A stretch of DNA of 64,000 nt from Antitrichia curtipendula (Eukaryota > Streptophyta > Bryopsida > Hypnales > Leucodontaceae). The notes beneath the pieces are model-generated. The model searched no databases and was not told the origin of the DNA. It was given only the letters and a program-made list of their open reading frames with translations. Shown piece by piece: positions 1 to 64,000 of the stretch. Numbering within the stretch: position 1 is the stretch's first letter; each line of letters starts with the position of its first letter. The translations under genes were made by a program, and so were the position numbers. The DNA lies in NCBI GenBank assembly GCA_951230915.1, contig OX579637.1:4216001-4280000 (forward strand), in the 5' to 3' direction.

Positions 1-311
1 CGTCCGATCAGGCGGACGGTCGAGGCGTCCGCCTACAATAAGAGGGTCGGACGGCCTAGAGCGAACGGCGGCTGTCCGATTCATTAAGGCCGTCCGATGA
101 GTCGGACGCCTCGACTGTTTGCCTTCGATAAGAGGGTCGGACGGCCCAGAGCGGACCGCGGCCATCCGATTCATTAGGGCTGTTCGTTGAGTTGGACGGG
201 TGGCGTTCGCCTGATTGGACAGTCCTGACAAGGCGGATGACGATCCGTCCGCCTCGTCGGGGCCGTTCGATCAGGCGGACGGTCGAGGCGTCCGCCTTGG
301 ATAAAAAAGTC
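1..311. repeat. CpG-rich CGGACG/CGTCCG array upstream of kinase-like gene, copy A
   Basis: Dense words CGGACGG, CGTCCGCC and their complements form a tandem array that stands out sharply from the AT-rich surroundings. It is the counterpart of the array at 37090-37712. The array continues beyond the left edge of the window. It carries no convincing reading frame. Its position just upstream of a gene start, and the same arrangement at the other element genes, suggests promoter or transposase-binding function (inference). Confidence 0.8.
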
Positions 312-345
312 GGACGGCCCGTCTGATCCTCACTTTTATTTTCCC
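300..345 (+). promoter_or_regulatory. Candidate core promoter of kinase-like gene, copy A
   Basis: The sequence GATAAAAAAG at 300-309 is followed by CGGACGGCCC and then by a leader containing TCCTCAC. The same arrangement occurs at 27724-27760 (TATAAAG) and 37693-37740 (CTTAAAGG) in front of two other genes of the element. This is a TATA-like box with a shared leader; function is inferred from position and repetition only. Confidence 0.5.
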
Positions 346-545
346 CCTTGTGTCATGCAAGAGAGAGCAGAGAGCTTGGTGGTTTATCCTCCATTGGCTC
401 CTTTCTAAGGGAAGATAAGAGTGTAATTTCTAGAGGATACTTGTTGCTTTTTTTTTCTACATTTCGTGTATGATCATTTGGCATATCGTATATTGCCTTG
501 TGGATTAGAAATTGCAAGTGCACTTCTAATCGTGATTTCATCACG

Positions 546-2030
546 ATGTTGAGACCAAAGAAGGCTGCGAAGGACAAACAAGTGAAGCCAAACATTGAGG
601 TGAGTATGGATGCTCCCTCTCTCGCTTGCAAAGCATTTCTCATTGAGTGCATTGTCAAATTTTATGAGTCGAAAACCACTGCATCGTTGCATACCAAATA
701 TGCAAGGTATGAAGAGAAGTGCATCGATAAATTCAAGGGAAATATGGCACAGAAATTAATGGATGCTTTAAATGTGCCTTAGTGGATTCATGAAATGGAG
801 AAGAAGGGCTTTCAACAATTTTTGAGGAGCAGGGTCCATGATGCATTGTGGAATGCAAAGGTGATGATAGAGAAGTACGGGAAGCAACACCGTGTAGGTG
901 ATGGCGCTTTTGAACAGGTCATTTTGAGGGCAGACTTGTTCGTTCGCCAATGCGCGCCTTTTGCAAGGACACAAAATAGGCGAGGTTCAATGAATTGGTG
1001 GAATAGTAATGAGGAACTTGTGGAGTTACAACGTGGGCGACGACATCTCTTAGCGCTTCTGGAAACAGCAAGGGTGATTCCACAAGATGATCAAATCCTT
1101 AGGGGTGGATACGCAACAATTCGGAGGGTTCGAATTGAAGGATGTCGTGAGATATCGACATTTTGGAAGTTTGTAGCGAAGGTATCTCATCAACAACGCT
1201 TACAACCTCAGCTCGCTAGGTTGGAACACCAAAACGAGTCAATGGCAGTGAGAATTCTACATGATGGAGTTATCCGGTTTTCTGCTATTCATGCAATGCA
1301 GAACGAAGGGTATTCGTATTGGTGGTATGGCGGAACATTGAGGCAAATGTTAAAATTGGATAAGGAATATCCCGATAACATTGGCATTCGGTTGGCTTAT
1401 TCTCAACCGACCCCGAAAGAGGTGACCAAAACTTTTTTTCTTGGTCGTTGGAGGAAGAAGCGCACAGAGCTTGCATGGGCACTGGTGCACCTCATGAATG
1501 CAGTGCACAGCGCTGGACATTTGTACAATGATCTTTCAGTGGACAACATTATGTTTCACTTTCCCGATGATGAGTCACGTGTTTACATTGGAGTTTGCGA
1601 TTGGGGCATGACTACTTTACGTAATGAACCAATGAAGTCCTTGTATACGTTCACCTCTCAGAGTGAGCGGACTGAGACCTTGAAAAAGAGGTGGTGGGTG
1701 GACCCTTCTATTGCATACTTGCATAGAAGAGATGCGGATGTGTCAACGATACCGATTTTATCACGTAAATCAGAGGAATATGCGGTTGGTTGAATAGTTC
1801 AAGCCATCAACAATGGTTGCATGTCGGCGGACTACGTGAGCTTAGATCGGGAAAATGAAGGACATACAAGATTTAGCCATGAGGATTTGGCAAAGATTTT
1901 TCACCTTTACTTGGAGCGCCTTTGTGATTTGGTGATTGATTCTCGAGGTAGCTTGTTTGAAATCATCCATCGATTTACCAATAATTACAACTGGCCTATT
2001 CCGGATGAACACTTCCGCCACTCATATTAG
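546..2030 (+). pseudogene. Protein-kinase-like cargo gene of giant hAT element, copy A (broken)
   Basis: The frame starts at ATG 546 and reads about 494 codons to TAG 2028-2030, interrupted by TAG at about 781 and TGA at 1791-1793. An N-terminal helical region of roughly 150 residues is followed by a kinase-like domain: a glycine-rich stretch GGYATIRRVRI, a candidate VAIK-type lysine in FVAKVS, a hinge-like region YWWYGGTLRQML, a catalytic-loop motif YNDLSVDNIMF and a DFG-like CDWGM. In the sister copy the loop reads HNDLSLDN, closer to the canonical HRDxxxxN, so the tyrosine here is probably a later change. Sister-copy comparison shows tyrosine where this copy has the first stop and arginine (CGA) where it has the second. 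Function in the element is unknown; a captured host kinase is the simplest reading (inference). Confidence 0.75.
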
Positions 2031-2637
2031 TGTCTATGATGTGAGTGGACTACATAGAACTATAAAAGTATTAGATAAATGTATAGGCGAGTACATAAAT
2101 TTGCATGATTGTGTGCAAACTATCTAGTATATATATGCACCATCAATGTATGTCAATATATGTGCACCCTTATAATTGATATAAAGTTTTGAAATGTTTG
2201 TGTGTTTTGAAACTTCCAATGTCCAATGTCTACCATCTATTTATGCATTCATCATATGTTTTGCTTGAAATCCTTAGATGAGAAGTGCAATGCAACAATT
2301 ATTATTGATGGATGTTAGCTTGGTATAATTGGGTACAAAATTATATAATCAATGTTGTACACATATAATGATAATAGAATTTCATCGTACGCAAATTTTT
2401 TTATATTGAAAAACAATACAATTGATACTTGAACGATACCGCTATGATGATACCAAGTACCAACCTCCAAATACATTTTAATAAAATATATTTATATCAA
2501 AGTATTTTAGTACGTAAATGCTATTTGCCATGATGCCGATATTTTTGTACTATGATTGCCACACTTCATAATCCAATGGCAAAAGATTCCAAGGCCCACT
2601 CGATTGTGAGACAACGACTAAAATAGCTCTACCTACT
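2031..2637. other. AT-rich spacer between convergent cargo genes, copy A
   Basis: The spacer separates the ends of the converging kinase-like and CKKYV genes. It contains no supported gene. It aligns by eye with 39425-39771 plus 40705-40978 in the complete copy, which has an additional 933-bp insertion here. No terminator or other signal is recognised. Confidence 0.6.
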
Positions 2638-3733
2638 TTACTCGGAATCTGAATGGATGTCATCTCTACGTTTGGTGGTGTGGAACCGGATCCATAAGTG
2701 CCAAGATATGGTCCTCTGCCTCAAGTGCATCCATAATCGCTTGGCACAGCTCCTTGATTGGGATTTCCATAGTAAGGACCTCCAAAAGTTGGAGGAGGAA
2801 CTACATCACGGTGCTGAGACTTTCCTTGCCTTGGTTCGACATGCCGAGAGCCTGTGTGGCGCTCATATGAACCACCCGTAGTAGATCCGGGATAGTATTG
2901 GGAGCCTCTTTGGCTAGATCCAAAATCATGTGTGGTTCCATGGCTTCTTTCTGGGTTGTAATGAGTACCTCGGAGGTCGTTAGCAAAGTGTAAGACCCTT
3001 TGACCATCTTGTGAACCAGATGCAGTACAATCATGTTGGTAGGACCTGTCATGCCCGTGTTGTTGACCCCGATCCTCCATGCTTCTACGCATAGCTTCTT
3101 GCATTTGTTGATTGAACTCAATGTCTTCCCGAGCTTCTTGACGCTCATGCCTCACTCCAAATGTCACGGGTGCTGGATTGTCTTCTACATCATCGTCGTC
3201 CGACCATTCATCCTCAGCATTCGGCAACACAACCGGCGGAAATCCAAACTGCCCTCGATTGGACCACATTCGCATACAATTGCTCGGTTGAGTCTAACTC
3301 GTATAAAAAACAACGTCAGTGCGCTTCATATTGTCAACATTTTTCCCGTAAATTGTGCGCCAGTCTACATCTTGGTGGAGTACAATCTCTATCCAAACCA
3401 TGGCCATGTTGGAATAATTCATGACATTTGGTTTGCAATCAGGCAGCTCAGCCCACCGCGTTATTTCCTCATATCGGTGAACAAAGTGTTGGCTCTTGCA
3501 CGTGGAAATTTGTCCTTCCTAGCGTCAAACTTGTTTGTCTGCTCATTCTTGTGACCGCATTTTAGAGAGGTGTGTCATTTTGACGTATTTTTTGCACATT
3601 GTGCAGTCCCAAACCTTCTTGGGCTCTTCTTCCCATCCAGATTCAGCTACACACATTGGATTTGTCCAATCTTTTCAGTTCATATCCTAGGATTTGCTTT
3701 TCTTACTGGACTTTGAGCTTTTATCACGAGCAT
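2638..3733 (-). pseudogene. CKKYV/HFVHR-domain protein gene, copy A (broken)
   Basis: This is the minus-strand counterpart of the gene at 40979-42076. The C-terminal half is still open from about 3275 down to a TGA at 2721-2723, encoding an acidic stretch DEWSDDDDVEDN followed by a Gln/Arg/Gly/Tyr/Pro-rich, probably disordered tail. The sister copy has TGG (Trp) at the position of that stop and reads on for about 25 more residues. The N-terminal half, with the CKKYV and HFVHR motifs, is frameshifted and interrupted here; the start is placed at the ATG aligned with the sister start (3731-3733). A one-base indel also changes the frame near the C-terminus. Function is unknown. Confidence 0.7.
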
Positions 3734-4007
3734 GATAACCTTGATTAAAATGAAATGATTTAATGACGAGGTTCACATGAATCTTTAGAACAACTGAACA
3801 AAATGTTTGACACTTGCCAATGAAACGGGGTGAAGTTGTTAACAAGGCCTTCAAAACCAAGTAATCACCAAAATAATTTGGTGCAATTCAATATTCAAGC
3901 ACAATTGTTCACGCACCAAAATGAAAGGGGCGCGTAGAGCCACTGAGAGGCACTGGATCACCCACTCCGCAAGGGAAACAATTGTGAGGAATAAGCCGTC
4001 TGCCGCG

Positions 4008-4017
4008 CTATTTATGG
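4008..4017 (-). promoter_or_regulatory. TATA-like box of CKKYV gene, copy A
   Basis: On the minus strand this reads CCATAAATAG. It lies at the inner edge of the CpG-rich array and is followed by a leader containing TTCCTCAC, as at the other element genes. The same box occurs at 42351-42360. Confidence 0.5.
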
Positions 4018-4437
4018 CGTCCGAAGGCGGACCAAGCAATGCAGATGCGTACGTGCGAATCGGACGCCCCGGAATCGGACGGGCAGATCTTGTGGACGGG
4101 ATCGCGCAGACGGTCGATCGGATCGTCGGACAGGCGCGCAAATGCCTCGACCGTAAGACCCTGTCCACACGATCCCGTCCCCACGATCCCGTCTGCGCGA
4201 TCCCGACGTCTTGTCTGCTTGACGGCCCATCCGCGAGCCCCCGACGCCCTGTCTGACCGCGTCGATGTCCCAACCGCGCCGACGATTCGATTGCACGGAC
4301 GACCCGACCGCACCAATGATCCGACCGCGCAGATGATCCAACCGTGCGGACGATCCAACTGCACGGATGGCCTGTCTAGGGATGTCAAGAGACGTCCGGG
4401 GGTCAGCGCCCACGTCCGCCGGACGTCTGGACGTCCT
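4018..4437. repeat. CpG-rich CGGACG array at right end, copy A
   Basis: Array of CGGACG/CGTCCG-type words in both orientations, between the terminal inverted repeat and the promoter of the minus-strand gene. Long open frames here are by-products of the base composition. Equivalent to 42361-42694. Subterminal repeats of this kind bind transposase in known hAT elements; binding here is inferred. Confidence 0.75.
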
Positions 4438-4447
4438 GTCAACCCTG
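4438..4447 (-). repeat. Terminal inverted repeat end of copy A
   Basis: GTCAACCCTG, the reverse complement of CAGGGTTGAC. It is identical to the right end of the complete element at 42695-42704 and to its left end at 27352-27361. CAGGG-type ends are characteristic of hAT elements. Confidence 0.8.
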
Positions 4448-7400
4448 TCAGCACTTGGGATAGTCTATATATGGGCAACAAACAAAAATTGAAAAAAGTA
4501 TATAGTTATAGTTTAATTTACTAAATAAGCCAACATACTTGAAGATCTAAATAGCTTTGCTTTGCATGCTTATTGAAGATAATATATTCTCAATGTCTTC
4601 AATTGTCAATTTTTGAACCATTTTGTCTTTTATTGTCAAACATATTGAAAGTAGAAATGAAGCATTTTCTCACAAATTTGGTAAAAAGCTAGCTAGGTAC
4701 ACATTTGAACCTTGTCTAATGGAATATTCAAAATGGGCTTCCATCTAGTTGTTGAGGAGTCAAGTGAAGGTGGTTTGCTTTACATATTTGTAGCAAAAAA
4801 TTGTCCATCCCATATGGAAATTATCTTTGAAGCAGTTGCTCAAGCCTGTGTTTTGGTAGTAATAACCGAGTGTTTTTTCCCTTGTATGCAATATATGCAA
4901 CAGTATTTGGCATTTGCTCCACCAATTTGACCATACAAAGTTTTAATTGTTTTCATATTAGTGGCCAAATGCTACGGAATATGAAATGACCCAACTATAT
5001 TAACTTGTAACACATCCAAAGTTATGCGCCTCTATTAAAGTCAATATATTGGTCTGATGGAAGACTCACTTTAAGACCTCATAGTTTTGTTTTGGCAATT
5101 GGAAGCACCAACAAGAAAGATTTCTCTTTTGCTTTGGACCAAGAATTATTTGTCACTTTGATTGGTTATATCAAAATTGAGTGACCTATTTATAATGGTG
5201 ATACTAATTCGTTTCAACTTTTCTACATGGACAGTTTCAACCTTATCCATCTTCAATACAAAGATGAGAGGTGAACCTTACAATTCTGCTTAAGATAACA
5301 ACTTTGCCTTAGAAAGAATAACTTGCCTTGGAAACGATTCTAAGAAACATGATTGATTTTCATTAGTGGACACATTTGATAACCAAATTGCCATTTTTGT
5401 CTTAAGCAATGGACTAGTATAAGCTTTGACAATATCTCTACAAATTTTTAGTATGCATTTTCAAAAGATTTGTCATGCATTCAATTACAAAGATGGCAAA
5501 CAATTTTATTTGTGAAACATACATTTTGATTTTATGCAGGCATTAGATAAAAAGACAACCATATTCAAGAACAAGAGGTGAATGAATTATTATAGAAATA
5601 TTAGTCATCACCCAATGAAAATTGACTTATATTGACAATTAGAAATTGTGAATGTTTATGGTTGCCAATACTTTAATTATTTGATTTGTATTGGCTACAA
5701 GACAAATGTTTCTCTCTAATGGCTTGGATTGTCTTCAGCAATGGATTGGTGCTAGCTTTGGTAAGGACTATATTATATGGCAATACAATTGATATGTAAT
5801 TGAAGTATTATTTTGCTGACAAGGGTATATTTCTATTCCATAGATGATGACTTGTCTTTGAAAGAGTTCTAGGAAACAATTATATTAATCATTCAAATGA
5901 ATATCATCTTATTATTAAACCCTTTTTTCTAAATATTTTGTATTTGTCTTTGATTAATGATTATTGTTGTGTACTATTCTTACATTAGCACCTAAATTGT
6001 CTTTGATTTCTTTATGTAAACTTTCAACAAGTTATCTCTATAAATTTGTCTGACCAACACTCTATAAACTGACCAAAATGCTTTGTGTAACCAACACTCT
6101 ATAAAGTGACCAACATGCTTTGTTTGACCAAAACTCTATAAATTTTGTAATTGTAGCTCTTTCCACTTGACTTGAGACATTTGCATTATCCATTGCATTG
6201 TTCTCCATTCTTTTTTTGATTTTTGGTATGATTTCCTTCTCTTCCTTCTTTAGTTTGGTCTTTTCTATTGCAATTTTTTCCTATTGCTTCTAGTATAGAG
6301 ATATGTTAGCTATTTGTTTGAACATATGACTAAAAGTACTCTATTGTTGGATCTTTATAATTTTTTTATTTTTTATTATCTATTGTAATAACCTCAAAAA
6401 TTTGCTGAAATGTGCTCTACTTGTGCTTATAGGCTCCCTTTTTTTCTTTACATCTATATAATGGTTGTCCTTCAAAGTTACACTCTGCTTTTTCATCCAC
6501 AAAGTAGTGCACAACATTTTTTTGAATCTTGAGTATATTTTCCTCAAGTATCTTTTGGATTTTTTCATCTAATAGTTTTTGAATAAATTCCTTAGTAGGT
6601 CTCAGTTTTTTATCTACGTTGTGTAGATGCAAAGTCTGTATATGCTTATAGTTGCAAAGCCAACCTTGATGTTGCTTGGTGTTATAACTATTTATAAACC
6701 CAATCTAATTCGTTGTACTAAGTCTTCTATTCTAATAGTTTGTCTTTTGTGTTTTATTGTCATTTTTCTATTGGCTTCAAATGTAATTTTGAACAGTTTA
6801 AAAATGGCTACATATTAAGGCTAAAGAATACACATAGAGCAAGAAGATAAAGAATACAAAACTAATTTGATTTTATTAATGACATCTGAAGTCACATGTA
6901 AATTGTGACTGTAAGCCACTATATGGATTTAGAATTTAGAATTTGAAAATTAAAACAATTTAGGTGAAATTAAAAATTAAAAAATACTAATAAAAAATAT
7001 TAATACTTAACTACAATTAATGAGTTTTTTTATTGGATAGCAATGAAACTTTAGGAGATTAGTGCAAAATTTAGGAAATTCAATTAGAAGAAAATGACCG
7101 GAAAATTAGAAACCAAATACTAAGAGTAGGAAATGACATTAGAAATAAATTGGAAACCAAAAATTATAACAAATACAAAAAAAAAAATAATTAATAGAAT
7201 TGGAACAAATACTAGGGCATTAATATAGTGGTATGTATGCTAAAATAGGAAAAAATCACTAGGATAGTGCGTTTTTGCAAAGTTGTGTATTTTATATCAA
7301 TTTAGCATGTTTTAAAATAAATTAGTGCAATGATTGTAAACTATTATAGGAATGAATTTGGGATGAAGATTAGACCTTTATTGAATTTTTAGATTAGGAA

Positions 7401-10400
7401 ATTAAGATTTACAGCTCTCTCACTTTTTCTCACATGTTTTTTTGGTGTGTGCATGATGTATTGGAGGTACTTTTTTATTGTTGGCATTTTTGGTATACTT
7501 TGGGTCACAATTGTGTAAGGAAAAGTGTAGAGACTAAATATGAGAAGATTAGAAACAATTTGTTGAGTAGTTCTTGCTTTTTTGAAGGAAGAATGGGTGG
7601 AAATGATTAGAATTTTTGGAGTATCAATTGGGTTTGATGGGATTTCTAATGAAAACTTTGAACTAAGCTTTAGGAGGATGGATTATAAGAACTTTCCATT
7701 GGAGGATTAGCCATGCAATTGGTAACCTTAGTGTCTCTAACCTTTGATTAAAAACAAATGGCTACAAGGCTACGAGGATACAACAAGCATGTAGGTACAA
7801 GGCGATATTGATTAAAAAAGACATGGGTGTGGGATTAGAAGCTAAGCTTAATGAGAGACAATAGAACCTCCAAAAAGCCCAGAAATGCTACATCAGAAGA
7901 ACGTAAGAATATTTGAGCTTAGAGATTAATAACAATACTCAAGGGCAAAGATTAAGACATTTCCAGAAGAATCTTCAAATCCTATGAGGTCATAGCAGTA
8001 AAAATGTACGACAAGAGAATTAGAATTGCTTGACGATGCCAAAGGGGTCAATTTGCACTTTTGAAGGTTCAAGCCAAGAATAAATGAAAATTGCAATAAG
8101 ACTTAAGGCCAAGTAGGGAGAGATAGGACAACCAAAATCTAATACTAAGATAACAAAACATGAAGACTAGATTTTTTTATACTAGAAGACCAAATCATGG
8201 TAAGCTTGAAACAAAAAACCTTGAAGAAACTAACATCAACCAATTAGCGTCTGAGGCTACAATTGAGTCTTAAGAACCAATGGAAGAAATCCACAAGCAG
8301 CTAACATGATGAGTGTTGGACCAAAAGGAGAGAATATCAACATGGGGAAACATGAGCCACAATGTGCCCACCAAACTGGGGAGTTCTTGAGGGGCTACAA
8401 TAGTGAGGGAATTCAAATGACAACAAAGGAGCTAAATCAATGACAAGGAAATCAAGACCAAAAGACTAACTAATTTTTGAAAGACCTAACACAATAAACA
8501 AGAATTTTAGAGGACTAAGTGAGATAACAAAGAGGCTTGAATATAAGAGGGTCTATATAAGACCAACAAAAATTCATGACAAAGAGAAGAGTATGGAATT
8601 GAAGAGTTGAGGCTTGCAAGAGCCACGATTTAAGGTTACAACAACAATGACTGATTTTTTTTCTTATTTTCTTATTTTGCTATGCTGGATTTAAATGTAA
8701 TGTTGATTTAAATTACCATACTTAATCATATTATGACAATCTAAAAGTAGTCTTCATCTTTGTGAAGATTTTGTATGATTGACAATGTACTATAATTACG
8801 TTCTAGAACTTGTATTAACCCATTTGGTGGTATAATTGTAATTATTATTGTGAATTTAGCATGGAATGTTATTTTAATCTATTGAAGTAGATGTTAGATT
8901 ATTCTAGGGTTTAAGCAAGAATTTTTGGAATTCTTTTGCTAGGTTCTTTTTGGTGATGATATGTGTAATGCTTTTGTTTGACCTAGGATTTTTTGATTCA
9001 AATTGGAGCATTGTTGAAGTAAGAGTGCATGTTTGAGGCTTATGAATGGCATTGTGAATTAGTTAGTACCCTTGCTACACCACATCACTCTAAAAGCCCC
9101 ACTTGCATTCCAAAAAATCTTAGAGCCTAAAGCCTAATTTCTAAACCTTACACCCTATACCTTATATTTGTTGGCCCCTTTATTTTGCATCCAAATGCCT
9201 TTATTTTTTTTCCTCTTTTATTTTTGCTCTTTAATTGCACATCTTTTTTGCTTATGCAAGTGTCTTAGATACATGTAGCTAATATGAAACCTTTCTATTC
9301 CTCCTCACTTGTATATTTGTCATTATTCAAGTTTATAATTTGCCTTATTTTTAACTTTTCTCTACTTGTTGCAACTTCTTGTATAGAATCTTTAGGATTA
9401 CTATTAAGGCCTATGTAAAGGTTAGTTATACTTCTATCAAAGTGGCTTCCACTCTAGCCTTTAGAAATGTCAACACTTAGGCATCTAGAACTTCTACATC
9501 TTTTAAAGAGGACCTATATTGTTGTTTGACGTTCATGTCTTGCATTGGCTTGATACCCATCGTTGTTGGTATTGAAGCTTTGTCTATTTCTACCACTTCA
9601 ACCTCCTTCAATGTTATTTCTATCTTGTTTACTTGTTGTGAGTATATAGCTCTTGGACGTTGATTATCTTTTCTACCTTCTTTTTGGTAGCTACATTGCC
9701 CTTTCTTTGCACTCTAATTAGTTTTGTATGGTTTGTTTTTGTGAAGTCTCTTCTTTCTCTAAACTACACACTCACTTGTTATTGCCGCTATTGTAATTCC
9801 ATTGTTACCTTAGGAATTCTTGTTTAGCGTCCTTGAAATAGATCACCACTATATTGCTTATTCTACCATTTGATTTTCAAATTTTATGCATTTCAGTTGC
9901 TTGAAACAATAGTAAAGATGTCTTAATCTAGTCAATTTACAAATTTCTTGGATCCCCTCTACTAGTTGTCTTCTTTATGAATTCCATCTTGATTTTTGCA
10001 ACTCTACAAAGTATTTAAGTACTTTTTTGCTCATGCACCAAATTAATGTCTAAAAGTTGAATTGATGAAATTTTTATATTCTATTTTTTCATTTTAATCT
10101 TTTTCATTGGATTTTTTTAATGTCTTTACTACTCTCGTTGCAATACTTTGCACTATCATCCCTTCTCTCATAGAGATGAATGTGTATTGTAGTTTCTATG
10201 TCATCCTCTTTACTAGGCGTATCCATTACTAAACTAAGTAGCCTTTGCGTCGTACTAAACAAAGTTCTATTTGAAACTTTGACTTCAATTTTTATTAGGT
10301 TTTGCTTCCTAATACAATGACCAAGTTACATCATTTTGTGTTTATTCTCCAATTGTTAATCCTCTCCACAATTGCAATGAAATATTGTTCAATTTTTATC

Positions 10401-10618
10401 CTAAATCACCATATTCATTTGCAAAATAGTAGGCCACATTCCTATTTGGAAGGAATGAAATTCTAATTAGATTTAATCAATGTCTAAATAACCTTTAAAA
10501 AATTTCCAAGATTGTCAAAATTTTCTCAATTCCAACACTAATTTCATCTATTCACGCCTCAGCACTCTGTTTTGATCCATTTGTCACGTAAGCAATAAAA
10601 CAAATTTCATTGGTTGAC
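4448..10618. other. Long AT-rich stretch without a supported gene
   Basis: About 6.2 kb of low-GC DNA flanking copy A. Reading frames are short and look random in composition, and I see no domain motif, clear inverted termini, RNA gene or tandem repeat. A short local duplication of CCAACACTCTATAAA-type words occurs at about 6055-6145. It may be old transposon debris, but no family can be named. Confidence 0.5.
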
Positions 10619-10790
10619 TAGATTTAATCCTTAAATGTCAAGAAAGGCATTTGTTGTTCAATGGGTGATATAGAATCTTTCCAATAGAACAAAAGTGCAA
10701 CTATTTATCCTTGAAATTTTGTTGTAAAAATGGGAGGTCTTCTATAGTTCTTTAACTTCCAATGAATGCTTTTGCTAATTCTTAGACTAA
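10619..10790 (+). repeat. Diverged direct repeat, left copy
   Basis: This stretch shares an ordered series of blocks with 14524-14692: TTTAATCCTTAAATGTCAA, then GACAAA/AACAAAAGTGCAACTATT, then TCTTCTATAGT and TTTGACTTCCAATGA-like words. The two copies are in the same orientation and flank the 10.8-13.5 kb element. They could be remnants of long terminal repeats or of a local duplication. Confidence 0.55.
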
Positions 10791-10810
10791 TGATTACACG
10801 GTAATGAAAA

Positions 10811-13475
10811 GCATTACAAAAAATTTGGGACCTCTAAAGGGCCGTCTGGAGGGCCCACAAAAATTACTTGCATTTTCATATACTTGCATACAGAGTGAAG
10901 GAACCTTTGTGGCACACTTTGTGCCAAATGGAGAAAACTCCAAAAACATGGAGGATCCAACAACAACGTTTGGGGAAGTTAGATGGTACCAGACATGGTA
11001 TGATGGTACCAGCACCTCCGAGTAGTTTATTCCCACTATACTCGTGGTACCAACAATATTTTATAATATTGTAGTAGACACTAGTCCTCTTATGAATATG
11101 TATTAGCATCTTTGGTACTTGCTTACACCGTTAATTGATTGATGAATGAAGCTAAGGCTGGAGAATGGCGAAAATGCCACAAGTTTGGTATCTCCATTGG
11201 TTCGAAGTGCCACTTGGCTCGCTATTTTGAGTTCTAAAGCTATTTTTTCTTCCAATTCACAAATAACATTAGAGCTATTGCTTTAAGCATTAGTTTTGCT
11301 ATTTATAAGGCACTCTTCTAGAGTATCCAAGACGCGCTTAGAATCACCATTAAAAAACCAAAACTTAAAGGAAAAGCATGAGTAATGCCATGATTCGAAA
11401 AGTTCAGAGATAGAATCAACCATTGGGAAAACAAGTTTGATTAAAGAAGAAGTGATTTATGCAATCTAGAATGAGAAGAAAGCAGATTCACTGAAGTAAT
11501 TTAGGAGGTAACAATGACATTGAGTGCAATGGGTGGAGAAATGAGCACACTCAAAAAATGAGACAAATTGCGGGAAAATTTGGTGAGTGAATTGATAATT
11601 TCTTGAATGTCCATCGATTCCTAAACTAATTATAGTAATGTCTGCAGCCCTAATTGAAATATCAAATTCACTCCCAATCGTTTTCACTACCATGCTCTCA
11701 GATGATCCAGGATTCTGTCATGCATGCTTCTGTACCAGCAAGAGTTTTGGAGGCAACACTTCCTAAGCAGGAATTTTTCCCTCATTTCGCACATTGACCT
11801 TACAATTTGGGCAACCTTCTTCCACCGCCTCAAAGTTGAAATCTACTGGTGCATTGTCTCCAAGAGATATACACAGTTCTTATTGCATGTGGGACAAAGG
11901 CCACGTCTTTCCAACTTCAAATACTGGGAGCTCCACACCACGAAATACGCACCACATCAATATGGTCTCTACTGTTTCCACCCGGTCAATTGGCTCCTAT
12001 ATTCTGCTCCTTGGAATCATGCGCTCCCTCGAGTATTGGAAATTCATGTACAACATTTGCTTTCCAAGGTGATACCTCCACTTGGAAGCTCCATCAAATT
12101 GAGTGAACTTTCCAGTTATCTATTTGGTATGCTAGAACTAAGATGACCTTGGAACTATTGGAACCACAAAGATACTAAAAAATGATGCCATAAATACCTG
12201 AATCTTATAGAAGGAGTTGACACAAGACACTTTTCAATGTCTTCACCAATTACAATCTTCTCGTTCTACCCTAGATCCATTAAGCTACTAAGGATTTTCA
12301 CAAATGGTTGGTTACTAACATATAGCATAGGTGTCTTGCACACATATGCGCTTACAACAGCAGAAAGGTCAACAAAGACATGAATTGGGAGGAACCATTG
12401 AATGTGCCCAAACTTGCTTTCAATAGATGCTTTCATCACTTGGTGATAGTCACAACCAAATTTAGTGCGGTAAGCCTCATTGGTGCACATATCAAAAAAG
12501 GGCCACTCTGGATCTAGTAGGTCTGGAAAAGGTAGAGGCTCCATAGTTCCATACAACTCTAGCAAGGTTGGAGGAACATACACCCCGTGAAGATAAAAAG
12601 TGCCATTTTCCAATAAGTTGCGGTGAGATATTTTATTTCTCATGGATTCTCCAATCTTAGCATGAAGCACAAAGACAACATTAAAAATGGACTCTAGATG
12701 CACCCAATTGTCAAAGTACAATAGACAAAGGTAGTTGCAATGTCTCGGCTCCCTCAGGTCCTCTACTGCCTCCAATTGCAATTGCCAACACATGTAAGTA
12801 TGGCAAATCTTCACTGCATCCAGTTCCATCTTTGGTGCATGTGATGAATCCAAAGCATACATTATTTTGAAGTAGAACTCTAGTCTCATGCCCCCTTGAT
12901 TCATTCAAAATCATCCTCTCGGTTGATCCGTCATCTATAAAAAAGAGCAGTCTGTAGATGAAGCCTCTACTAAAATAATGGAGAATACTCAGAGTTTCTA
13001 AATGGTATTTGGGCAAAATGGGTACGTGACTCTAATTTCACTTGGAGTCATGATAACCTTTAAGTGTACCCCGTCAATGACTACCCATTCTCTTATTGGG
13101 AGAAAGTGCAATGCATCCATCAAGAAACTTTTGTCTTTCCTTACCCTCTATTTTTTAATGCGGGCCTCCATTATTTAAAGAGGTTTTAATCCTAGCGTTG
13201 GTGCCAACACATCATTTGCCGAGGCCAATTGTGATTCTAGCGCTCATTTTTTAGGGTCTCCGAGACACGGGAAGTGACTTGGACGCATCGGTGAAGGTAC
13301 CAGTTTTGACCGATGGCTCCACTTTTGTCTCCACGCAAGAATTTTTATGTTTCCTCCAAATTTTTTTACTAATTTCTTGGATCTAGCATCCAATAGCAAT
13401 GGCACATTTCTAGCTCTAGAGACAATATGTATAGCCCTTATGCGGCCCTTTGGAAGGCCCAATTTTTTTGTAATG
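10811..13475. mobile_element. Candidate DNA transposon with inverted ends around a decayed gene
   Basis: The left end begins CATTACAAAAAATTTGGG and continues to AAAGGGCCG. The reverse complement of 13440-13475 begins CATTACAAAAAAATTGGG and also continues to AAAGGGCCG. The match covers about 33 bases with a few differences. The enclosed 2.6 kb contains a decayed gene on the minus strand. I could not find a convincing target-site duplication, so the superfamily is undecided and the exact ends may extend a little. Confidence 0.5.
11700..13130 (-). pseudogene. Decayed protein-coding gene of unknown family
   Basis: The longest open piece is 212 codons at 12266-12904. Upstream coding-like sequence continues to about 13130 in other frames (motif WVVIDGVHLKVIM), with a stop and a frameshift near 12900. 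Downstream, at about 11700-12000, minus-strand sequence still reads protein-like across stops: VFRGVELPVFEVGKTW and then a CPNCKVNV motif (CxxC). The stops, the frameshift and the uneven open stretches show a pseudogene. I do not recognise the family; the central part contains GTFYLHGVYVPP and LPIHVFVDLS. It lies within the inverted-repeat bounded interval 10811-13475, so it may be transposon-encoded or captured. Confidence 0.5.
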
Positions 13476-14523
13476 GGATGATTTCCAAGGTTATTTTTTT
13501 GTCCTTTAAGGATTAAAGTTAGTTATTTCATCACGGGAGAATGAATACTACAATACGATATGTATGAAAATATTTATATTTATTTTTTAGAGATGAAATT
13601 ACATGTTTTCTATACTGCATGAAGAGTTTAGACTTTTTTGTGGAAAATTGTTTTTTTTTAGAATTTTTGAAGAAAATGTAAAGAAAAATCACATCAAATA
13701 GAAAATTGTTATGAAAATCTGAAAACTTCATCATGTATGTGTATTACAATGATTAACATCATACTATAAACTCAAATTCTATGTCATTCTATAATTAGAA
13801 TTCAATAGACCCAAAAAATGTATCCAAAGTTCAAATTGCAATAAAATATTCAATATTAGGATTTTTTCAAAATTCAAATTGAAATAAAAACTAGAGTAGA
13901 TGACTTTTATTTTGTTAGTTGGGCTCAAATTCAAAAAATATCATTTTTGTGGAGAAATTTTAGATTTAAAGCAAGGAGTAACATCTTTCCAAAATACACT
14001 AAAACAACATAATTTGCAAACCATTAATTTCAACATCTTATTTATGTGAAGGCAAACATTGGTAAGACTACAAACTTAATTGGATACTCTTTATAACCCA
14101 ATATGAAAAATTAGCAAGGAACCCGAGAATAAAAAATTACTTTTGATAGCTTTACAACTCATTGGATTGTCATCTAAACACCATGGAGTGGCGTTGGTAG
14201 CATCCTAAGGTTAGAATTAAACTAAAACCACTGAATACTAGGTTATTTTTATAAATACTTGCTTTTAATAAACTACTCTCATTTAACTATAAGGGATCAA
14301 AAAATGTGTTCATTTTAGGTGTATATACCTTCAGTTATTTTGTATGTGGGAGAACACATTTCAAGGCCTCCGGTAGTATTCTTCGCCATGCCCCTTCTCC
14401 TAAAAGACCAATGTCCAATCCCATTGTTAATTGTTTTGATTCCAATTTGGACCATAACCCATGAACCTCTAGACATATGTATTACAATGTACCATGTACT
14501 GTTGTTTAGTCTTGACAAGCGTT
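13476..14523. other. AT-rich interval, nothing recognised
   Basis: Low-GC sequence with homopolymer T/A runs. No open frame above background, no motif and no repeat structure seen. Confidence 0.5.
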
Positions 14524-14692
14524 GTCTTTAATCCTTAAATGTCAAAGTAAATATTTGGTATCTCATGGATGACAAAGAATCTTTTAGTGTAGGACAAAAG
14601 TGCAACTATTCATCTTTAGAATTTTGTATGAAAAGAGAAGATCTTCTATAGTACTTTGACTTCCAATGAGTGCTTTTGTATTTTTTTAGATC
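14524..14692 (+). repeat. Diverged direct repeat, right copy
   Basis: Counterpart of 10619-10790 in the same orientation, sharing TTTAATCCTTAAATGTCAA, ACAAAAGTGCAACTATT and TCTTCTATAGT blocks at similar spacing. By eye about three quarters of positions agree. Confidence 0.55.
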
Positions 14693-15099
14693 AATGTTTC
14701 CCACGGATATCAAAATGGATGATTTCCACAATCACCACTTAGTTGTTGAAGGATTAACCTACTGCAAATATACTCCAACCTAGAAAAAGTGACTTCTCCT
14801 AGAGAAAACTAGATTATAAAATATGGACTATAAAAACGTCTGCCTTTATGTTGAAGAGTTAAAGGTTAAAAATTAGATGAATCCTCTACCATCATCAGGA
14901 TCGGGGTGGATTGACCCCCTTGCTTGGCCTTACCGGGGGTGTATGTAAAAAAAAATGCCCCCTATTTTGGGCTACTCCAAGATATATTCTTGACTCCATC
15001 TAATAAATTTGGGGTCTCTGATCGCAAATACGAATTCAAAATTTGCCAAAAAAATCATGTGCAAAAAACAGGGTTTGCCCGCAGGGCCGAGCGAGGGGG

Positions 15100-15799
15100 T
15101 CCGGCCCATCATCAGTCAGTGATCTTCGAGGGGGAATTTGCTTCGGTCTCTGCCTTCCGCCCTCCGGGTCGTATATGAAGAATTACCTCATTGTTTCTCT
15201 TAGACCTTGTCAGTCCCTCATAGTCTCTCTTTTGTTCCCCTTGCGTCTTCTCTATTTCCTTTGAGAGGGGGTGGGGGGCGGGGCGCGCGCGCTCTCTTTG
15301 CCTCTTTAGCTAGTCAAATCCCGTGGTATTCATGGTGTTGCGGCACCCGATGATTTCTTAGTTTAGATTACTTGATGTGCGCTGTTTGGCTGGATGTGGG
15401 CCTTCCGTCTCATTATTCACGTCCATTAGTTTAACGTGAATTGGTAAGCAGTTCATGGTTGTTTCATTTTAATGTTTAGGTCTCGTCTGTTGGAGGATAT
15501 GTGATTATGGCGGAGTTTATGGTGTGAAGGGGCAGCTCTGGGTGTGGGTTGAGTGGATGAAGGGCTGGATCAGTTTCTGAGGAGGGTGGTTAGAAGTGGG
15601 TGTTGGAGATTGGTACTGCATGTGGGTTGGTGGATCAAGGCTGGGACTAAAAGGGAAGGTGGTCACTGAGAATTCGGTGGAAAGTGGGAGCGGGAAGAAT
15701 GGGAGGAAGGTGAGGCTGGGGGAAATTTGACAGAAATTTGATTGGGGGTGGAGTTAATGGACAATGGGCGGGCAATGTGAGTTGTTGGATTGGTGACTG
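15100..15799 (+). promoter_or_regulatory. Candidate promoter and 5' leader of the LHP1-like gene
   Basis: GC content rises from about 15060. Pyrimidine-rich tracts (15190-15260) are followed by a G/C-only run with GGGGCGCGCGCGC at about 15275-15290. A weak TATA-like CGTATATGAAG lies at about 15169-15179. The transcription start cannot be fixed. No in-frame coding start for the LHP1 frame occurs here: TGA at 15794-15796 is in frame six bases before the chosen ATG. Confidence 0.35.
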
Positions 15800-18700
15800 A
15801 TGGGGAAGCAGAGGTCTGCGGAACAAAGCGCAACCGAACACGGTGTTCCTGGAGGAGGAGCTCGCCTGCGCCCTAGGCAGGAAGTAATACGGAACTCGCC
15901 TCGTTTAATAAATTCAAGAAGAAACGGAGGTGTGCTTCAAATGGCTGATTCCCCCTGCAGTAAGGAGATGGCTATGGCGAACAGAAGTAAGGATCGAAGG
16001 AATTCTAAAACACCTATATCTAAGAGTAATGCAACGATCGAAAAGATCGATAAAGAAAAAGATTCTGAAGAGTCCAATACGGACGACCGTCTGAATTATG
16101 GAAATGAGGAAGACTCTGATGAGATTGAGGAGTTTGGGCAGGAGGAAGTGCTTGGAGAAGGGATGTATGAGGTTGAAGCGATCAGAAAAAAGCGAATCCG
16201 AAAGGTACATCAGTTTTCACATGCTTCGGAATATCAGTTTCCAGAGTAATGCCACACCTGTCCAGCTGGCAGACACGAATTTACCACCTCTTGGTCTCCA
16301 GTCGTCTTCTTGGCTTTACTTTCAGCAGTGGGTTTGTTTTCCCAGCTGTTTACAGTTTTTAGCAATTACCTGTAGCTGCTCTATGTATGTATTGGATTAA
16401 AGATATATTCATATCGAGATTTTGTGTGCGGCGCACCTTTACATTCTTCTCATTACTGTTTTTTTTCTATAATGAATTCTCTTTGAATACCTTTCAGGGC
16501 TTTTCTCAACCGCAGACATGTTCTTGACGGTTGGATATAATTACTCAACGAGCGAAAATATTTTCAAGTATTATAGTGGTTCGCCAGGGAGTTGGACTTA
16601 GTTGGCTCCTAATGATCTTGCAGTTAATGAAATACGTCCGCGAGGATTATCTATTTGTTATTGTAGGCATGAGGATTTGAGCTGTGCACATACTAGCGAG
16701 TGAAATGGCCAAAACATTGTTGCTCATGGAATTTAGCTTAGATGCTAACGAAGTTTAATAATCTTCTTCTATACCCAAGATCTCTCTGCATTATAGTTCG
16801 AGAAATCTTGAGGGAATTGCTTCGTTGAATGACTTAATTCATGTGAAGATTAATATGCGAAATTCATAATGAAACTTGTTTTTCGTGCACTTTAATGCTA
16901 TCTCTCTGAGTGATCTGTCTTATCTTTTCGATAATCTTGTTCGGCAGTCTAGTTACGAGCTTCGGTTGGTGTATTGTTTCGAACTTGAGGTGGAATTATT
17001 GTGACGGACAAATGCAGTGGTATTTGTTGACCGTCCGCGACTTCCTCCGTAGTGGCTCTGTATTGATACAAGATTTTCACGTCGTTATTGTGCGTTGTGT
17101 GACTATATATTTTTAAATGGACATGGGACCTACGAACAGTAACGCTTTATACTGTTGTCTGTTTCCTTTTTTTCTCTCAGGGCAAGAAGGAGTTCCTCGT
17201 TAAGTGGTAAGTATGACAAATTTCAAAATTGTGGCTCGTTATGTTGGTGATGGGAACCTAATATCGCACCATCCAATGCAGCTTTCTTTGCGCTGGTCTC
17301 AAATAGCACCACATCTTGAGCTCACACTTGATGGTTGCTTCTCCCTTTCATGCTCCATTATTCGCAGGCGAAACTGGCCGGAGAAGGACAATACGTGGGA
17401 GCCTTATGGACATGTGGCTAGATGTAGAGACATCCTCGAAGAATTTGAAGCGAGGTACATATTTTACTTTCCTGAAATCTGTGTGGTGTACTTGGTTAAG
17501 TAGATTGATTTAAGCTACGGTTCCCTACAATGATTATCTCCTTTTTGAGGATAATTTGGCTGGCAAATACTCTTCCAATTCTCTTTAAATAGGGTCTCTT
17601 ATTGATCTCGCCTTAGGTTACTCGCAGCTATCTCGAAGTCTAGTCTTTTGACATGCGTACTTTTGCCTATTGTATTAGCTTCCAGTCCAGCTTTGACGTG
17701 CAAGTCCTCAATGATCTGCAGTCAGAAAGCGCGGCGAGTGAGACGCAAATTTGGTACATATACCCTGGATGGGGCTGGCGGGAAGCGAAGGCCGAGCTCC
17801 ATATCCAATGCAGATGACGATGCGCCTTCGCAGAGTGAAGGTATTGACACGCTAAAGTCATCTACTGATTCCTACGCTGTACCCCAAGAGAAGGAATGGG
17901 AGATTCGATGTCAAACTGGCCTTGTTGATGGAACTGCAAGTCCTTCTGCGGAGGCAGCTCGGACGCTGTTAGACTTGCCTGATGAGCCTCCGAAGCCTTC
18001 AAAGTTTGTTGCTATCCCTGAAGTCAGTATGATGATTGGAAAATTATTACCTGGAGAAAAGAATAGAACTGATTCTTTTGGCAATTCGATGGTGATTTAT
18101 GAAACATTTCCGACTAAGGAGGGTAACAGGACTGAAGGTGGAATCGTTGATGGAGTACCAAGTACAGATACAAGTGATCTGGATCTGAGTGGTATGAATG
18201 GTTGGGCGGAAGCCCCTGTTGCTAGACTGCCGTATGGTGATAACAACAAGCCTCCCTTGCCTGCATCTCGCGTGTTTTCGAAGAGGGACATTGAAAGCCT
18301 TAAGCCTGCAATCATTACTCAACCAGTTGCTACAGTCCAGGAAGGTAGGGGCCTAACTGAAGAGAAACTGTTGTCACAACCCGCACAGCAAGTAAAATCT
18401 GGACAGTCAGATGAGGAAATGGATACTAAGAGCTTGTATTTAGTACACGATGCAGTCCAAGGTGTAACGGGCAGTTCAAAGTCCGAAGGAGGACCGATTG
18501 GGTCAAAGAGAAGGAAAGGTGCAGTGCCTCGCAGGGTGCCACAGGAGCAGGATGGAGTTCAGGCATCCTTTGAGGACGTCAAGAGAGAGTTTGGGCAAGG
18601 ACTTGAGGAATACCATACTACTGCGGATGAAGCTTTTGGGGGGGAGATGGCAGTTGCTGCTAGCAGGGTTATCCCGCATGAGCATAAAGATTCTGAGTTT

Positions 18701-19928
18701 TTTCCTCTAGACAGTTTGTCAGGGAAAGCAATATCAAATCCACCTCCTGCAGAAGAAAGGGAGATTGAAGCACTTACAGAACCCGTTATATCACAAATTT
18801 TGAAGGCCATCAGCTACAGCAACTCAGTTACACATGATAAGCAGGAAGTCGTTGTCCTTTTTAGGGCTTCGAGGTTTGTGCCAAGTTACTTTCGATGTTA
18901 TACTATGCCCTATAGATTGCGGATCACGTGCCAAATGTCTGGTGGGTGAATAGTAGTTTGAATTTTCAGCTTATTTTAATACTTATTAGTTGGTCTTTTG
19001 TGTCCCTGGTCTTGCATTCCGCCCATAGTTGCAGAGAAATACCTCGTTCCTTAAAATGGTCGACTTGGATTAATGCATGTCTTATTCTTTTGTACAGACT
19101 TTTCAGGTGATTGACCATTTCATGGTTTTATTTATTTTTTATATAAATGACGATGGTGGATGAAGTATGACCAACAGGACTGGTGTTGTGATCAGATCTG
19201 ATGGTGAGGAGGTGGTGGTGGATAACAAGTTTATGCGGGAAAGATACCCCCTTCTGGTATCACAATTGCATTCTTTCATTTCTGTTTGTGCACCTGGTAG
19301 TCTGTTGCATATTCAGGGGCAACTATTACTCTTTAATTTACAGCATGATTTTTGCCTCTGGTTCAGTAGATTGTGAGTTATATTGACGCGCTCACGGCCT
19401 CGGTATAAACCGTGGATCAGTGTTTATTAGAGTGGTTAAGAGTGTTGGACCTCAAAACGACAAAATATGTGGTGCCACTATTCATAAAGAAACAGATTTT
19501 TGAGTAGACAGTCTAAATCTAAATCAAGCACAAGTTGAGAGTCGTACTTCTGGGGCAATATTGAATGATTTGCGAAAGAATCAACATCTAGTATTGGCGT
19601 CAGAGTGAGTCGATTTTCAGTGTCTTTTGAAGTGGACCTTCACGAATGGATTAAACTCACTCGGCACTGTTATTTTTGATAATGGATGCACGCAAGTTGA
19701 TTTGAGTGAGACTTTTGAATAACTTATAGCTCGTGGAATGAGGTCGTAATCGCAATTAGTTTTTTCTACTACATGCAAAATTGATAGCTACGCGTATCCC
19801 ATAGTAAGTTAGTTTCTGTGCATCAGATGGGTAAGTTTTGTTCTTGTCTTGACTAATCCTAGCGATTGTGATGGATGTTCCAGCTGATCGACTTCTACGA
19901 GCAACACCTGCGATACAGCAATGCCTAG
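15800..19928 (+). CDS. LHP1: LHP1/TFL2-like chromodomain protein (six exons)
   Basis: My splice model is 15800-16204, 17181-17206, 17368-17454, 17722-18873, 19196-19256 and 19884-19928; all introns are GT-AG and the sum is 1776 nt (591 residues). Residues about 122-172 form a chromodomain (YEVEAIRKKRIRK, KKEFLVKW, RNWPEKDNTWEP). A basic segment GSKRRKGAVPRR resembles the LHP1 nuclear-localisation stretch. The C-terminus is a chromo shadow domain ending LLLIDFYEQHLRYSNA, very close to plant LHP1. In plants LHP1 is a nuclear protein that binds H3K27me3 and works with Polycomb repression (family knowledge). The region between the domains is longer than in Arabidopsis LHP1 (about 445 residues in total). 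An in-frame TGA just upstream supports the start. No disabling change is seen. The acceptor of exon 4 is the least certain junction. Confidence 0.88.
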
Positions 19929-20640
19929 ATTTGGAGTACAGAAGAAATCTGTCCTGTTATTGCTGTGCTTGTGCTATCAGACTGCAACAGTACTCGGTGT
20001 TAGGTGTTTCCTCATTGGAGCGCACACCTTTAACTTGAGTGCTACTTTCTTACCAAAGATCTTTAAGTGCTACTTTTTACCAAATAACTCTCGTTGATCT
20101 TGAAAGCAGCGTCCTATGACAAGCGTCCTGTGCCTCTGTACACTCCAAAATTTCTACCTCTACCCTAGTTTAATGCTATATCGGGCCTGCTCTGTACTTC
20201 AATACAGACAAGAAGAGGACAGTGACTCTTGAAATATTTTGAAAGTACGAGTAATGTTGAATATTAAGATTGAGACAAAGCTTCGACTCTCCAATTGTAT
20301 TCTCGCTATTTTTATTTTTGGGTGCATCTTCATGCTTTACCTCAGGTATAGGTGATTTCTGTTCATAACCAACATGCTAGTGCAATATCTCTAGACTTTT
20401 TTCTGATCGAATGTTGTGATGATTGGAACGGTGGGAAATGACGCCATGTTGCAAAGCCTTGAGCATGGTACAGTACATAGATTTCTGTATTTCGTGCACT
20501 TGTGTTGTGAATATTCTTCATAGCATCTTGCCTGACTAAATCACTTCAGCGCCCCTTCTGGTGATATACCATCTCTGAACACTTTATGTAGGGATTCTTC
20601 CAGCGTCAGTTTAAACTTCAGAAATCTGTAACTATTACCA
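19929..20640 (+). other. Downstream region and likely 3' UTR of the LHP1-like gene
   Basis: Composition remains less AT-rich than the flanks for about 600 bases after the stop codon, as expected of a transcribed 3' region. No clear AATAAA signal and no other gene are seen. Confidence 0.4.
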
Positions 20641-20688
20641 CAATTCTAGAAAACTATGAAATTGTCAAAATTGGAGAAGGGAACTTAC

Positions 20689-20831
20689 GAACAGCAATAG
20701 CACTTGTCCGTTCGCAATGCCTGGGAGGTTGTTGTTGCCTGGGAGATCTCTCATTGCTTTCTCTTGGCACCAGCTCGTTTGGCCATAAGGTAGAAGGCTC
20801 GAGAATAGTTTGGGCATTAAGAACCACCCAC
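20689..20831 (-). other. Candidate orphan exon on the minus strand
   Basis: Read on the minus strand, a TTTTACAG acceptor precedes a 143-nt open stretch that begins WVVLNAQTILEPSTLWPNEL and ends at CTGTTC followed by a GTAAGT donor. The flanking splice signals and open frame suggest an exon of a gene not otherwise visible, or a captured gene fragment. No partner exon was found nearby and the family is not recognised, so this is weak. Confidence 0.3.
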
Positions 20832-21201
20832 CTGTAAAATGTACATGATTTGTACATGTTGTTTTTTCATAGCCTTCACTGATGTACAAACAGTGTACAT
20901 TTCAGGGGTGGAAGATTTTGGAGCCCTATGCCAGTTCAACTTCAAATTTTCAGAACTAATTTCAAAAAGCTCCAAAAAATACAAAACGACTTCGGGTAGA
21001 TGTCAAATCCACTTTTCTTTCAAGGAAAATTTACTGAAAAATATTTCAAGAAGTTTCGCCTTTCCAAAATTCAGTTTCAGCTCTTAGGTGGGCAATTTCT
21101 GGACATGTTACCTTACAGTGTTATTGCAATCCCTTCTACATTGTGGCTTGACATTGGGTGCTATGGAGTTCATCCACCACCAAGGGGACAAGGATGTAGA
21201 G

Positions 21202-21308
21202 GTGCACATAGTGGATGGATGATTGCATTCTTTGGGAAGGGATAGTAGGATGTAAAGTTTATTAGGTGCATATAATGAATGGATGATTGCATCTTGGGAA
21301 GGGATAGT
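21202..21308 (+). repeat. Short imperfect tandem duplication
   Basis: A block with GGATGGATGATTGCATTC and TTGGGAAGGGATAG at 21202-21245 recurs at 21267-21308 with a few changes. About 65-bp period, two copies. Confidence 0.7.
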
Positions 21309-21644
21309 CTGCAGTGGCGGCAACTTTGAGGCCATTGTCAAGAGATTGGTTGGTGATCCTATAATGTAACTATCCATAGCCTTCTCCATTGCATGTTAGT
21401 CACCTTCTCATATCATAATGAATCTTTGGGTTTTTTGAAAATCTTGGAGTCTTAATTACCAAACTATCTAACCATTTTTATGAGGAAGTCATCCTCACAA
21501 ATGTTGTTAATTATCTCAAGCACATGTCAGTGAAATTGGCGTGTCTTGGTCGTTTCAAGTGGTTTCTGCCTGGTAGACTAGTGGTTGAAACCTTAATAGA
21601 ATTGACCACGACCAAGCATGGCACATGTCCAAATTTTTTACTAC

Positions 21645-21810
21645 CAATGAAAAAATTTGACCAGTTGGTAGTTGGTTAACTTGGTAAGACTTTGGTACCA
21701 GTGAAAAAGTCTAACCAATTGGTTAATTTGGTAAGACTTTGGTACCAGTGAAAAAGTCTAACCAATTGGTTAACTTGGTAAGATTTTGGTACCAGTGAAG
21801 AATTTGATGG
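21645..21810 (+). repeat. 47-bp tandem repeat, about three and a half copies
   Basis: The unit contains GTAAGACTTTGGTACCAGTG followed by AAAAAGTCTAACCAATTGG and TTAACTTG. The second and third copies are almost identical; the first and last are diverged. Confidence 0.85.
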
Positions 21811-22559
21811 ATGCATTAGATAGATTAACTAATTCCACTACTAAAATCAAATAAATGAGGATTGAAGCCGCCATAACCATACACAAAGAGAAGTTATGCT
21901 GCAATAGGCTAGTGGTGAATGGATAGCAGCTATGTTTGCAGTTGTGGTAAAAAAATGTAGAATAATTTTGTTGTTATTGGCATTTTATTTCATTGTACTT
22001 CTATTTTTTCTTCAATGCAAGTAAATTTGGTTTGATTTCTATTAAATTATAATCTCATTTTCTTTGCATAGCAATACTAAATGGTTCATTAATTATAATG
22101 TGCCTTCAAGTTCAACTATATTTTCTAGTAATTGATTCATTCTAAGTGATTACTTTTAAAATTTCATTTTTGTTGTTACCATATGCTAATTGAGCTTTAA
22201 ACTTAGTTTTGCAAATTTACCTTCACAAGATGGTATATTGACAAAGTGAATCTTCTAGTCTAGGTCTAGAATGTTCTTGTTTTCCTTTCAATTATTCATT
22301 TGGATTCAAGTGTAGTGACAAAATTATATATAGACTTGATGTCAACACCTAGATGCAGAACTAATTGTGATTTGTTACATGAAAACCAATAGGAATACAA
22401 AGAAATTAAGAATTTTCATCTTTTACTTAGGATTCAGGAATTACTATCCCCATACTTCTTATGATTCACATCAATGCATTGAACTTTGTTAACCTATATA
22501 CATTTCCGAAAAAGCTTCAGAAGAGCTTTTGCTTGTTTTGATCAAACTGTAGATTTTTT
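21811..22559. other. AT-rich interval, nothing recognised
   Basis: No supported gene, repeat or RNA feature seen. Confidence 0.5.
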
Positions 22560-25540
22560 TCACAATGAAGATGCAAGGTTGTTCAAAGGCATCTTCTAAG
22601 CTAAAGATTATGGAATGTTTTTTGGAAGATGAGCATATTTTTCCATTTCTTCTTAAATATAATCTTTGTAGACAACATGATAAGGTCTAGTTTGAATATT
22701 TCAAAAACTATTAGGTGTAGTTAAATGTTGTGAAAGGTGTTCAATTGGCAGATATGCTTGCTAGGAAGGTTGTTCTCATAGAAGTAGCTATATCTAGTAA
22801 TGTGACAAGTACCAAAGCTTTGTCATGGGTTTTGAAAGTTTACCCATCCAATTTCAAGTTGGCTATAATTTGCTGAAGTAGTGTGCAAATGCTTAGGAAA
22901 CCTTTTGTTCTTAAAATATATAGAAAGAGACCATGAATGCTTGAGGAGATGAAAGCCCTTGTTATGAAGTGGTGGGTAGAAGAGACTTGTGTAAGCTCCA
23001 ATAGGAAGGAAATTATACAGAGGTAGATGAGTACTAATACACATGACAAGTATTGCACTCACTATTTGCTTGAAAATTAGGTATAAATCAACTATAGTGT
23101 CGAAGCGCCTTGTATAACCATTGCATTGTCAAATATACAATCCCTTATCTATTTTCCGCCCGACATGTACACTACGCATGTCCGCACCTTGATGTATTTC
23201 CCTCAGTTCTTTGATGGGTCTAAATGTGTACTCTGCAATATATTAATTTTAACAATTAAGATAAATATTATATTAATTAGTGTATATTATATAGAATGAG
23301 TATAGTGGATCTCAAGGTCAAGTATTAAGAGGGTCTTTGTCGTCTGGTGCTTTTCTTTGTTGAAAATTTGTACATGAAATATACTGCTAGGTATTAAGAT
23401 TAAGGATATGCTTTGTATGATGTTTAGACTTTCAATTACCTCTTTGTCATAAATTTTTTGCACTTTTGTAGGTTGCATTCTACCATTGGTTTAAGAAGGT
23501 ACTCCAAGTGGGCCAATCAAACAAAATGTGTTTGAAAAACTGAAGCATTATTTTGTTAGAGCGTGTAATAAAAAAAATGTCTACTGCTATAGATACCACG
23601 TGGAGATTAGTATACTCAAAGAGGGGTTCAATCAAATTTTGGATGGCACAGGGAAAATCTACTTCTCAGAGAATTGCCATTGTCTGTGTATAAGGTGTGC
23701 CTCATTTGACAAGAATAATTAAAATGCAAGGCACATCTAAAATATATGCAAGTACAACAACTTTGTGACAAGATATCATTTGTCTTAAGCTTGAGAAAGA
23801 AGAGTGGCATGCTCTACAATGTCTCATGGATACGTGCACAGACTATGGTATTTTAAAGCTTTTGATTTGCCTTCTTAAGTTATCATCGTCTTTAAATATC
23901 ACATGGAAGTGTTTTAAAAATGAAATCATTGAATTTATTACAAATGGGAAGCCTCGGAAGAAGATCGTCAAGGTATACAAAGAGACCTCTCCACAATTGT
24001 TATTTGAATACTTCAAGTCTAAACTACCCCAATTGTGAAGCACAACTTCATTGCTCAATGGTAGGACAACAACTACAAGCGTTCTATATAGAGTTTGGGC
24101 AAAGGTTTGATTTTGTTACAAATTGATTTTGCTAAGAACTATACTTTTGAGATTCAAAACCATATCCAGAGCATGTACTGGTGCTCAATGCAAATCAATA
24201 TTGTTATGTACATCACATACCTATTTAAACTACATGAAATCATGGTGAAGGGATCTCATTTCAATATAATTAATGATGAAAATCACAATTTCCTTCTCGT
24301 ATGGCATTTCTTGATGCAACATTAGCGATGGTTAGAGTCTCAATGTGTGCATGACAATGCCCATAGTCTTATATTTTGCGTCTCACTTTCTCATTCAAAC
24401 TACATGCCTAGTTCTTTTAAGAGTTACTTGCGGCTGCCAAGGAAAACCTGCATTCTATGACTATGATCCTTGTGTACTACACTCGTACACAATGTATATT
24501 TTGTACTGATTGTTGTACATGTTGTAATGTAGGGATTCAACAGAAACATCATATAGTGTGGTCCAATGGATGTGCAGGCCAGTTCAAGGATACTCAACCA
24601 TTTTAATTTGTGGCTAGACATCTCAGCACCATAAATAGTTGCATGATAATTTAATATTTTTGGCATAGAACATGGAAAGGGAGAGTGGGATAGAGCTAGT
24701 CCTATTTTTAAGTGTACTTTGAAATAGTCCTAGTTACACAACATGTGGAAAAGGATGCAAAATGTCCACAACATAGTGCTTTTTATGAATAAAACCATGG
24801 TAGGAATGGTCGACTCTAACTTTAAGAAGATAAGCATTAAAGAAGTACGGAGATTCTTTTGGAAAGTATTAAAGGATATTATGAAGTAGCATAGTTATCA
24901 TTGTGAAATTGTGCAAGGATCCCAAGCCTTGCATTCCATCTACTCTTTTGTTGTTGCAAATCCAACCCAATTCTTTGTTTGCAAGCTCTCATGCTTTTGT
25001 ACATACTGTTGGAACTGGAATTTTGCATACTATATGCACAAGTCTCATGTTGAAAATTGGGATTAGGTGAAGTTGAAACCATACAGTCTACAAGAAGTTT
25101 TTGACCACATGGCAGGCCATAATGTTCAAGATGACAAAGATTAGGAGGAGGTTGTGGAAGGCAAGGGATTTGGCAATCTTGTTTGGCTTGGTGTCAGCTT
25201 TGTTGTTCTTACTGTAGAGGGCAATATAGAAGGGAGAGGAATTGTACATCTTACAATGCACGAGGTGGAAGTATGAGGTTGTTTGGAGGTTCAAATGTGC
25301 ATGGGCCCTTGAGTTTGAAGCTGACAACCTCATCATATGAGGCAATTACTATCAAAAGTGGAACAATGGCTACATATTTCTGAACATCTCCTAGCCATAT
25401 TGACACACATCTAGTGGTGCATGGTAAATTTGCAATGATCCCAAAGCCATGCATATGCAAAGGTGGTGAGGTTACCTACAAAATAAGCGATGAAAATCTT
25501 GCTACTATAAGAACCGGCTTACATGTGCAATTTAGCTGTT
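22560..25540 (+). pseudogene. Decayed DDE-type transposase-like gene
   Basis: Many short plus-strand pieces in shifting frames read in a consistent order. They include SSNRKEIIQR and HYLLEN near 23000, LLQIDFAKNYTFEIQNHIQS at about 24110-24170, VWSNGCAGQFKD at about 24560, a following GKGEWD near 24680, and a cysteine-containing tail to about 25060. The order of a Q/L-x-DFA-(K/E)NY motif, a (S/D)(N/D)GCAGQFK motif and a GKG motif resembles a widespread family of transposon-associated proteins with a DDE-type fold seen in plants and animals; this assignment is from memory of motif style. Stops and frameshifts throughout show it is dead. No termini were found. Confidence 0.5.
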
Positions 25541-25544
25541 ACGG

Positions 25545-26930
25545 ACTTGAACTGAAAACTTGAATAATATTTTTGGGTTTTCCATGCAATTCAACTCTTA
25601 TGAACTTGAATTGACAATTCAAAGAATATAAACTTTTGCCTTTTATGAGCTTTCACCAACTTGAATTGGCAATTTGAAGAATATATTTGGGCTTTTTGTG
25701 CAATTAAGCTCTTACGGACTTGAATTGGCAATTCAAAGAATATATTGGGCCCTTCATGCAATTTAGGTTTTCTTGCTTGAATTAACAATTCAAAAAATAT
25801 TATTTGGCCTTTTGTACAAATCATCTCTAATCAACTTGAATTGACACTTCAAAGAATATAAACTTTTGCCTTTCGTGCAATTCAACACTTATTTACTTGA
25901 ATTGACCATTAAAATAACACATTTGGGCCTCCCTCAGAATTCAATTGTAACCAACCTGAATTGATAATTTCAAAAATAAATTTTGCCTTTTTGTGCAATT
26001 TAAAGAATACATTTGGGCCTATTGCACAATTCTACGATTATTGACTTGAATTGACAATTTTAAGAATATATTTGGATCTTTAGTACAATTCAGGTCTTAA
26101 AGATTTGAATTTCCAATTCCAAAAATATTCTCGGGTGTTCCATGCAATTGAGCTCTTATTGACTTGAATTGGCAATTTAAAGAATACTTTAGAACCTTCC
26201 ATATAGTTTAGTTGTTGACAACTTGAAGTATCATTTTGAATTATACATTCGAACCTTCCGTGCATTTCAACTTTTACTCATTTGAATTAGCAATTTGAAG
26301 AATATATATAGGCCTTTTGTGCAATCTAGGTCTTATTAATTCAAATTGACAATTTGAAACATACATTTTGACCTTCTATGCAATTTAGCTATTATTGACT
26401 TGAATTGGCAATTCTAATAATACATTTTAGCCTTTTGTGCAATTGAGCTCTTAACAACTTTATTTGGCAATTTAAAAAATGAATTTGGATCTTCCATATA
26501 ATTTTGCTTTTATCCACTCAATTTGGCAATTTAAAAATACACTTGGGCCTCTTATACGATTGAGCACTAATTGACTTGAATTGGCAAATCAAATAATTAT
26601 TATATTATGGCCTTCCGTGAAATTTAACTATTAACAACTTGAATTATGAATTTGAAAAGTACATTTGGGTCTTTAATGCAATTGAGCTCTTATTGACTTG
26701 ATTGACAATTCTTACAGTACATTTTGGCCTTCTATGCAATTCAGCTCTTATCCACTTACTTTGGCAATTCCAAGAATATATATGGGTCTTCAATGCAATT
26801 GAACTCTGATTAACTTAAATAGGATATTCAAAGTACACATTTGAAGAATATATTTGGGCATTCTATGCAACTTAGGTCTAACCAACATAAATTGATTTTT
26901 TGAAGAATACATTTGGGCTTTCCAAGGCAA
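25545..26930 (+). repeat. Degenerate minisatellite of about 58 bp
   Basis: About two dozen diverged units with a common core GACTTGAATTGGCAATTCAA, then AGAATATATTTGGGCCTT and TGCAATTNAGCTCTTA. Spacing between successive CTTGAATTG words is 55, 59, 57 and 59 bases in the first units. Divergence increases to the right. No coding capacity. Confidence 0.85.
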
Positions 26931-27324
26931 ATGCATAGTACGCTAGATCAATATGGATTGCCACAATCCTTATTTTAGAGGGATTTTTTGAAAGTCTTGT
27001 AAATATAAAAATATAAAAATTGTAGAACATAAAAAAGACATATTTTAATGTTGAATTCTTGATGATCTATAAAATATAAACAAAATCTTTGTAAAATTGT
27101 TTATACACTATTTGTAAAAGATTTTGAAATGTAATCTTTACAGATTGTTATAGTCCATAGCATTGATGACAAAGATCATTGATTTATTAAAAAATCAAAC
27201 ATTTTGCAAAAAAAAGATTTATATTTAAATAGGTGTATATATAAAACTATATCTCTAACTTTGTAGATATGGACTACTTTATGTATCATTATCTTATCAT
27301 AATAGTATTGATTTTTGGGAATAC
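26931..27324. other. AT-rich interval before the LTR fragment
   Basis: Low-complexity AT-rich sequence without a supported feature. Confidence 0.5.
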
Positions 27325-27351
27325 TGATACGATGAATTTTGGCATCATCCT
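27325..27351 (+). mobile_element. First 27 bp of an LTR split by the giant hAT element
   Basis: Starts TGATACGATGAATTTTGGC and ends in ATCATCCT. It joins seamlessly to 42713-42966 when the giant element and one copy of its 8-bp target duplication are removed. The related LTR at 42967-43261, read on the minus strand, starts TGATACAATGAATTTTGGC and contains the same junction uninterrupted. Confidence 0.85.
27344..27351 (+). repeat. Left 8-bp target-site duplication of the giant hAT element
   Basis: ATCATCCT, identical to 42705-42712. Eight bases is the standard duplication length for hAT transposition. Confidence 0.92.
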
Positions 27352-27361
27352 CAGGGTTGAC
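27352..27361 (+). repeat. Left terminal inverted repeat of the giant hAT element
   Basis: CAGGGTTGAC. It matches the reverse complement of both right ends in the window (4438-4447 and 42695-42704). Confidence 0.9.
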
Positions 27362-27379
27362 GAATTGGAACGTCTAGGG

Positions 27380-27735
27380 GCAAATCACGTCCAAAATCCG
27401 AACATCCGGACGTAGCGTCCGCGGACTCTGTTGCGGACGTAGCAGACGTAGTGGCCACCGTCCGACGAATGCAGACCACCGGACGGGCGGACGGTGCGGA
27501 CAGGCGGACGGGCGGATGGTGGAAGGGGCGGACGGGGCGGACGGGTGGACGGGGGGCGGGGCGGTTGGACTCGGACGATCCGGCCGCCCGACCCAGCGGA
27601 CGGTTAGACCGTCCGTTCGATCGGACAGTAGGTTCGTCTGATCAATCGGACGACCGAGTCCGCTTCGGGAGGTTTGGGAGGGCGTCCGCCGCCGGACCTA
27701 CTTTAGGTTTGGTTGCGGACGGGTATAAAGGCGGA
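27380..27735. repeat. CpG-rich CGGACG array, left end
   Basis: Runs of GGCGGACGG, CGTCCGC and CCGTCCG words in both orientations between the left terminus and the first gene. The long open frames it contains are composition artefacts. Probably both a subterminal transposase-binding region and the promoter region of the first gene (inference). Confidence 0.8.
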
Positions 27736-27765
27736 CGGCCCTTCCATTCTTCCTCACTTCTTCTT
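27724..27765 (+). promoter_or_regulatory. Candidate core promoter of the CKKYV/coiled-coil gene
   Basis: TATAAAG at 27724-27730 sits at the inner edge of the array and is followed by GCGGACGGCCC and TTCCTCACTT. This is the best TATA match among the element genes; the same order of TATA-like box, CGGACGGCCC and TCCTCAC occurs at 300-345 and 37693-37740. Confidence 0.6.
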
Positions 27766-27879
27766 TCCATTTAGAGGTGGAACCCGTGTCGGAAGTTACA
27801 ACCGTTGCTTCATTGTGTTGGTTGCTCCTATACGGGTGGAGAGTGAGGTCAATTATTTTGATATCACTTGCCGTCAGTC

Positions 27880-30800
27880 ATGACAACGGAAGGTACGAGC
27901 AAGGGCACTGTAGCAATGACTTCAAGAGGTGGCAAGAGCGGGAAGACAAAATCAAAGGGGATTGCCCACGAGCTTCACTGGGACATTTTAGATGATCCAA
28001 ATATCAAAGCGGAGAGCGAATGGGAGAAGGAGGAAGAAACTTATTGGACCTCCAAAATCTGCAAAAAATATGTGAAAATGTATCACATCGACAAGTTGTG
28101 GCCTCGTGAGTTCCACATTATTCACACACAAGGTTTTTGTTGCAAGCCATCAAATTGCAAGGATGGACATTTTGTCCATCGATCACTTGAGGTTTGGCGG
28201 GCCCTCTTCGGGGACAAATCAATGAGTAAGGGTCATATAAACTACAGCATGGCCTCTATGGTGTATGCTAAGCTCATATTGGCTCGGAAGGTGGACTGGA
28301 GCACATATCCAACAACAACTGGGGCTCCGCTTTTGCTTACAGTAGGGCAAAAAGATATTCCGGATTTGTATGATCCAAAGGCAAGTCCAAGTGAGGCACC
28401 AAAATCACAGAAGCGACAAAAACATGCTTTAATGCAGATTAAAAAAGAGATCATGGAGGGGGGAAATATTGGAGTACACTTGGATTCTACGAAGATTCCA
28501 AGTTTCCAACTACAATGTCAAATGCCACGGTGGAAGGTGTTGACGGAGAGGTGTTTTTAACTCCTCGGGCGGATTGGATATGCACACGCAATTTTACATC
28601 CGTGGGTGAACAAAGTGATGCTTCAAGCATGCGGCCCATGAAAGAGGAACCGGTGGCCCCGTCTGCACCACAAATACGTCGGGAAGAGGTTCGTCCCGAA
28701 CAAATGGCAAGGGCCATTGCATCAATTGATAATATCATAGCGAGCGATGCTACAAATTTTATGACACAAGTACCTTGCAATCAAGACTTACCAACCACAC
28801 CGAGCCCCGTATTGAGTCCCGTATTGGGCACCGTATCAAGCCCCGTATTGGGCACCATATTGGGCCCCGTATCAAGCTCCATGTTGGGTCCCGTGTCGAG
28901 CCCAAGAGTTGAAGGGCAGATGTTGCCAAAAAATGGAAAGCAACTCGATGGCATGGCACAAAATGTGTCAATTGATGACAACCCATTGGATAAAAGTTAT
29001 CCGCATTTGTCAACTCAAAATTCGGCACAATTGGAGGATCATTGTCATTTGCCAATGGTGAGTGAATTGAAAAGCTTGTTGGAAGCTTCTTATTTGTTTA
29101 GGGCACATCAACAAGACATCTCTCTTCAACCAAAGCAAGTAATTGAGACAAATGAGGCCGGTCCTAGTAACCCCGCAAACAAGGCGGGCTTGACTGAAAC
29201 CGCAAACGAGGCCGGACCGAGTAGTCCCTTTGCCGAATACAGTGATCAATGGCCCAATTTTGTGATCACCTCAAAAAGATTGTCGGTTACAACTAAATTT
29301 GTAGCTAGCATTGCCCCCAAACTTATGGAAGTTGCTCAGGAATTCACCAAATCCGGGCCCGAGTTGGTGGAAGGTGCCTTGTCGTTTTGGGATTTCGTCA
29401 CGTCTATGAAACCATTATTGGGGGAGCGGGTCGAAAATAATCGCAAGCTGCTCATCTTGGCTGAAGAGAATGAAAAATACAAGGCCTTGAAGGTAGAGCA
29501 CGAGAAATTGAAAGAAGAGAACAAGCAATTGCTTGCTTCAATCAAAGGAGTGTGCGCTAATTATGAAAGATTTGCAAACGCACAGGATTGCCGATATGAT
29601 GCTCTAGTTTCTCAGAGGGAATTTATCGAGAAATTGGAATACGAAATTGTACAACTCAAGGAAAAGAATTTCAAGGATGGGGGATGGGTTCTTCCAAAGA
29701 CCGGCGGAGCCGTGCGTATAGAAGCGGTTGAGGAAAACAACCAAAAGGAAGTAATATCCGAAACCGCCATGGATAATTCCCCTCCCACATTTCGAGACGC
29801 GTCCATGCAAACGGAAGGCCACGAGTTTGAAGAGGTGAAGCATGAACTAGAGTCGGTAACTCAACAAAACGTCTATTTGGAGGCAGAGTATCAGAAAATG
29901 ATGCAAGTAGTGGAGCTAAATAAATGCTTGCCAAAGAGTAGTTCCGACACTCGTTGGTTGACGTGGGTTCAAAAACTACAAGACAAACCGTCTGTAGTAA
30001 CCCGAGCAATGAAGGGGCTTATCAAATTAGCCATGAAGTCAAAGGAGCAATGCGATGCCATTTCCTCTGACCTCCTATCTATTAGAAGGATGTTTGAGGT
30101 ACATCATAGGGGTTCAATTGACGTCACATATTGGAGGGACATGTCGGCAATGTTTGAGCAATTGGATGACGCGCAATAGAGAGGTGGACTTGCGGGCCAG
30201 GGGTATTGAAGACTTGGAGGCTCAAGAATTGTTTTGTCGTAGCATGGGGGGGCACTAGAGCATCTCACATCAAAAGTTCTTCTGATTTCGTGAAAAAGAA
30301 GTGCGGAAAGGAGAAGATGGCGTCTGGATAGAAGTGCAACCATCCCAAGAGTTCAACGAGCAGTACGGAGCATACAATCACAGCATAATAGGGAGGGCCC
30401 TATTCTTATCAAAATTGGAAGAAGCTGCGCAAGTTCGTGCTGCTTTTAATGTAGATGGGCTATCAAGTACAGAACATGCACTCGTGGAGGTGGCAAGTGC
30501 ATTTGATAAGAAGATCACTGACATTATAACGACGTGGAGGACTTTTCTACATGGCACAGGGCAAGCGATCTCGTTGGCTCCTCGAGATGATGACAAAGCG
30601 ATAAATGTTATGATAGACAAGATTTATTCGGCTTTGAGAGCGTTAAAGGCACATGAAGTAGATTTGTCTCCCACAAGGAAAAATAAACGAAAGATGGAAG
30701 ACCAAGATGACTACTCTCCAGAAACCAAACGACAATTCATCGCCGTGGACATGGAAGTCCAATCAAGAGGGGGCACAGCCTCCGGGTCGGATGGTCCTCA

Positions 30801-30882
30801 AACTCGTAGAGCAAGTCGAAGACTTAAGGAACAAGAAGGTGCCTTTCATATTTCCGCAAACGATAGCGATGATGCAAAATAG
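27880..30882 (+). pseudogene. CKKYV/HFVHR plus coiled-coil protein gene, frameshifted
   Basis: Three overlapping open pieces read as one product: 27880-28560, about 28500-30179 in another frame, and about 30165-30882 in a third. The start is ATG 27880. The N-terminus carries ICKKYVKM, then DGHFVHRSLEVW and INYSMASMVYAKLI, the same order as in the minus-strand gene at 40979-42076, so the two are paralogous. The middle has a short repeat of VLG/PVSSP type and a Pro/Glu/Asn-rich linker, then a coiled coil rich in Glu, Lys and Leu (about 29430-29660). The C-terminus contains KNKRKMED and RRASRRLKEQ basic clusters. One frame change lies near a run of G at about 30245. The total would be about 1000 residues. 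Function is unknown; the basic clusters suggest a nuclear protein, perhaps an accessory factor (inference). Introns instead of frameshifts are possible but no good splice sites were seen. Confidence 0.65.
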
Positions 30883-31219
30883 TGTTTGTATTAGGGGGTT
30901 AACCAATGAAATTTGTTTTGTACTTATTTGAATCTCATGAGGATTCAATATTAGTAATGCACAACACTCATGGTATATCATGAGTTGCTTTTAATTAATG
31001 TATAAATATTTATGCAATACAAATATGTTTGGATTTGTTTTTCCATAATGGTAAATTTTGTCTTATTTATTTGTCAAATATGTTTATTTTGTGTACCTAT
31101 TGCAGAAGATCATACCTATTGTACATTTGTACAAGATAATTTGATGTTATTGTTATGTTATCTTCTATAACCACGTGCCTACAAATCATCCATTTTCATT
31201 TGTACATACATTTCTATTC
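30883..31219. other. AT-rich spacer after the coiled-coil gene
   Basis: AT-rich, no supported gene. It is likely the 3' region of the preceding gene. Confidence 0.5.
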
Positions 31220-31605
31220 GCCTAATCCACTTGTCCGCCTGTGTGCACAATTCAAACATCTTGCCGAAATTGTAAAAAACGACTGTCCGCCTGACAGGTT
31301 TTAGGTCGGCCTATCGGCCCGTCCGCTGAACCGACGGCCCAGATTCCCGTCCGCAGACAGCCCATCCGGTGATCCAATGGCCCAGATTCCCGTCCGCCCG
31401 TCCGTTGAACCGACGGCCCAGATTCCCGTTCGCCAACCGCCCGTCCGCCCATCCGTTGATCCGACGGCTTAGATTCTCGTTCGTTGTTCGAACGGCCCAA
31501 ATTCCCGTCCGCCCGTTCGCCCGTCCGCTGATCCAATGGCTTAGATTTCCGTCCGCTGTTCGGACGGACCAGATTCCCGTCCGCCGTCCGCCTGACCGTT
31601 GTGGG
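31220..31605. repeat. CpG-rich CGGACG array upstream of the transposase
   Basis: Repeated blocks of the type CCGACGGCCCAGATTCCCGT alternate with GTCCGCCCGTCCG. The array ends 280 bases before the transposase start. No TATA-like box as clear as those of the other element genes is seen. Confidence 0.8.
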
Positions 31606-31886
31606 AGGATTTTTTTTTTTCCCATATTGAACAGTCACAAACAGATGAAGGCTATAAGAGTCCTGAAATTGACATTTGCAAACACTCCTAAAAAACTGAA
31701 CGTTAAGATTTCCAAGGGCTAGGAGCTGCAATTTTTTGTGTCCCTTGCTTGGTAATGCATAGTTCAGTGGAAAGGGGGGCCTTGTTTTTCAAGGCTTTGT
31801 GCATAAACATTTGAACGATTTAACCCAATTGTTATCATTACGTTTTGAATTTCTGATTCCAATATAGAGAGCCTAAAACAGCCACC

Positions 31887-34800
31887 ATGACCAAGGGTTG
31901 GCCTTCTTGGTACGAAACCCTATCAAATGGAAAAGTACAATGCAAGGCTTGCAAATTAGTATTTGCCAAGAAGCCGGTCCGTATATTTAGTCATTTGGGA
32001 TATGCAGGCACATCGGGGAGTCGTGACAAAGGAATTAGCCTTTGTACCCAAATGACATCTGAAGTTCGAGGTCTATTTGTTCGTTGCAATGGAGTGATTC
32101 CACAAAGAAATACTCCACACAATGTGGATGGCAACGACACACCTATGCCTATGGTTGTTCGTGCTATGTCAAATGCCAGAGACACTGTGAGCTCTACCGA
32201 AGAAGACTCATGCACGGCACCAGAGGAATATGTTGGTGGTTCTTCCCAAGGAAATCCAAGTACACAAGCATCAGGTGGACGTGGAACTCACTGGACATCA
32301 AGCAGTAGGCCTCAAAGACAAAGTAGGCTAGTAGAGGGATTCGACGAAGCAAATAAACGCATTTTGAATGCAATGTGGGCCAATTTCTTTTATGCGGCAA
32401 ACATACCATTTGCTGTAGCCCGAAATCCAGCCTTCAAAGAAGCAGTGAAGAAAACGGCGGAGTTTCACCAACCTTATAGCCCACCATCATACCATGATCT
32501 ACGTCATAAATTGCTTGACCAAGCAAACGTAGACTTAGAGGTTAATCTCCGTAAGCGGACAGAAACCAGTATTAGGAAGTTTGGAGCCACATTGTCTATT
32601 GATGGGTGGACATCGGTTTTGAATCGGCCATTGATAAATGCCATGCTTGTGTCATCCGCGGGTGAGCAATTCCTAGGATCGGTGGATACAACTGGGAAAA
32701 CTAAAGACGCTCCATATTTGGCCTCTATATTAGAGAGTTTTATAGAACAAGTGGGCCCTGCAAACGTAGTGCAAGTGAGTACAGATAATGCGGCTGTAAA
32801 TCCAGCAGCATGGAGTTTGGTATCTACTACCTATCTCCACATTTTTTTCCAAAGTTGGGTGGTGCATGCCTTGAATTTGTTGCTAAAAGATTGGGCAAAC
32901 GAATAATGGATTGATGACGTCGTGAAAGATTCCCGAAAGACGGTCAAATTCTTCAAGAAGAGGCACATGCCGCTTGCGATACTTCGGAAATATTCGACAC
33001 AGTACAACTTGTTGTTGGTGGTGGAAACAAGATTTGCCTTGAATTACAACATGGTTGCACGTATGCTCAAGGTGAAAGCACAATTGCAACAAACTGTGAC
33101 GGACCCGCAATGGGAGGAATATGCTAGAAAGCACTTGCGAAAATCCAAAACTCGTTTAGAATCCGAACGGGTGAAGAAGACCATTCTAAGTGGGCATTTT
33201 TGGCATCGTTGTCAAAATTTTGAAGATGTGACAGCTCCAATTGTCAATGCTCTTCGTGATTTGGATGCGAAGACACCATGCGTGGGCAAGGTGTTACATA
33301 TTATGAGGAAACTAGAGAAGCATGTCCTCGCTTTAGACAAAGAGCCTTTTTGTTTGGCTTTGGACAAAGCCATCCCGTTGGTGAAGGCGTTCTACGAACG
33401 ACGTGACATGGTGAAGACCGATTTACATTATGCAAGAGCACTTTTGAATCCCTACCTTCTTGATGACAAAGAACTAGCCGACAACACCGATGCCATGGCT
33501 GCATGCAAGCGCGTTTTGATGCAAATATGTACACCTTTAGAGTACGCGAAGGTGGTGAAGGAATTTGTAGCCTTTTGCCATAGGGAACCTCCGTTTCACA
33601 ACATGTTGGATCCGGGTGAACAACAATTGTCGACGCATGCTTGGTGGGATTTTGAGAGCACGTGCGGAAAGTTCATTGCTCCAATTGCCAAAAGGATTTT
33701 GGCCCAACTGGTATCATTGTCTTCATGTGAACGAAATTGGAGTAGCTATTCTTTTGTTCACAACAAATATCAAAACAAGTTGAAGCCACAAAGAGCACAT
33801 GATTTGGTATATGTGTATACCAATTCCAAAGTCCTCGATGCATCAAAGCAAAATGACGAGAAGAAGTGGTACGATGAGAACCTCGAGTCGAAGGATTCGG
33901 CTTTTTCTTCATCGAAAGACGAGGGTGGTGAATCCGGTGAAGAAGTTGATCCTCTCATGGACGATGAAGATGACCACGGCATCCGCAATTTTGATGATGA
34001 ACCGCTTTGAAGCCCACCTCATTATGATGCAGACATCGGATATGATTGTGAAGACCCTTACAAGTTTCCGTTGGATGAGGACGACTGTGAATATGACGAA
34101 GGTGGACCTTCCATAGCTAAATACTTAGATAGAACCGGGTTGTTGCATAGTGAAAACATTCTAGCAAATAGGGAAAATACTCATGCGAAGGTAGCGGAGG
34201 AAGATGAGGAAATAGTTATAGGTGATGACACTTCCCAAATGGATGAAGTGATTCGAATTCCCAAGTGTCCATCCATGACAACAGTAGGAGCGGAAGAAAA
34301 TGATCAACACGAAGACATGAGAGAGTGTGGGGTGAAGTCCCACACAAATGTGGTCAACCAAAGTATTGAATTACCTGGGGCATTGACAAGTGAAACTATT
34401 GGACTTTTTGGCATTCAAAATGCCCAAGCACCTCAAATAGAGGGAAGTCAAGATCCATGTGTATTGGAGTCCGTGTGCCCAATGCCACACCACAATGCCA
34501 AAGACATGAAGCACCTCGTGCGAGATCCTCAATTACCATGACGTAGCAATCCTCGACATGCACTATATACAAGCGGTAGCACAACTTTGAATGGTCCTGG
34601 AGACTCACGGTTTAAAGAACAACATTTGAGCAATTTGAAAGAATTGCACATTGGAGCCAATCCCAATCCATCCGTTTCATCAGACAACGATGATGTGCAA
34701 ACATTGGAGTCTATGTTGCGTCGATTTTCTGGCCATGCAAAGCATTCTCCGGTCAAATTTTCAAACCCTACAGTGAAAGCTTTGTCCATAGAGAAGACAA

Positions 34801-35204
34801 ACATTCCAGGAGGTTCGGAAGCACGTCCACCCACGGTGAAGGAGTCCAAAAAAGCTAAGAGGAAAAGAATAATGGAGCCTTTTGCAATCTCTACATTGAA
34901 AAAACAAAATGTAGGTAGAACCCCCCTTGATGCAAGTCTGCCTCTAACCAAGCGAAAGGTGAAACCAATCCACGATTTTAAGGGAGGTATTGGAAAGTCT
35001 CTACTAAAAGTCAAAAGGGATCATAAGTTAGGTAGACCAGTGAGATCAAGCGCATCGAAACAAGTACAAGAAGAAGGAGGGAAGATTGTACAATCTTCAT
35101 CAGATAGTATGCAAAATTCATCCAGTGACGATGATTCCGGATGGGATACAACAGGTCATAGTAGCGGGGCTGAAGTTAAAGGAGATAGTGACTACCAGCC
35201 ATAG
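31887..35204 (+). pseudogene. hAT-family transposase gene of the giant element, three in-frame stops
   Basis: One continuous frame of about 1105 codons is interrupted by TAA 32904, TGA 34008 and TGA 34539. The start ATG 31887 lies in a GCCACCATG context. Domains: an N-terminal BED-like zinc finger (VQCKACKLVF, residues about 15-65); DUF659 (about 160-335) with LSIDGWTS holding the first catalytic Asp, about 239, and STDNAA holding the second, about 300; then the hAT C-terminal dimerisation domain with SSCERNWSSYSFVHNKYQ (catalytic Glu about 615). After about residue 690 an unusual tail of some 400 residues follows, acidic first (DDEDDH, DEDDCEYDEGG), then basic (KKAKRKRIMEP), ending in a Ser/Asp cluster. 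All three stops are consistent with CAA or CGA changed by C-to-T. The enzyme would cut and join the CAGGG termini (family knowledge); this copy cannot make it. Confidence 0.85.
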
Positions 35205-35373
35205 TCCATAAAGATTGAGAAGATGTAAACTTGGGTGTTTAGTTTTTTACCCTAAACACATTATTTTATGACAATTCATTGTTCGAACTTTAAGTTTGTA
35301 ATACAAATTTGCTCATTCATGTTGTGCACACCATCAAAATTTTGTTTTTTCAAATACCTTAAAACTAGCGAAG

Positions 35374-35470
35374 ACCGTCTGTCCACTTGTCCGCCCGTCC
35401 GCCTCGTGGCCCGTCCGCGCCTTGGTCACCTCCGTCCGACGGGCGGACGGTCCGACTGCCTATTGGACCA
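35374..35470. repeat. Small CpG-rich CGTCCG cluster after the transposase gene
   Basis: A compact cluster of CCGTCCGC and GGGCGGACGGTCCG words about 170 bases downstream of the transposase frame. It is shorter than the other arrays and does not precede a visible gene directly. Confidence 0.7.
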
Positions 35471-35990
35471 TCGCAGTTCATGTTTTTTTCTCATTTAGTG
35501 CAGCATAGGATTCCTGAAATGGCCAGGTCATCTCCAAAGAGTGTGCCTTCATGACAACAAGCATCCAATGTGAATACTTCAAAGACATTGAACTCCTCAT
35601 GGGTCAAACATCAAACTTCATTCTTCAATGTGCACATCATATTTTTAGGTGCAATCTTGAAATTAAACATCTCAATGATATTTTGAAATGACCATCTTGA
35701 AAGATCAAAATGAAATGCTACCTATAGTTCTAAATATTTTTTTCTAAACTTTTGATGATAGATTGTAGATTTAATTATATTCAAAAATTTATTTGGATTT
35801 TAATCATATATTACTATATATTGTAAGACATCTCAATTTTAAAATAATTGCTTTTATGAAGAAATTTGTCGAAGTAAGCCAAATCCGACTTAATGTCATG
35901 AAACTAAAAACAATTGCTATGTACTTATATAATACTATTGCATCAAAGTCACGATCTTCTAAGATATTTGTATGCAAAGTTCTAATATAG

Positions 35991-36015
35991 GATTTAGGAT
36001 TTAGGGTTTAGGGTT
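35991..36015 (+). repeat. Short telomere-like motif run (TTTAGGG type)
   Basis: GATTTAGGATTTAGGG followed by TTTAGGGTT: about three imperfect copies of the plant telomere unit. Confidence 0.6.
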
Positions 36016-36886
36016 CATGTCATTCATATAAATGTTGTCCAAATTAGAAGTATATTTTGAAAATGGATGTGTGATAATATTTTGATGTAATATTAAAAAA
36101 TCATTTTGGTCATGATAGTATAGATTGGTACCTAATTAGTAATTACCTACTTATAAGAAATTGCCCCATTCAATGTCAAATAATTTTGTCAAAAATCATC
36201 TGGAGTTATATAACTTATATGTTGCGGACTTGCGGTCATGCGGAGTGCGGATCATGAAGTTAGAAAAAGCATATAGAGTTGTCTTATGTCTCTAGAATTC
36301 AAAATTCTTTATTCAAAATTGATATCAAAGAATATTAATTGTCTATTGGAATATTTTTTTCATTGGGATTAACAATTCTTCAATTCTTCCAAAAGTTATT
36401 AGCGTATTATTTTTCATTTAATAGTGCATCAATTTCTACTTCACAAATTTTAAAAAATGAATGTATAGTTCTTTTGAGTTTAACCTCTAATTCTCTAAAG
36501 TCCCATTGTCCCATCGGGGGACAAAATGGATGTGAGATTTTTAAATTCCATGCCCAATTGCACATTGGTGAATTCTTTGATGTATAAATTCATTCAACTA
36601 ATGTGGGACAATGGTGTTGATAAAATTACATAAAAAGTCTATTGTTGAATTTGTTTAACAAAATATATTCACATAAGAAATTAAAAAATTGACTTCAAAG
36701 CTTTATTTGCGAACTTGTGCGTGCTATAAATTCAAGAAACACCTAAACCCAATCAAGAATCCTCAAGTTAAGTTCTTAATTGAAGATGGTCCATATATTT
36801 CTTGAGGAACTTAATTTGCATTTGTTTTCATATTTTTAATTAGTTATGATTTCTTACATTTGTAACTTTAGAGTACAATTTACGAT

Positions 36887-36934
36887 TTAGGTTTTAGGGT
36901 ATAGGGTTTAGTGTATAGGGTTTAGGATGTAGGA
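36887..36934 (+). repeat. Second run of degenerate TTTAGGG-like units
   Basis: Units TTTAGGT, TTTAGGG, TATAGGG, TTTAGTG, TATAGGG and TTTAGGA in the same orientation as the run at 35991. Confidence 0.55.
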
Positions 36935-37089
36935 CTTAGTGTATAAAAATGAAGATCATTGCATTCAAAAACCGCTGGAGTTCTATTTAATGATTCAAGT
37001 TCTTTAAGTAAGAAAGTGAATGTCGATAAGATTTTTGTCTTTTCAATCCTTGTCATTATTTGCTGGTCGAGGTCGTTTTAGGAGTTAGA

Positions 37090-37712
37090 TGATGCAGCCG
37101 TCCGCCTGGTCGGATGACCTATAAAAATCTCTCAATTTGATCTCCACTTGATAGGGGCTGTCCGATCAGGTGGATTGCCCAGGTCAGACGGTCCAGGGCG
37201 GACGGCAGCCGCCCGATACATCAGGGCTGTCCGATGAGTCGGACGGGCGGCGTCCGCCTGATCGGATGGTCCTTACGATGCGGACGACTATCCGTCCGCC
37301 TCGTTGGGTCCGTCCGATCAGGCGGACGGGCGAGGCGTCCACCTTCGATTTTAGGGTCGGACGGCCCAGAGCGGACGGCGGCCGTCCGATTCACCGGGGC
37401 CGTCTGATGTGTCGGACGGGTGGCGTCCGCCTGATCGGACGGTTCTGACGAGGCGGACGACTGTCCGTCCGCGTCGTCTCGTTTGCCCGATCAGGCGGAA
37501 GGGCGAGGCGCCTGCCTTCGATTTTAGGGTCGAACGGCCCAGAGCGGACGGCGGCCGTCCGATTCAACGGGGCCGTCCGATGTGTCGGACGGGTGGCGTC
37601 CGCTTGTTTGGACAGTCCTGACGAGGCGGACGATGATTCGTCCGCCTCGTCGGGTCCGTCCGATCAGGCGGGCGGTCGAGGCGTCCGCCTTGCTTAAAGG
37701 AGTCGGACGGCC
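37090..37712. repeat. CpG-rich array upstream of kinase-like gene, copy B
   Basis: The array is organised in tandem units of about 173 bp: the word GATCAGGCGG recurs at about 37316, 37489 and 37661. Each unit holds CGGACGGCGGCCGTCCGATT and CGTCCGCCTGATCGGAC-type blocks. Same family as 1-311. Confidence 0.85.
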
Positions 37713-37740
37713 CGTCTGCTCCTCACTTTTATCTTCCTCC
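37693..37740 (+). promoter_or_regulatory. Candidate core promoter of kinase-like gene, copy B
   Basis: CTTAAAGG (degenerate TATA-like) followed by GTCGGACGGCCC and TCCTCACTTTTATCTTCC, aligned with the promoters at 300 and 27724. Confidence 0.45.
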
Positions 37741-37938
37741 TTGTGTCATGCAAGGGAGAGCGGAGAGCTTGGTGGTTTATCCTCCATTGGCTCCTTTCTA
37801 AGGGAAGATAAGAGTGTGATTTCTAGGGGATACTTGTTGCTTTTTTTTTCTACATTTCGTGTATGATCATTTGGCATATCGTATATTGCCTTTTGGATTA
37901 GAAATTGCAAGTGCACTTCTAAACGTGATTTCATCACG

Positions 37939-39424
37939 ATGCCGAGATCAAAGAAGGCTGCGAAGGACAAATGAGTGAAGCCGAACATTGAGGCGAGTAT
38001 GGATGCTCCCTCTCTCGCTTGCAAAGCATTTCTCATTGAGTGCATTGTCAATTTTTATGAGTCGAAAACCACTGCGTCGTTGTATACCAAATATGCGAGG
38101 TATGAAGACGAGTGCCCAGCTAAATTCAAGGGAGATATGGCACAGAAGTTCACGGATGCTTTAAACGTACCCTACTGGATTCATGAAATGGAGAGGAAAG
38201 GGCTTTCAACAATTTTTGAAGAACAAGGTCCATGATGCATTGTGGAATGCAAAGGTGACCTTAGAGAAGTACGCGAAGCAACACCGCGTAGGTGATGGCG
38301 CTTTTGAACAGGTCATTTTGAAGGCAGACTTGTTTGTTCGCCAGTGCGCCCCTTTTGCAAAGAATTGAAATAGGCGAGGTTCAATGGGTTGGTGGAATAG
38401 TGATGAGGGACTTGTAGAGTTGCAACGTGGGCGACGACATCTCTTAGCGCTTCCGGAAACAGCAAGGGTGATTCCACAAGATGATCAAATCCTGAAGGGT
38501 GGATACGCAACAATTCGGAGGGTCCGAATTGAAGGATGTCGTGAGATACCCACATTTTGGGAGTTCGCAGCGAAGGTATCTCATCAACAAGGCTTACGAC
38601 CTCAGCTTGCAAGGTTGGAACACCAAAACGAGTCAATGGCAGTGAGAATTTCACATGATGGAGTTATCCGGTTTTCTACTGTTCATGCAACGCAAAACGA
38701 AGGGTACTTGTATTGGTGGAATGGCGGAACATTGAAGCAAATGTTAAAATTGGATAAGGAATATCCCGATAACATTGGCATTCGGTTGGCTTATTCTCAA
38801 CCGACCCCGGAAGAGGTGACCAAAGCTTTTTTTCTTGGTCGTTGGAGGAAGAAGCGCACAGAGCTTGCATGGGCACTGGTGCACCTCATGAATGCAGTGC
38901 ACACCGCTGGACATTTGCACAATGATCTTTCACTGGACAACATTATGTTTCACTTTCCCAATGATGAGTCACGTGTTTACATTGGAGTTTGCGATTGGGG
39001 CATGACTACTTTACGTAATGAACCAATGAAGTCCTTGTACACGTTCACCTCTCAGAGTGAGCGGACTGAGACCTTGAAAAAGTGGTGGTGGGTGGACCCT
39101 TCTATTGCATACTTGCATAGAAGAGATGCGGATGTGACAATGATATCGAATTTATCACGTAAATCAGGGGAATATGTGGTTGGTCGAATAGCTCAAGCTA
39201 TCAACAATGGTTGCATGTCGGCGGACTATGTGAGCTTAGATCGGGAAAATGAAGGACATACAAGATTTAGCCATGAGGATTTGGCAAAGATTTTTCACCT
39301 TTACTTGGAGCGCCTTTGTGATTCGGTGATTGATTCTCGCGGTAGCTTGTCCGAAATCATCCATCGATTTACCAATAATTACAACTAGCCTATTCCGGAT
39401 GAACACTTCCGCCACTCATATTAG
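37939..39424 (+). pseudogene. Protein-kinase-like cargo gene of giant hAT element, copy B (broken)
   Basis: The frame is aligned with copy A from ATG 37939. It is broken by TGA at 37972, a one-base insertion near 38193, TGA at 38366, and TAG at 39386 where copy A has TGG. The rest of the frame is open at 38384-39388. Kinase features are clearer than in copy A: GGYATIRRVRIEG (glycine loop), FAAKVS (candidate ATP-binding Lys), YWWNGGTLKQML (hinge), HNDLSLDNIMF (catalytic loop with Asp and Asn kept, HND instead of HRD) and CDWGM (DFG-like). The stop positions differ from copy A, so a complete frame of about 494 codons existed in the ancestor. What the kinase acts on is unknown. Confidence 0.78.
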
Positions 39425-39771
39425 TGTCTATGGTGTTAGTGAACGACATAGAAGTGATAGAACTATAGAAGTATTAGGTAAATGTAGAGGCGAGTACATA
39501 AATTTGCATGATTGTGTGCAAACTATCTAGTATATATATGCACCATCAATGTATGTCAATATATGTGCACCCTTATAATTCATATAAAGTTTTGAAATGT
39601 TTGTGTGTTTTGAAACTTTCAATGTTCAATGTCTACCATCTATTTATGCATTCATCATATGCGGTCCTTGAAATCCTTGGATGAAAAGTGCAATGCAACA
39701 ATTATTGTTGATGGATGTTAGCTTGGTATGGTTGGGTTCAAAATTGTATAATCAATGTTGAACACATATTA

Positions 39772-40704
39772 CCCCTAAAAGACCAAAGTGTTTTTTTTGG
39801 CAACATAGCGATTTTGGGCAGCTCACTACAAATGGAATTTATATTTTTTTTCTTTGAAATTTTCATACAACACGTGCCCAAGGAGTAGCTTTAAGGCCCA
39901 ACAATTCTCATAAATTTTGACTACATGGTTAAAAAGTTATTGCATGATATGTCATTTTCAGTCCTTGGCGGGCAGCACGGGCAGGAAAAAAAACTTCTTC
40001 AAAAATCACTTTTTCAGAAAATAAAAATTTGAAATTGGTTCTTTAGATTTATATGTACGTGGGAAGCTTTGAATCATTCCATTTAGATATATGAGTCAAA
40101 AGTTATGAGGACTCTTAGTTTAAGGGTAGTTATGGAATTTCAACTCTAAAATAAACTTTGAAGTCTTTTATTTAACTGAATTTTCAATATTTTTGAAAAA
40201 AAATAAAAACATTGGGTGTAGATTGTTTATTACAACATTACAGCCGTTGGATTGGCATTTTTCAATTCCATAAATAAATTCTTCACAATTTAGTGTTTTG
40301 AATCATTCTCTACCTCTTCCTACTTACTATTTTTTTCCTATATGTTGTACAATTTCAAATGATCTGAAAATTTTCAAGCATGTAGCAAACTTGCCTTCAA
40401 GAATAAATCCAAAGAGTAACCACCATTTTGGACATTTTTTCTTACAAATGTGACCTTGTGAAGGGCAGCTGCCTGTTTTTTTGCAGGGACAAGAAAAGGA
40501 TTTTTGTCAATTCAAACACTATTATCTTGCAGTCCACATTGTGGAAATTCTGAAATTTTTTCCACATCTTCTTAAACAAGTTTACTACAAAGTCCTATGG
40601 TTATTTGTGTCCAAGAATGTTTTTTTTCTAAAATTTGACAGTAGTATTAGAAATGGCAGTTTTGGAACGTTTTTGGTGAAAACATAGTCAAAATCGATTA
40701 GGGG
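39772..40704. mobile_element. 933-bp insertion within the giant element, likely non-autonomous DNA transposon
   Basis: Copy A has no counterpart to this stretch: its flanks (ACACATA and AATGATAATAG) are joined directly at about 2362. The insert starts CCCCTAAAAG and ends TTAGGGG, giving a 7-bp inverted end CCCCTAA. Short TA-rich flanks (TTA left, ATA right) could be a degraded 3-bp duplication. It contains no supported gene. Confidence 0.65.
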
Positions 40705-40978
40705 ATAATGATAATAGAATTTCATCATACGCAAATATTTTTTATATTGAAAAGCAATACAATTGATACTTGAACGATACCGCTATGATGATACCAAGTA
40801 CCAACCTCCAAATACATTTTAATACAATATATTTACATCAAAGTATTTTAGTATGTAAATGCTATTTGCCGAGATGCCGATATTTTTGTACTATGATTGT
40901 CACACTCCATAATCCAATGGCAAAAGATTCCAAGGCCCACTCCATTGTGAAACAACAACTAAAATAGCTCTACCTACT

Positions 40979-42076
40979 TTACTCGGAATCTGAATGGATG
41001 TCATCTCTATGTTTTGGTGGTGTGGAACCGGATCCATAAGTGCCAAGATATGGTTCTCTGCCCCAAGTGCATCCATAGTCCCTTGGCGTAGCTCCTTGAT
41101 TGGGATTTCCATAGTAAGGACCTCCAAAAGTTGGAGGAGGAACTACATCACGATGCTGAGACCTTCCTTGCCTTGGTTCAATATGACGAGAGCTTGTGTG
41201 GCGCTCATATGAACCACCCGTAGTAGATCCAGAATAGTATTGGGAGCCTCCTTGGCTAGATCCAAAATCATGTGTGGTTCCATGGCTTCTTTCTGGGTTG
41301 TAATAAGTACCTCGGAGGTCGTTAGCGTAGTGTAAGACCCTTTAACCATCTTGTGAACCAGATGCAGTACGATCATGTTGGTAGGACCTGTCATGCCCGT
41401 GTCGTTGACCTCGATCCTCCATGCTTCTACGCATAGCTTCTTGCATTTGTTGATTGAACTGGATGTCTTCCCGAGCTTCTTGACGCTCATGTCCCACTGT
41501 AAATGTTACGGGTGCTAGATTGTCTTCTACATCATCGTCGTCCGACCATTCATCCTCAGCATCCGGCAATACAACCGGCGGAAATCCAAACTGCCCTCGA
41601 TTGGACCACATTTGCATACAATCGCTTGGTTGAGTCCAACTCGTATAAATAACATCGTCAGTGCGCTTCATATTATCAACATTTTTCCCGTAAATTGTGC
41701 GCCAATCTACATCTTTGTGGAGTACAATCTCTGCCCAAACCATGGCCATGTTAGAATAATTCATAACATTTGGTTTGGAGTAAGGTAGCTCAGCGCACCG
41801 CGTTACTTCCTCGTATCGGTGTACAAAGTGATGGCTCTCACATGTGGAAATTTGTCCTTCCCAGCGTCGAACTTGCTTGTCTGCTCGTTCTTGTGACCAC
41901 ATTTTGGAGAGGTGCGTCATTCTGACATACTTTTTGCACATTGTGCAGTCCCAAACCTTCTTGGGCTCTTCTTCCCATCTAGGTTCAGCTACACACATTG
42001 CATTTGCCCAATCTCCCCAGTTCATGTCCTGGGATTTGCCTTTGTTACTAGACCTTGAACTACTATTGCGAGGCAT
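40979..42076 (-). pseudogene. CKKYV/HFVHR-domain protein gene, copy B (one internal stop)
   Basis: The minus-strand frame runs from ATG 42074-42076 to TAA 40979-40981 (365 codons plus stop) with a single internal TAA at 41342-41344, where copy A has CAA (Gln). The N-terminus is Ser/Arg/Lys-rich; then WDCTMCKKYVRM, SHHFVHRYEEV and MNYSNMAMVWAEIVLHKDVDW follow, the same order as in the gene at 27880. The CxxC, a later Cys and His residues could bind a metal (inference). The C-terminal half has DEWSDDDDVEDN and a low-complexity Gln/Arg/His/Tyr/Gly tail. It converges on the kinase-like gene. Function is unknown; presence of two paralogues in one element suggests a role in its life cycle. Confidence 0.75.
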
Positions 42077-42350
42077 GATAACCTTGATTAAAATGAAATG
42101 ATTTGATGACAAAGTTCACATGAATCTTTAGGAGAACTGAACAAAATGTTTGACACTTGCCAATGAAACGAGGTGAAGTTGTTAACAAGGCCTTCAAAAC
42201 CAAGTAATCACCAAAAAAATTTGGTGCAATTTAGTATCCGAGCACAATTGTTCACGCACCAAAATGAAAGGGGTGCGCAGAGCCACTGAGAGGCACTGGA
42301 TCACCCACTCCGCAAGGGAAACAATTGTGAGGAATGAGCCGTCCGCAGCG

Positions 42351-42360
42351 CTATTTATGG
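42351..42360 (-). promoter_or_regulatory. TATA-like box of CKKYV gene, copy B
   Basis: CCATAAATAG on the minus strand at the inner edge of the array, followed by a leader with TTCCTCAC; identical to the box at 4008-4017. Confidence 0.5.
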
Positions 42361-42694
42361 CGTTCGAAGGCGGACCAGGCAATGCGGACGCGTACGTGCG
42401 AATCGGACGGCCCAGAATTGGACGGGCAGATCGTGCGGACGGGATCGCGCGGACGGTCCGGTCCGCACGTGCCCGTCCGCACGATTGCGTCCCCGAGTCT
42501 GACGCCCTATCCGCTCGAGGGCCCGTCCGCGCGGACAATCCGACCGCGCGGAAGGGCCCTCGGGCGGACAGGGCATCGGGCTCGCGTACGGGCCGTCTGA
42601 CCGTCCACTGGACGATTGGATGGCCCGTCCAGGGATGTAAGAAGACGTCCGGGGGTCAGCACCCACGTCCGCCGGATGTCCGGGCGGACGTCCT
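42361..42694. repeat. CpG-rich CGGACG array, right end of the giant element
   Basis: Counterpart of 4018-4437 with words such as GCGGACGGTCCG and CGTCCGCCGGA. It lies between the right terminus and the minus-strand promoter. Confidence 0.8.
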
Positions 42695-42704
42695 GTCAAC
42701 CCTG
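42695..42704 (-). repeat. Right terminal inverted repeat of the giant hAT element
   Basis: GTCAACCCTG, perfect inverted match to 27352-27361. Confidence 0.9.
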
Positions 42705-42712
42705 ATCATCCT
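42705..42712 (+). repeat. Right 8-bp target-site duplication
   Basis: ATCATCCT, identical to 27344-27351. Confidence 0.92.
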
Positions 42713-42966
42713 CAACCTTTCATCCTTTCTCATATTTACGTGCACTCTCCAAACCAACTAGGGAGAACTGCTAGGTGGTTGCCATTTTTGGCACATCATG
42801 CGGTTTGCTTTCTTCTCAAAGAGGGTATTAGCTAGGAGGATAGTAGAGGAAGACATAGGAAAAATATGTAGGAGAGCACTCAAGGAGATAATTGTGATAG
42901 CTTTTGATATAAATTAAATTAAATTAAATTATATTATGGGTTGTGTATTAAATTGTGTGTTTTTTT
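42713..42966 (+). mobile_element. Remainder of plus-oriented LTR split by the giant element
   Basis: Continues the LTR that starts at 27325. It is nearly identical to the reverse complement of 42967-43234 (CAACCTTTCAT, ATATTTACGTGCACTCTC, GGAGAGCACTCAAGGAGATA). It is truncated on the right at the junction with the inverted LTR. Confidence 0.8.
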
Positions 42967-43261
42967 GGCAATGAAACCAGATGAAAACACACAATTTAGT
43001 ACACATCCCATAATATAATTTTATTTCCTTTTATTTATATCGAAAGCTATCACAAGTATCTCCTTGAGTACTCTCCTATATATTTTTCCTATGTCTTCTT
43101 CTATTACCCTCCTAGCTAACACCCTCCTTGTGAAGAAGGCAAACTGCATGATGTGCCAAGAATGGCAACCACCTAGTAGTTCTCCCTAGTTGATTTAGAG
43201 AGTGCACGTAAATATGAGAAAGAATGAAAGGTTGAGGATGATGCCAAAATTCATTGTATCA
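42967..43261 (-). mobile_element. 3' LTR of the gypsy element (minus strand)
   Basis: Read on the minus strand it starts TGATACAATGAATTTTGGC immediately after a purine-rich tract GGAGAGAAGA, the expected polypurine tract of an LTR retrotransposon. The pol frame ends within its first bases. Its left end abuts the oppositely oriented LTR, making a palindrome of about 250-bp arms. Confidence 0.75.
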
Positions 43262-46200
43262 TCTTCTCTCCAGTTTTTGTCGTAGTGCCAGTGGACTGAA
43301 ACTGATGCCCTCGTTCGATGAATGCTTTAAGTTTGGATCCATTATAAATCTTCTTCATAATTACCCCCTCAGGTGTGCTGATCTTGTAAGAACCATTGTT
43401 AAAGGCGCGATGCACAACATATGACCCTTGCCATTTTGGTTTGAATTTCTGCCCATGCTGCTTGATCAACCAATGATCGATCATCATAACTAAATCTCCT
43501 TGCTAAAATTTGATTGTTTTCTTGCACCCATCATGCTTGCTTGTATATGAATTTCGCCTGTTTTGGACTGATTCATATACCTGGAGCACACAACGTCGTG
43601 ATTTGTCAAGCTGCTCAAATATATCTACTCGTGCCTGGATTGACTCCTTATCTCCTAGTTCATGCCGAATTGCCATGCGCAGCAAAGTCAACTACAATTC
43701 AATTGGAAGTAAAGCTTCAAAACCAAAAGCTAGCTGGAATGGTGTAAAGCTAGTGGATGTTTTGAAAGCGGTCTGATATGACCACAAGGCTTCACTCACG
43801 TGCAAATCCCACTCTCTGCGTTTGTCCATGACCACTTTGCTTATTATTCCCGCAAGTGTGCCATTAGTTTGCTCTACCAATCCATTTGCTTGAAGGTAGT
43901 AAGGGCTGGCTTGTCTGTGCTTTACTCACATTTTTGAGAGTAACTCGTCTACCAAATCATTCACGAAATGAGTTCCTTGGTTTGTAACAATCTCCAAAGG
44001 GCATTTGTACCTACAAATTATTTGATTAAAAATGAACTCAACTGCCGTCTTCTTATTGCACTTTCAAACGGGTGTCGCTTCTGCCCACTTGAATAAATAA
44101 TCTGTTGCAACAATTAAATATTCATTCTTTTTACCGGTGAGTGAAAGCGGCCCAATAAAATCCACTCTCCACTTCTTGAAAACTCCCATGGGATATACAG
44201 GATGAAGTTTTGAATATGTAATGACTCGCTTGCTAAATAATTGGCAAGGTATGCAGCTGCAACAGAATTGATTGCAGTCAACGTGGAGTGTTGGCCAATA
44301 TAGCCCCGACTGTAAGATTTTCTTTGCTGTGATGTTGGTAGCAAAATGTTCTCCGCAGGGCCCTTCATGGCAACATTCAAGCGTCCTTTGAGCTTCTTCA
44401 GTGTTTATTGCTCTCCTAAGAATTCCATCTTTACCAATACGGTATAGCTTGTCACCTATTAGCGTATACATTTGACTTTGTCTACGAATTGATAGGGGCG
44501 TTGTTGTTGTTGGGGTGTTGAATTGATAGGCAGAACAAGATTTTGTAGGTAATTGATGATATTCTCATACCAAACATTGCTTGTATCAGGTTCATTGATA
44601 AGAAGATAACATTCCGGGTCATCCGAAAGTTTTTCCTATTCAGTCATCGGCGGATGTTTCAGCTCCAACAACAAACCTGCATGAGTTGCTCTGGATCCTT
44701 TTACTGCTTTGATATCTAGGCCATAAGATTGTAAAGCAACCATTAATCTTGCAGATCGTCCTTCCGGATCCTTTTGTTGCAATAGTTGTTTTAATCCTTC
44801 AACATCGCTTTGCACCAAAGTTACCTAATTATTCGACAATAAATAATTTTTGAATTTTATACAAGCAAATAATAACGCTAAGGAGAGGAGCGTATTTGAC
44901 CTCGTAGGAAGTCATTAGTCTGCTTGCATAATATATAGGGTGAGCTCTCCTAGCCTCGTAGTTTTGGAGTAGCACCGCCGCAACAACATATTCCGTGGCG
45001 GACGGAATTATAATGAATTGCTTGTCCCATAGTGGAATTCTAACTATGGGATCACTTGCCAATCTTTCCTTGATATAAGAAAATGCTTGTTTACATTGAT
45101 CACTCCAGACAAAGGGATTAGTCTTGTTGGTTAGCGCACGTATGGGCCGCCCAATGCCTGCAAAATTTGGTATAAAATGATTATGATATACTGTAGTCCC
45201 CTAGAGTTTAGCAGTCTGTTGGCGTGAGATAGGCTAAGACATCTCCAGTATTCGCTTTACTTTGTCAGGATCCACGCATAGGCCCCCACTGAAAACTATG
45301 TATTCTAGAAGCGGGCCTTCCTCAAAACCAATCCTACATTTCTCGGGAGATAAGGAGCATCCGTGTTCACATAGCCTCTGAAACGAGGCTCTAACTTGCT
45401 GAACATGACTGATACGGTCACTATAGACAGCAAAATCATTGAGGTAGACATGAATGAATTTGCCGATATATGGCCCAAAAATCTTTAGCTGCACTCTTTG
45501 AAATGTGCCTCCAACGTTGCATAAGCCAAAAGGCATCCTTGAATAAGCAAAAGTGCCCCAACGGGTAGTAAAAGTAGTACATAAGATGCTATCTTTGTGT
45601 ATCTTTCCTTGGTGATACCCGGCGTAGCCATCGCAAAATGTATACATTTGATGCCCAGCTACCTCATCCAAAAGCTCATCAATGTGAGGCAAGGGTTGGC
45701 GATCTTTTTTCGTAAACTTATTTAGTGCTCTATAATTCACGCACACTCGCCACTTTCCTCCCTTTTTGGATACAATCACCATTGGTGAGATCCACTCCAT
45801 ATTCTTCACTTGTGTGATGAAACCCTCTTCTAACAAATGATCCAGCTCTGCTCTTAGCACGCTCATTTTTTCAGGTGCCATACATTTTTGCCTGGTCCGT
45901 ACGGGTTTAGCCATTGGTATCATCTCAATTTTATGTTCTTCTAATGTGATCGCTGGAAGGTCGCAGTGTCTGGATACAAAGAGATAAGAAAACTCAGTAA
46001 CTAGTGCTTCCAGCTCAGTACATTCTGACAAGGTCAATGTTGGTCCAAATTTAAGCTTGCTCAAGATTTCTTCCTTTCTTGAGGGCACGACTTCAGTATC
46101 TTCAAGATGTTGTATGGAGTGGCCCACCACTTGCGGAAGCACATCCACAGCGTACAATTCGGCCTTTGAGTCATCTGATCACTATAAGAAACCCATGTTT

Positions 46201-47040
46201 TAGGTGCCGTTTTGAAATTTTTTCAGACGGATTTTAGGTGATGTCAAAAAAAACAAATTGTATTTTTTTGTCAATAATCATGTCCAATATAACATCCAGA
46301 TGTTATATTGGACATGATTATTGACAAAAAAATACAATTTGTTTTTTTTGACATCACCTAAAATCCGTCTGAAAAAATTTCAAAACGGCACCTAAAACAT
46401 GGGTTTCTTATAGTGGATTCATCGTTTCTTGACAAGTTTGATCCACATGAAGACTCATTTGTGGCATCCGTGACATCATCTTGTGACGTTCCTTCTGACG
46501 AGCTGGAGTAAGAATCTGACACGACTTCGATGCTAACACAATTGAGTGCCGAGCCAATCTTCATCTTGCATTTCGTCCAATAATTCACAGCATGCACTTG
46601 CCGTAGCCATGGCCGGCCTAGAATCATTGGATATCCTCCCTTGCCCGTCAATATGTCCAAAACATGAGAGTCTATCTTTACTGTCACTCCATTCACTGTC
46701 ACCTATACTTGACTAATGAGACCTAGCAACCTGACGCACCTTTGGTCCGCAACCTTGAGGCGAAGAGACGACGATTTGTTTGGCGTCAGACCAGCATCCT
46801 CCATGAACCATGACGAGATGATGTTCACTGCCGCACCGCCATCAAGAAAGCACCCACCAACATCATGACCGTTTATGGTGGCTTGTACTTGCGGTGATTT
46901 AAGATCCCCCTTTGCTTTGTCCGTAGCATTAACCTTGACTGTAGACTTGCATTGACGTACATTGATCCCTTGACAAAGCTCGCGTCATAAAGATGGACAC
47001 TTCACAACCAGCTGCCCGACTGTGATGTTTGCCGATTGTT
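43251..47040 (-). pseudogene. Ty3/gypsy pol remnant: protease, RT, RNase H, integrase
   Basis: On the minus strand the order is protease (FLDGGAAVN, then YPMILGRPWL, about 46360-46860), reverse transcriptase (45234-46157), RNase H (about 44640-45100), integrase (HHCC finger and catalytic core, about 43700-44470) and a C-terminal tail to 43251. This order defines Ty3/gypsy. The RT has SPMVIVSKKGGKWRVCVNYR and MPFGLCNVGGTFQR, but the active-site motif reads YLND instead of YxDD. RNase H appears to lack its first catalytic Asp. There are several stops and frameshifts, and a CACTA foldback element splits the frame at 46180-46415. Gag is absent; the 5' side ends at an oppositely oriented LTR fragment. 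The element is dead. Confidence 0.85.
46180..46415. mobile_element. 236-bp CACTA-type foldback element with perfect arms
   Basis: It starts CACTATAAGAAACCC and ends GGGTTTCTTATAGTG. Two 117-bp arms are perfectly complementary around a 2-base centre (CA). The flanks are GAT at 46177-46179 and GAT at 46416-46418, the 3-bp duplication typical of CACTA (En/Spm) elements. It has no coding capacity and needs a transposase in trans. It interrupts the gypsy frame, so it came later. Perfect arms mean a very recent insertion or maintenance by conversion. Confidence 0.92.
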
Positions 47041-47051
47041 TTCCTAAATCT

Positions 47052-47190
47052 TGCAAGATCAAAAAATATGTAGGAGAGCACTCAAGGAGATACTTGTGAT
47101 AGCTCTCAATATAAATAAAAGAGAATAAAATTATATTATAGGATGGGTGTTAAATTGTGTATTTTCATCTGGTTTCATTGCCGGGACTTG
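47052..47190 (+). mobile_element. LTR fragment in plus orientation, 5' side of the gypsy remnant
   Basis: Matches the second half of the LTRs at 42713 and 42967 (ATATGTAGGAGAGCACTCAA, GATACTTGTGATAGC, TTTCATCTGGTTTCATTGCC). Its orientation is opposite to the gypsy pol frame, so this end is rearranged or belongs to another element. Confidence 0.75.
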
Positions 47191-48340
47191 CTAAGAATTT
47201 GTCAAAGGGTGAAAGCCAAGAGGATTCCCGTACATCTGAGGAAGCAGCGTGGTGGATTGATAAGTTAGCGTGTGAAGTTTGCATGAGAGATCTAATATCA
47301 ATACTAGGAGGTCAATAAGCGACAAGAACGAGAGAACTTTCCAACGGAGTAGAGCATGAAATAAATTAAGTCAGTGAGGATGTGCTTTGCTCCTGCACCC
47401 TGAGTAGAGGACATCGGCGAAGAGGTGGTCAATTCGTTTACAATCGGTGAAGATAGAAACGTGAGCGAGCATCGATTACCTTTAATTTGTGGATTCGTTA
47501 ATTTAGCTTTAGAACCGGTTGAAGCAGCACTACAAGTGACCAAAGAAGTTGAGCAATCCACTGGTTTTATAATTTACACATATAGAGCTTTTGACGCCCC
47601 TGCGAGCTACCTCACCGAGTTATCAGATTTTGACGAAGTCAATTCCCAGTTTTTTGCAGAGGAGGATTCATTTTGCTAAGCCATCTTCCATTTTTCAAGA
47701 ACTTTGATTCGATTCATGATTCCAAGTTGATAACATCACAGCTGAAGCTTTGATGACATAAGCAAATTATAGAAACAGTGTGAAGGCATCGTTGATGTTG
47801 CTTGTGTTTGTAGGCTTGTAGGGAGTTCTTGGTTGCACTTCTCTCATCATTGTCGTCGTTGTCGTCATCGTGCTGCTGTGAAAGTTTTCATCGATCGCTC
47901 TGTCTTCTTCGTCGTCGTCCTGTTTCTCATATTCAATCGCCCCTCTGTCTGTTTCGGCGTCATCAGTCTCCTTTGCCACATTGGTTTGGTAGGTGCACAG
48001 ACAACAAGAGTCTGCGAAAGGAGTGGCTGGCTGTCTCACGGGCTTGCAAGCGTTCGGTGGGGACGACATTTGATTCAGCAGTTCAAGTATGCTACTACAT
48101 AGATCTGTCGATCTCTGGCCCTCTCCAATTAGTTATTGCTGTAACTTTATTCACCAAGGGTTGAGATTCAAGATGTGCTTGACTTCATTGAATTGCACCT
48201 AGTATACATGCAGTAAGATTGAAGGGCTGCTGAAGACGCGCGTGTCATTGAAAAGTGTGACGTTAGCGGCAACCCATTTTTAAATTTGACCGATTATATC
48301 CCATGCCATTTTTTTGTGATCTGTTCGAGGCATGGGATTT
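47191..48340. other. Interval without a supported gene
   Basis: Less AT-rich than the flanks. A plus-strand open frame of 84 codons (47425-47679) and a serine-rich one at 47829-48164 exist, but neither has a recognisable motif or splice context, and a TCGTCGTC-rich stretch at 47850-47930 explains the latter. Confidence 0.4.
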
Positions 48341-48349
48341 TCTACATTT

Positions 48350-48439
48350 GCAAATTACCTATATATTACAAATTACCTATATATTACAAATTACCTACAT
48401 ATTACAAATTACCTACATTTTGCAAATTACCTACATTTT
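48350..48439 (+). repeat. 18-bp tandem repeat, five copies
   Basis: Unit ACAAATTACCTATATATT and its variants with ACATTTT, five consecutive copies in 90 bases. Confidence 0.9.
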
Positions 48440-50370
48440 GTGATTTTGTATTTGCTTAGAGCTCTATAGTACTCTATTTTTTCACAAAAAGGGAGGGAAG
48501 TAAGTGCAACCTCGATAACAGGTGAGCTGTTACCTATTACCTACATAAAAGACGTGCATATAGAATACTTTAGAAGTTTACACTCTTGCCCTTTCAATCT
48601 CTTCATGCATTTATTTTACAATATGAAGGAGATTTGCATCTATTGATGGATCCTAAATTTGTCAAACGGAAAACAATCGGAACTGATGTCGTCTAACCTC
48701 GTAATTGTTCTTTCCCTTCGATCTTGGTTTTCTTCTGACCCAAAACAGTGGAAACGCTAGGGATCTCCGCAGCTTCTCTCGCGTCTACAGCCGCCACAAT
48801 TTCCATTGCCCGCGCAGCCTCCTCAGCATTTTCTCGTGCTCAAGAGAAAAAAGCGCTACTGTAACATTGCTCATGGCTTAATATAAGAACCCCCCCAATT
48901 GGATTTCTTTGATGTCTTTTCCGCCCTGAATTCAGAATAAGGCGAGCGTTCAATGTGTTCGAATGTTGGATACGTTTTAGAAGAATGTGTCGTAACGCAT
49001 CCATATAATGTGTATGTGCGGCCTTTTACTTCGAAAGTTGACTACATTGGAGGGAGGCCGTGCGCACCCGGATTTGAATACAGGCATTTCTATATTCGAC
49101 TCGCCAAACATGCTAGTGTGATTTTCCACTGACAATCGGAAATTCCACGCACTCAAGGAAGGTATCAAGGCTCACTTCTCGATGGAGGAAAACATGACTT
49201 GTGAGCCGGATTTGTCAGTGATAAGGTGATCTCGATTCTACACCCTCATTGTAAATCTTAACTAGTCCACTTTCTGAAGATTGTTACGCTACGAGTGGAA
49301 TCGTTGTACGGTTTCCAAATAGCCAACAATGCTTTCCACAAAGCGGATCAAGTATCGAATTCCAGGCAATGAGTGGTTAAGGTGAGACCAAAAGCCATTA
49401 TAGTCAGGACGCCTTATACGGTTCACAATTGTTGGGATTTTTTGGTGTTCCCTTTCTTGTTTTTTTGAACATATGAAACTTATTGTAGGATTATAGAATG
49501 ATTTAGGCTTAGTCGACGTGGATTTCATTTCAAGTGGTAGGGTTTAGGATGCTAGGATTCAATGTTCTCAATAGTAGTGATGAGTAGTTACTAAATAATA
49601 CTCATAATTTAATTTAGTCAGAGGCTCATACTTAAAATCATCCCTAACCTCAAAGATAATAAATAACACAAAATAACAAAATTATTTGGTTCACTTCAGG
49701 TGCCTTTACTATCAATTTTTTAGATAGCCTAAAATCAAAAAGTTATTGTTAGTAGAAGGTAGCCATGATCATGATCAAATTAAATCAAGGAATAATTATT
49801 TCTAAAAATATTATCGGCTCTACACATAGTAGGGGGATCATGAGCCCCAGTTACACCTAAACCTAATTCAAAAGTATCATAATTATTCTTGAACAACTAC
49901 ATAATAATTATATTCATATACTAGTGTCAAATGTTGTAAAATTATAGTGAGATTATTTATTCTACATCCTAATTTCAAAATTCTCTTCGGACTAATGAAC
50001 ACTCGAATTACCAATAATTAATTTAGAGTCTCATATTAATACCTCACATCCCACTCCAAGTTTATAACTATGTTACACAAACCCGTAGTTAATAACCATC
50101 GATAGTACGATCATACAAAATACAATGAAAACAAAGTCTACCTAAAGTAAAACTAAGTTCCAATAAAAACAATTAATGTTTAAACTCATTACAATAGGAT
50201 TATTAAGGGCTTACAATTTCTGAAAAGCAACAAATAAAACCATTCATAAGACCATATTCTACGTGAATGGAAGTCGATGCAATGCAGTCTACATCATTGA
50301 CATACATAATGGGTTAAAAATTAAACAGTCAAATAATGAAAACCAATATAGCAAAAGGGCACATGACTAA
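48440..50370. other. AT-rich interval before the satellite
   Basis: No supported gene or RNA. GC is somewhat higher at 48640-49150, with no coding frame of note. From 49560 the sequence is low-complexity AT-rich DNA leading into the satellite. Confidence 0.45.
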
Positions 50371-53300
50371 AAATGCATGTGGTTTTAAAATTAAAACCTA
50401 AAAATCCCCAATTCCATTTAGTCAAAAATCTCAAGTGTCCTAGACATTTTCAACTTCTCCCTATTTTTTTGGGCCTCTTTGGCACGTCAATTGTTAAATA
50501 TTAAAGAGATGCGTTTCCAAGAAGAACACGGCTCACTCAAGTGCACCATGATTAGTTAATAATGTAAATGCATGGGGTTTCAGAATTAAAACCTAGGAGT
50601 CCCCATTTCCATTTAGTCATGAATTGCACATGTCTTTGACATTTCCAACTTCTTCCTATTTTTTTGGCATCTTTGGCACGTCACTTGGCAAACATTGGAG
50701 AACGTGGGATTCCAAGGAAAACACGACGCACTCAAGTGCACCGTGATAAATCAATACTGTGAATGCATGGGGTTTTAGAATTAAAACCTAGGAGTCCCCA
50801 TTTCCATTTAGTCATGAATTGCACATGTCTTTGACATTTCCAACTTCTTCCTATTTTTTTGGCGTCTTTGGCACGTCACTTGGCAAACATTGGAGAACGT
50901 GGGATTCCAAGGAAAACACGACGCACTCAAGTGCACCGTGATAAATCAATACTGTGAATGCATGGGGTTTTAGAATTAAAACCTAACAGTCTCCAATTCC
51001 ATTTAGTCATGAATTTCAACTGCCCTTGACATTTCCAGCTTCTCCCTGTTTTTTGGGGCTTCTTTGGCACACAAATTGTCAAACAATGCAGACGTGGGTT
51101 TCCAAGGAGAACACGACTAATTCAAGTGCACCGTATATAATTAATACTGTGAATGCATGGAAATTCATAACTAAAACCTAAGATTCCTCAATTGCATTTA
51201 GTCAGGAATTTCAGGTGTCTTTGACATTTCCAACTGCTCCCTATTTTTTTGGGCCTCTTTGGCACGCAAATTGTCAAACAATGCAGACGTGGGTTTCCAA
51301 GGAGAACACGACTAATTCAAGTGCACCGTATATAATTAATACTGTGAATGCATGGAAATTCATAACTAAAACCTAAGATTCCTCAATTGCATTTAGTCAG
51401 GAATTTCAGGTGTCTTTGACATTTCCAACTGCTCCCTATTTTTTTGGGCCTCTTTGGCACGCAAATTGTCAAACAATGCAGACGTGGGTTTCCAAGGAGA
51501 ACACGACTAATTCAAGTGCACCGTATATAATTAATACTGTGAATGCATGGAAATTCATAACTAAAACCTAAGATTCCTCAATTGCATTTAGTCAGGAATT
51601 TCACGTGTCCTTGACATTTCCAACTTCTCCCTATTATTTTGGGCCTCTTTCGCAGGTGACTTGTCAAACATTGGAGACGTCCATTTCCAAAGAGAACATG
51701 ACCCACTTATGTGCACCGTGATTAATTATTACTTTGAATGTATGGAGTTTACAAATTAAAACCTATAAGTGCCCAAATCCACTGAGTCATGAATTTCAAC
51801 TGTCTTTGATATTTGCAACTTCTCCCTATTTTTTTGGGCCTCTTTGGCACGTGAATTGTCATACTTGGAGACATGGGTTTTGAAGGTGAATGTGTCGCAC
51901 TCAAGTGCATCGTGATTAGTTAATAATGTAAATGCATGGATTTTAGAATTAAAACCTTAAAGTCCCCACTTTCATTTAGTCATGAATTTCAAATGTTCTT
52001 GACATTTTCAACTTCCTCGGAATTTATTGGACGTCTTTGGCACACAAATTGTCAAACAAAAGAGACATGGGTTTCCAACGAGAACATGACTCATTCAAGT
52101 GCACAGTAATTAATTAATACTGTAAATGCATCGGAATTTATAACTAAAACCTAGGAGTGCCAAAGTTCCACTTAGTCATGAATTTCAAATGTCCTTGACA
52201 ATTCCAACTTCTCCCAAAATTTTTGGGCCTCTTCTGCAGGTGACTTGTCAAACATTGGAGACGTGGGTTTCCAAAGCAATCACGACCCACTCAAGTGCAC
52301 CGTGGTTAGTTAATACTTTGAATGTATGGAGTTTACAAATTAAAACCTAAGAGTCTCCAAATCCATTTAGTCATGAATTTTAAGTGTCCTTGACATTTTC
52401 AACTTCTCCCTATTTTTCTGGGCCTCTTTGACATGTGAACTGTCATACACTGGAGACATGGGTTTTCAAGGTGAACACAACGCACTCAAGTGCACCGTAA
52501 TTAATTAAGACTGTGAATGCAAGGGAATTCATAACTAAAACCTAACAGTCCCCAATTCCATTTAGTCATGAATTTCAAGTGTTTTTGACATTTCCAACTA
52601 CTCCCTATTTTTGTAGGCCACGTAGGTAGGTGAATTTTCAAACATTGGAGACGTGGGTTTCCAAGGAGAACATGATGCACTCAAGTGCGCCGTGATTAAT
52701 TAATACTATGAATGCATGGAAATTTAGAAAGCAAACCTAAAAGTCCCCATTTTCACTTAGTGATGAATTTCAACTGTCCTTGACATCTCCAAATACTCCC
52801 TATCTTTTTGGGCCACCTTGGAAGGTGACTTGTCAAACAATGGAGACGTGGGATTCCAAGGAGAACACGACTCACTCAAGTGCACCGTGATTAATTAATA
52901 TTGTAAATGCATGAAATTTTATAACTAAAACCTAAAAGTCCCCAATTCCATTTAATCATGAATTTCAGGTGTCCTTGATGTTTCTAACTTCTTTCTAATT
53001 TTCTGGGCCCCTTTGGCACGCAAATTGTCAGACAATGGAGACGTAGCATTGCAAGGAGAACACAACTCATTCAAGTGCACCGTGATTAATTAATACTTTG
53101 AATGCATGGGGGTTCATAATTCAAACCTAGGAATGCCAAAGTTTCATTTAGTCATGAATTTCAAATGTTCTTGACATTTCCAACTTCTCTCTATTTTTCT
53201 AAGCCTCTTTGGCACGCAATTTGTCAAAAAATGGAGACGTGGGTTTTGAAGGAGAACACGATTCACTCAAGTGCACCGTAATTAAATAATACTGTGAATG

Positions 53301-56300
53301 CATGGGAATTCATTATTAAAACCTAAGAGTCCTCAATTCCATTTAGTCATGAATTTAAAATGTTTCTGACAATTCCAACATCTTCCTATCCTTTTGGGCC
53401 TCCTTGGCACGAAAATTGTCAATCAATGGAGACGTGGGTTTCCAAAGAGACATGACTCACTCAAGTGTACCGTAATTAATTAATACTGTGAATGCATGGG
53501 ATTTCATAACTAATACCTAACAGTCTCGAATTCCATTTAGTCATGAATTTGAAATGTCAGAAACATTTCCAACTTCTCCCTATTATTTTGGGCCCCTTTG
53601 GCATGCAAATTGTCAAACAATGGAGACGTGGGTTTCCAAGGAGAACACGACTCACTCAAGTGCATCATGATTAATTAATACTGTCGATGCATGGAATTTC
53701 ATAACTAAAACCTAAAAGTCCCCAATTCCATTTATTTATGAATTTCAGGTGTCCTTGACGTTTCTAACTTCTACCTATTTTTCTAAGCCACTTTGGCACA
53801 TAAATTGACAAAAAATGGAGGCGTAGGTTTCCAAGGAAAACACGACTCGCTCAAGTGCACCATGACTAATTTTTGTTATGAATGCATGGGATTTCATAAC
53901 TAAGACCAAAAAGTCCCCAATTCCATTCTATTTAGTCATGAATTTCAGGTGTCTTTGACATTTCCAACTGCTCTCTATTTTTTGGGGCCTTTTTGGCACG
54001 CAAATTGTCAAAACATGGAGACGTGGGGTTCCAAGAAGAATACGACGCACTCAAGTGCACCGTGATTAGCTAATATTGTAATTGCATGGACTTTCATAAC
54101 TAAAACCTAATAGTTCTCAACTCCAGGTAGGCATGAATTTCAACTGTCCTTGACATTTCCAACTAATCGATAGTTTTTTGAGCCACCTAGACAAGTGAAT
54201 TTTCAAAAATTGGAGATGTGGGTTTTCAAGGAGAACACGATGCACTCAAGTGCATCGTGATTAGTTAATATTGTAAATGCATAGATTTTAGAATTAAAAC
54301 CGTAGAGTCCCCAATTCCATTTAGTCATGAATTTCAAGTGTCCTTGACAATTCCAACTTCTCCCTTTTTTTTTGGGTCTCTTTGGCACGCAAATTGTCAA
54401 ACATTGGAGACGTGGGTTTCCAAGGGGAATACGACTCATTCAAGTGCACCGTGATTAATTAATACTGTAAATGCATGGGAATTCATAGCTAAGACCTAAT
54501 AGTCCTCAAATCCATTTACTCATGAATTTTAAGTGTCCTTGACATTTCTAACTTCTCCCTATTTTTCTGGGCCTCTTTGGTACGTGAACTATCATACACT
54601 GGAGACATGGGTTTCCAAGGTGAATACGTCGCACTCAAGTGCACCGTGGTTAGTTAATTTTGTAAATGCATAGATTTTAGGATTAAAACCTTAAAGTCTC
54701 CAATTCCATTTAGTCATGAGTTTCAAATGTCCTTGACATTTCCAACTACTCCTTATTTTTCTAGGCCACGTAGGAAGGTGAATTTTCAAACATTGGAGAC
54801 GTGGGTTTTCAAGAAGAACTAGATGCACTCAAGTGCGCCGTGATTAGTTAATACTGTAAATGCATGGGGTTTTAGAATGAAAACCTAAAAGTCCCCATTT
54901 TCACTTAGTGATGAATTTCAACTGTCCTTGACATTTCCAACTACTTCCTATCTTTTTGGGCCACCTTGGAAGGTGACTTGTCAAACAACGGAGACGTGGG
55001 ATTCCAAAGAGAACACGACTCACTCAAGTGCATTGTAATTATTTAATACTGTGAATGCATGGAAATTCATAACTAAAACCTAACAGTCCTCAATTCCATT
55101 TAGTCACGAATTTCAGGTGTCCTTGACATTTCCAACTATTCCCTATTTTTTTGGGCCACCTTGAAAGGTGACTTGTCAAACATTAGAGACGTGGGTTTCT
55201 AGGGAGAACATGATGCACTCAAGTACGCGTGATTAGTTAATATTGTAAATGCATGAAATTTTATAACTAAAACCTAAAAGTCCCCAATTCCATTTAATCA
55301 TGAATTTCAGGTGTCCTTGATGTTTCTAACTTCTTTCTAATTTTCTGGGCCCCTTTGGCACGCAAATTGTCAGACAATGGAGACGTAGCATTGCAAGGAG
55401 AACACGACTCATTCAAGTGCACCGTGATTAATTAGTACTTTGAATGCATGGTGTTTTACAAATTAAAACCTAAGAGTCCCCAAATCCATTTAGTCAAAAA
55501 TTTTAAGTGTCCTTGACATTTCCAACTTCTCCCTATCTTTTTGGGCCCCTTTGGCATGTGAGTTGTCATACATTGGAGACGTGGGTTTCCAAGATGAACA
55601 CGTCGCACTCAAGTTTATCGTGATTTGTTAATATTGTAAATGCATGGATTTTAGAATTAAAACCTTAGAGTCCCCAATTTCATTGAGTCATGAATTTCAA
55701 GTGTCCTCAACATTTTCAACTTCCCCGGAATTTATTGGACGTCTTTGGCACGCAAATTGTCAAACAATGGAGACGTGGGTTTCCAAGAAGAATACGACGC
55801 ACACAAGTGATCCGTGATTAGGTAATACTGTAAATGCATGGGATTTTAGAATGAAATCCTAAAAGTCCTCATTTCCATTTTGTTAACAATTTCACGTGTC
55901 CTTGACATTTATAACTTTTCCCTATTTTTTTGAAGTCTTTGGCACGTAACTTGTCAAACATTGGACACGTGGGTTTCCAAGGAAAACACGACGCACTCAA
56001 CTGCACCGTAATTAGTTGATACGTTGAATGCATAAGGTTTTAGAATTAAACCTAATAGTCCCTAGTTCCATTTAGTCATGAATTTCAAGTGTTCCTAACA
56101 TTCCAACTTATCCCTATTCTTTGGGCCTCTTTGGTACGCGAGTTGTCAAACATTGAAGACGTGGGTTTCTAAGGAGAACATGATTCACTCAAGTGCACCG
56201 TGATTAGTTAATACTATAACTGCATGGAAATTTACAACTGAAACCTAAGAGTCCTCAATTCCATTTAGTCATGAATTTCAAATGTTCTTGACATATCCAA

Positions 56301-59190
56301 CTTCTCCCTATTTTTTTGGGCCTCTTTGGCACGCAAATTGTCAAACAATGGAGACGTGGGTTTCCATGGAGCACACGACTCACTCAAGTGCGCCATGACT
56401 AATTATTATTGTGAATGCATGGAATTCTATAACTAAAACCTAAATGTCTTCAATTCCATCTAATCATGAATTTCAAGTCTCCTTGACATATCCAACTTCT
56501 CCCTATTTTTTTGGGCCTCTTTGGTTCACAAATTGTCAAACAATAGAGATGTGGGTTTCAAGGAGAACACAACGCATTCATGTGCACCGTCATTAATTAA
56601 TACTGTGAATGCATGGAAATTCTAAACTAAAAACTAATAGTCCCCAATTAAATTGAGTCATGTATTTCAAATGTCCTCAACATTTCCAACTTCTCCGAAA
56701 TTTATTGGATGTCTTTGGCATGCAAATTGTCAAACAATAAAAACGTGGGATTTCAAGGAGAACACAATTCACTCAAGTGCATCTTGATTAGTTAATACTA
56801 TGAATGCATGGAATTTCATAACTAGAACCTAAGAGTGCCAAATTCCATTTAGTCATGAATTTCAAATGTTTTTGGCATTTCCAACTTCTCCATATTCATT
56901 TGGGCCTCTTTGGCACGCAAATTGTCTAACAATGGAGACGTGGGTTTCCAAGGAGAATACGACTCACTCAAGTGCAACGTGATTAATTAATATTGTGAAT
57001 GCATGGGATTTCATAACTAAGACCTAATAGTCCGCACTTCCATTTAGTCATGAATTTCAAATGTTCTTGACATTTGCAGCTTCCTCCTATTCTTTTGGGC
57101 CCCTTTGGCACGCAAATTGTCAAACAATGGAGACGTGGGTTTCCAAGGAGAACATGACTCACTCAAGTGCACCGTAATTAAATAATATTGTGAATGCATG
57201 GAATCTTAAAACTAAAACCTAAATGTCCCCAATTCCATTTAGCCATAAATTTCAAGTGTCCCTTGCATTTCCAACTTCTCCACATTCTTTAGGGCCTCTT
57301 TGGGGCGCACATTGTCAAACAATGGAGACGTGGGTTTCCAACGAGAACATGACTCACTCAAGTGCCCCATGATTAATTAATACTGTGAATGCATAGGATT
57401 TCTTAACTAAAACTTAAAAGTACCAACTTCCATTTAGTCATGAATTTCAATTGTTTTTGACATTTCCAGCATCTTCCTATTCTTTGGGGCCTCTTTTGCA
57501 CGCAAATTGTCAAACAATGGAGACGTGGGTTTCCAAGGAAAACACGACTCACTCAAGTGCACCATGATTAATTAAGACTGTGAATGCATGGGATTTCAGA
57601 ACTAAAACCTATATGTCCTCATTTCCATTTAGTCATGAATTTCAAGTGTTCTTGACATTTCCAACTTCTCCCTATTTTTTAGGGCCTCTTTCGCATGCAC
57701 ATTGTCAAGCATTGGAGACGTGGGTTTCCAAGCAAATACGACTCACTCAAGTGCACGTGATTAATTAACACTAAGAATGCATGGGATTTCATAACTATAA
57801 CCTAACAGCGTCTAATCCATTTAATCATGAATTTCAAGTGTCCTTGACAATTTCTACTTCTCCCTATTTTCTTCGGACTCTTTGGCACGCGAACCTTCAA
57901 ACATTGGAGATGTGGGTTTCCAGGAAGAACACGACTTACTCAAGTGCATCGTGATTAATTAATACTGTGAATGCATGGGATTATATAACTAAAACTTAAC
58001 AGTCTCCAAATTCATTTAGTCATGAATTTCAAGTGTCCCTAACATTCCAACTTCCCCATATTCTTTTGGGCCTCTTTTGCACGGGAAATGTCAAACATTG
58101 GAGACGTGGGTTTCCAAGGAGAACACAACGCACTCAAGTGCACCGTGATTTATTAATACTGTGAATGCATGGGATTTCATAACTAATACCTAACAGTCTC
58201 GAATTCCATTTAGTCATGAATTTGAAATGTCCTTGACATTTCCAACTTCTCCGTCTTTTTTTGGGCCTCTTTGGCATGCAAAATTTCAAACAATAGAAAC
58301 GTGGGTTTCCAAAGAGAACATGACTCACTTGAGTACCCCGTGATTAATTAATACTGTGAATGCATTGGATTTTATAATTAAAAATTAAATGTCCTCAATT
58401 CCATTTAGTCAAGATATTCAAGTGTCCTTGACATTTCTAACTTCTCTCTATTTTTTTCGGCCTCTTTGGCACGCAAATTGTCAAACAATGGAGACGTGGG
58501 TTTCCAAAGAAAACACAACTTATTCAAATGCACCGTGATTAATTAATACTGTGAATGCATGGGAATTCATAACTAAAACATAAAAGTGCCAAAATTCCAC
58601 TTAATCATGAATTTCAAGTGTCCATGACATTTCCAACTTCTCCCTATTTCTTTAGGCCTCTTTGGCACGCAAATTGTCAAACAATGGAGACGTGGGTTTC
58701 CAAGGAGAATACGACTCGCTCAAGTGTGCCATGAATAGTTAATATTGTGCATGCATGGGATTTCATAACTAAAACTTAACAGCCGCCAATCCATTTAATC
58801 ATAAGTTTCAAATGTTTTTGACATTTCCAGCTTCTTCCTATTCTTTTGGACTTCTTTGGCATGCAGAATTTCAAACAATGGAGACGTGGGTTTCCAAGGA
58901 GAACACAATTCGCTCAAGTGCGCCATGATTAATTAATATTGTGAATGCATGAGATTTCATAAACTAAGACCTAAAAGCCCCCACTTTCATTTAGTTATGA
59001 ATTTCAAGTGTTCTTGACATTTCCAACTTCTCCCTATTTTTTGGGGCTGCTTTGGCACGTGCATTGTCAAACAATGGAAACGTGGGTTTCCAAGGAGGAC
59101 ATGACTCACTCAAGTGCACCGTGATTAATTAAGACTGTGAATGCATGGGATTTCATAACTAAAACCTAAAAGTGCCCAATTTCATTTAGT

Positions 59191-59445
59191 AAGGCCATAT
59201 TCATTAAAATGAGACAAAGTGTAGTCACAATTTTATCTTCGGCTCGAAGATAAATCGTTGTAACTATTTAATTTTGAGACTATTCGGTAATTTGAGACTT
59301 TCATATGGTAATATATATAAAAACCTTTGATTGCCTAAAGGTTGCACTCGCATTTTATCTTCGACTCGAGGATAAAATCACTAAAACGGTTTTAGGGTTG
59401 AAGTCTCAAAATGACCATTTTGTCTCATTTTAACGAATTTGGCCA
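59191..59445. mobile_element. 255-bp MITE inserted in a satellite unit
   Basis: The satellite word CATTTAGTCATG is interrupted and TTAGT is present on both sides (59186-59190 and 59446-59450). The left end AGGCCATATTCATTAAAATG pairs with a right end whose reverse complement is TGGCCAAATTCGTTAAAATG; the inverted ends extend through GAGACAAA, about 26 bases. Two internal ATTTTATCTTCG-type blocks around CTCGA(A/G)GATAAA form further small hairpins. There is no coding capacity. The 5-bp duplication does not decide the superfamily. Confidence 0.88.
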
Positions 59446-60240
59446 TTAGTCATGAATTTCAAGTGTTGATGACATTTCCAAATTCTCCCTATTTTTTTGG
59501 GCCTTCTTGGCACGCTAATTGTCAAACAATAGAGACGTGGGCTTCCAAAGAGAACACGACTTACTCAAGTGCATCTTGGTTAATTGATATTGTCAATGCA
59601 TGAAATTTTATAACTAAAACCTAACAGTCCTCAGTTCCAATTAGTCATGAATTTCAATTGTCCTTGACATTTCCAACTACTCCATATTCTTTTGGGGCTC
59701 TTTGGAATGCAAATTGTCAAACAATGGAGACGTGGGTTTCCAAAGAGAACACGACTCAGTCAAGTGCACCGTGATTAATTAATACTGTCAATGCATGGAA
59801 TTTCATAACTAAAATCTAAGAGTCCCCAATTCCATTTAGTCATGAATTTCAAATGTCTTTGAGATTTCTAGCTTCTCCCTATCTTTTGAGGCTTTTTTGG
59901 TACGCAGATTGTCAAACAATGGAACGCGGGTTTCCAAGCAGAACAAGACTCACTCAAGTGCACCGTGATTAGTTAATACTGTGTATGCAAGGGATTTCAT
60001 AACTAAAACCTAAAAGTGCCAAATTCCATTTAGTCATGAATTTCAAATGTTCTTGACATTTCCAGCTTCCTCCTATTTTTTTGGGCCTCTTTGGCACGCA
60101 AATTGTCAAATAATGGAGACGTAGGTTTCGAAGGAGAAGACGACTCACTCAATTGCACCGTGATTAATTAACACTGTGAATGCATAGGAGTTCATAACTA
60201 AAACCTAACAGTCGTCAATTCCATCTAGACATGAATTTCA

Positions 60241-60275
60241 TGACTAAATGGAATTGGGGACATTTAGGTTTTAGT
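60241..60275 (-). repeat. Inverted satellite fragment inside the array
   Basis: TGACTAAATGGAATTGGGGA and the following CATTTAGGTTTTAGTCA are the reverse complement of the unit segment with ACTAAAACCTAAATG and CCCCAATTCCATTTAGTC. Direct-orientation satellite flanks it on both sides, so a short hairpin can form with the adjacent copy at 60277-60300. Confidence 0.85.
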
Positions 60276-63200
60276 CATCTAGTCCCCAATTCCATTTAGT
60301 CATTAAATTCAAGTGTCACTTGCATTTGCAACGTCTCCATATTCTTTTGAGCCTCTTTGGCACGCAAATTGTCAAACAATGGAGACTTGTGTTTCCAAGG
60401 AGAACACGCCTCACTCAAGTGCACCGTGATTAATTAATACTTTGAATGCATGGGATTTTAGATGTAAAACCTAAGAGTCCTTAATTCCATTTAGTCATGA
60501 ATTTCACGTGTCCTTGACATTTCCAAACTCTCTCTACCTTTTTTCGCCACTTTGGCACGTGATTTATCAAACATTGGAGACGCGGGTTTCCAAGGAGAAC
60601 ACGAAGCACTTTAGTACACCTTGATTAGCTAATACTATGAATGCATGCGGTTTTAGAAATAAAATCTAAAAGTTCCCAATTCCATTTAGTCATGAATTTC
60701 ACGTGTCCCTGACGTTTCCAACTTCTCTCTACATTTTTTCGCCACTTTGGCATGTGATTTGTCAAACATTGGAGACGTGGTATCCAAGGAGAACATGCTG
60801 CACTTTAGTACACCTTGATTCGTTAATACTATGAATGCATGGGGTTTTAGAAATAATACCTAAAAGTCCCCAATTCCATTTAGTCATGAATTCCACGTGT
60901 CCTTGACATTTCCAACTTTTCTCTACCTTTTTTCGCCACTCTCGCATGTGATTTGTCAAACATTGGAGACGTGGGTATCTAAGGAGAACACGATGCATCT
61001 AAACACATCGTGATTTGCTAATACTGTAAATGCATGGGGTTTTAGAAATAAAACCTAAAAATTCCCAATTCTATTAAGTCATGAATTTCAAGTGTCCTTG
61101 ACATTTCCAACTTCTTTCTACCTTTTTTCGCCTCTTTGGCATGTGATTTGTCAAACGTTGATGACGTGCGTATCCAAGGAGAACACGCCACACTTTAGGA
61201 CAACTTGATTAGTTAATACTATGAATGCATGAGATTTTAGAAATAAAACCTAAAAGTCCCCAATTCCATTTAGTCATGAATTTCAAGTGTTCTTGACTTT
61301 TTCAACTTTTCTCTACCTTTTCTCGCCACTTTGGCACGTGATTTGTCAAAAACTGGAGACGTGGGTATCCAAGGAGAACACTTCGCACTTTAATACACCG
61401 TGCTTAGCTAATACTGTGAATGCATGGGGTTTTAGTATTAAAATCTAAAAGTTCCCAATTCCACTTAGTCATGAATTTCACGTGTCCTTGACATTTCCAA
61501 CTTCTCTCTACCTTTTTTTGCAACTTTGGCACGTGATTTATCAAACATTGGAGACGTGGGTTTCCAAGGAGAAAACGACGCACCTTCGTACACCGTGATT
61601 AGTTAATACTGTGAATGCATGGGATTTAAAAAATAAAACCCTAAAGGTCCCCAATCCATTTAGTCATGAATTTCAAGTGTTCTTGACATTTCCAACTTTT
61701 CTTTACCTTTTGTCGCTTCCTTGGCACGTGACTTGTCAAATATTGGGGACGTGGGTATCCATAGCAAAGACGACGCAATCAAGTGCTCCGAGATTAGTTA
61801 TTATTGTAGATGCATGGGGTTTTAGAAATAAAACCTAAAAGTCCCCAATTCCATTTAGTCATGAATTTCACGTATCCTTGACTTTTTCAACTTCTCTCTA
61901 CCTTTTCTCGCCACTTTGGCACGTCATTTGTCAAACATTGGAGACGTGGGCTTTCAAAGAGAACACGACGCACCTAAACACATTGTGATTTGCTAATATT
62001 GTAAATGCATGGGGTTCTAGAAATAAAACCTAAAAGTCCCCAATTCCATTTAGTCATGAATTTCACGTGTCCTTGACGTTTCCAACTTCTCTCTACATTT
62101 TTTCACCACTTTGGCACGTCATTTGTCAAACATTAGAGACGTGGGCTTCCAAGGAGAACACAACGCACCTAAACACATCGTGATTTGCTAATATTGTAAA
62201 TGCATGGGGTTTTAGAAATAAAACCTACAAGTCTCCAATTCCATTCAGTCATGAATTTCAAGTGTTCTTGACTTTTCTAACTTTTCTCTACCTTTTTTTG
62301 CCACTTCGGCACGTGATTTGTCAAACATTGGAGACGTGGGTATCCAAGGAGAACACGCCGCACTTTAATATTCCTTGATTAGTTAATACTATGAATGCAT
62401 CAAGTTTTAGAAATAAAACCTAAAAGTCCCTGATTCCATTTAGTCATGAATTTCAAGTATTCTTGACTTTTTCAACTTCTCTCTACCTTTTTCCGCCACT
62501 TTGGCACGTGATTTGTCAAACATTGGAGACGTGGGAATCCAAAGACAACACGACGCACTTTAGTACACCGTGATTAGTTAATACTCTGACTGCATGGGGT
62601 TTTAGAAATATAACCTAAAGGTCCCCAATTCCATTTAGTCATGATTTTCAAGTGTCCTTGATATTTCCAACTTCTCTCTACCTTTTTTGCCACTTCGGCA
62701 CGTGATTTGTGAAACATTGGAGACGTGGGTATCCATGGCGAAGATGGTGCAGTCAAGTGCACTGAGATTAGTTAATATTGTGGATGCATAGGGTTTTAGA
62801 AGTAAAACCCAAAAGTCCCCAATTCCATTTAATCATGAGTTTAAAGTGTCCTTGACATTTCCACCTTTTTCCTCAATTTTTGGACCTCTTTGGCACGTGA
62901 TTTGTCAAACATTGGAGACGTGGGTTTCCAAGGAGATCACGACGCACTTTAGTACACCGGGATGAGTTAATTCTCGGAATGCTTGGGATCTTAGAAATAA
63001 AACCTAAAAGTCCCCAGTTCCATTACTCAAGAATTTCAAGTGTCTTCGTCATTTCCAACTTTTCCCCATATTTATGGACCTATTTGGCACGTGTTTTGTC
63101 AAACATTGAAAACGTGGGTTTCCATAGATAACACGCCGCAGTCAAGTGCACCGAGATTAGTTAATACTGTGGATGCATGGGGTTGAAGAGATAAATCCTA

Positions 63201-64000
63201 AAAGTCTCCAATTCCATTTAGTCATGAATATCAAGTGTAGTTGACATTTCCAACTTCTCTCTACCTTTTTTCGCTTTTTTGGCACGTGATTTGTCAAACA
63301 TTGGGGACGTAAGTATCCATGGCGAACACGCCGCAGTCAAGTGCTCCGAGATAAGTTAATACTGTGGATGCATGGGGTTTTAGAAGTAAAACCCAATTAA
63401 GTTTAATCATGAATTTCAAGTGTCCTTGACATTTGCAACTTTTCTCTATATAATTGGACCTCTTTGGCACGTGATTTGTCAAACATTGGAGACGTGGGTT
63501 TCCAAAGAGAACACGACGCACTTTAGTACACCGTGATTAGTTAATACTCTGAACTCATGGGGTTTTAGAAATAAAACCTAAAAGCCGCTAATTCCATTTA
63601 GTCATGAACTTCAGGTGTCTTTGACATTTCCAACTTCTCTCTATCTTTTTTCATTTCTTTGGCACGTGATTTGTCAAACGCTGGGGACGTGAGTATCCAT
63701 GGCAAACACGCCGCAGTCAAGTGCTCCGAGATAAGTTAATATTGTGGATGCATGGGGTCTTAGAAGTAAAACCCAAAAGTCCCTAATTCCATTTAATCAT
63801 GAATTTCAAGTGCCCTTGACATTTCCAACTTCTCTCTACCTTTTTTTGCCTCTTTGGCACATGACTTGTCTAACATCGGAGACGTGGGTTTTTATGGAGA
63901 GCATGCCCCAGTCAAGTGCACCAAGATTAGTTAATACTGTGGATGCATGGGGTTTTAGAATTAAAACCTAAAGGTCCTCAATTCCATTTAGTCTTGAATT

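What the first reader, a model, noticed from the sequence alone, without database searches (positions are those of the whole stretch)
27344..42712. A 15.35-kb hAT transposon with intact ends, target duplication and an internal empty-site control
CAGGGTTGAC ends and the 8-bp duplication ATCATCCT bracket the entire 27352-42704 interval. The related inverted LTR at 42967-43261 carries the same target sequence without the insertion, so the whole segment moved as one unit. Known hAT elements are usually a few kilobases with a single transposase gene; one with four genes and several promoter arrays is unusual and may be an undescribed lineage.
Basis: partly seen in the sequence, partly recalled or inferred. 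Interest (0 to 1): 0.93.

Follow-up and report, generated by a model that had tools for sequence, protein, structure and literature searches.

The report
Large four-gene hAT transposon family
A 15- to 18-kilobase jumping gene in a plant genome, most likely a moss, carries not one gene but four, including a protein-kinase-like gene and a RING-finger gene, and moves as one block, which is unusual for its class of transposon.

Summary
CAGGGTTGAC ends and the 8-bp duplication ATCATCCT bracket 27352-42704, and an inverted LTR copy beside it holds the unoccupied target. I fetched 12 other copies from the source genome. The window element aligns over 15,353 of 15,353 bases to one on another contig, c10, which has its own 8/8 duplication. 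Seven of 12 keep the order A(+) B(+) C(+) D(-); the six of these with both ends placed are 16.1-18.2 kb. B is a hAT transposase, C a protein-kinase-like protein, A a coiled-coil/RING protein; A and D share an N-terminal domain. CGGACG-rich arrays recur at five matching places. Beside one copy lies a distant relative (transposase 37% identical) with its own kinase-like gene, A-type RING gene and similar arrays. So this is a lineage of multi-gene hAT elements. The window copy is decayed: RING part lost, transposase with three stops. None of the 11 copies counted has all four genes intact. What the extra genes do is inferred, not shown.

The parts
27344..27351 (.). left target site duplication ATCATCCT
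27352..27361 (+). left terminal inverted repeat CAGGGTTGAC
   Evidence: the left 301 bases have 40 scored places in the genome, this one included, out of 464 candidates
27400..27720 (.). CGGACG-rich array 1 (15 CGGAC, 5 GTCCG, about 0.7 each expected)
   Evidence: same place in the copies
27880..30882 (+). gene A: N-terminal domain shared with D, coiled coil; a RING part present in the 12 copies is deleted here at about 30163-30175; frameshift near 28500, further stops after the deletion
31300..31610 (.). CGGACG-rich array 2, upstream of B
31887..35204 (+). gene B: hAT transposase (DUF659 + Dimer_Tnp_hAT), one frame with stops at 32904, 34008 and 34539 before the last stop at 35202
35370..35475 (.). 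CGGACG-rich array 3, downstream of B
36537..36543 (.). deletion junction: about 580-590 bases present in c1, c3 and c10 are missing here
37095..37715 (.). CGGACG-rich array 4 upstream of C, with a 173-base tandem repeat of 3.1 units
37939..39424 (+). gene C: protein-kinase-like protein, 494 aa in copy c10; three stops and a frameshift here
39770..40704 (.). 935-base stretch absent from the window's second copy (1-4447) but inside the continuous alignments to c1, c3 and c10; MITE-like ends CCCCTAA/TTAGGGG
40979..42076 (-). gene D: 365 aa in copies c2, c4 and c8; N-terminal domain shared with A, low-complexity C-terminus; one stop here
42345..42690 (.). CGGACG-rich array 5 at the right end
42695..42704 (-). 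right terminal inverted repeat (GTCAACCCTG on +)
42705..42712 (.). right target site duplication ATCATCCT
42967..43261 (-). inverted LTR copy with the unoccupied target site
1..4447 (+). right part of a second member of the family: array, C, D, array, TIR; left part outside the window

Best explanation
27352-42704 is one copy of a multi-copy hAT-superfamily DNA transposon about 16 kb long with four genes. Shown: recurrent ends, 8-bp duplications, a recurrent gene set and order, recurrent arrays, and the same interior at independent sites. Inferred: B binds CGGACG-type sites in the arrays through its N-terminal zinc finger, and cuts and re-inserts the whole block by hAT cut-and-paste. The repeat of these arrays upstream of A, B and C and at the right end, where they lie upstream of D, would let one DNA-binding protein (B, or the domain shared by A and D) control all four genes and mark the ends. 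Speculative: kinase C and RING protein A act on host proteins or on B, most plausibly to keep the element expressed against silencing. The window copy is a dead, internally deleted derivative.
For: Ends, TSD and empty site. Window element colinear with c10 (15,353 of 15,353 bases), c3 (15,342) and c1 (15,141). TSD scores for the 7 of 12 copies with both ends placed: c2, c3, c8, c10 8/8; c1 7/8; c4 6/8; c5 5/8. Of 12 copies: A and RING in 12, B in 11, C in 9 (one partial), D in 8; full order A-B-C-D in 7. Arrays at five matching places in c3, c4, c5, c8, c10 and the window copy. B: DUF659 and Dimer_Tnp_hAT above Pfam cut-offs; D237, D298 invariant and E613 nearly so in the 18 rows of A2. C: kinase-type model of relative P0002, pLDDT 83.7, pTM 0.65; K212, D329, N334, D352 invariant over 31 rows, H327 nearly. 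Distant relative with B, C and A types and GGACGG arrays between CAGGGTTGTC ends 16.1 kb apart. hAT zinc-finger proteins often prefer CGG, with motif matches in subterminal regions of the four hATs tested (PMC8097297, passages).
Against: None of the 11 copies counted (window, c1-c10) has all four genes intact (c11 and c12 were not counted), so autonomy is not shown. In c6, c7, c11 and c12 C and/or D are missing or outside the stretch fetched. The left end that brought in c9 belongs to another, opposite-facing remnant; the c9 element has a degenerate right end and no duplication. Mean dN/dS among decayed copies is 0.47-0.68; single-copy variants give about the same values as shared ones (pooled p 0.48), so part of this may be mutation bias. 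Shared variants show clear constraint for B and D, weaker for A, none significant for C or the B tail. CpG decay in the four arrays tested (0.060-0.093) is not clearly lower than in genes (0.058-0.085), so protection from methylation is not supported. The relative beside c2 has no matching TSD. Gene A has one public relative only (candidates capped).
Confidence: 0.93

Rival explanations
1. The outer ends belong to a short hAT element and the interior is unrelated sequence that inserted later.
For: A 935-base stretch at 39770-40704 is absent from the second window copy and looks like a MITE; some copies are interrupted by extra sequence, such as c7, c8, c11 and c12.
Against: The interior, that stretch included, is colinear in c1, c3 and c10, and scans found no convincing inner ends.
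Confidence: 0.02
2. A, C and D are passenger genes captured once from the host and carried along; only B and the ends matter for movement.
For: hAT elements are expected to need only a transposase (recalled). C is kinase-like, and variants of C shared between copies show no significant constraint.
Against: C has 90 public relatives, 66 of them 41-72% identical over the aligned part, with catalytic positions kept in the 31 rows aligned. The same gene types recur in a lineage whose transposase is only 37% identical. D keeps an intact frame in 3 of 10 copies.
Confidence: 0.3
3. It is a composite of two neighbouring hAT elements mobilised by their outer ends.
For: Arrays like those at the ends also lie inside, and A and D share a domain at opposite ends.
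Against: No convincing inner TIR/TSD; the same full-length structure in independent copies and a similar plan in the distant relative.
Confidence: 0.05
4. The copies are segmental duplications, not transposition products.
For: Copies match the window element at about 89-96% over long stretches.
Against: Homology of the two window copies stops at the TIR and the flanks differ; most copies with both ends placed have their own 8-bp duplication.
Confidence: 0.01

Closest known systems
hAT superfamily (Ac, Tam3, hobo, Hermes, Tol2; recalled)
   Same: 8-bp duplications, short CA.GG-type TIRs, DUF659/Dimer_Tnp_hAT transposase, subterminal repeats
   Different: known autonomous hATs are a few kb with one transposase gene (recalled); this family is about 16 kb with four genes and internal arrays
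VANDAL elements with VANC anti-silencing proteins (Mutator-like, Arabidopsis; PMC10398659, passages read)
   Same: accessory protein genes in a DNA transposon; tandem short-motif repeats in noncoding parts that differ between families
   Different: other superfamily (recalled); no sequence relation tested; binding of an accessory protein to the arrays is not shown here
ToxhAT/ToxTA (14-kb fungal transposon; PMC12506042, passages read)
   Same: about the same size, several genes
   Different: reclassified there by a 2-bp TA duplication and 74-bp TIRs as Tc1/Mariner-like and non-autonomous
Giant eukaryotic transposons (review PMC6431247, passages read)
   Same: many genes in one DNA transposon (Polinton/Maverick, Teratorn, Helitron)
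   Different: the word hAT does not occur in that review's main text; none of the four genes here matched a replication or capsid family in the Pfam scans

Membership tests
hAT superfamily | 8-bp target site duplication | tested here: met
   window copy and four of the seven other copies with both ends placed 8/8, the other three 7/8, 6/8, 5/8
hAT superfamily | short TIR of CA.GG type | tested here: met
   CAGGGTTGAC, with CAAGGTTGAC variants
hAT superfamily | transposase with hAT C-terminal dimerisation domain | tested here: met
   Dimer_Tnp_hAT 32.2 bits against cut-off 21.4; DUF659 100.2 against 34.7
hAT superfamily | DDE catalytic residues | tested here: inconclusive
   D237 and D298 invariant, E613 nearly invariant in A2; their role is recalled; the profile matched Hermes only weakly (E 0.13-0.15), mainly in the C-terminal part
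hAT superfamily | N-terminal BED-type zinc finger | tested here: inconclusive
   C-x2-C...H pattern by eye; no Pfam BED match
Protein kinase superfamily (gene C) | kinase fold and catalytic K, HxD, N, DxG | tested here: met
   model and Foldseek matches, TM 0.55-0.64 by target but 0.32-0.39 by query in the 50 rows shown; K212, D329, N334, D352, G354 invariant, H327 nearly; Pfam Pkinase E 7.6e-05 but 22.7 bits, below cut-off 31.7
RING-finger proteins (gene A) | RING domain | tested here: met
   P0091 above cut-off for zf-RING_2; homologous part in 12 of 12 copies, deleted in the window copy
VANC-type anti-silencing | accessory protein binds the arrays and removes methylation | not testable with these tools
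   CpG decay in the arrays gave no support

The most novel reading that the evidence does not exclude
An old clade of large hAT transposons carries a conserved toolkit of kinase, RING protein and array-binding proteins that acts on host silencing or signalling, with the arrays serving at once as transposase sites, coordinated promoters and anti-silencing targets.
Probability: 0.3. Interest if true: 0.93.

Novelty: new variant of a known kind. Interest (0 to 1): 0.82.

Why it matters
hAT elements are taken as simple, one-gene cut-and-paste transposons (recalled). A recurrent 16-kb version with a kinase-like gene, a RING gene and shared arrays would show that this superfamily also evolved multi-gene elements, and would give a natural system to test why a DNA transposon carries signalling genes. 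It also suggests that some kinase gene families annotated in moss genomes may be transposon genes (inference from the 126-member Ceratodon cluster).

Tried and rejected
Short element with unrelated filler: rejected by colinear copies. Inner nested hAT ends: none convincing. The 935-base stretch 39770-40704, first noted as a nested insertion in this copy (note), proved to be shared with c1, c3 and c10. Protection of arrays from methylation decay: not supported in the four of five arrays tested. Single versus shared variants as a test of selection: mixed, pooled Fisher p 0.48. Structure of the A/D domain: useless model, pLDDT 30.8 from two sequences. Scans of viral and prokaryotic contigs with kinase and transposase alignments: no relatives. 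Link between kinase and transposase relatives through shared public contigs: no longest-contig length coincided between the listings (compared by eye; not proof either way).

Full report
Setting. The window is G000:C5:4216001-4280000 of a 400-Mb genome in 303 contigs. Kinase relatives include named proteins of the moss Ceratodon purpureus at 50% and 41% identity (P0027, P0047), so a moss is likely but not established.

Observation. Ends and duplication are as stated. In window 1-50300 this is the only pair combining a 10/10 TIR and an exact 8-bp repeat. One such pair appeared in 30 shuffles, so TIR plus TSD alone is good but not overwhelming. The neighbouring inverted LTR copy is continuous across the target with a single ATCATCCT. 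Window 1-4447 is a second family member cut by the window edge. It matches 37513-39769 and 40705-42458 at about 93%, lacking the 935 bases between, and both copies end at the TIR.

Decisive test. The left 301 bases match many places: 464 candidates, of which 40 were scored, the window's own among them. I fetched the surroundings of 12 of the 39 others, the ten best and two lower in the list (with an extra stretch for c1). The window element is covered 15,353 of 15,353 by c10, 15,342 by c3 and 15,141 by c1. c10 lies on contig C2, c3 on C8, c1 on C5. Copies with both ends placed are c1 16,169 bases, c2 11,687 (without B), c3 16,215, c4 16,148, c5 16,351, c8 18,216 (B split by about 2 kb) and c10 16,438. 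Their duplications score 7, 8, 8, 6, 5, 8 and 8 of 8. In c9 the listed left end belongs to a remnant. The element there faces the other way and keeps all genes in order, but has a degenerate right end and no duplication. In c6, c7, c11 and c12 the right part is missing, interrupted or beyond the stretch. Counts over 12: A 12, RING part 12, B 11, C 9 (one partial), D 8, full order 7.

Genes. B carries DUF659 and Dimer_Tnp_hAT. It has 29 public relatives, the best four of 908-1,123 aa (candidates capped), and here three in-frame stops. C is a kinase-like protein of 494 aa in c10 with 90 public relatives. An AlphaFold model of its relative P0002 has a kinase-type domain behind a helical N-terminal part. 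The 50 Foldseek rows shown are kinases at 11-16% identity; TM-scores are moderate by target (0.55-0.64) and low by query (0.32-0.39). K212, D329, N334 and DWG 352-354 are invariant over the 31 rows aligned, two of them from the window; H327 is nearly so. A has an N-terminal domain, a coiled-coil part matching P0091 at 36%, its only public relative found, and in the other copies a RING part. The window copy lost about 490 bases with the RING part, at a junction with a short overlap (8-13 bases, 30163-30175). D has the same N-terminal domain as A (35% over 114 aa) and faces inward from the right end. Of the copies counted, D is uninterrupted in c2, c4 and c8, C in c10, and the first 870 codons of A in c3; none of the 11 has everything (c11 and c12 not counted).

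Arrays. CGGAC/GTCCG clusters lie at the left end before A, before B, after B, before C and at the right end. The same five places are seen in c3, c4, c5, c8 and c10 (c4 with one extra small cluster), and four of five in c1, whose right end was outside the stretch counted. c2, which lacks B, has three; c6 and c7 have three and two; c9 has six. hAT-derived zinc-finger proteins often prefer CGG or CGC, and the four hAT-encoded ones tested have motif matches in subterminal regions (PMC8097297, passages). This makes the arrays good candidates for B-binding sites. Arrays near genes recall VANC targets of VANDAL elements (PMC10398659, passages). However, CpG decay in the four arrays tested is not clearly lower than in the genes, so I found no trace of protection.

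A wider lineage. Beside c2 lies another element: a transposase 37% identical to B and about 65% to P0113 over its first 553 residues, a kinase-like gene on the minus strand, and a gene with A-type N-terminal domain (29%) and RING part (31%). GGACGG-type arrays lie upstream of each gene. CAGGGTTGTC ends lie 16.1 kb apart, though without a matching duplication. A 246-base element with the same CAGGGTTGTC ends and an 8/8 duplication ACTTGAGT sits near c3. c3 itself is flanked by parts of another A-type gene, with a kinase-like gene nearby.

Selection. Mean pairwise dN/dS among decayed copies: A 0.57, B 0.47, B tail 0.68, C 0.54, D 0.51. Variants shared by two or more copies give 0.59, 0.32, 0.56, 0.70 and 0.33; variants in one copy give 0.50, 0.58, 0.70, 0.47 and 0.60; pooled they do not differ. 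These values mix active life with decay and are not corrected for transition bias. Conservation among distant relatives is the stronger argument for function.

Literature. Nine searches were aimed at such elements and a tenth at VANC. The listings, mostly the top 12-15 of those found, showed no multi-gene hAT element of this kind. Passages were read in four papers: PMC12506042, PMC6431247, PMC8097297 and PMC10398659. Repbase could not be searched.

Verdict. The element is real, moved as a block and is one of a family. By TIR, duplication and transposase it belongs to hAT. Its size, gene set and arrays make it a new variant. The function of A, C and D is open.

Noticed in passing
window 50372-64000: 195-base satellite in long arrays (45 and 19 units among others), reaching the window edge.
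   Followed up: no
window 25524-26933: AT-rich minisatellite with mostly 59-base spacing just left of the element.
   Followed up: no
window 42705-43261: Two LTR copies in inverted orientation only about 20 bases apart, beside reverse transcriptase and integrase-type frames at 44064-46178 on the minus strand.
   Followed up: partly
window 46180-46415: Nearly perfect palindrome of 236 bases (99% identical to its own reverse complement).
   Followed up: no
L011+L012+L029+L031, about 14168-30267: Second, distant lineage of large multi-gene hAT element: ends CAGGGTTGTC, transposase, minus-strand kinase-like gene, A-type RING gene, GGACGG arrays; no matching duplication.
   Followed up: partly
L013+L014+L030, about 23148-23394: 246-base element with CAGGGTTGTC ends and 8/8 duplication ACTTGAGT, beside a kinase-like gene: a likely MITE of the second lineage.
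   Followed up: partly
L013 and L014, flanks of c3: Copy c3 is flanked by the N-terminal part and the RING part of another A-type gene, so it may have inserted into a relative.
   Followed up: partly
public protein P0047 (Ceratodon purpureus KC19_VG055000): Cluster of 126 member sequences related to C; may be transposon genes annotated as host kinases.
   Followed up: no
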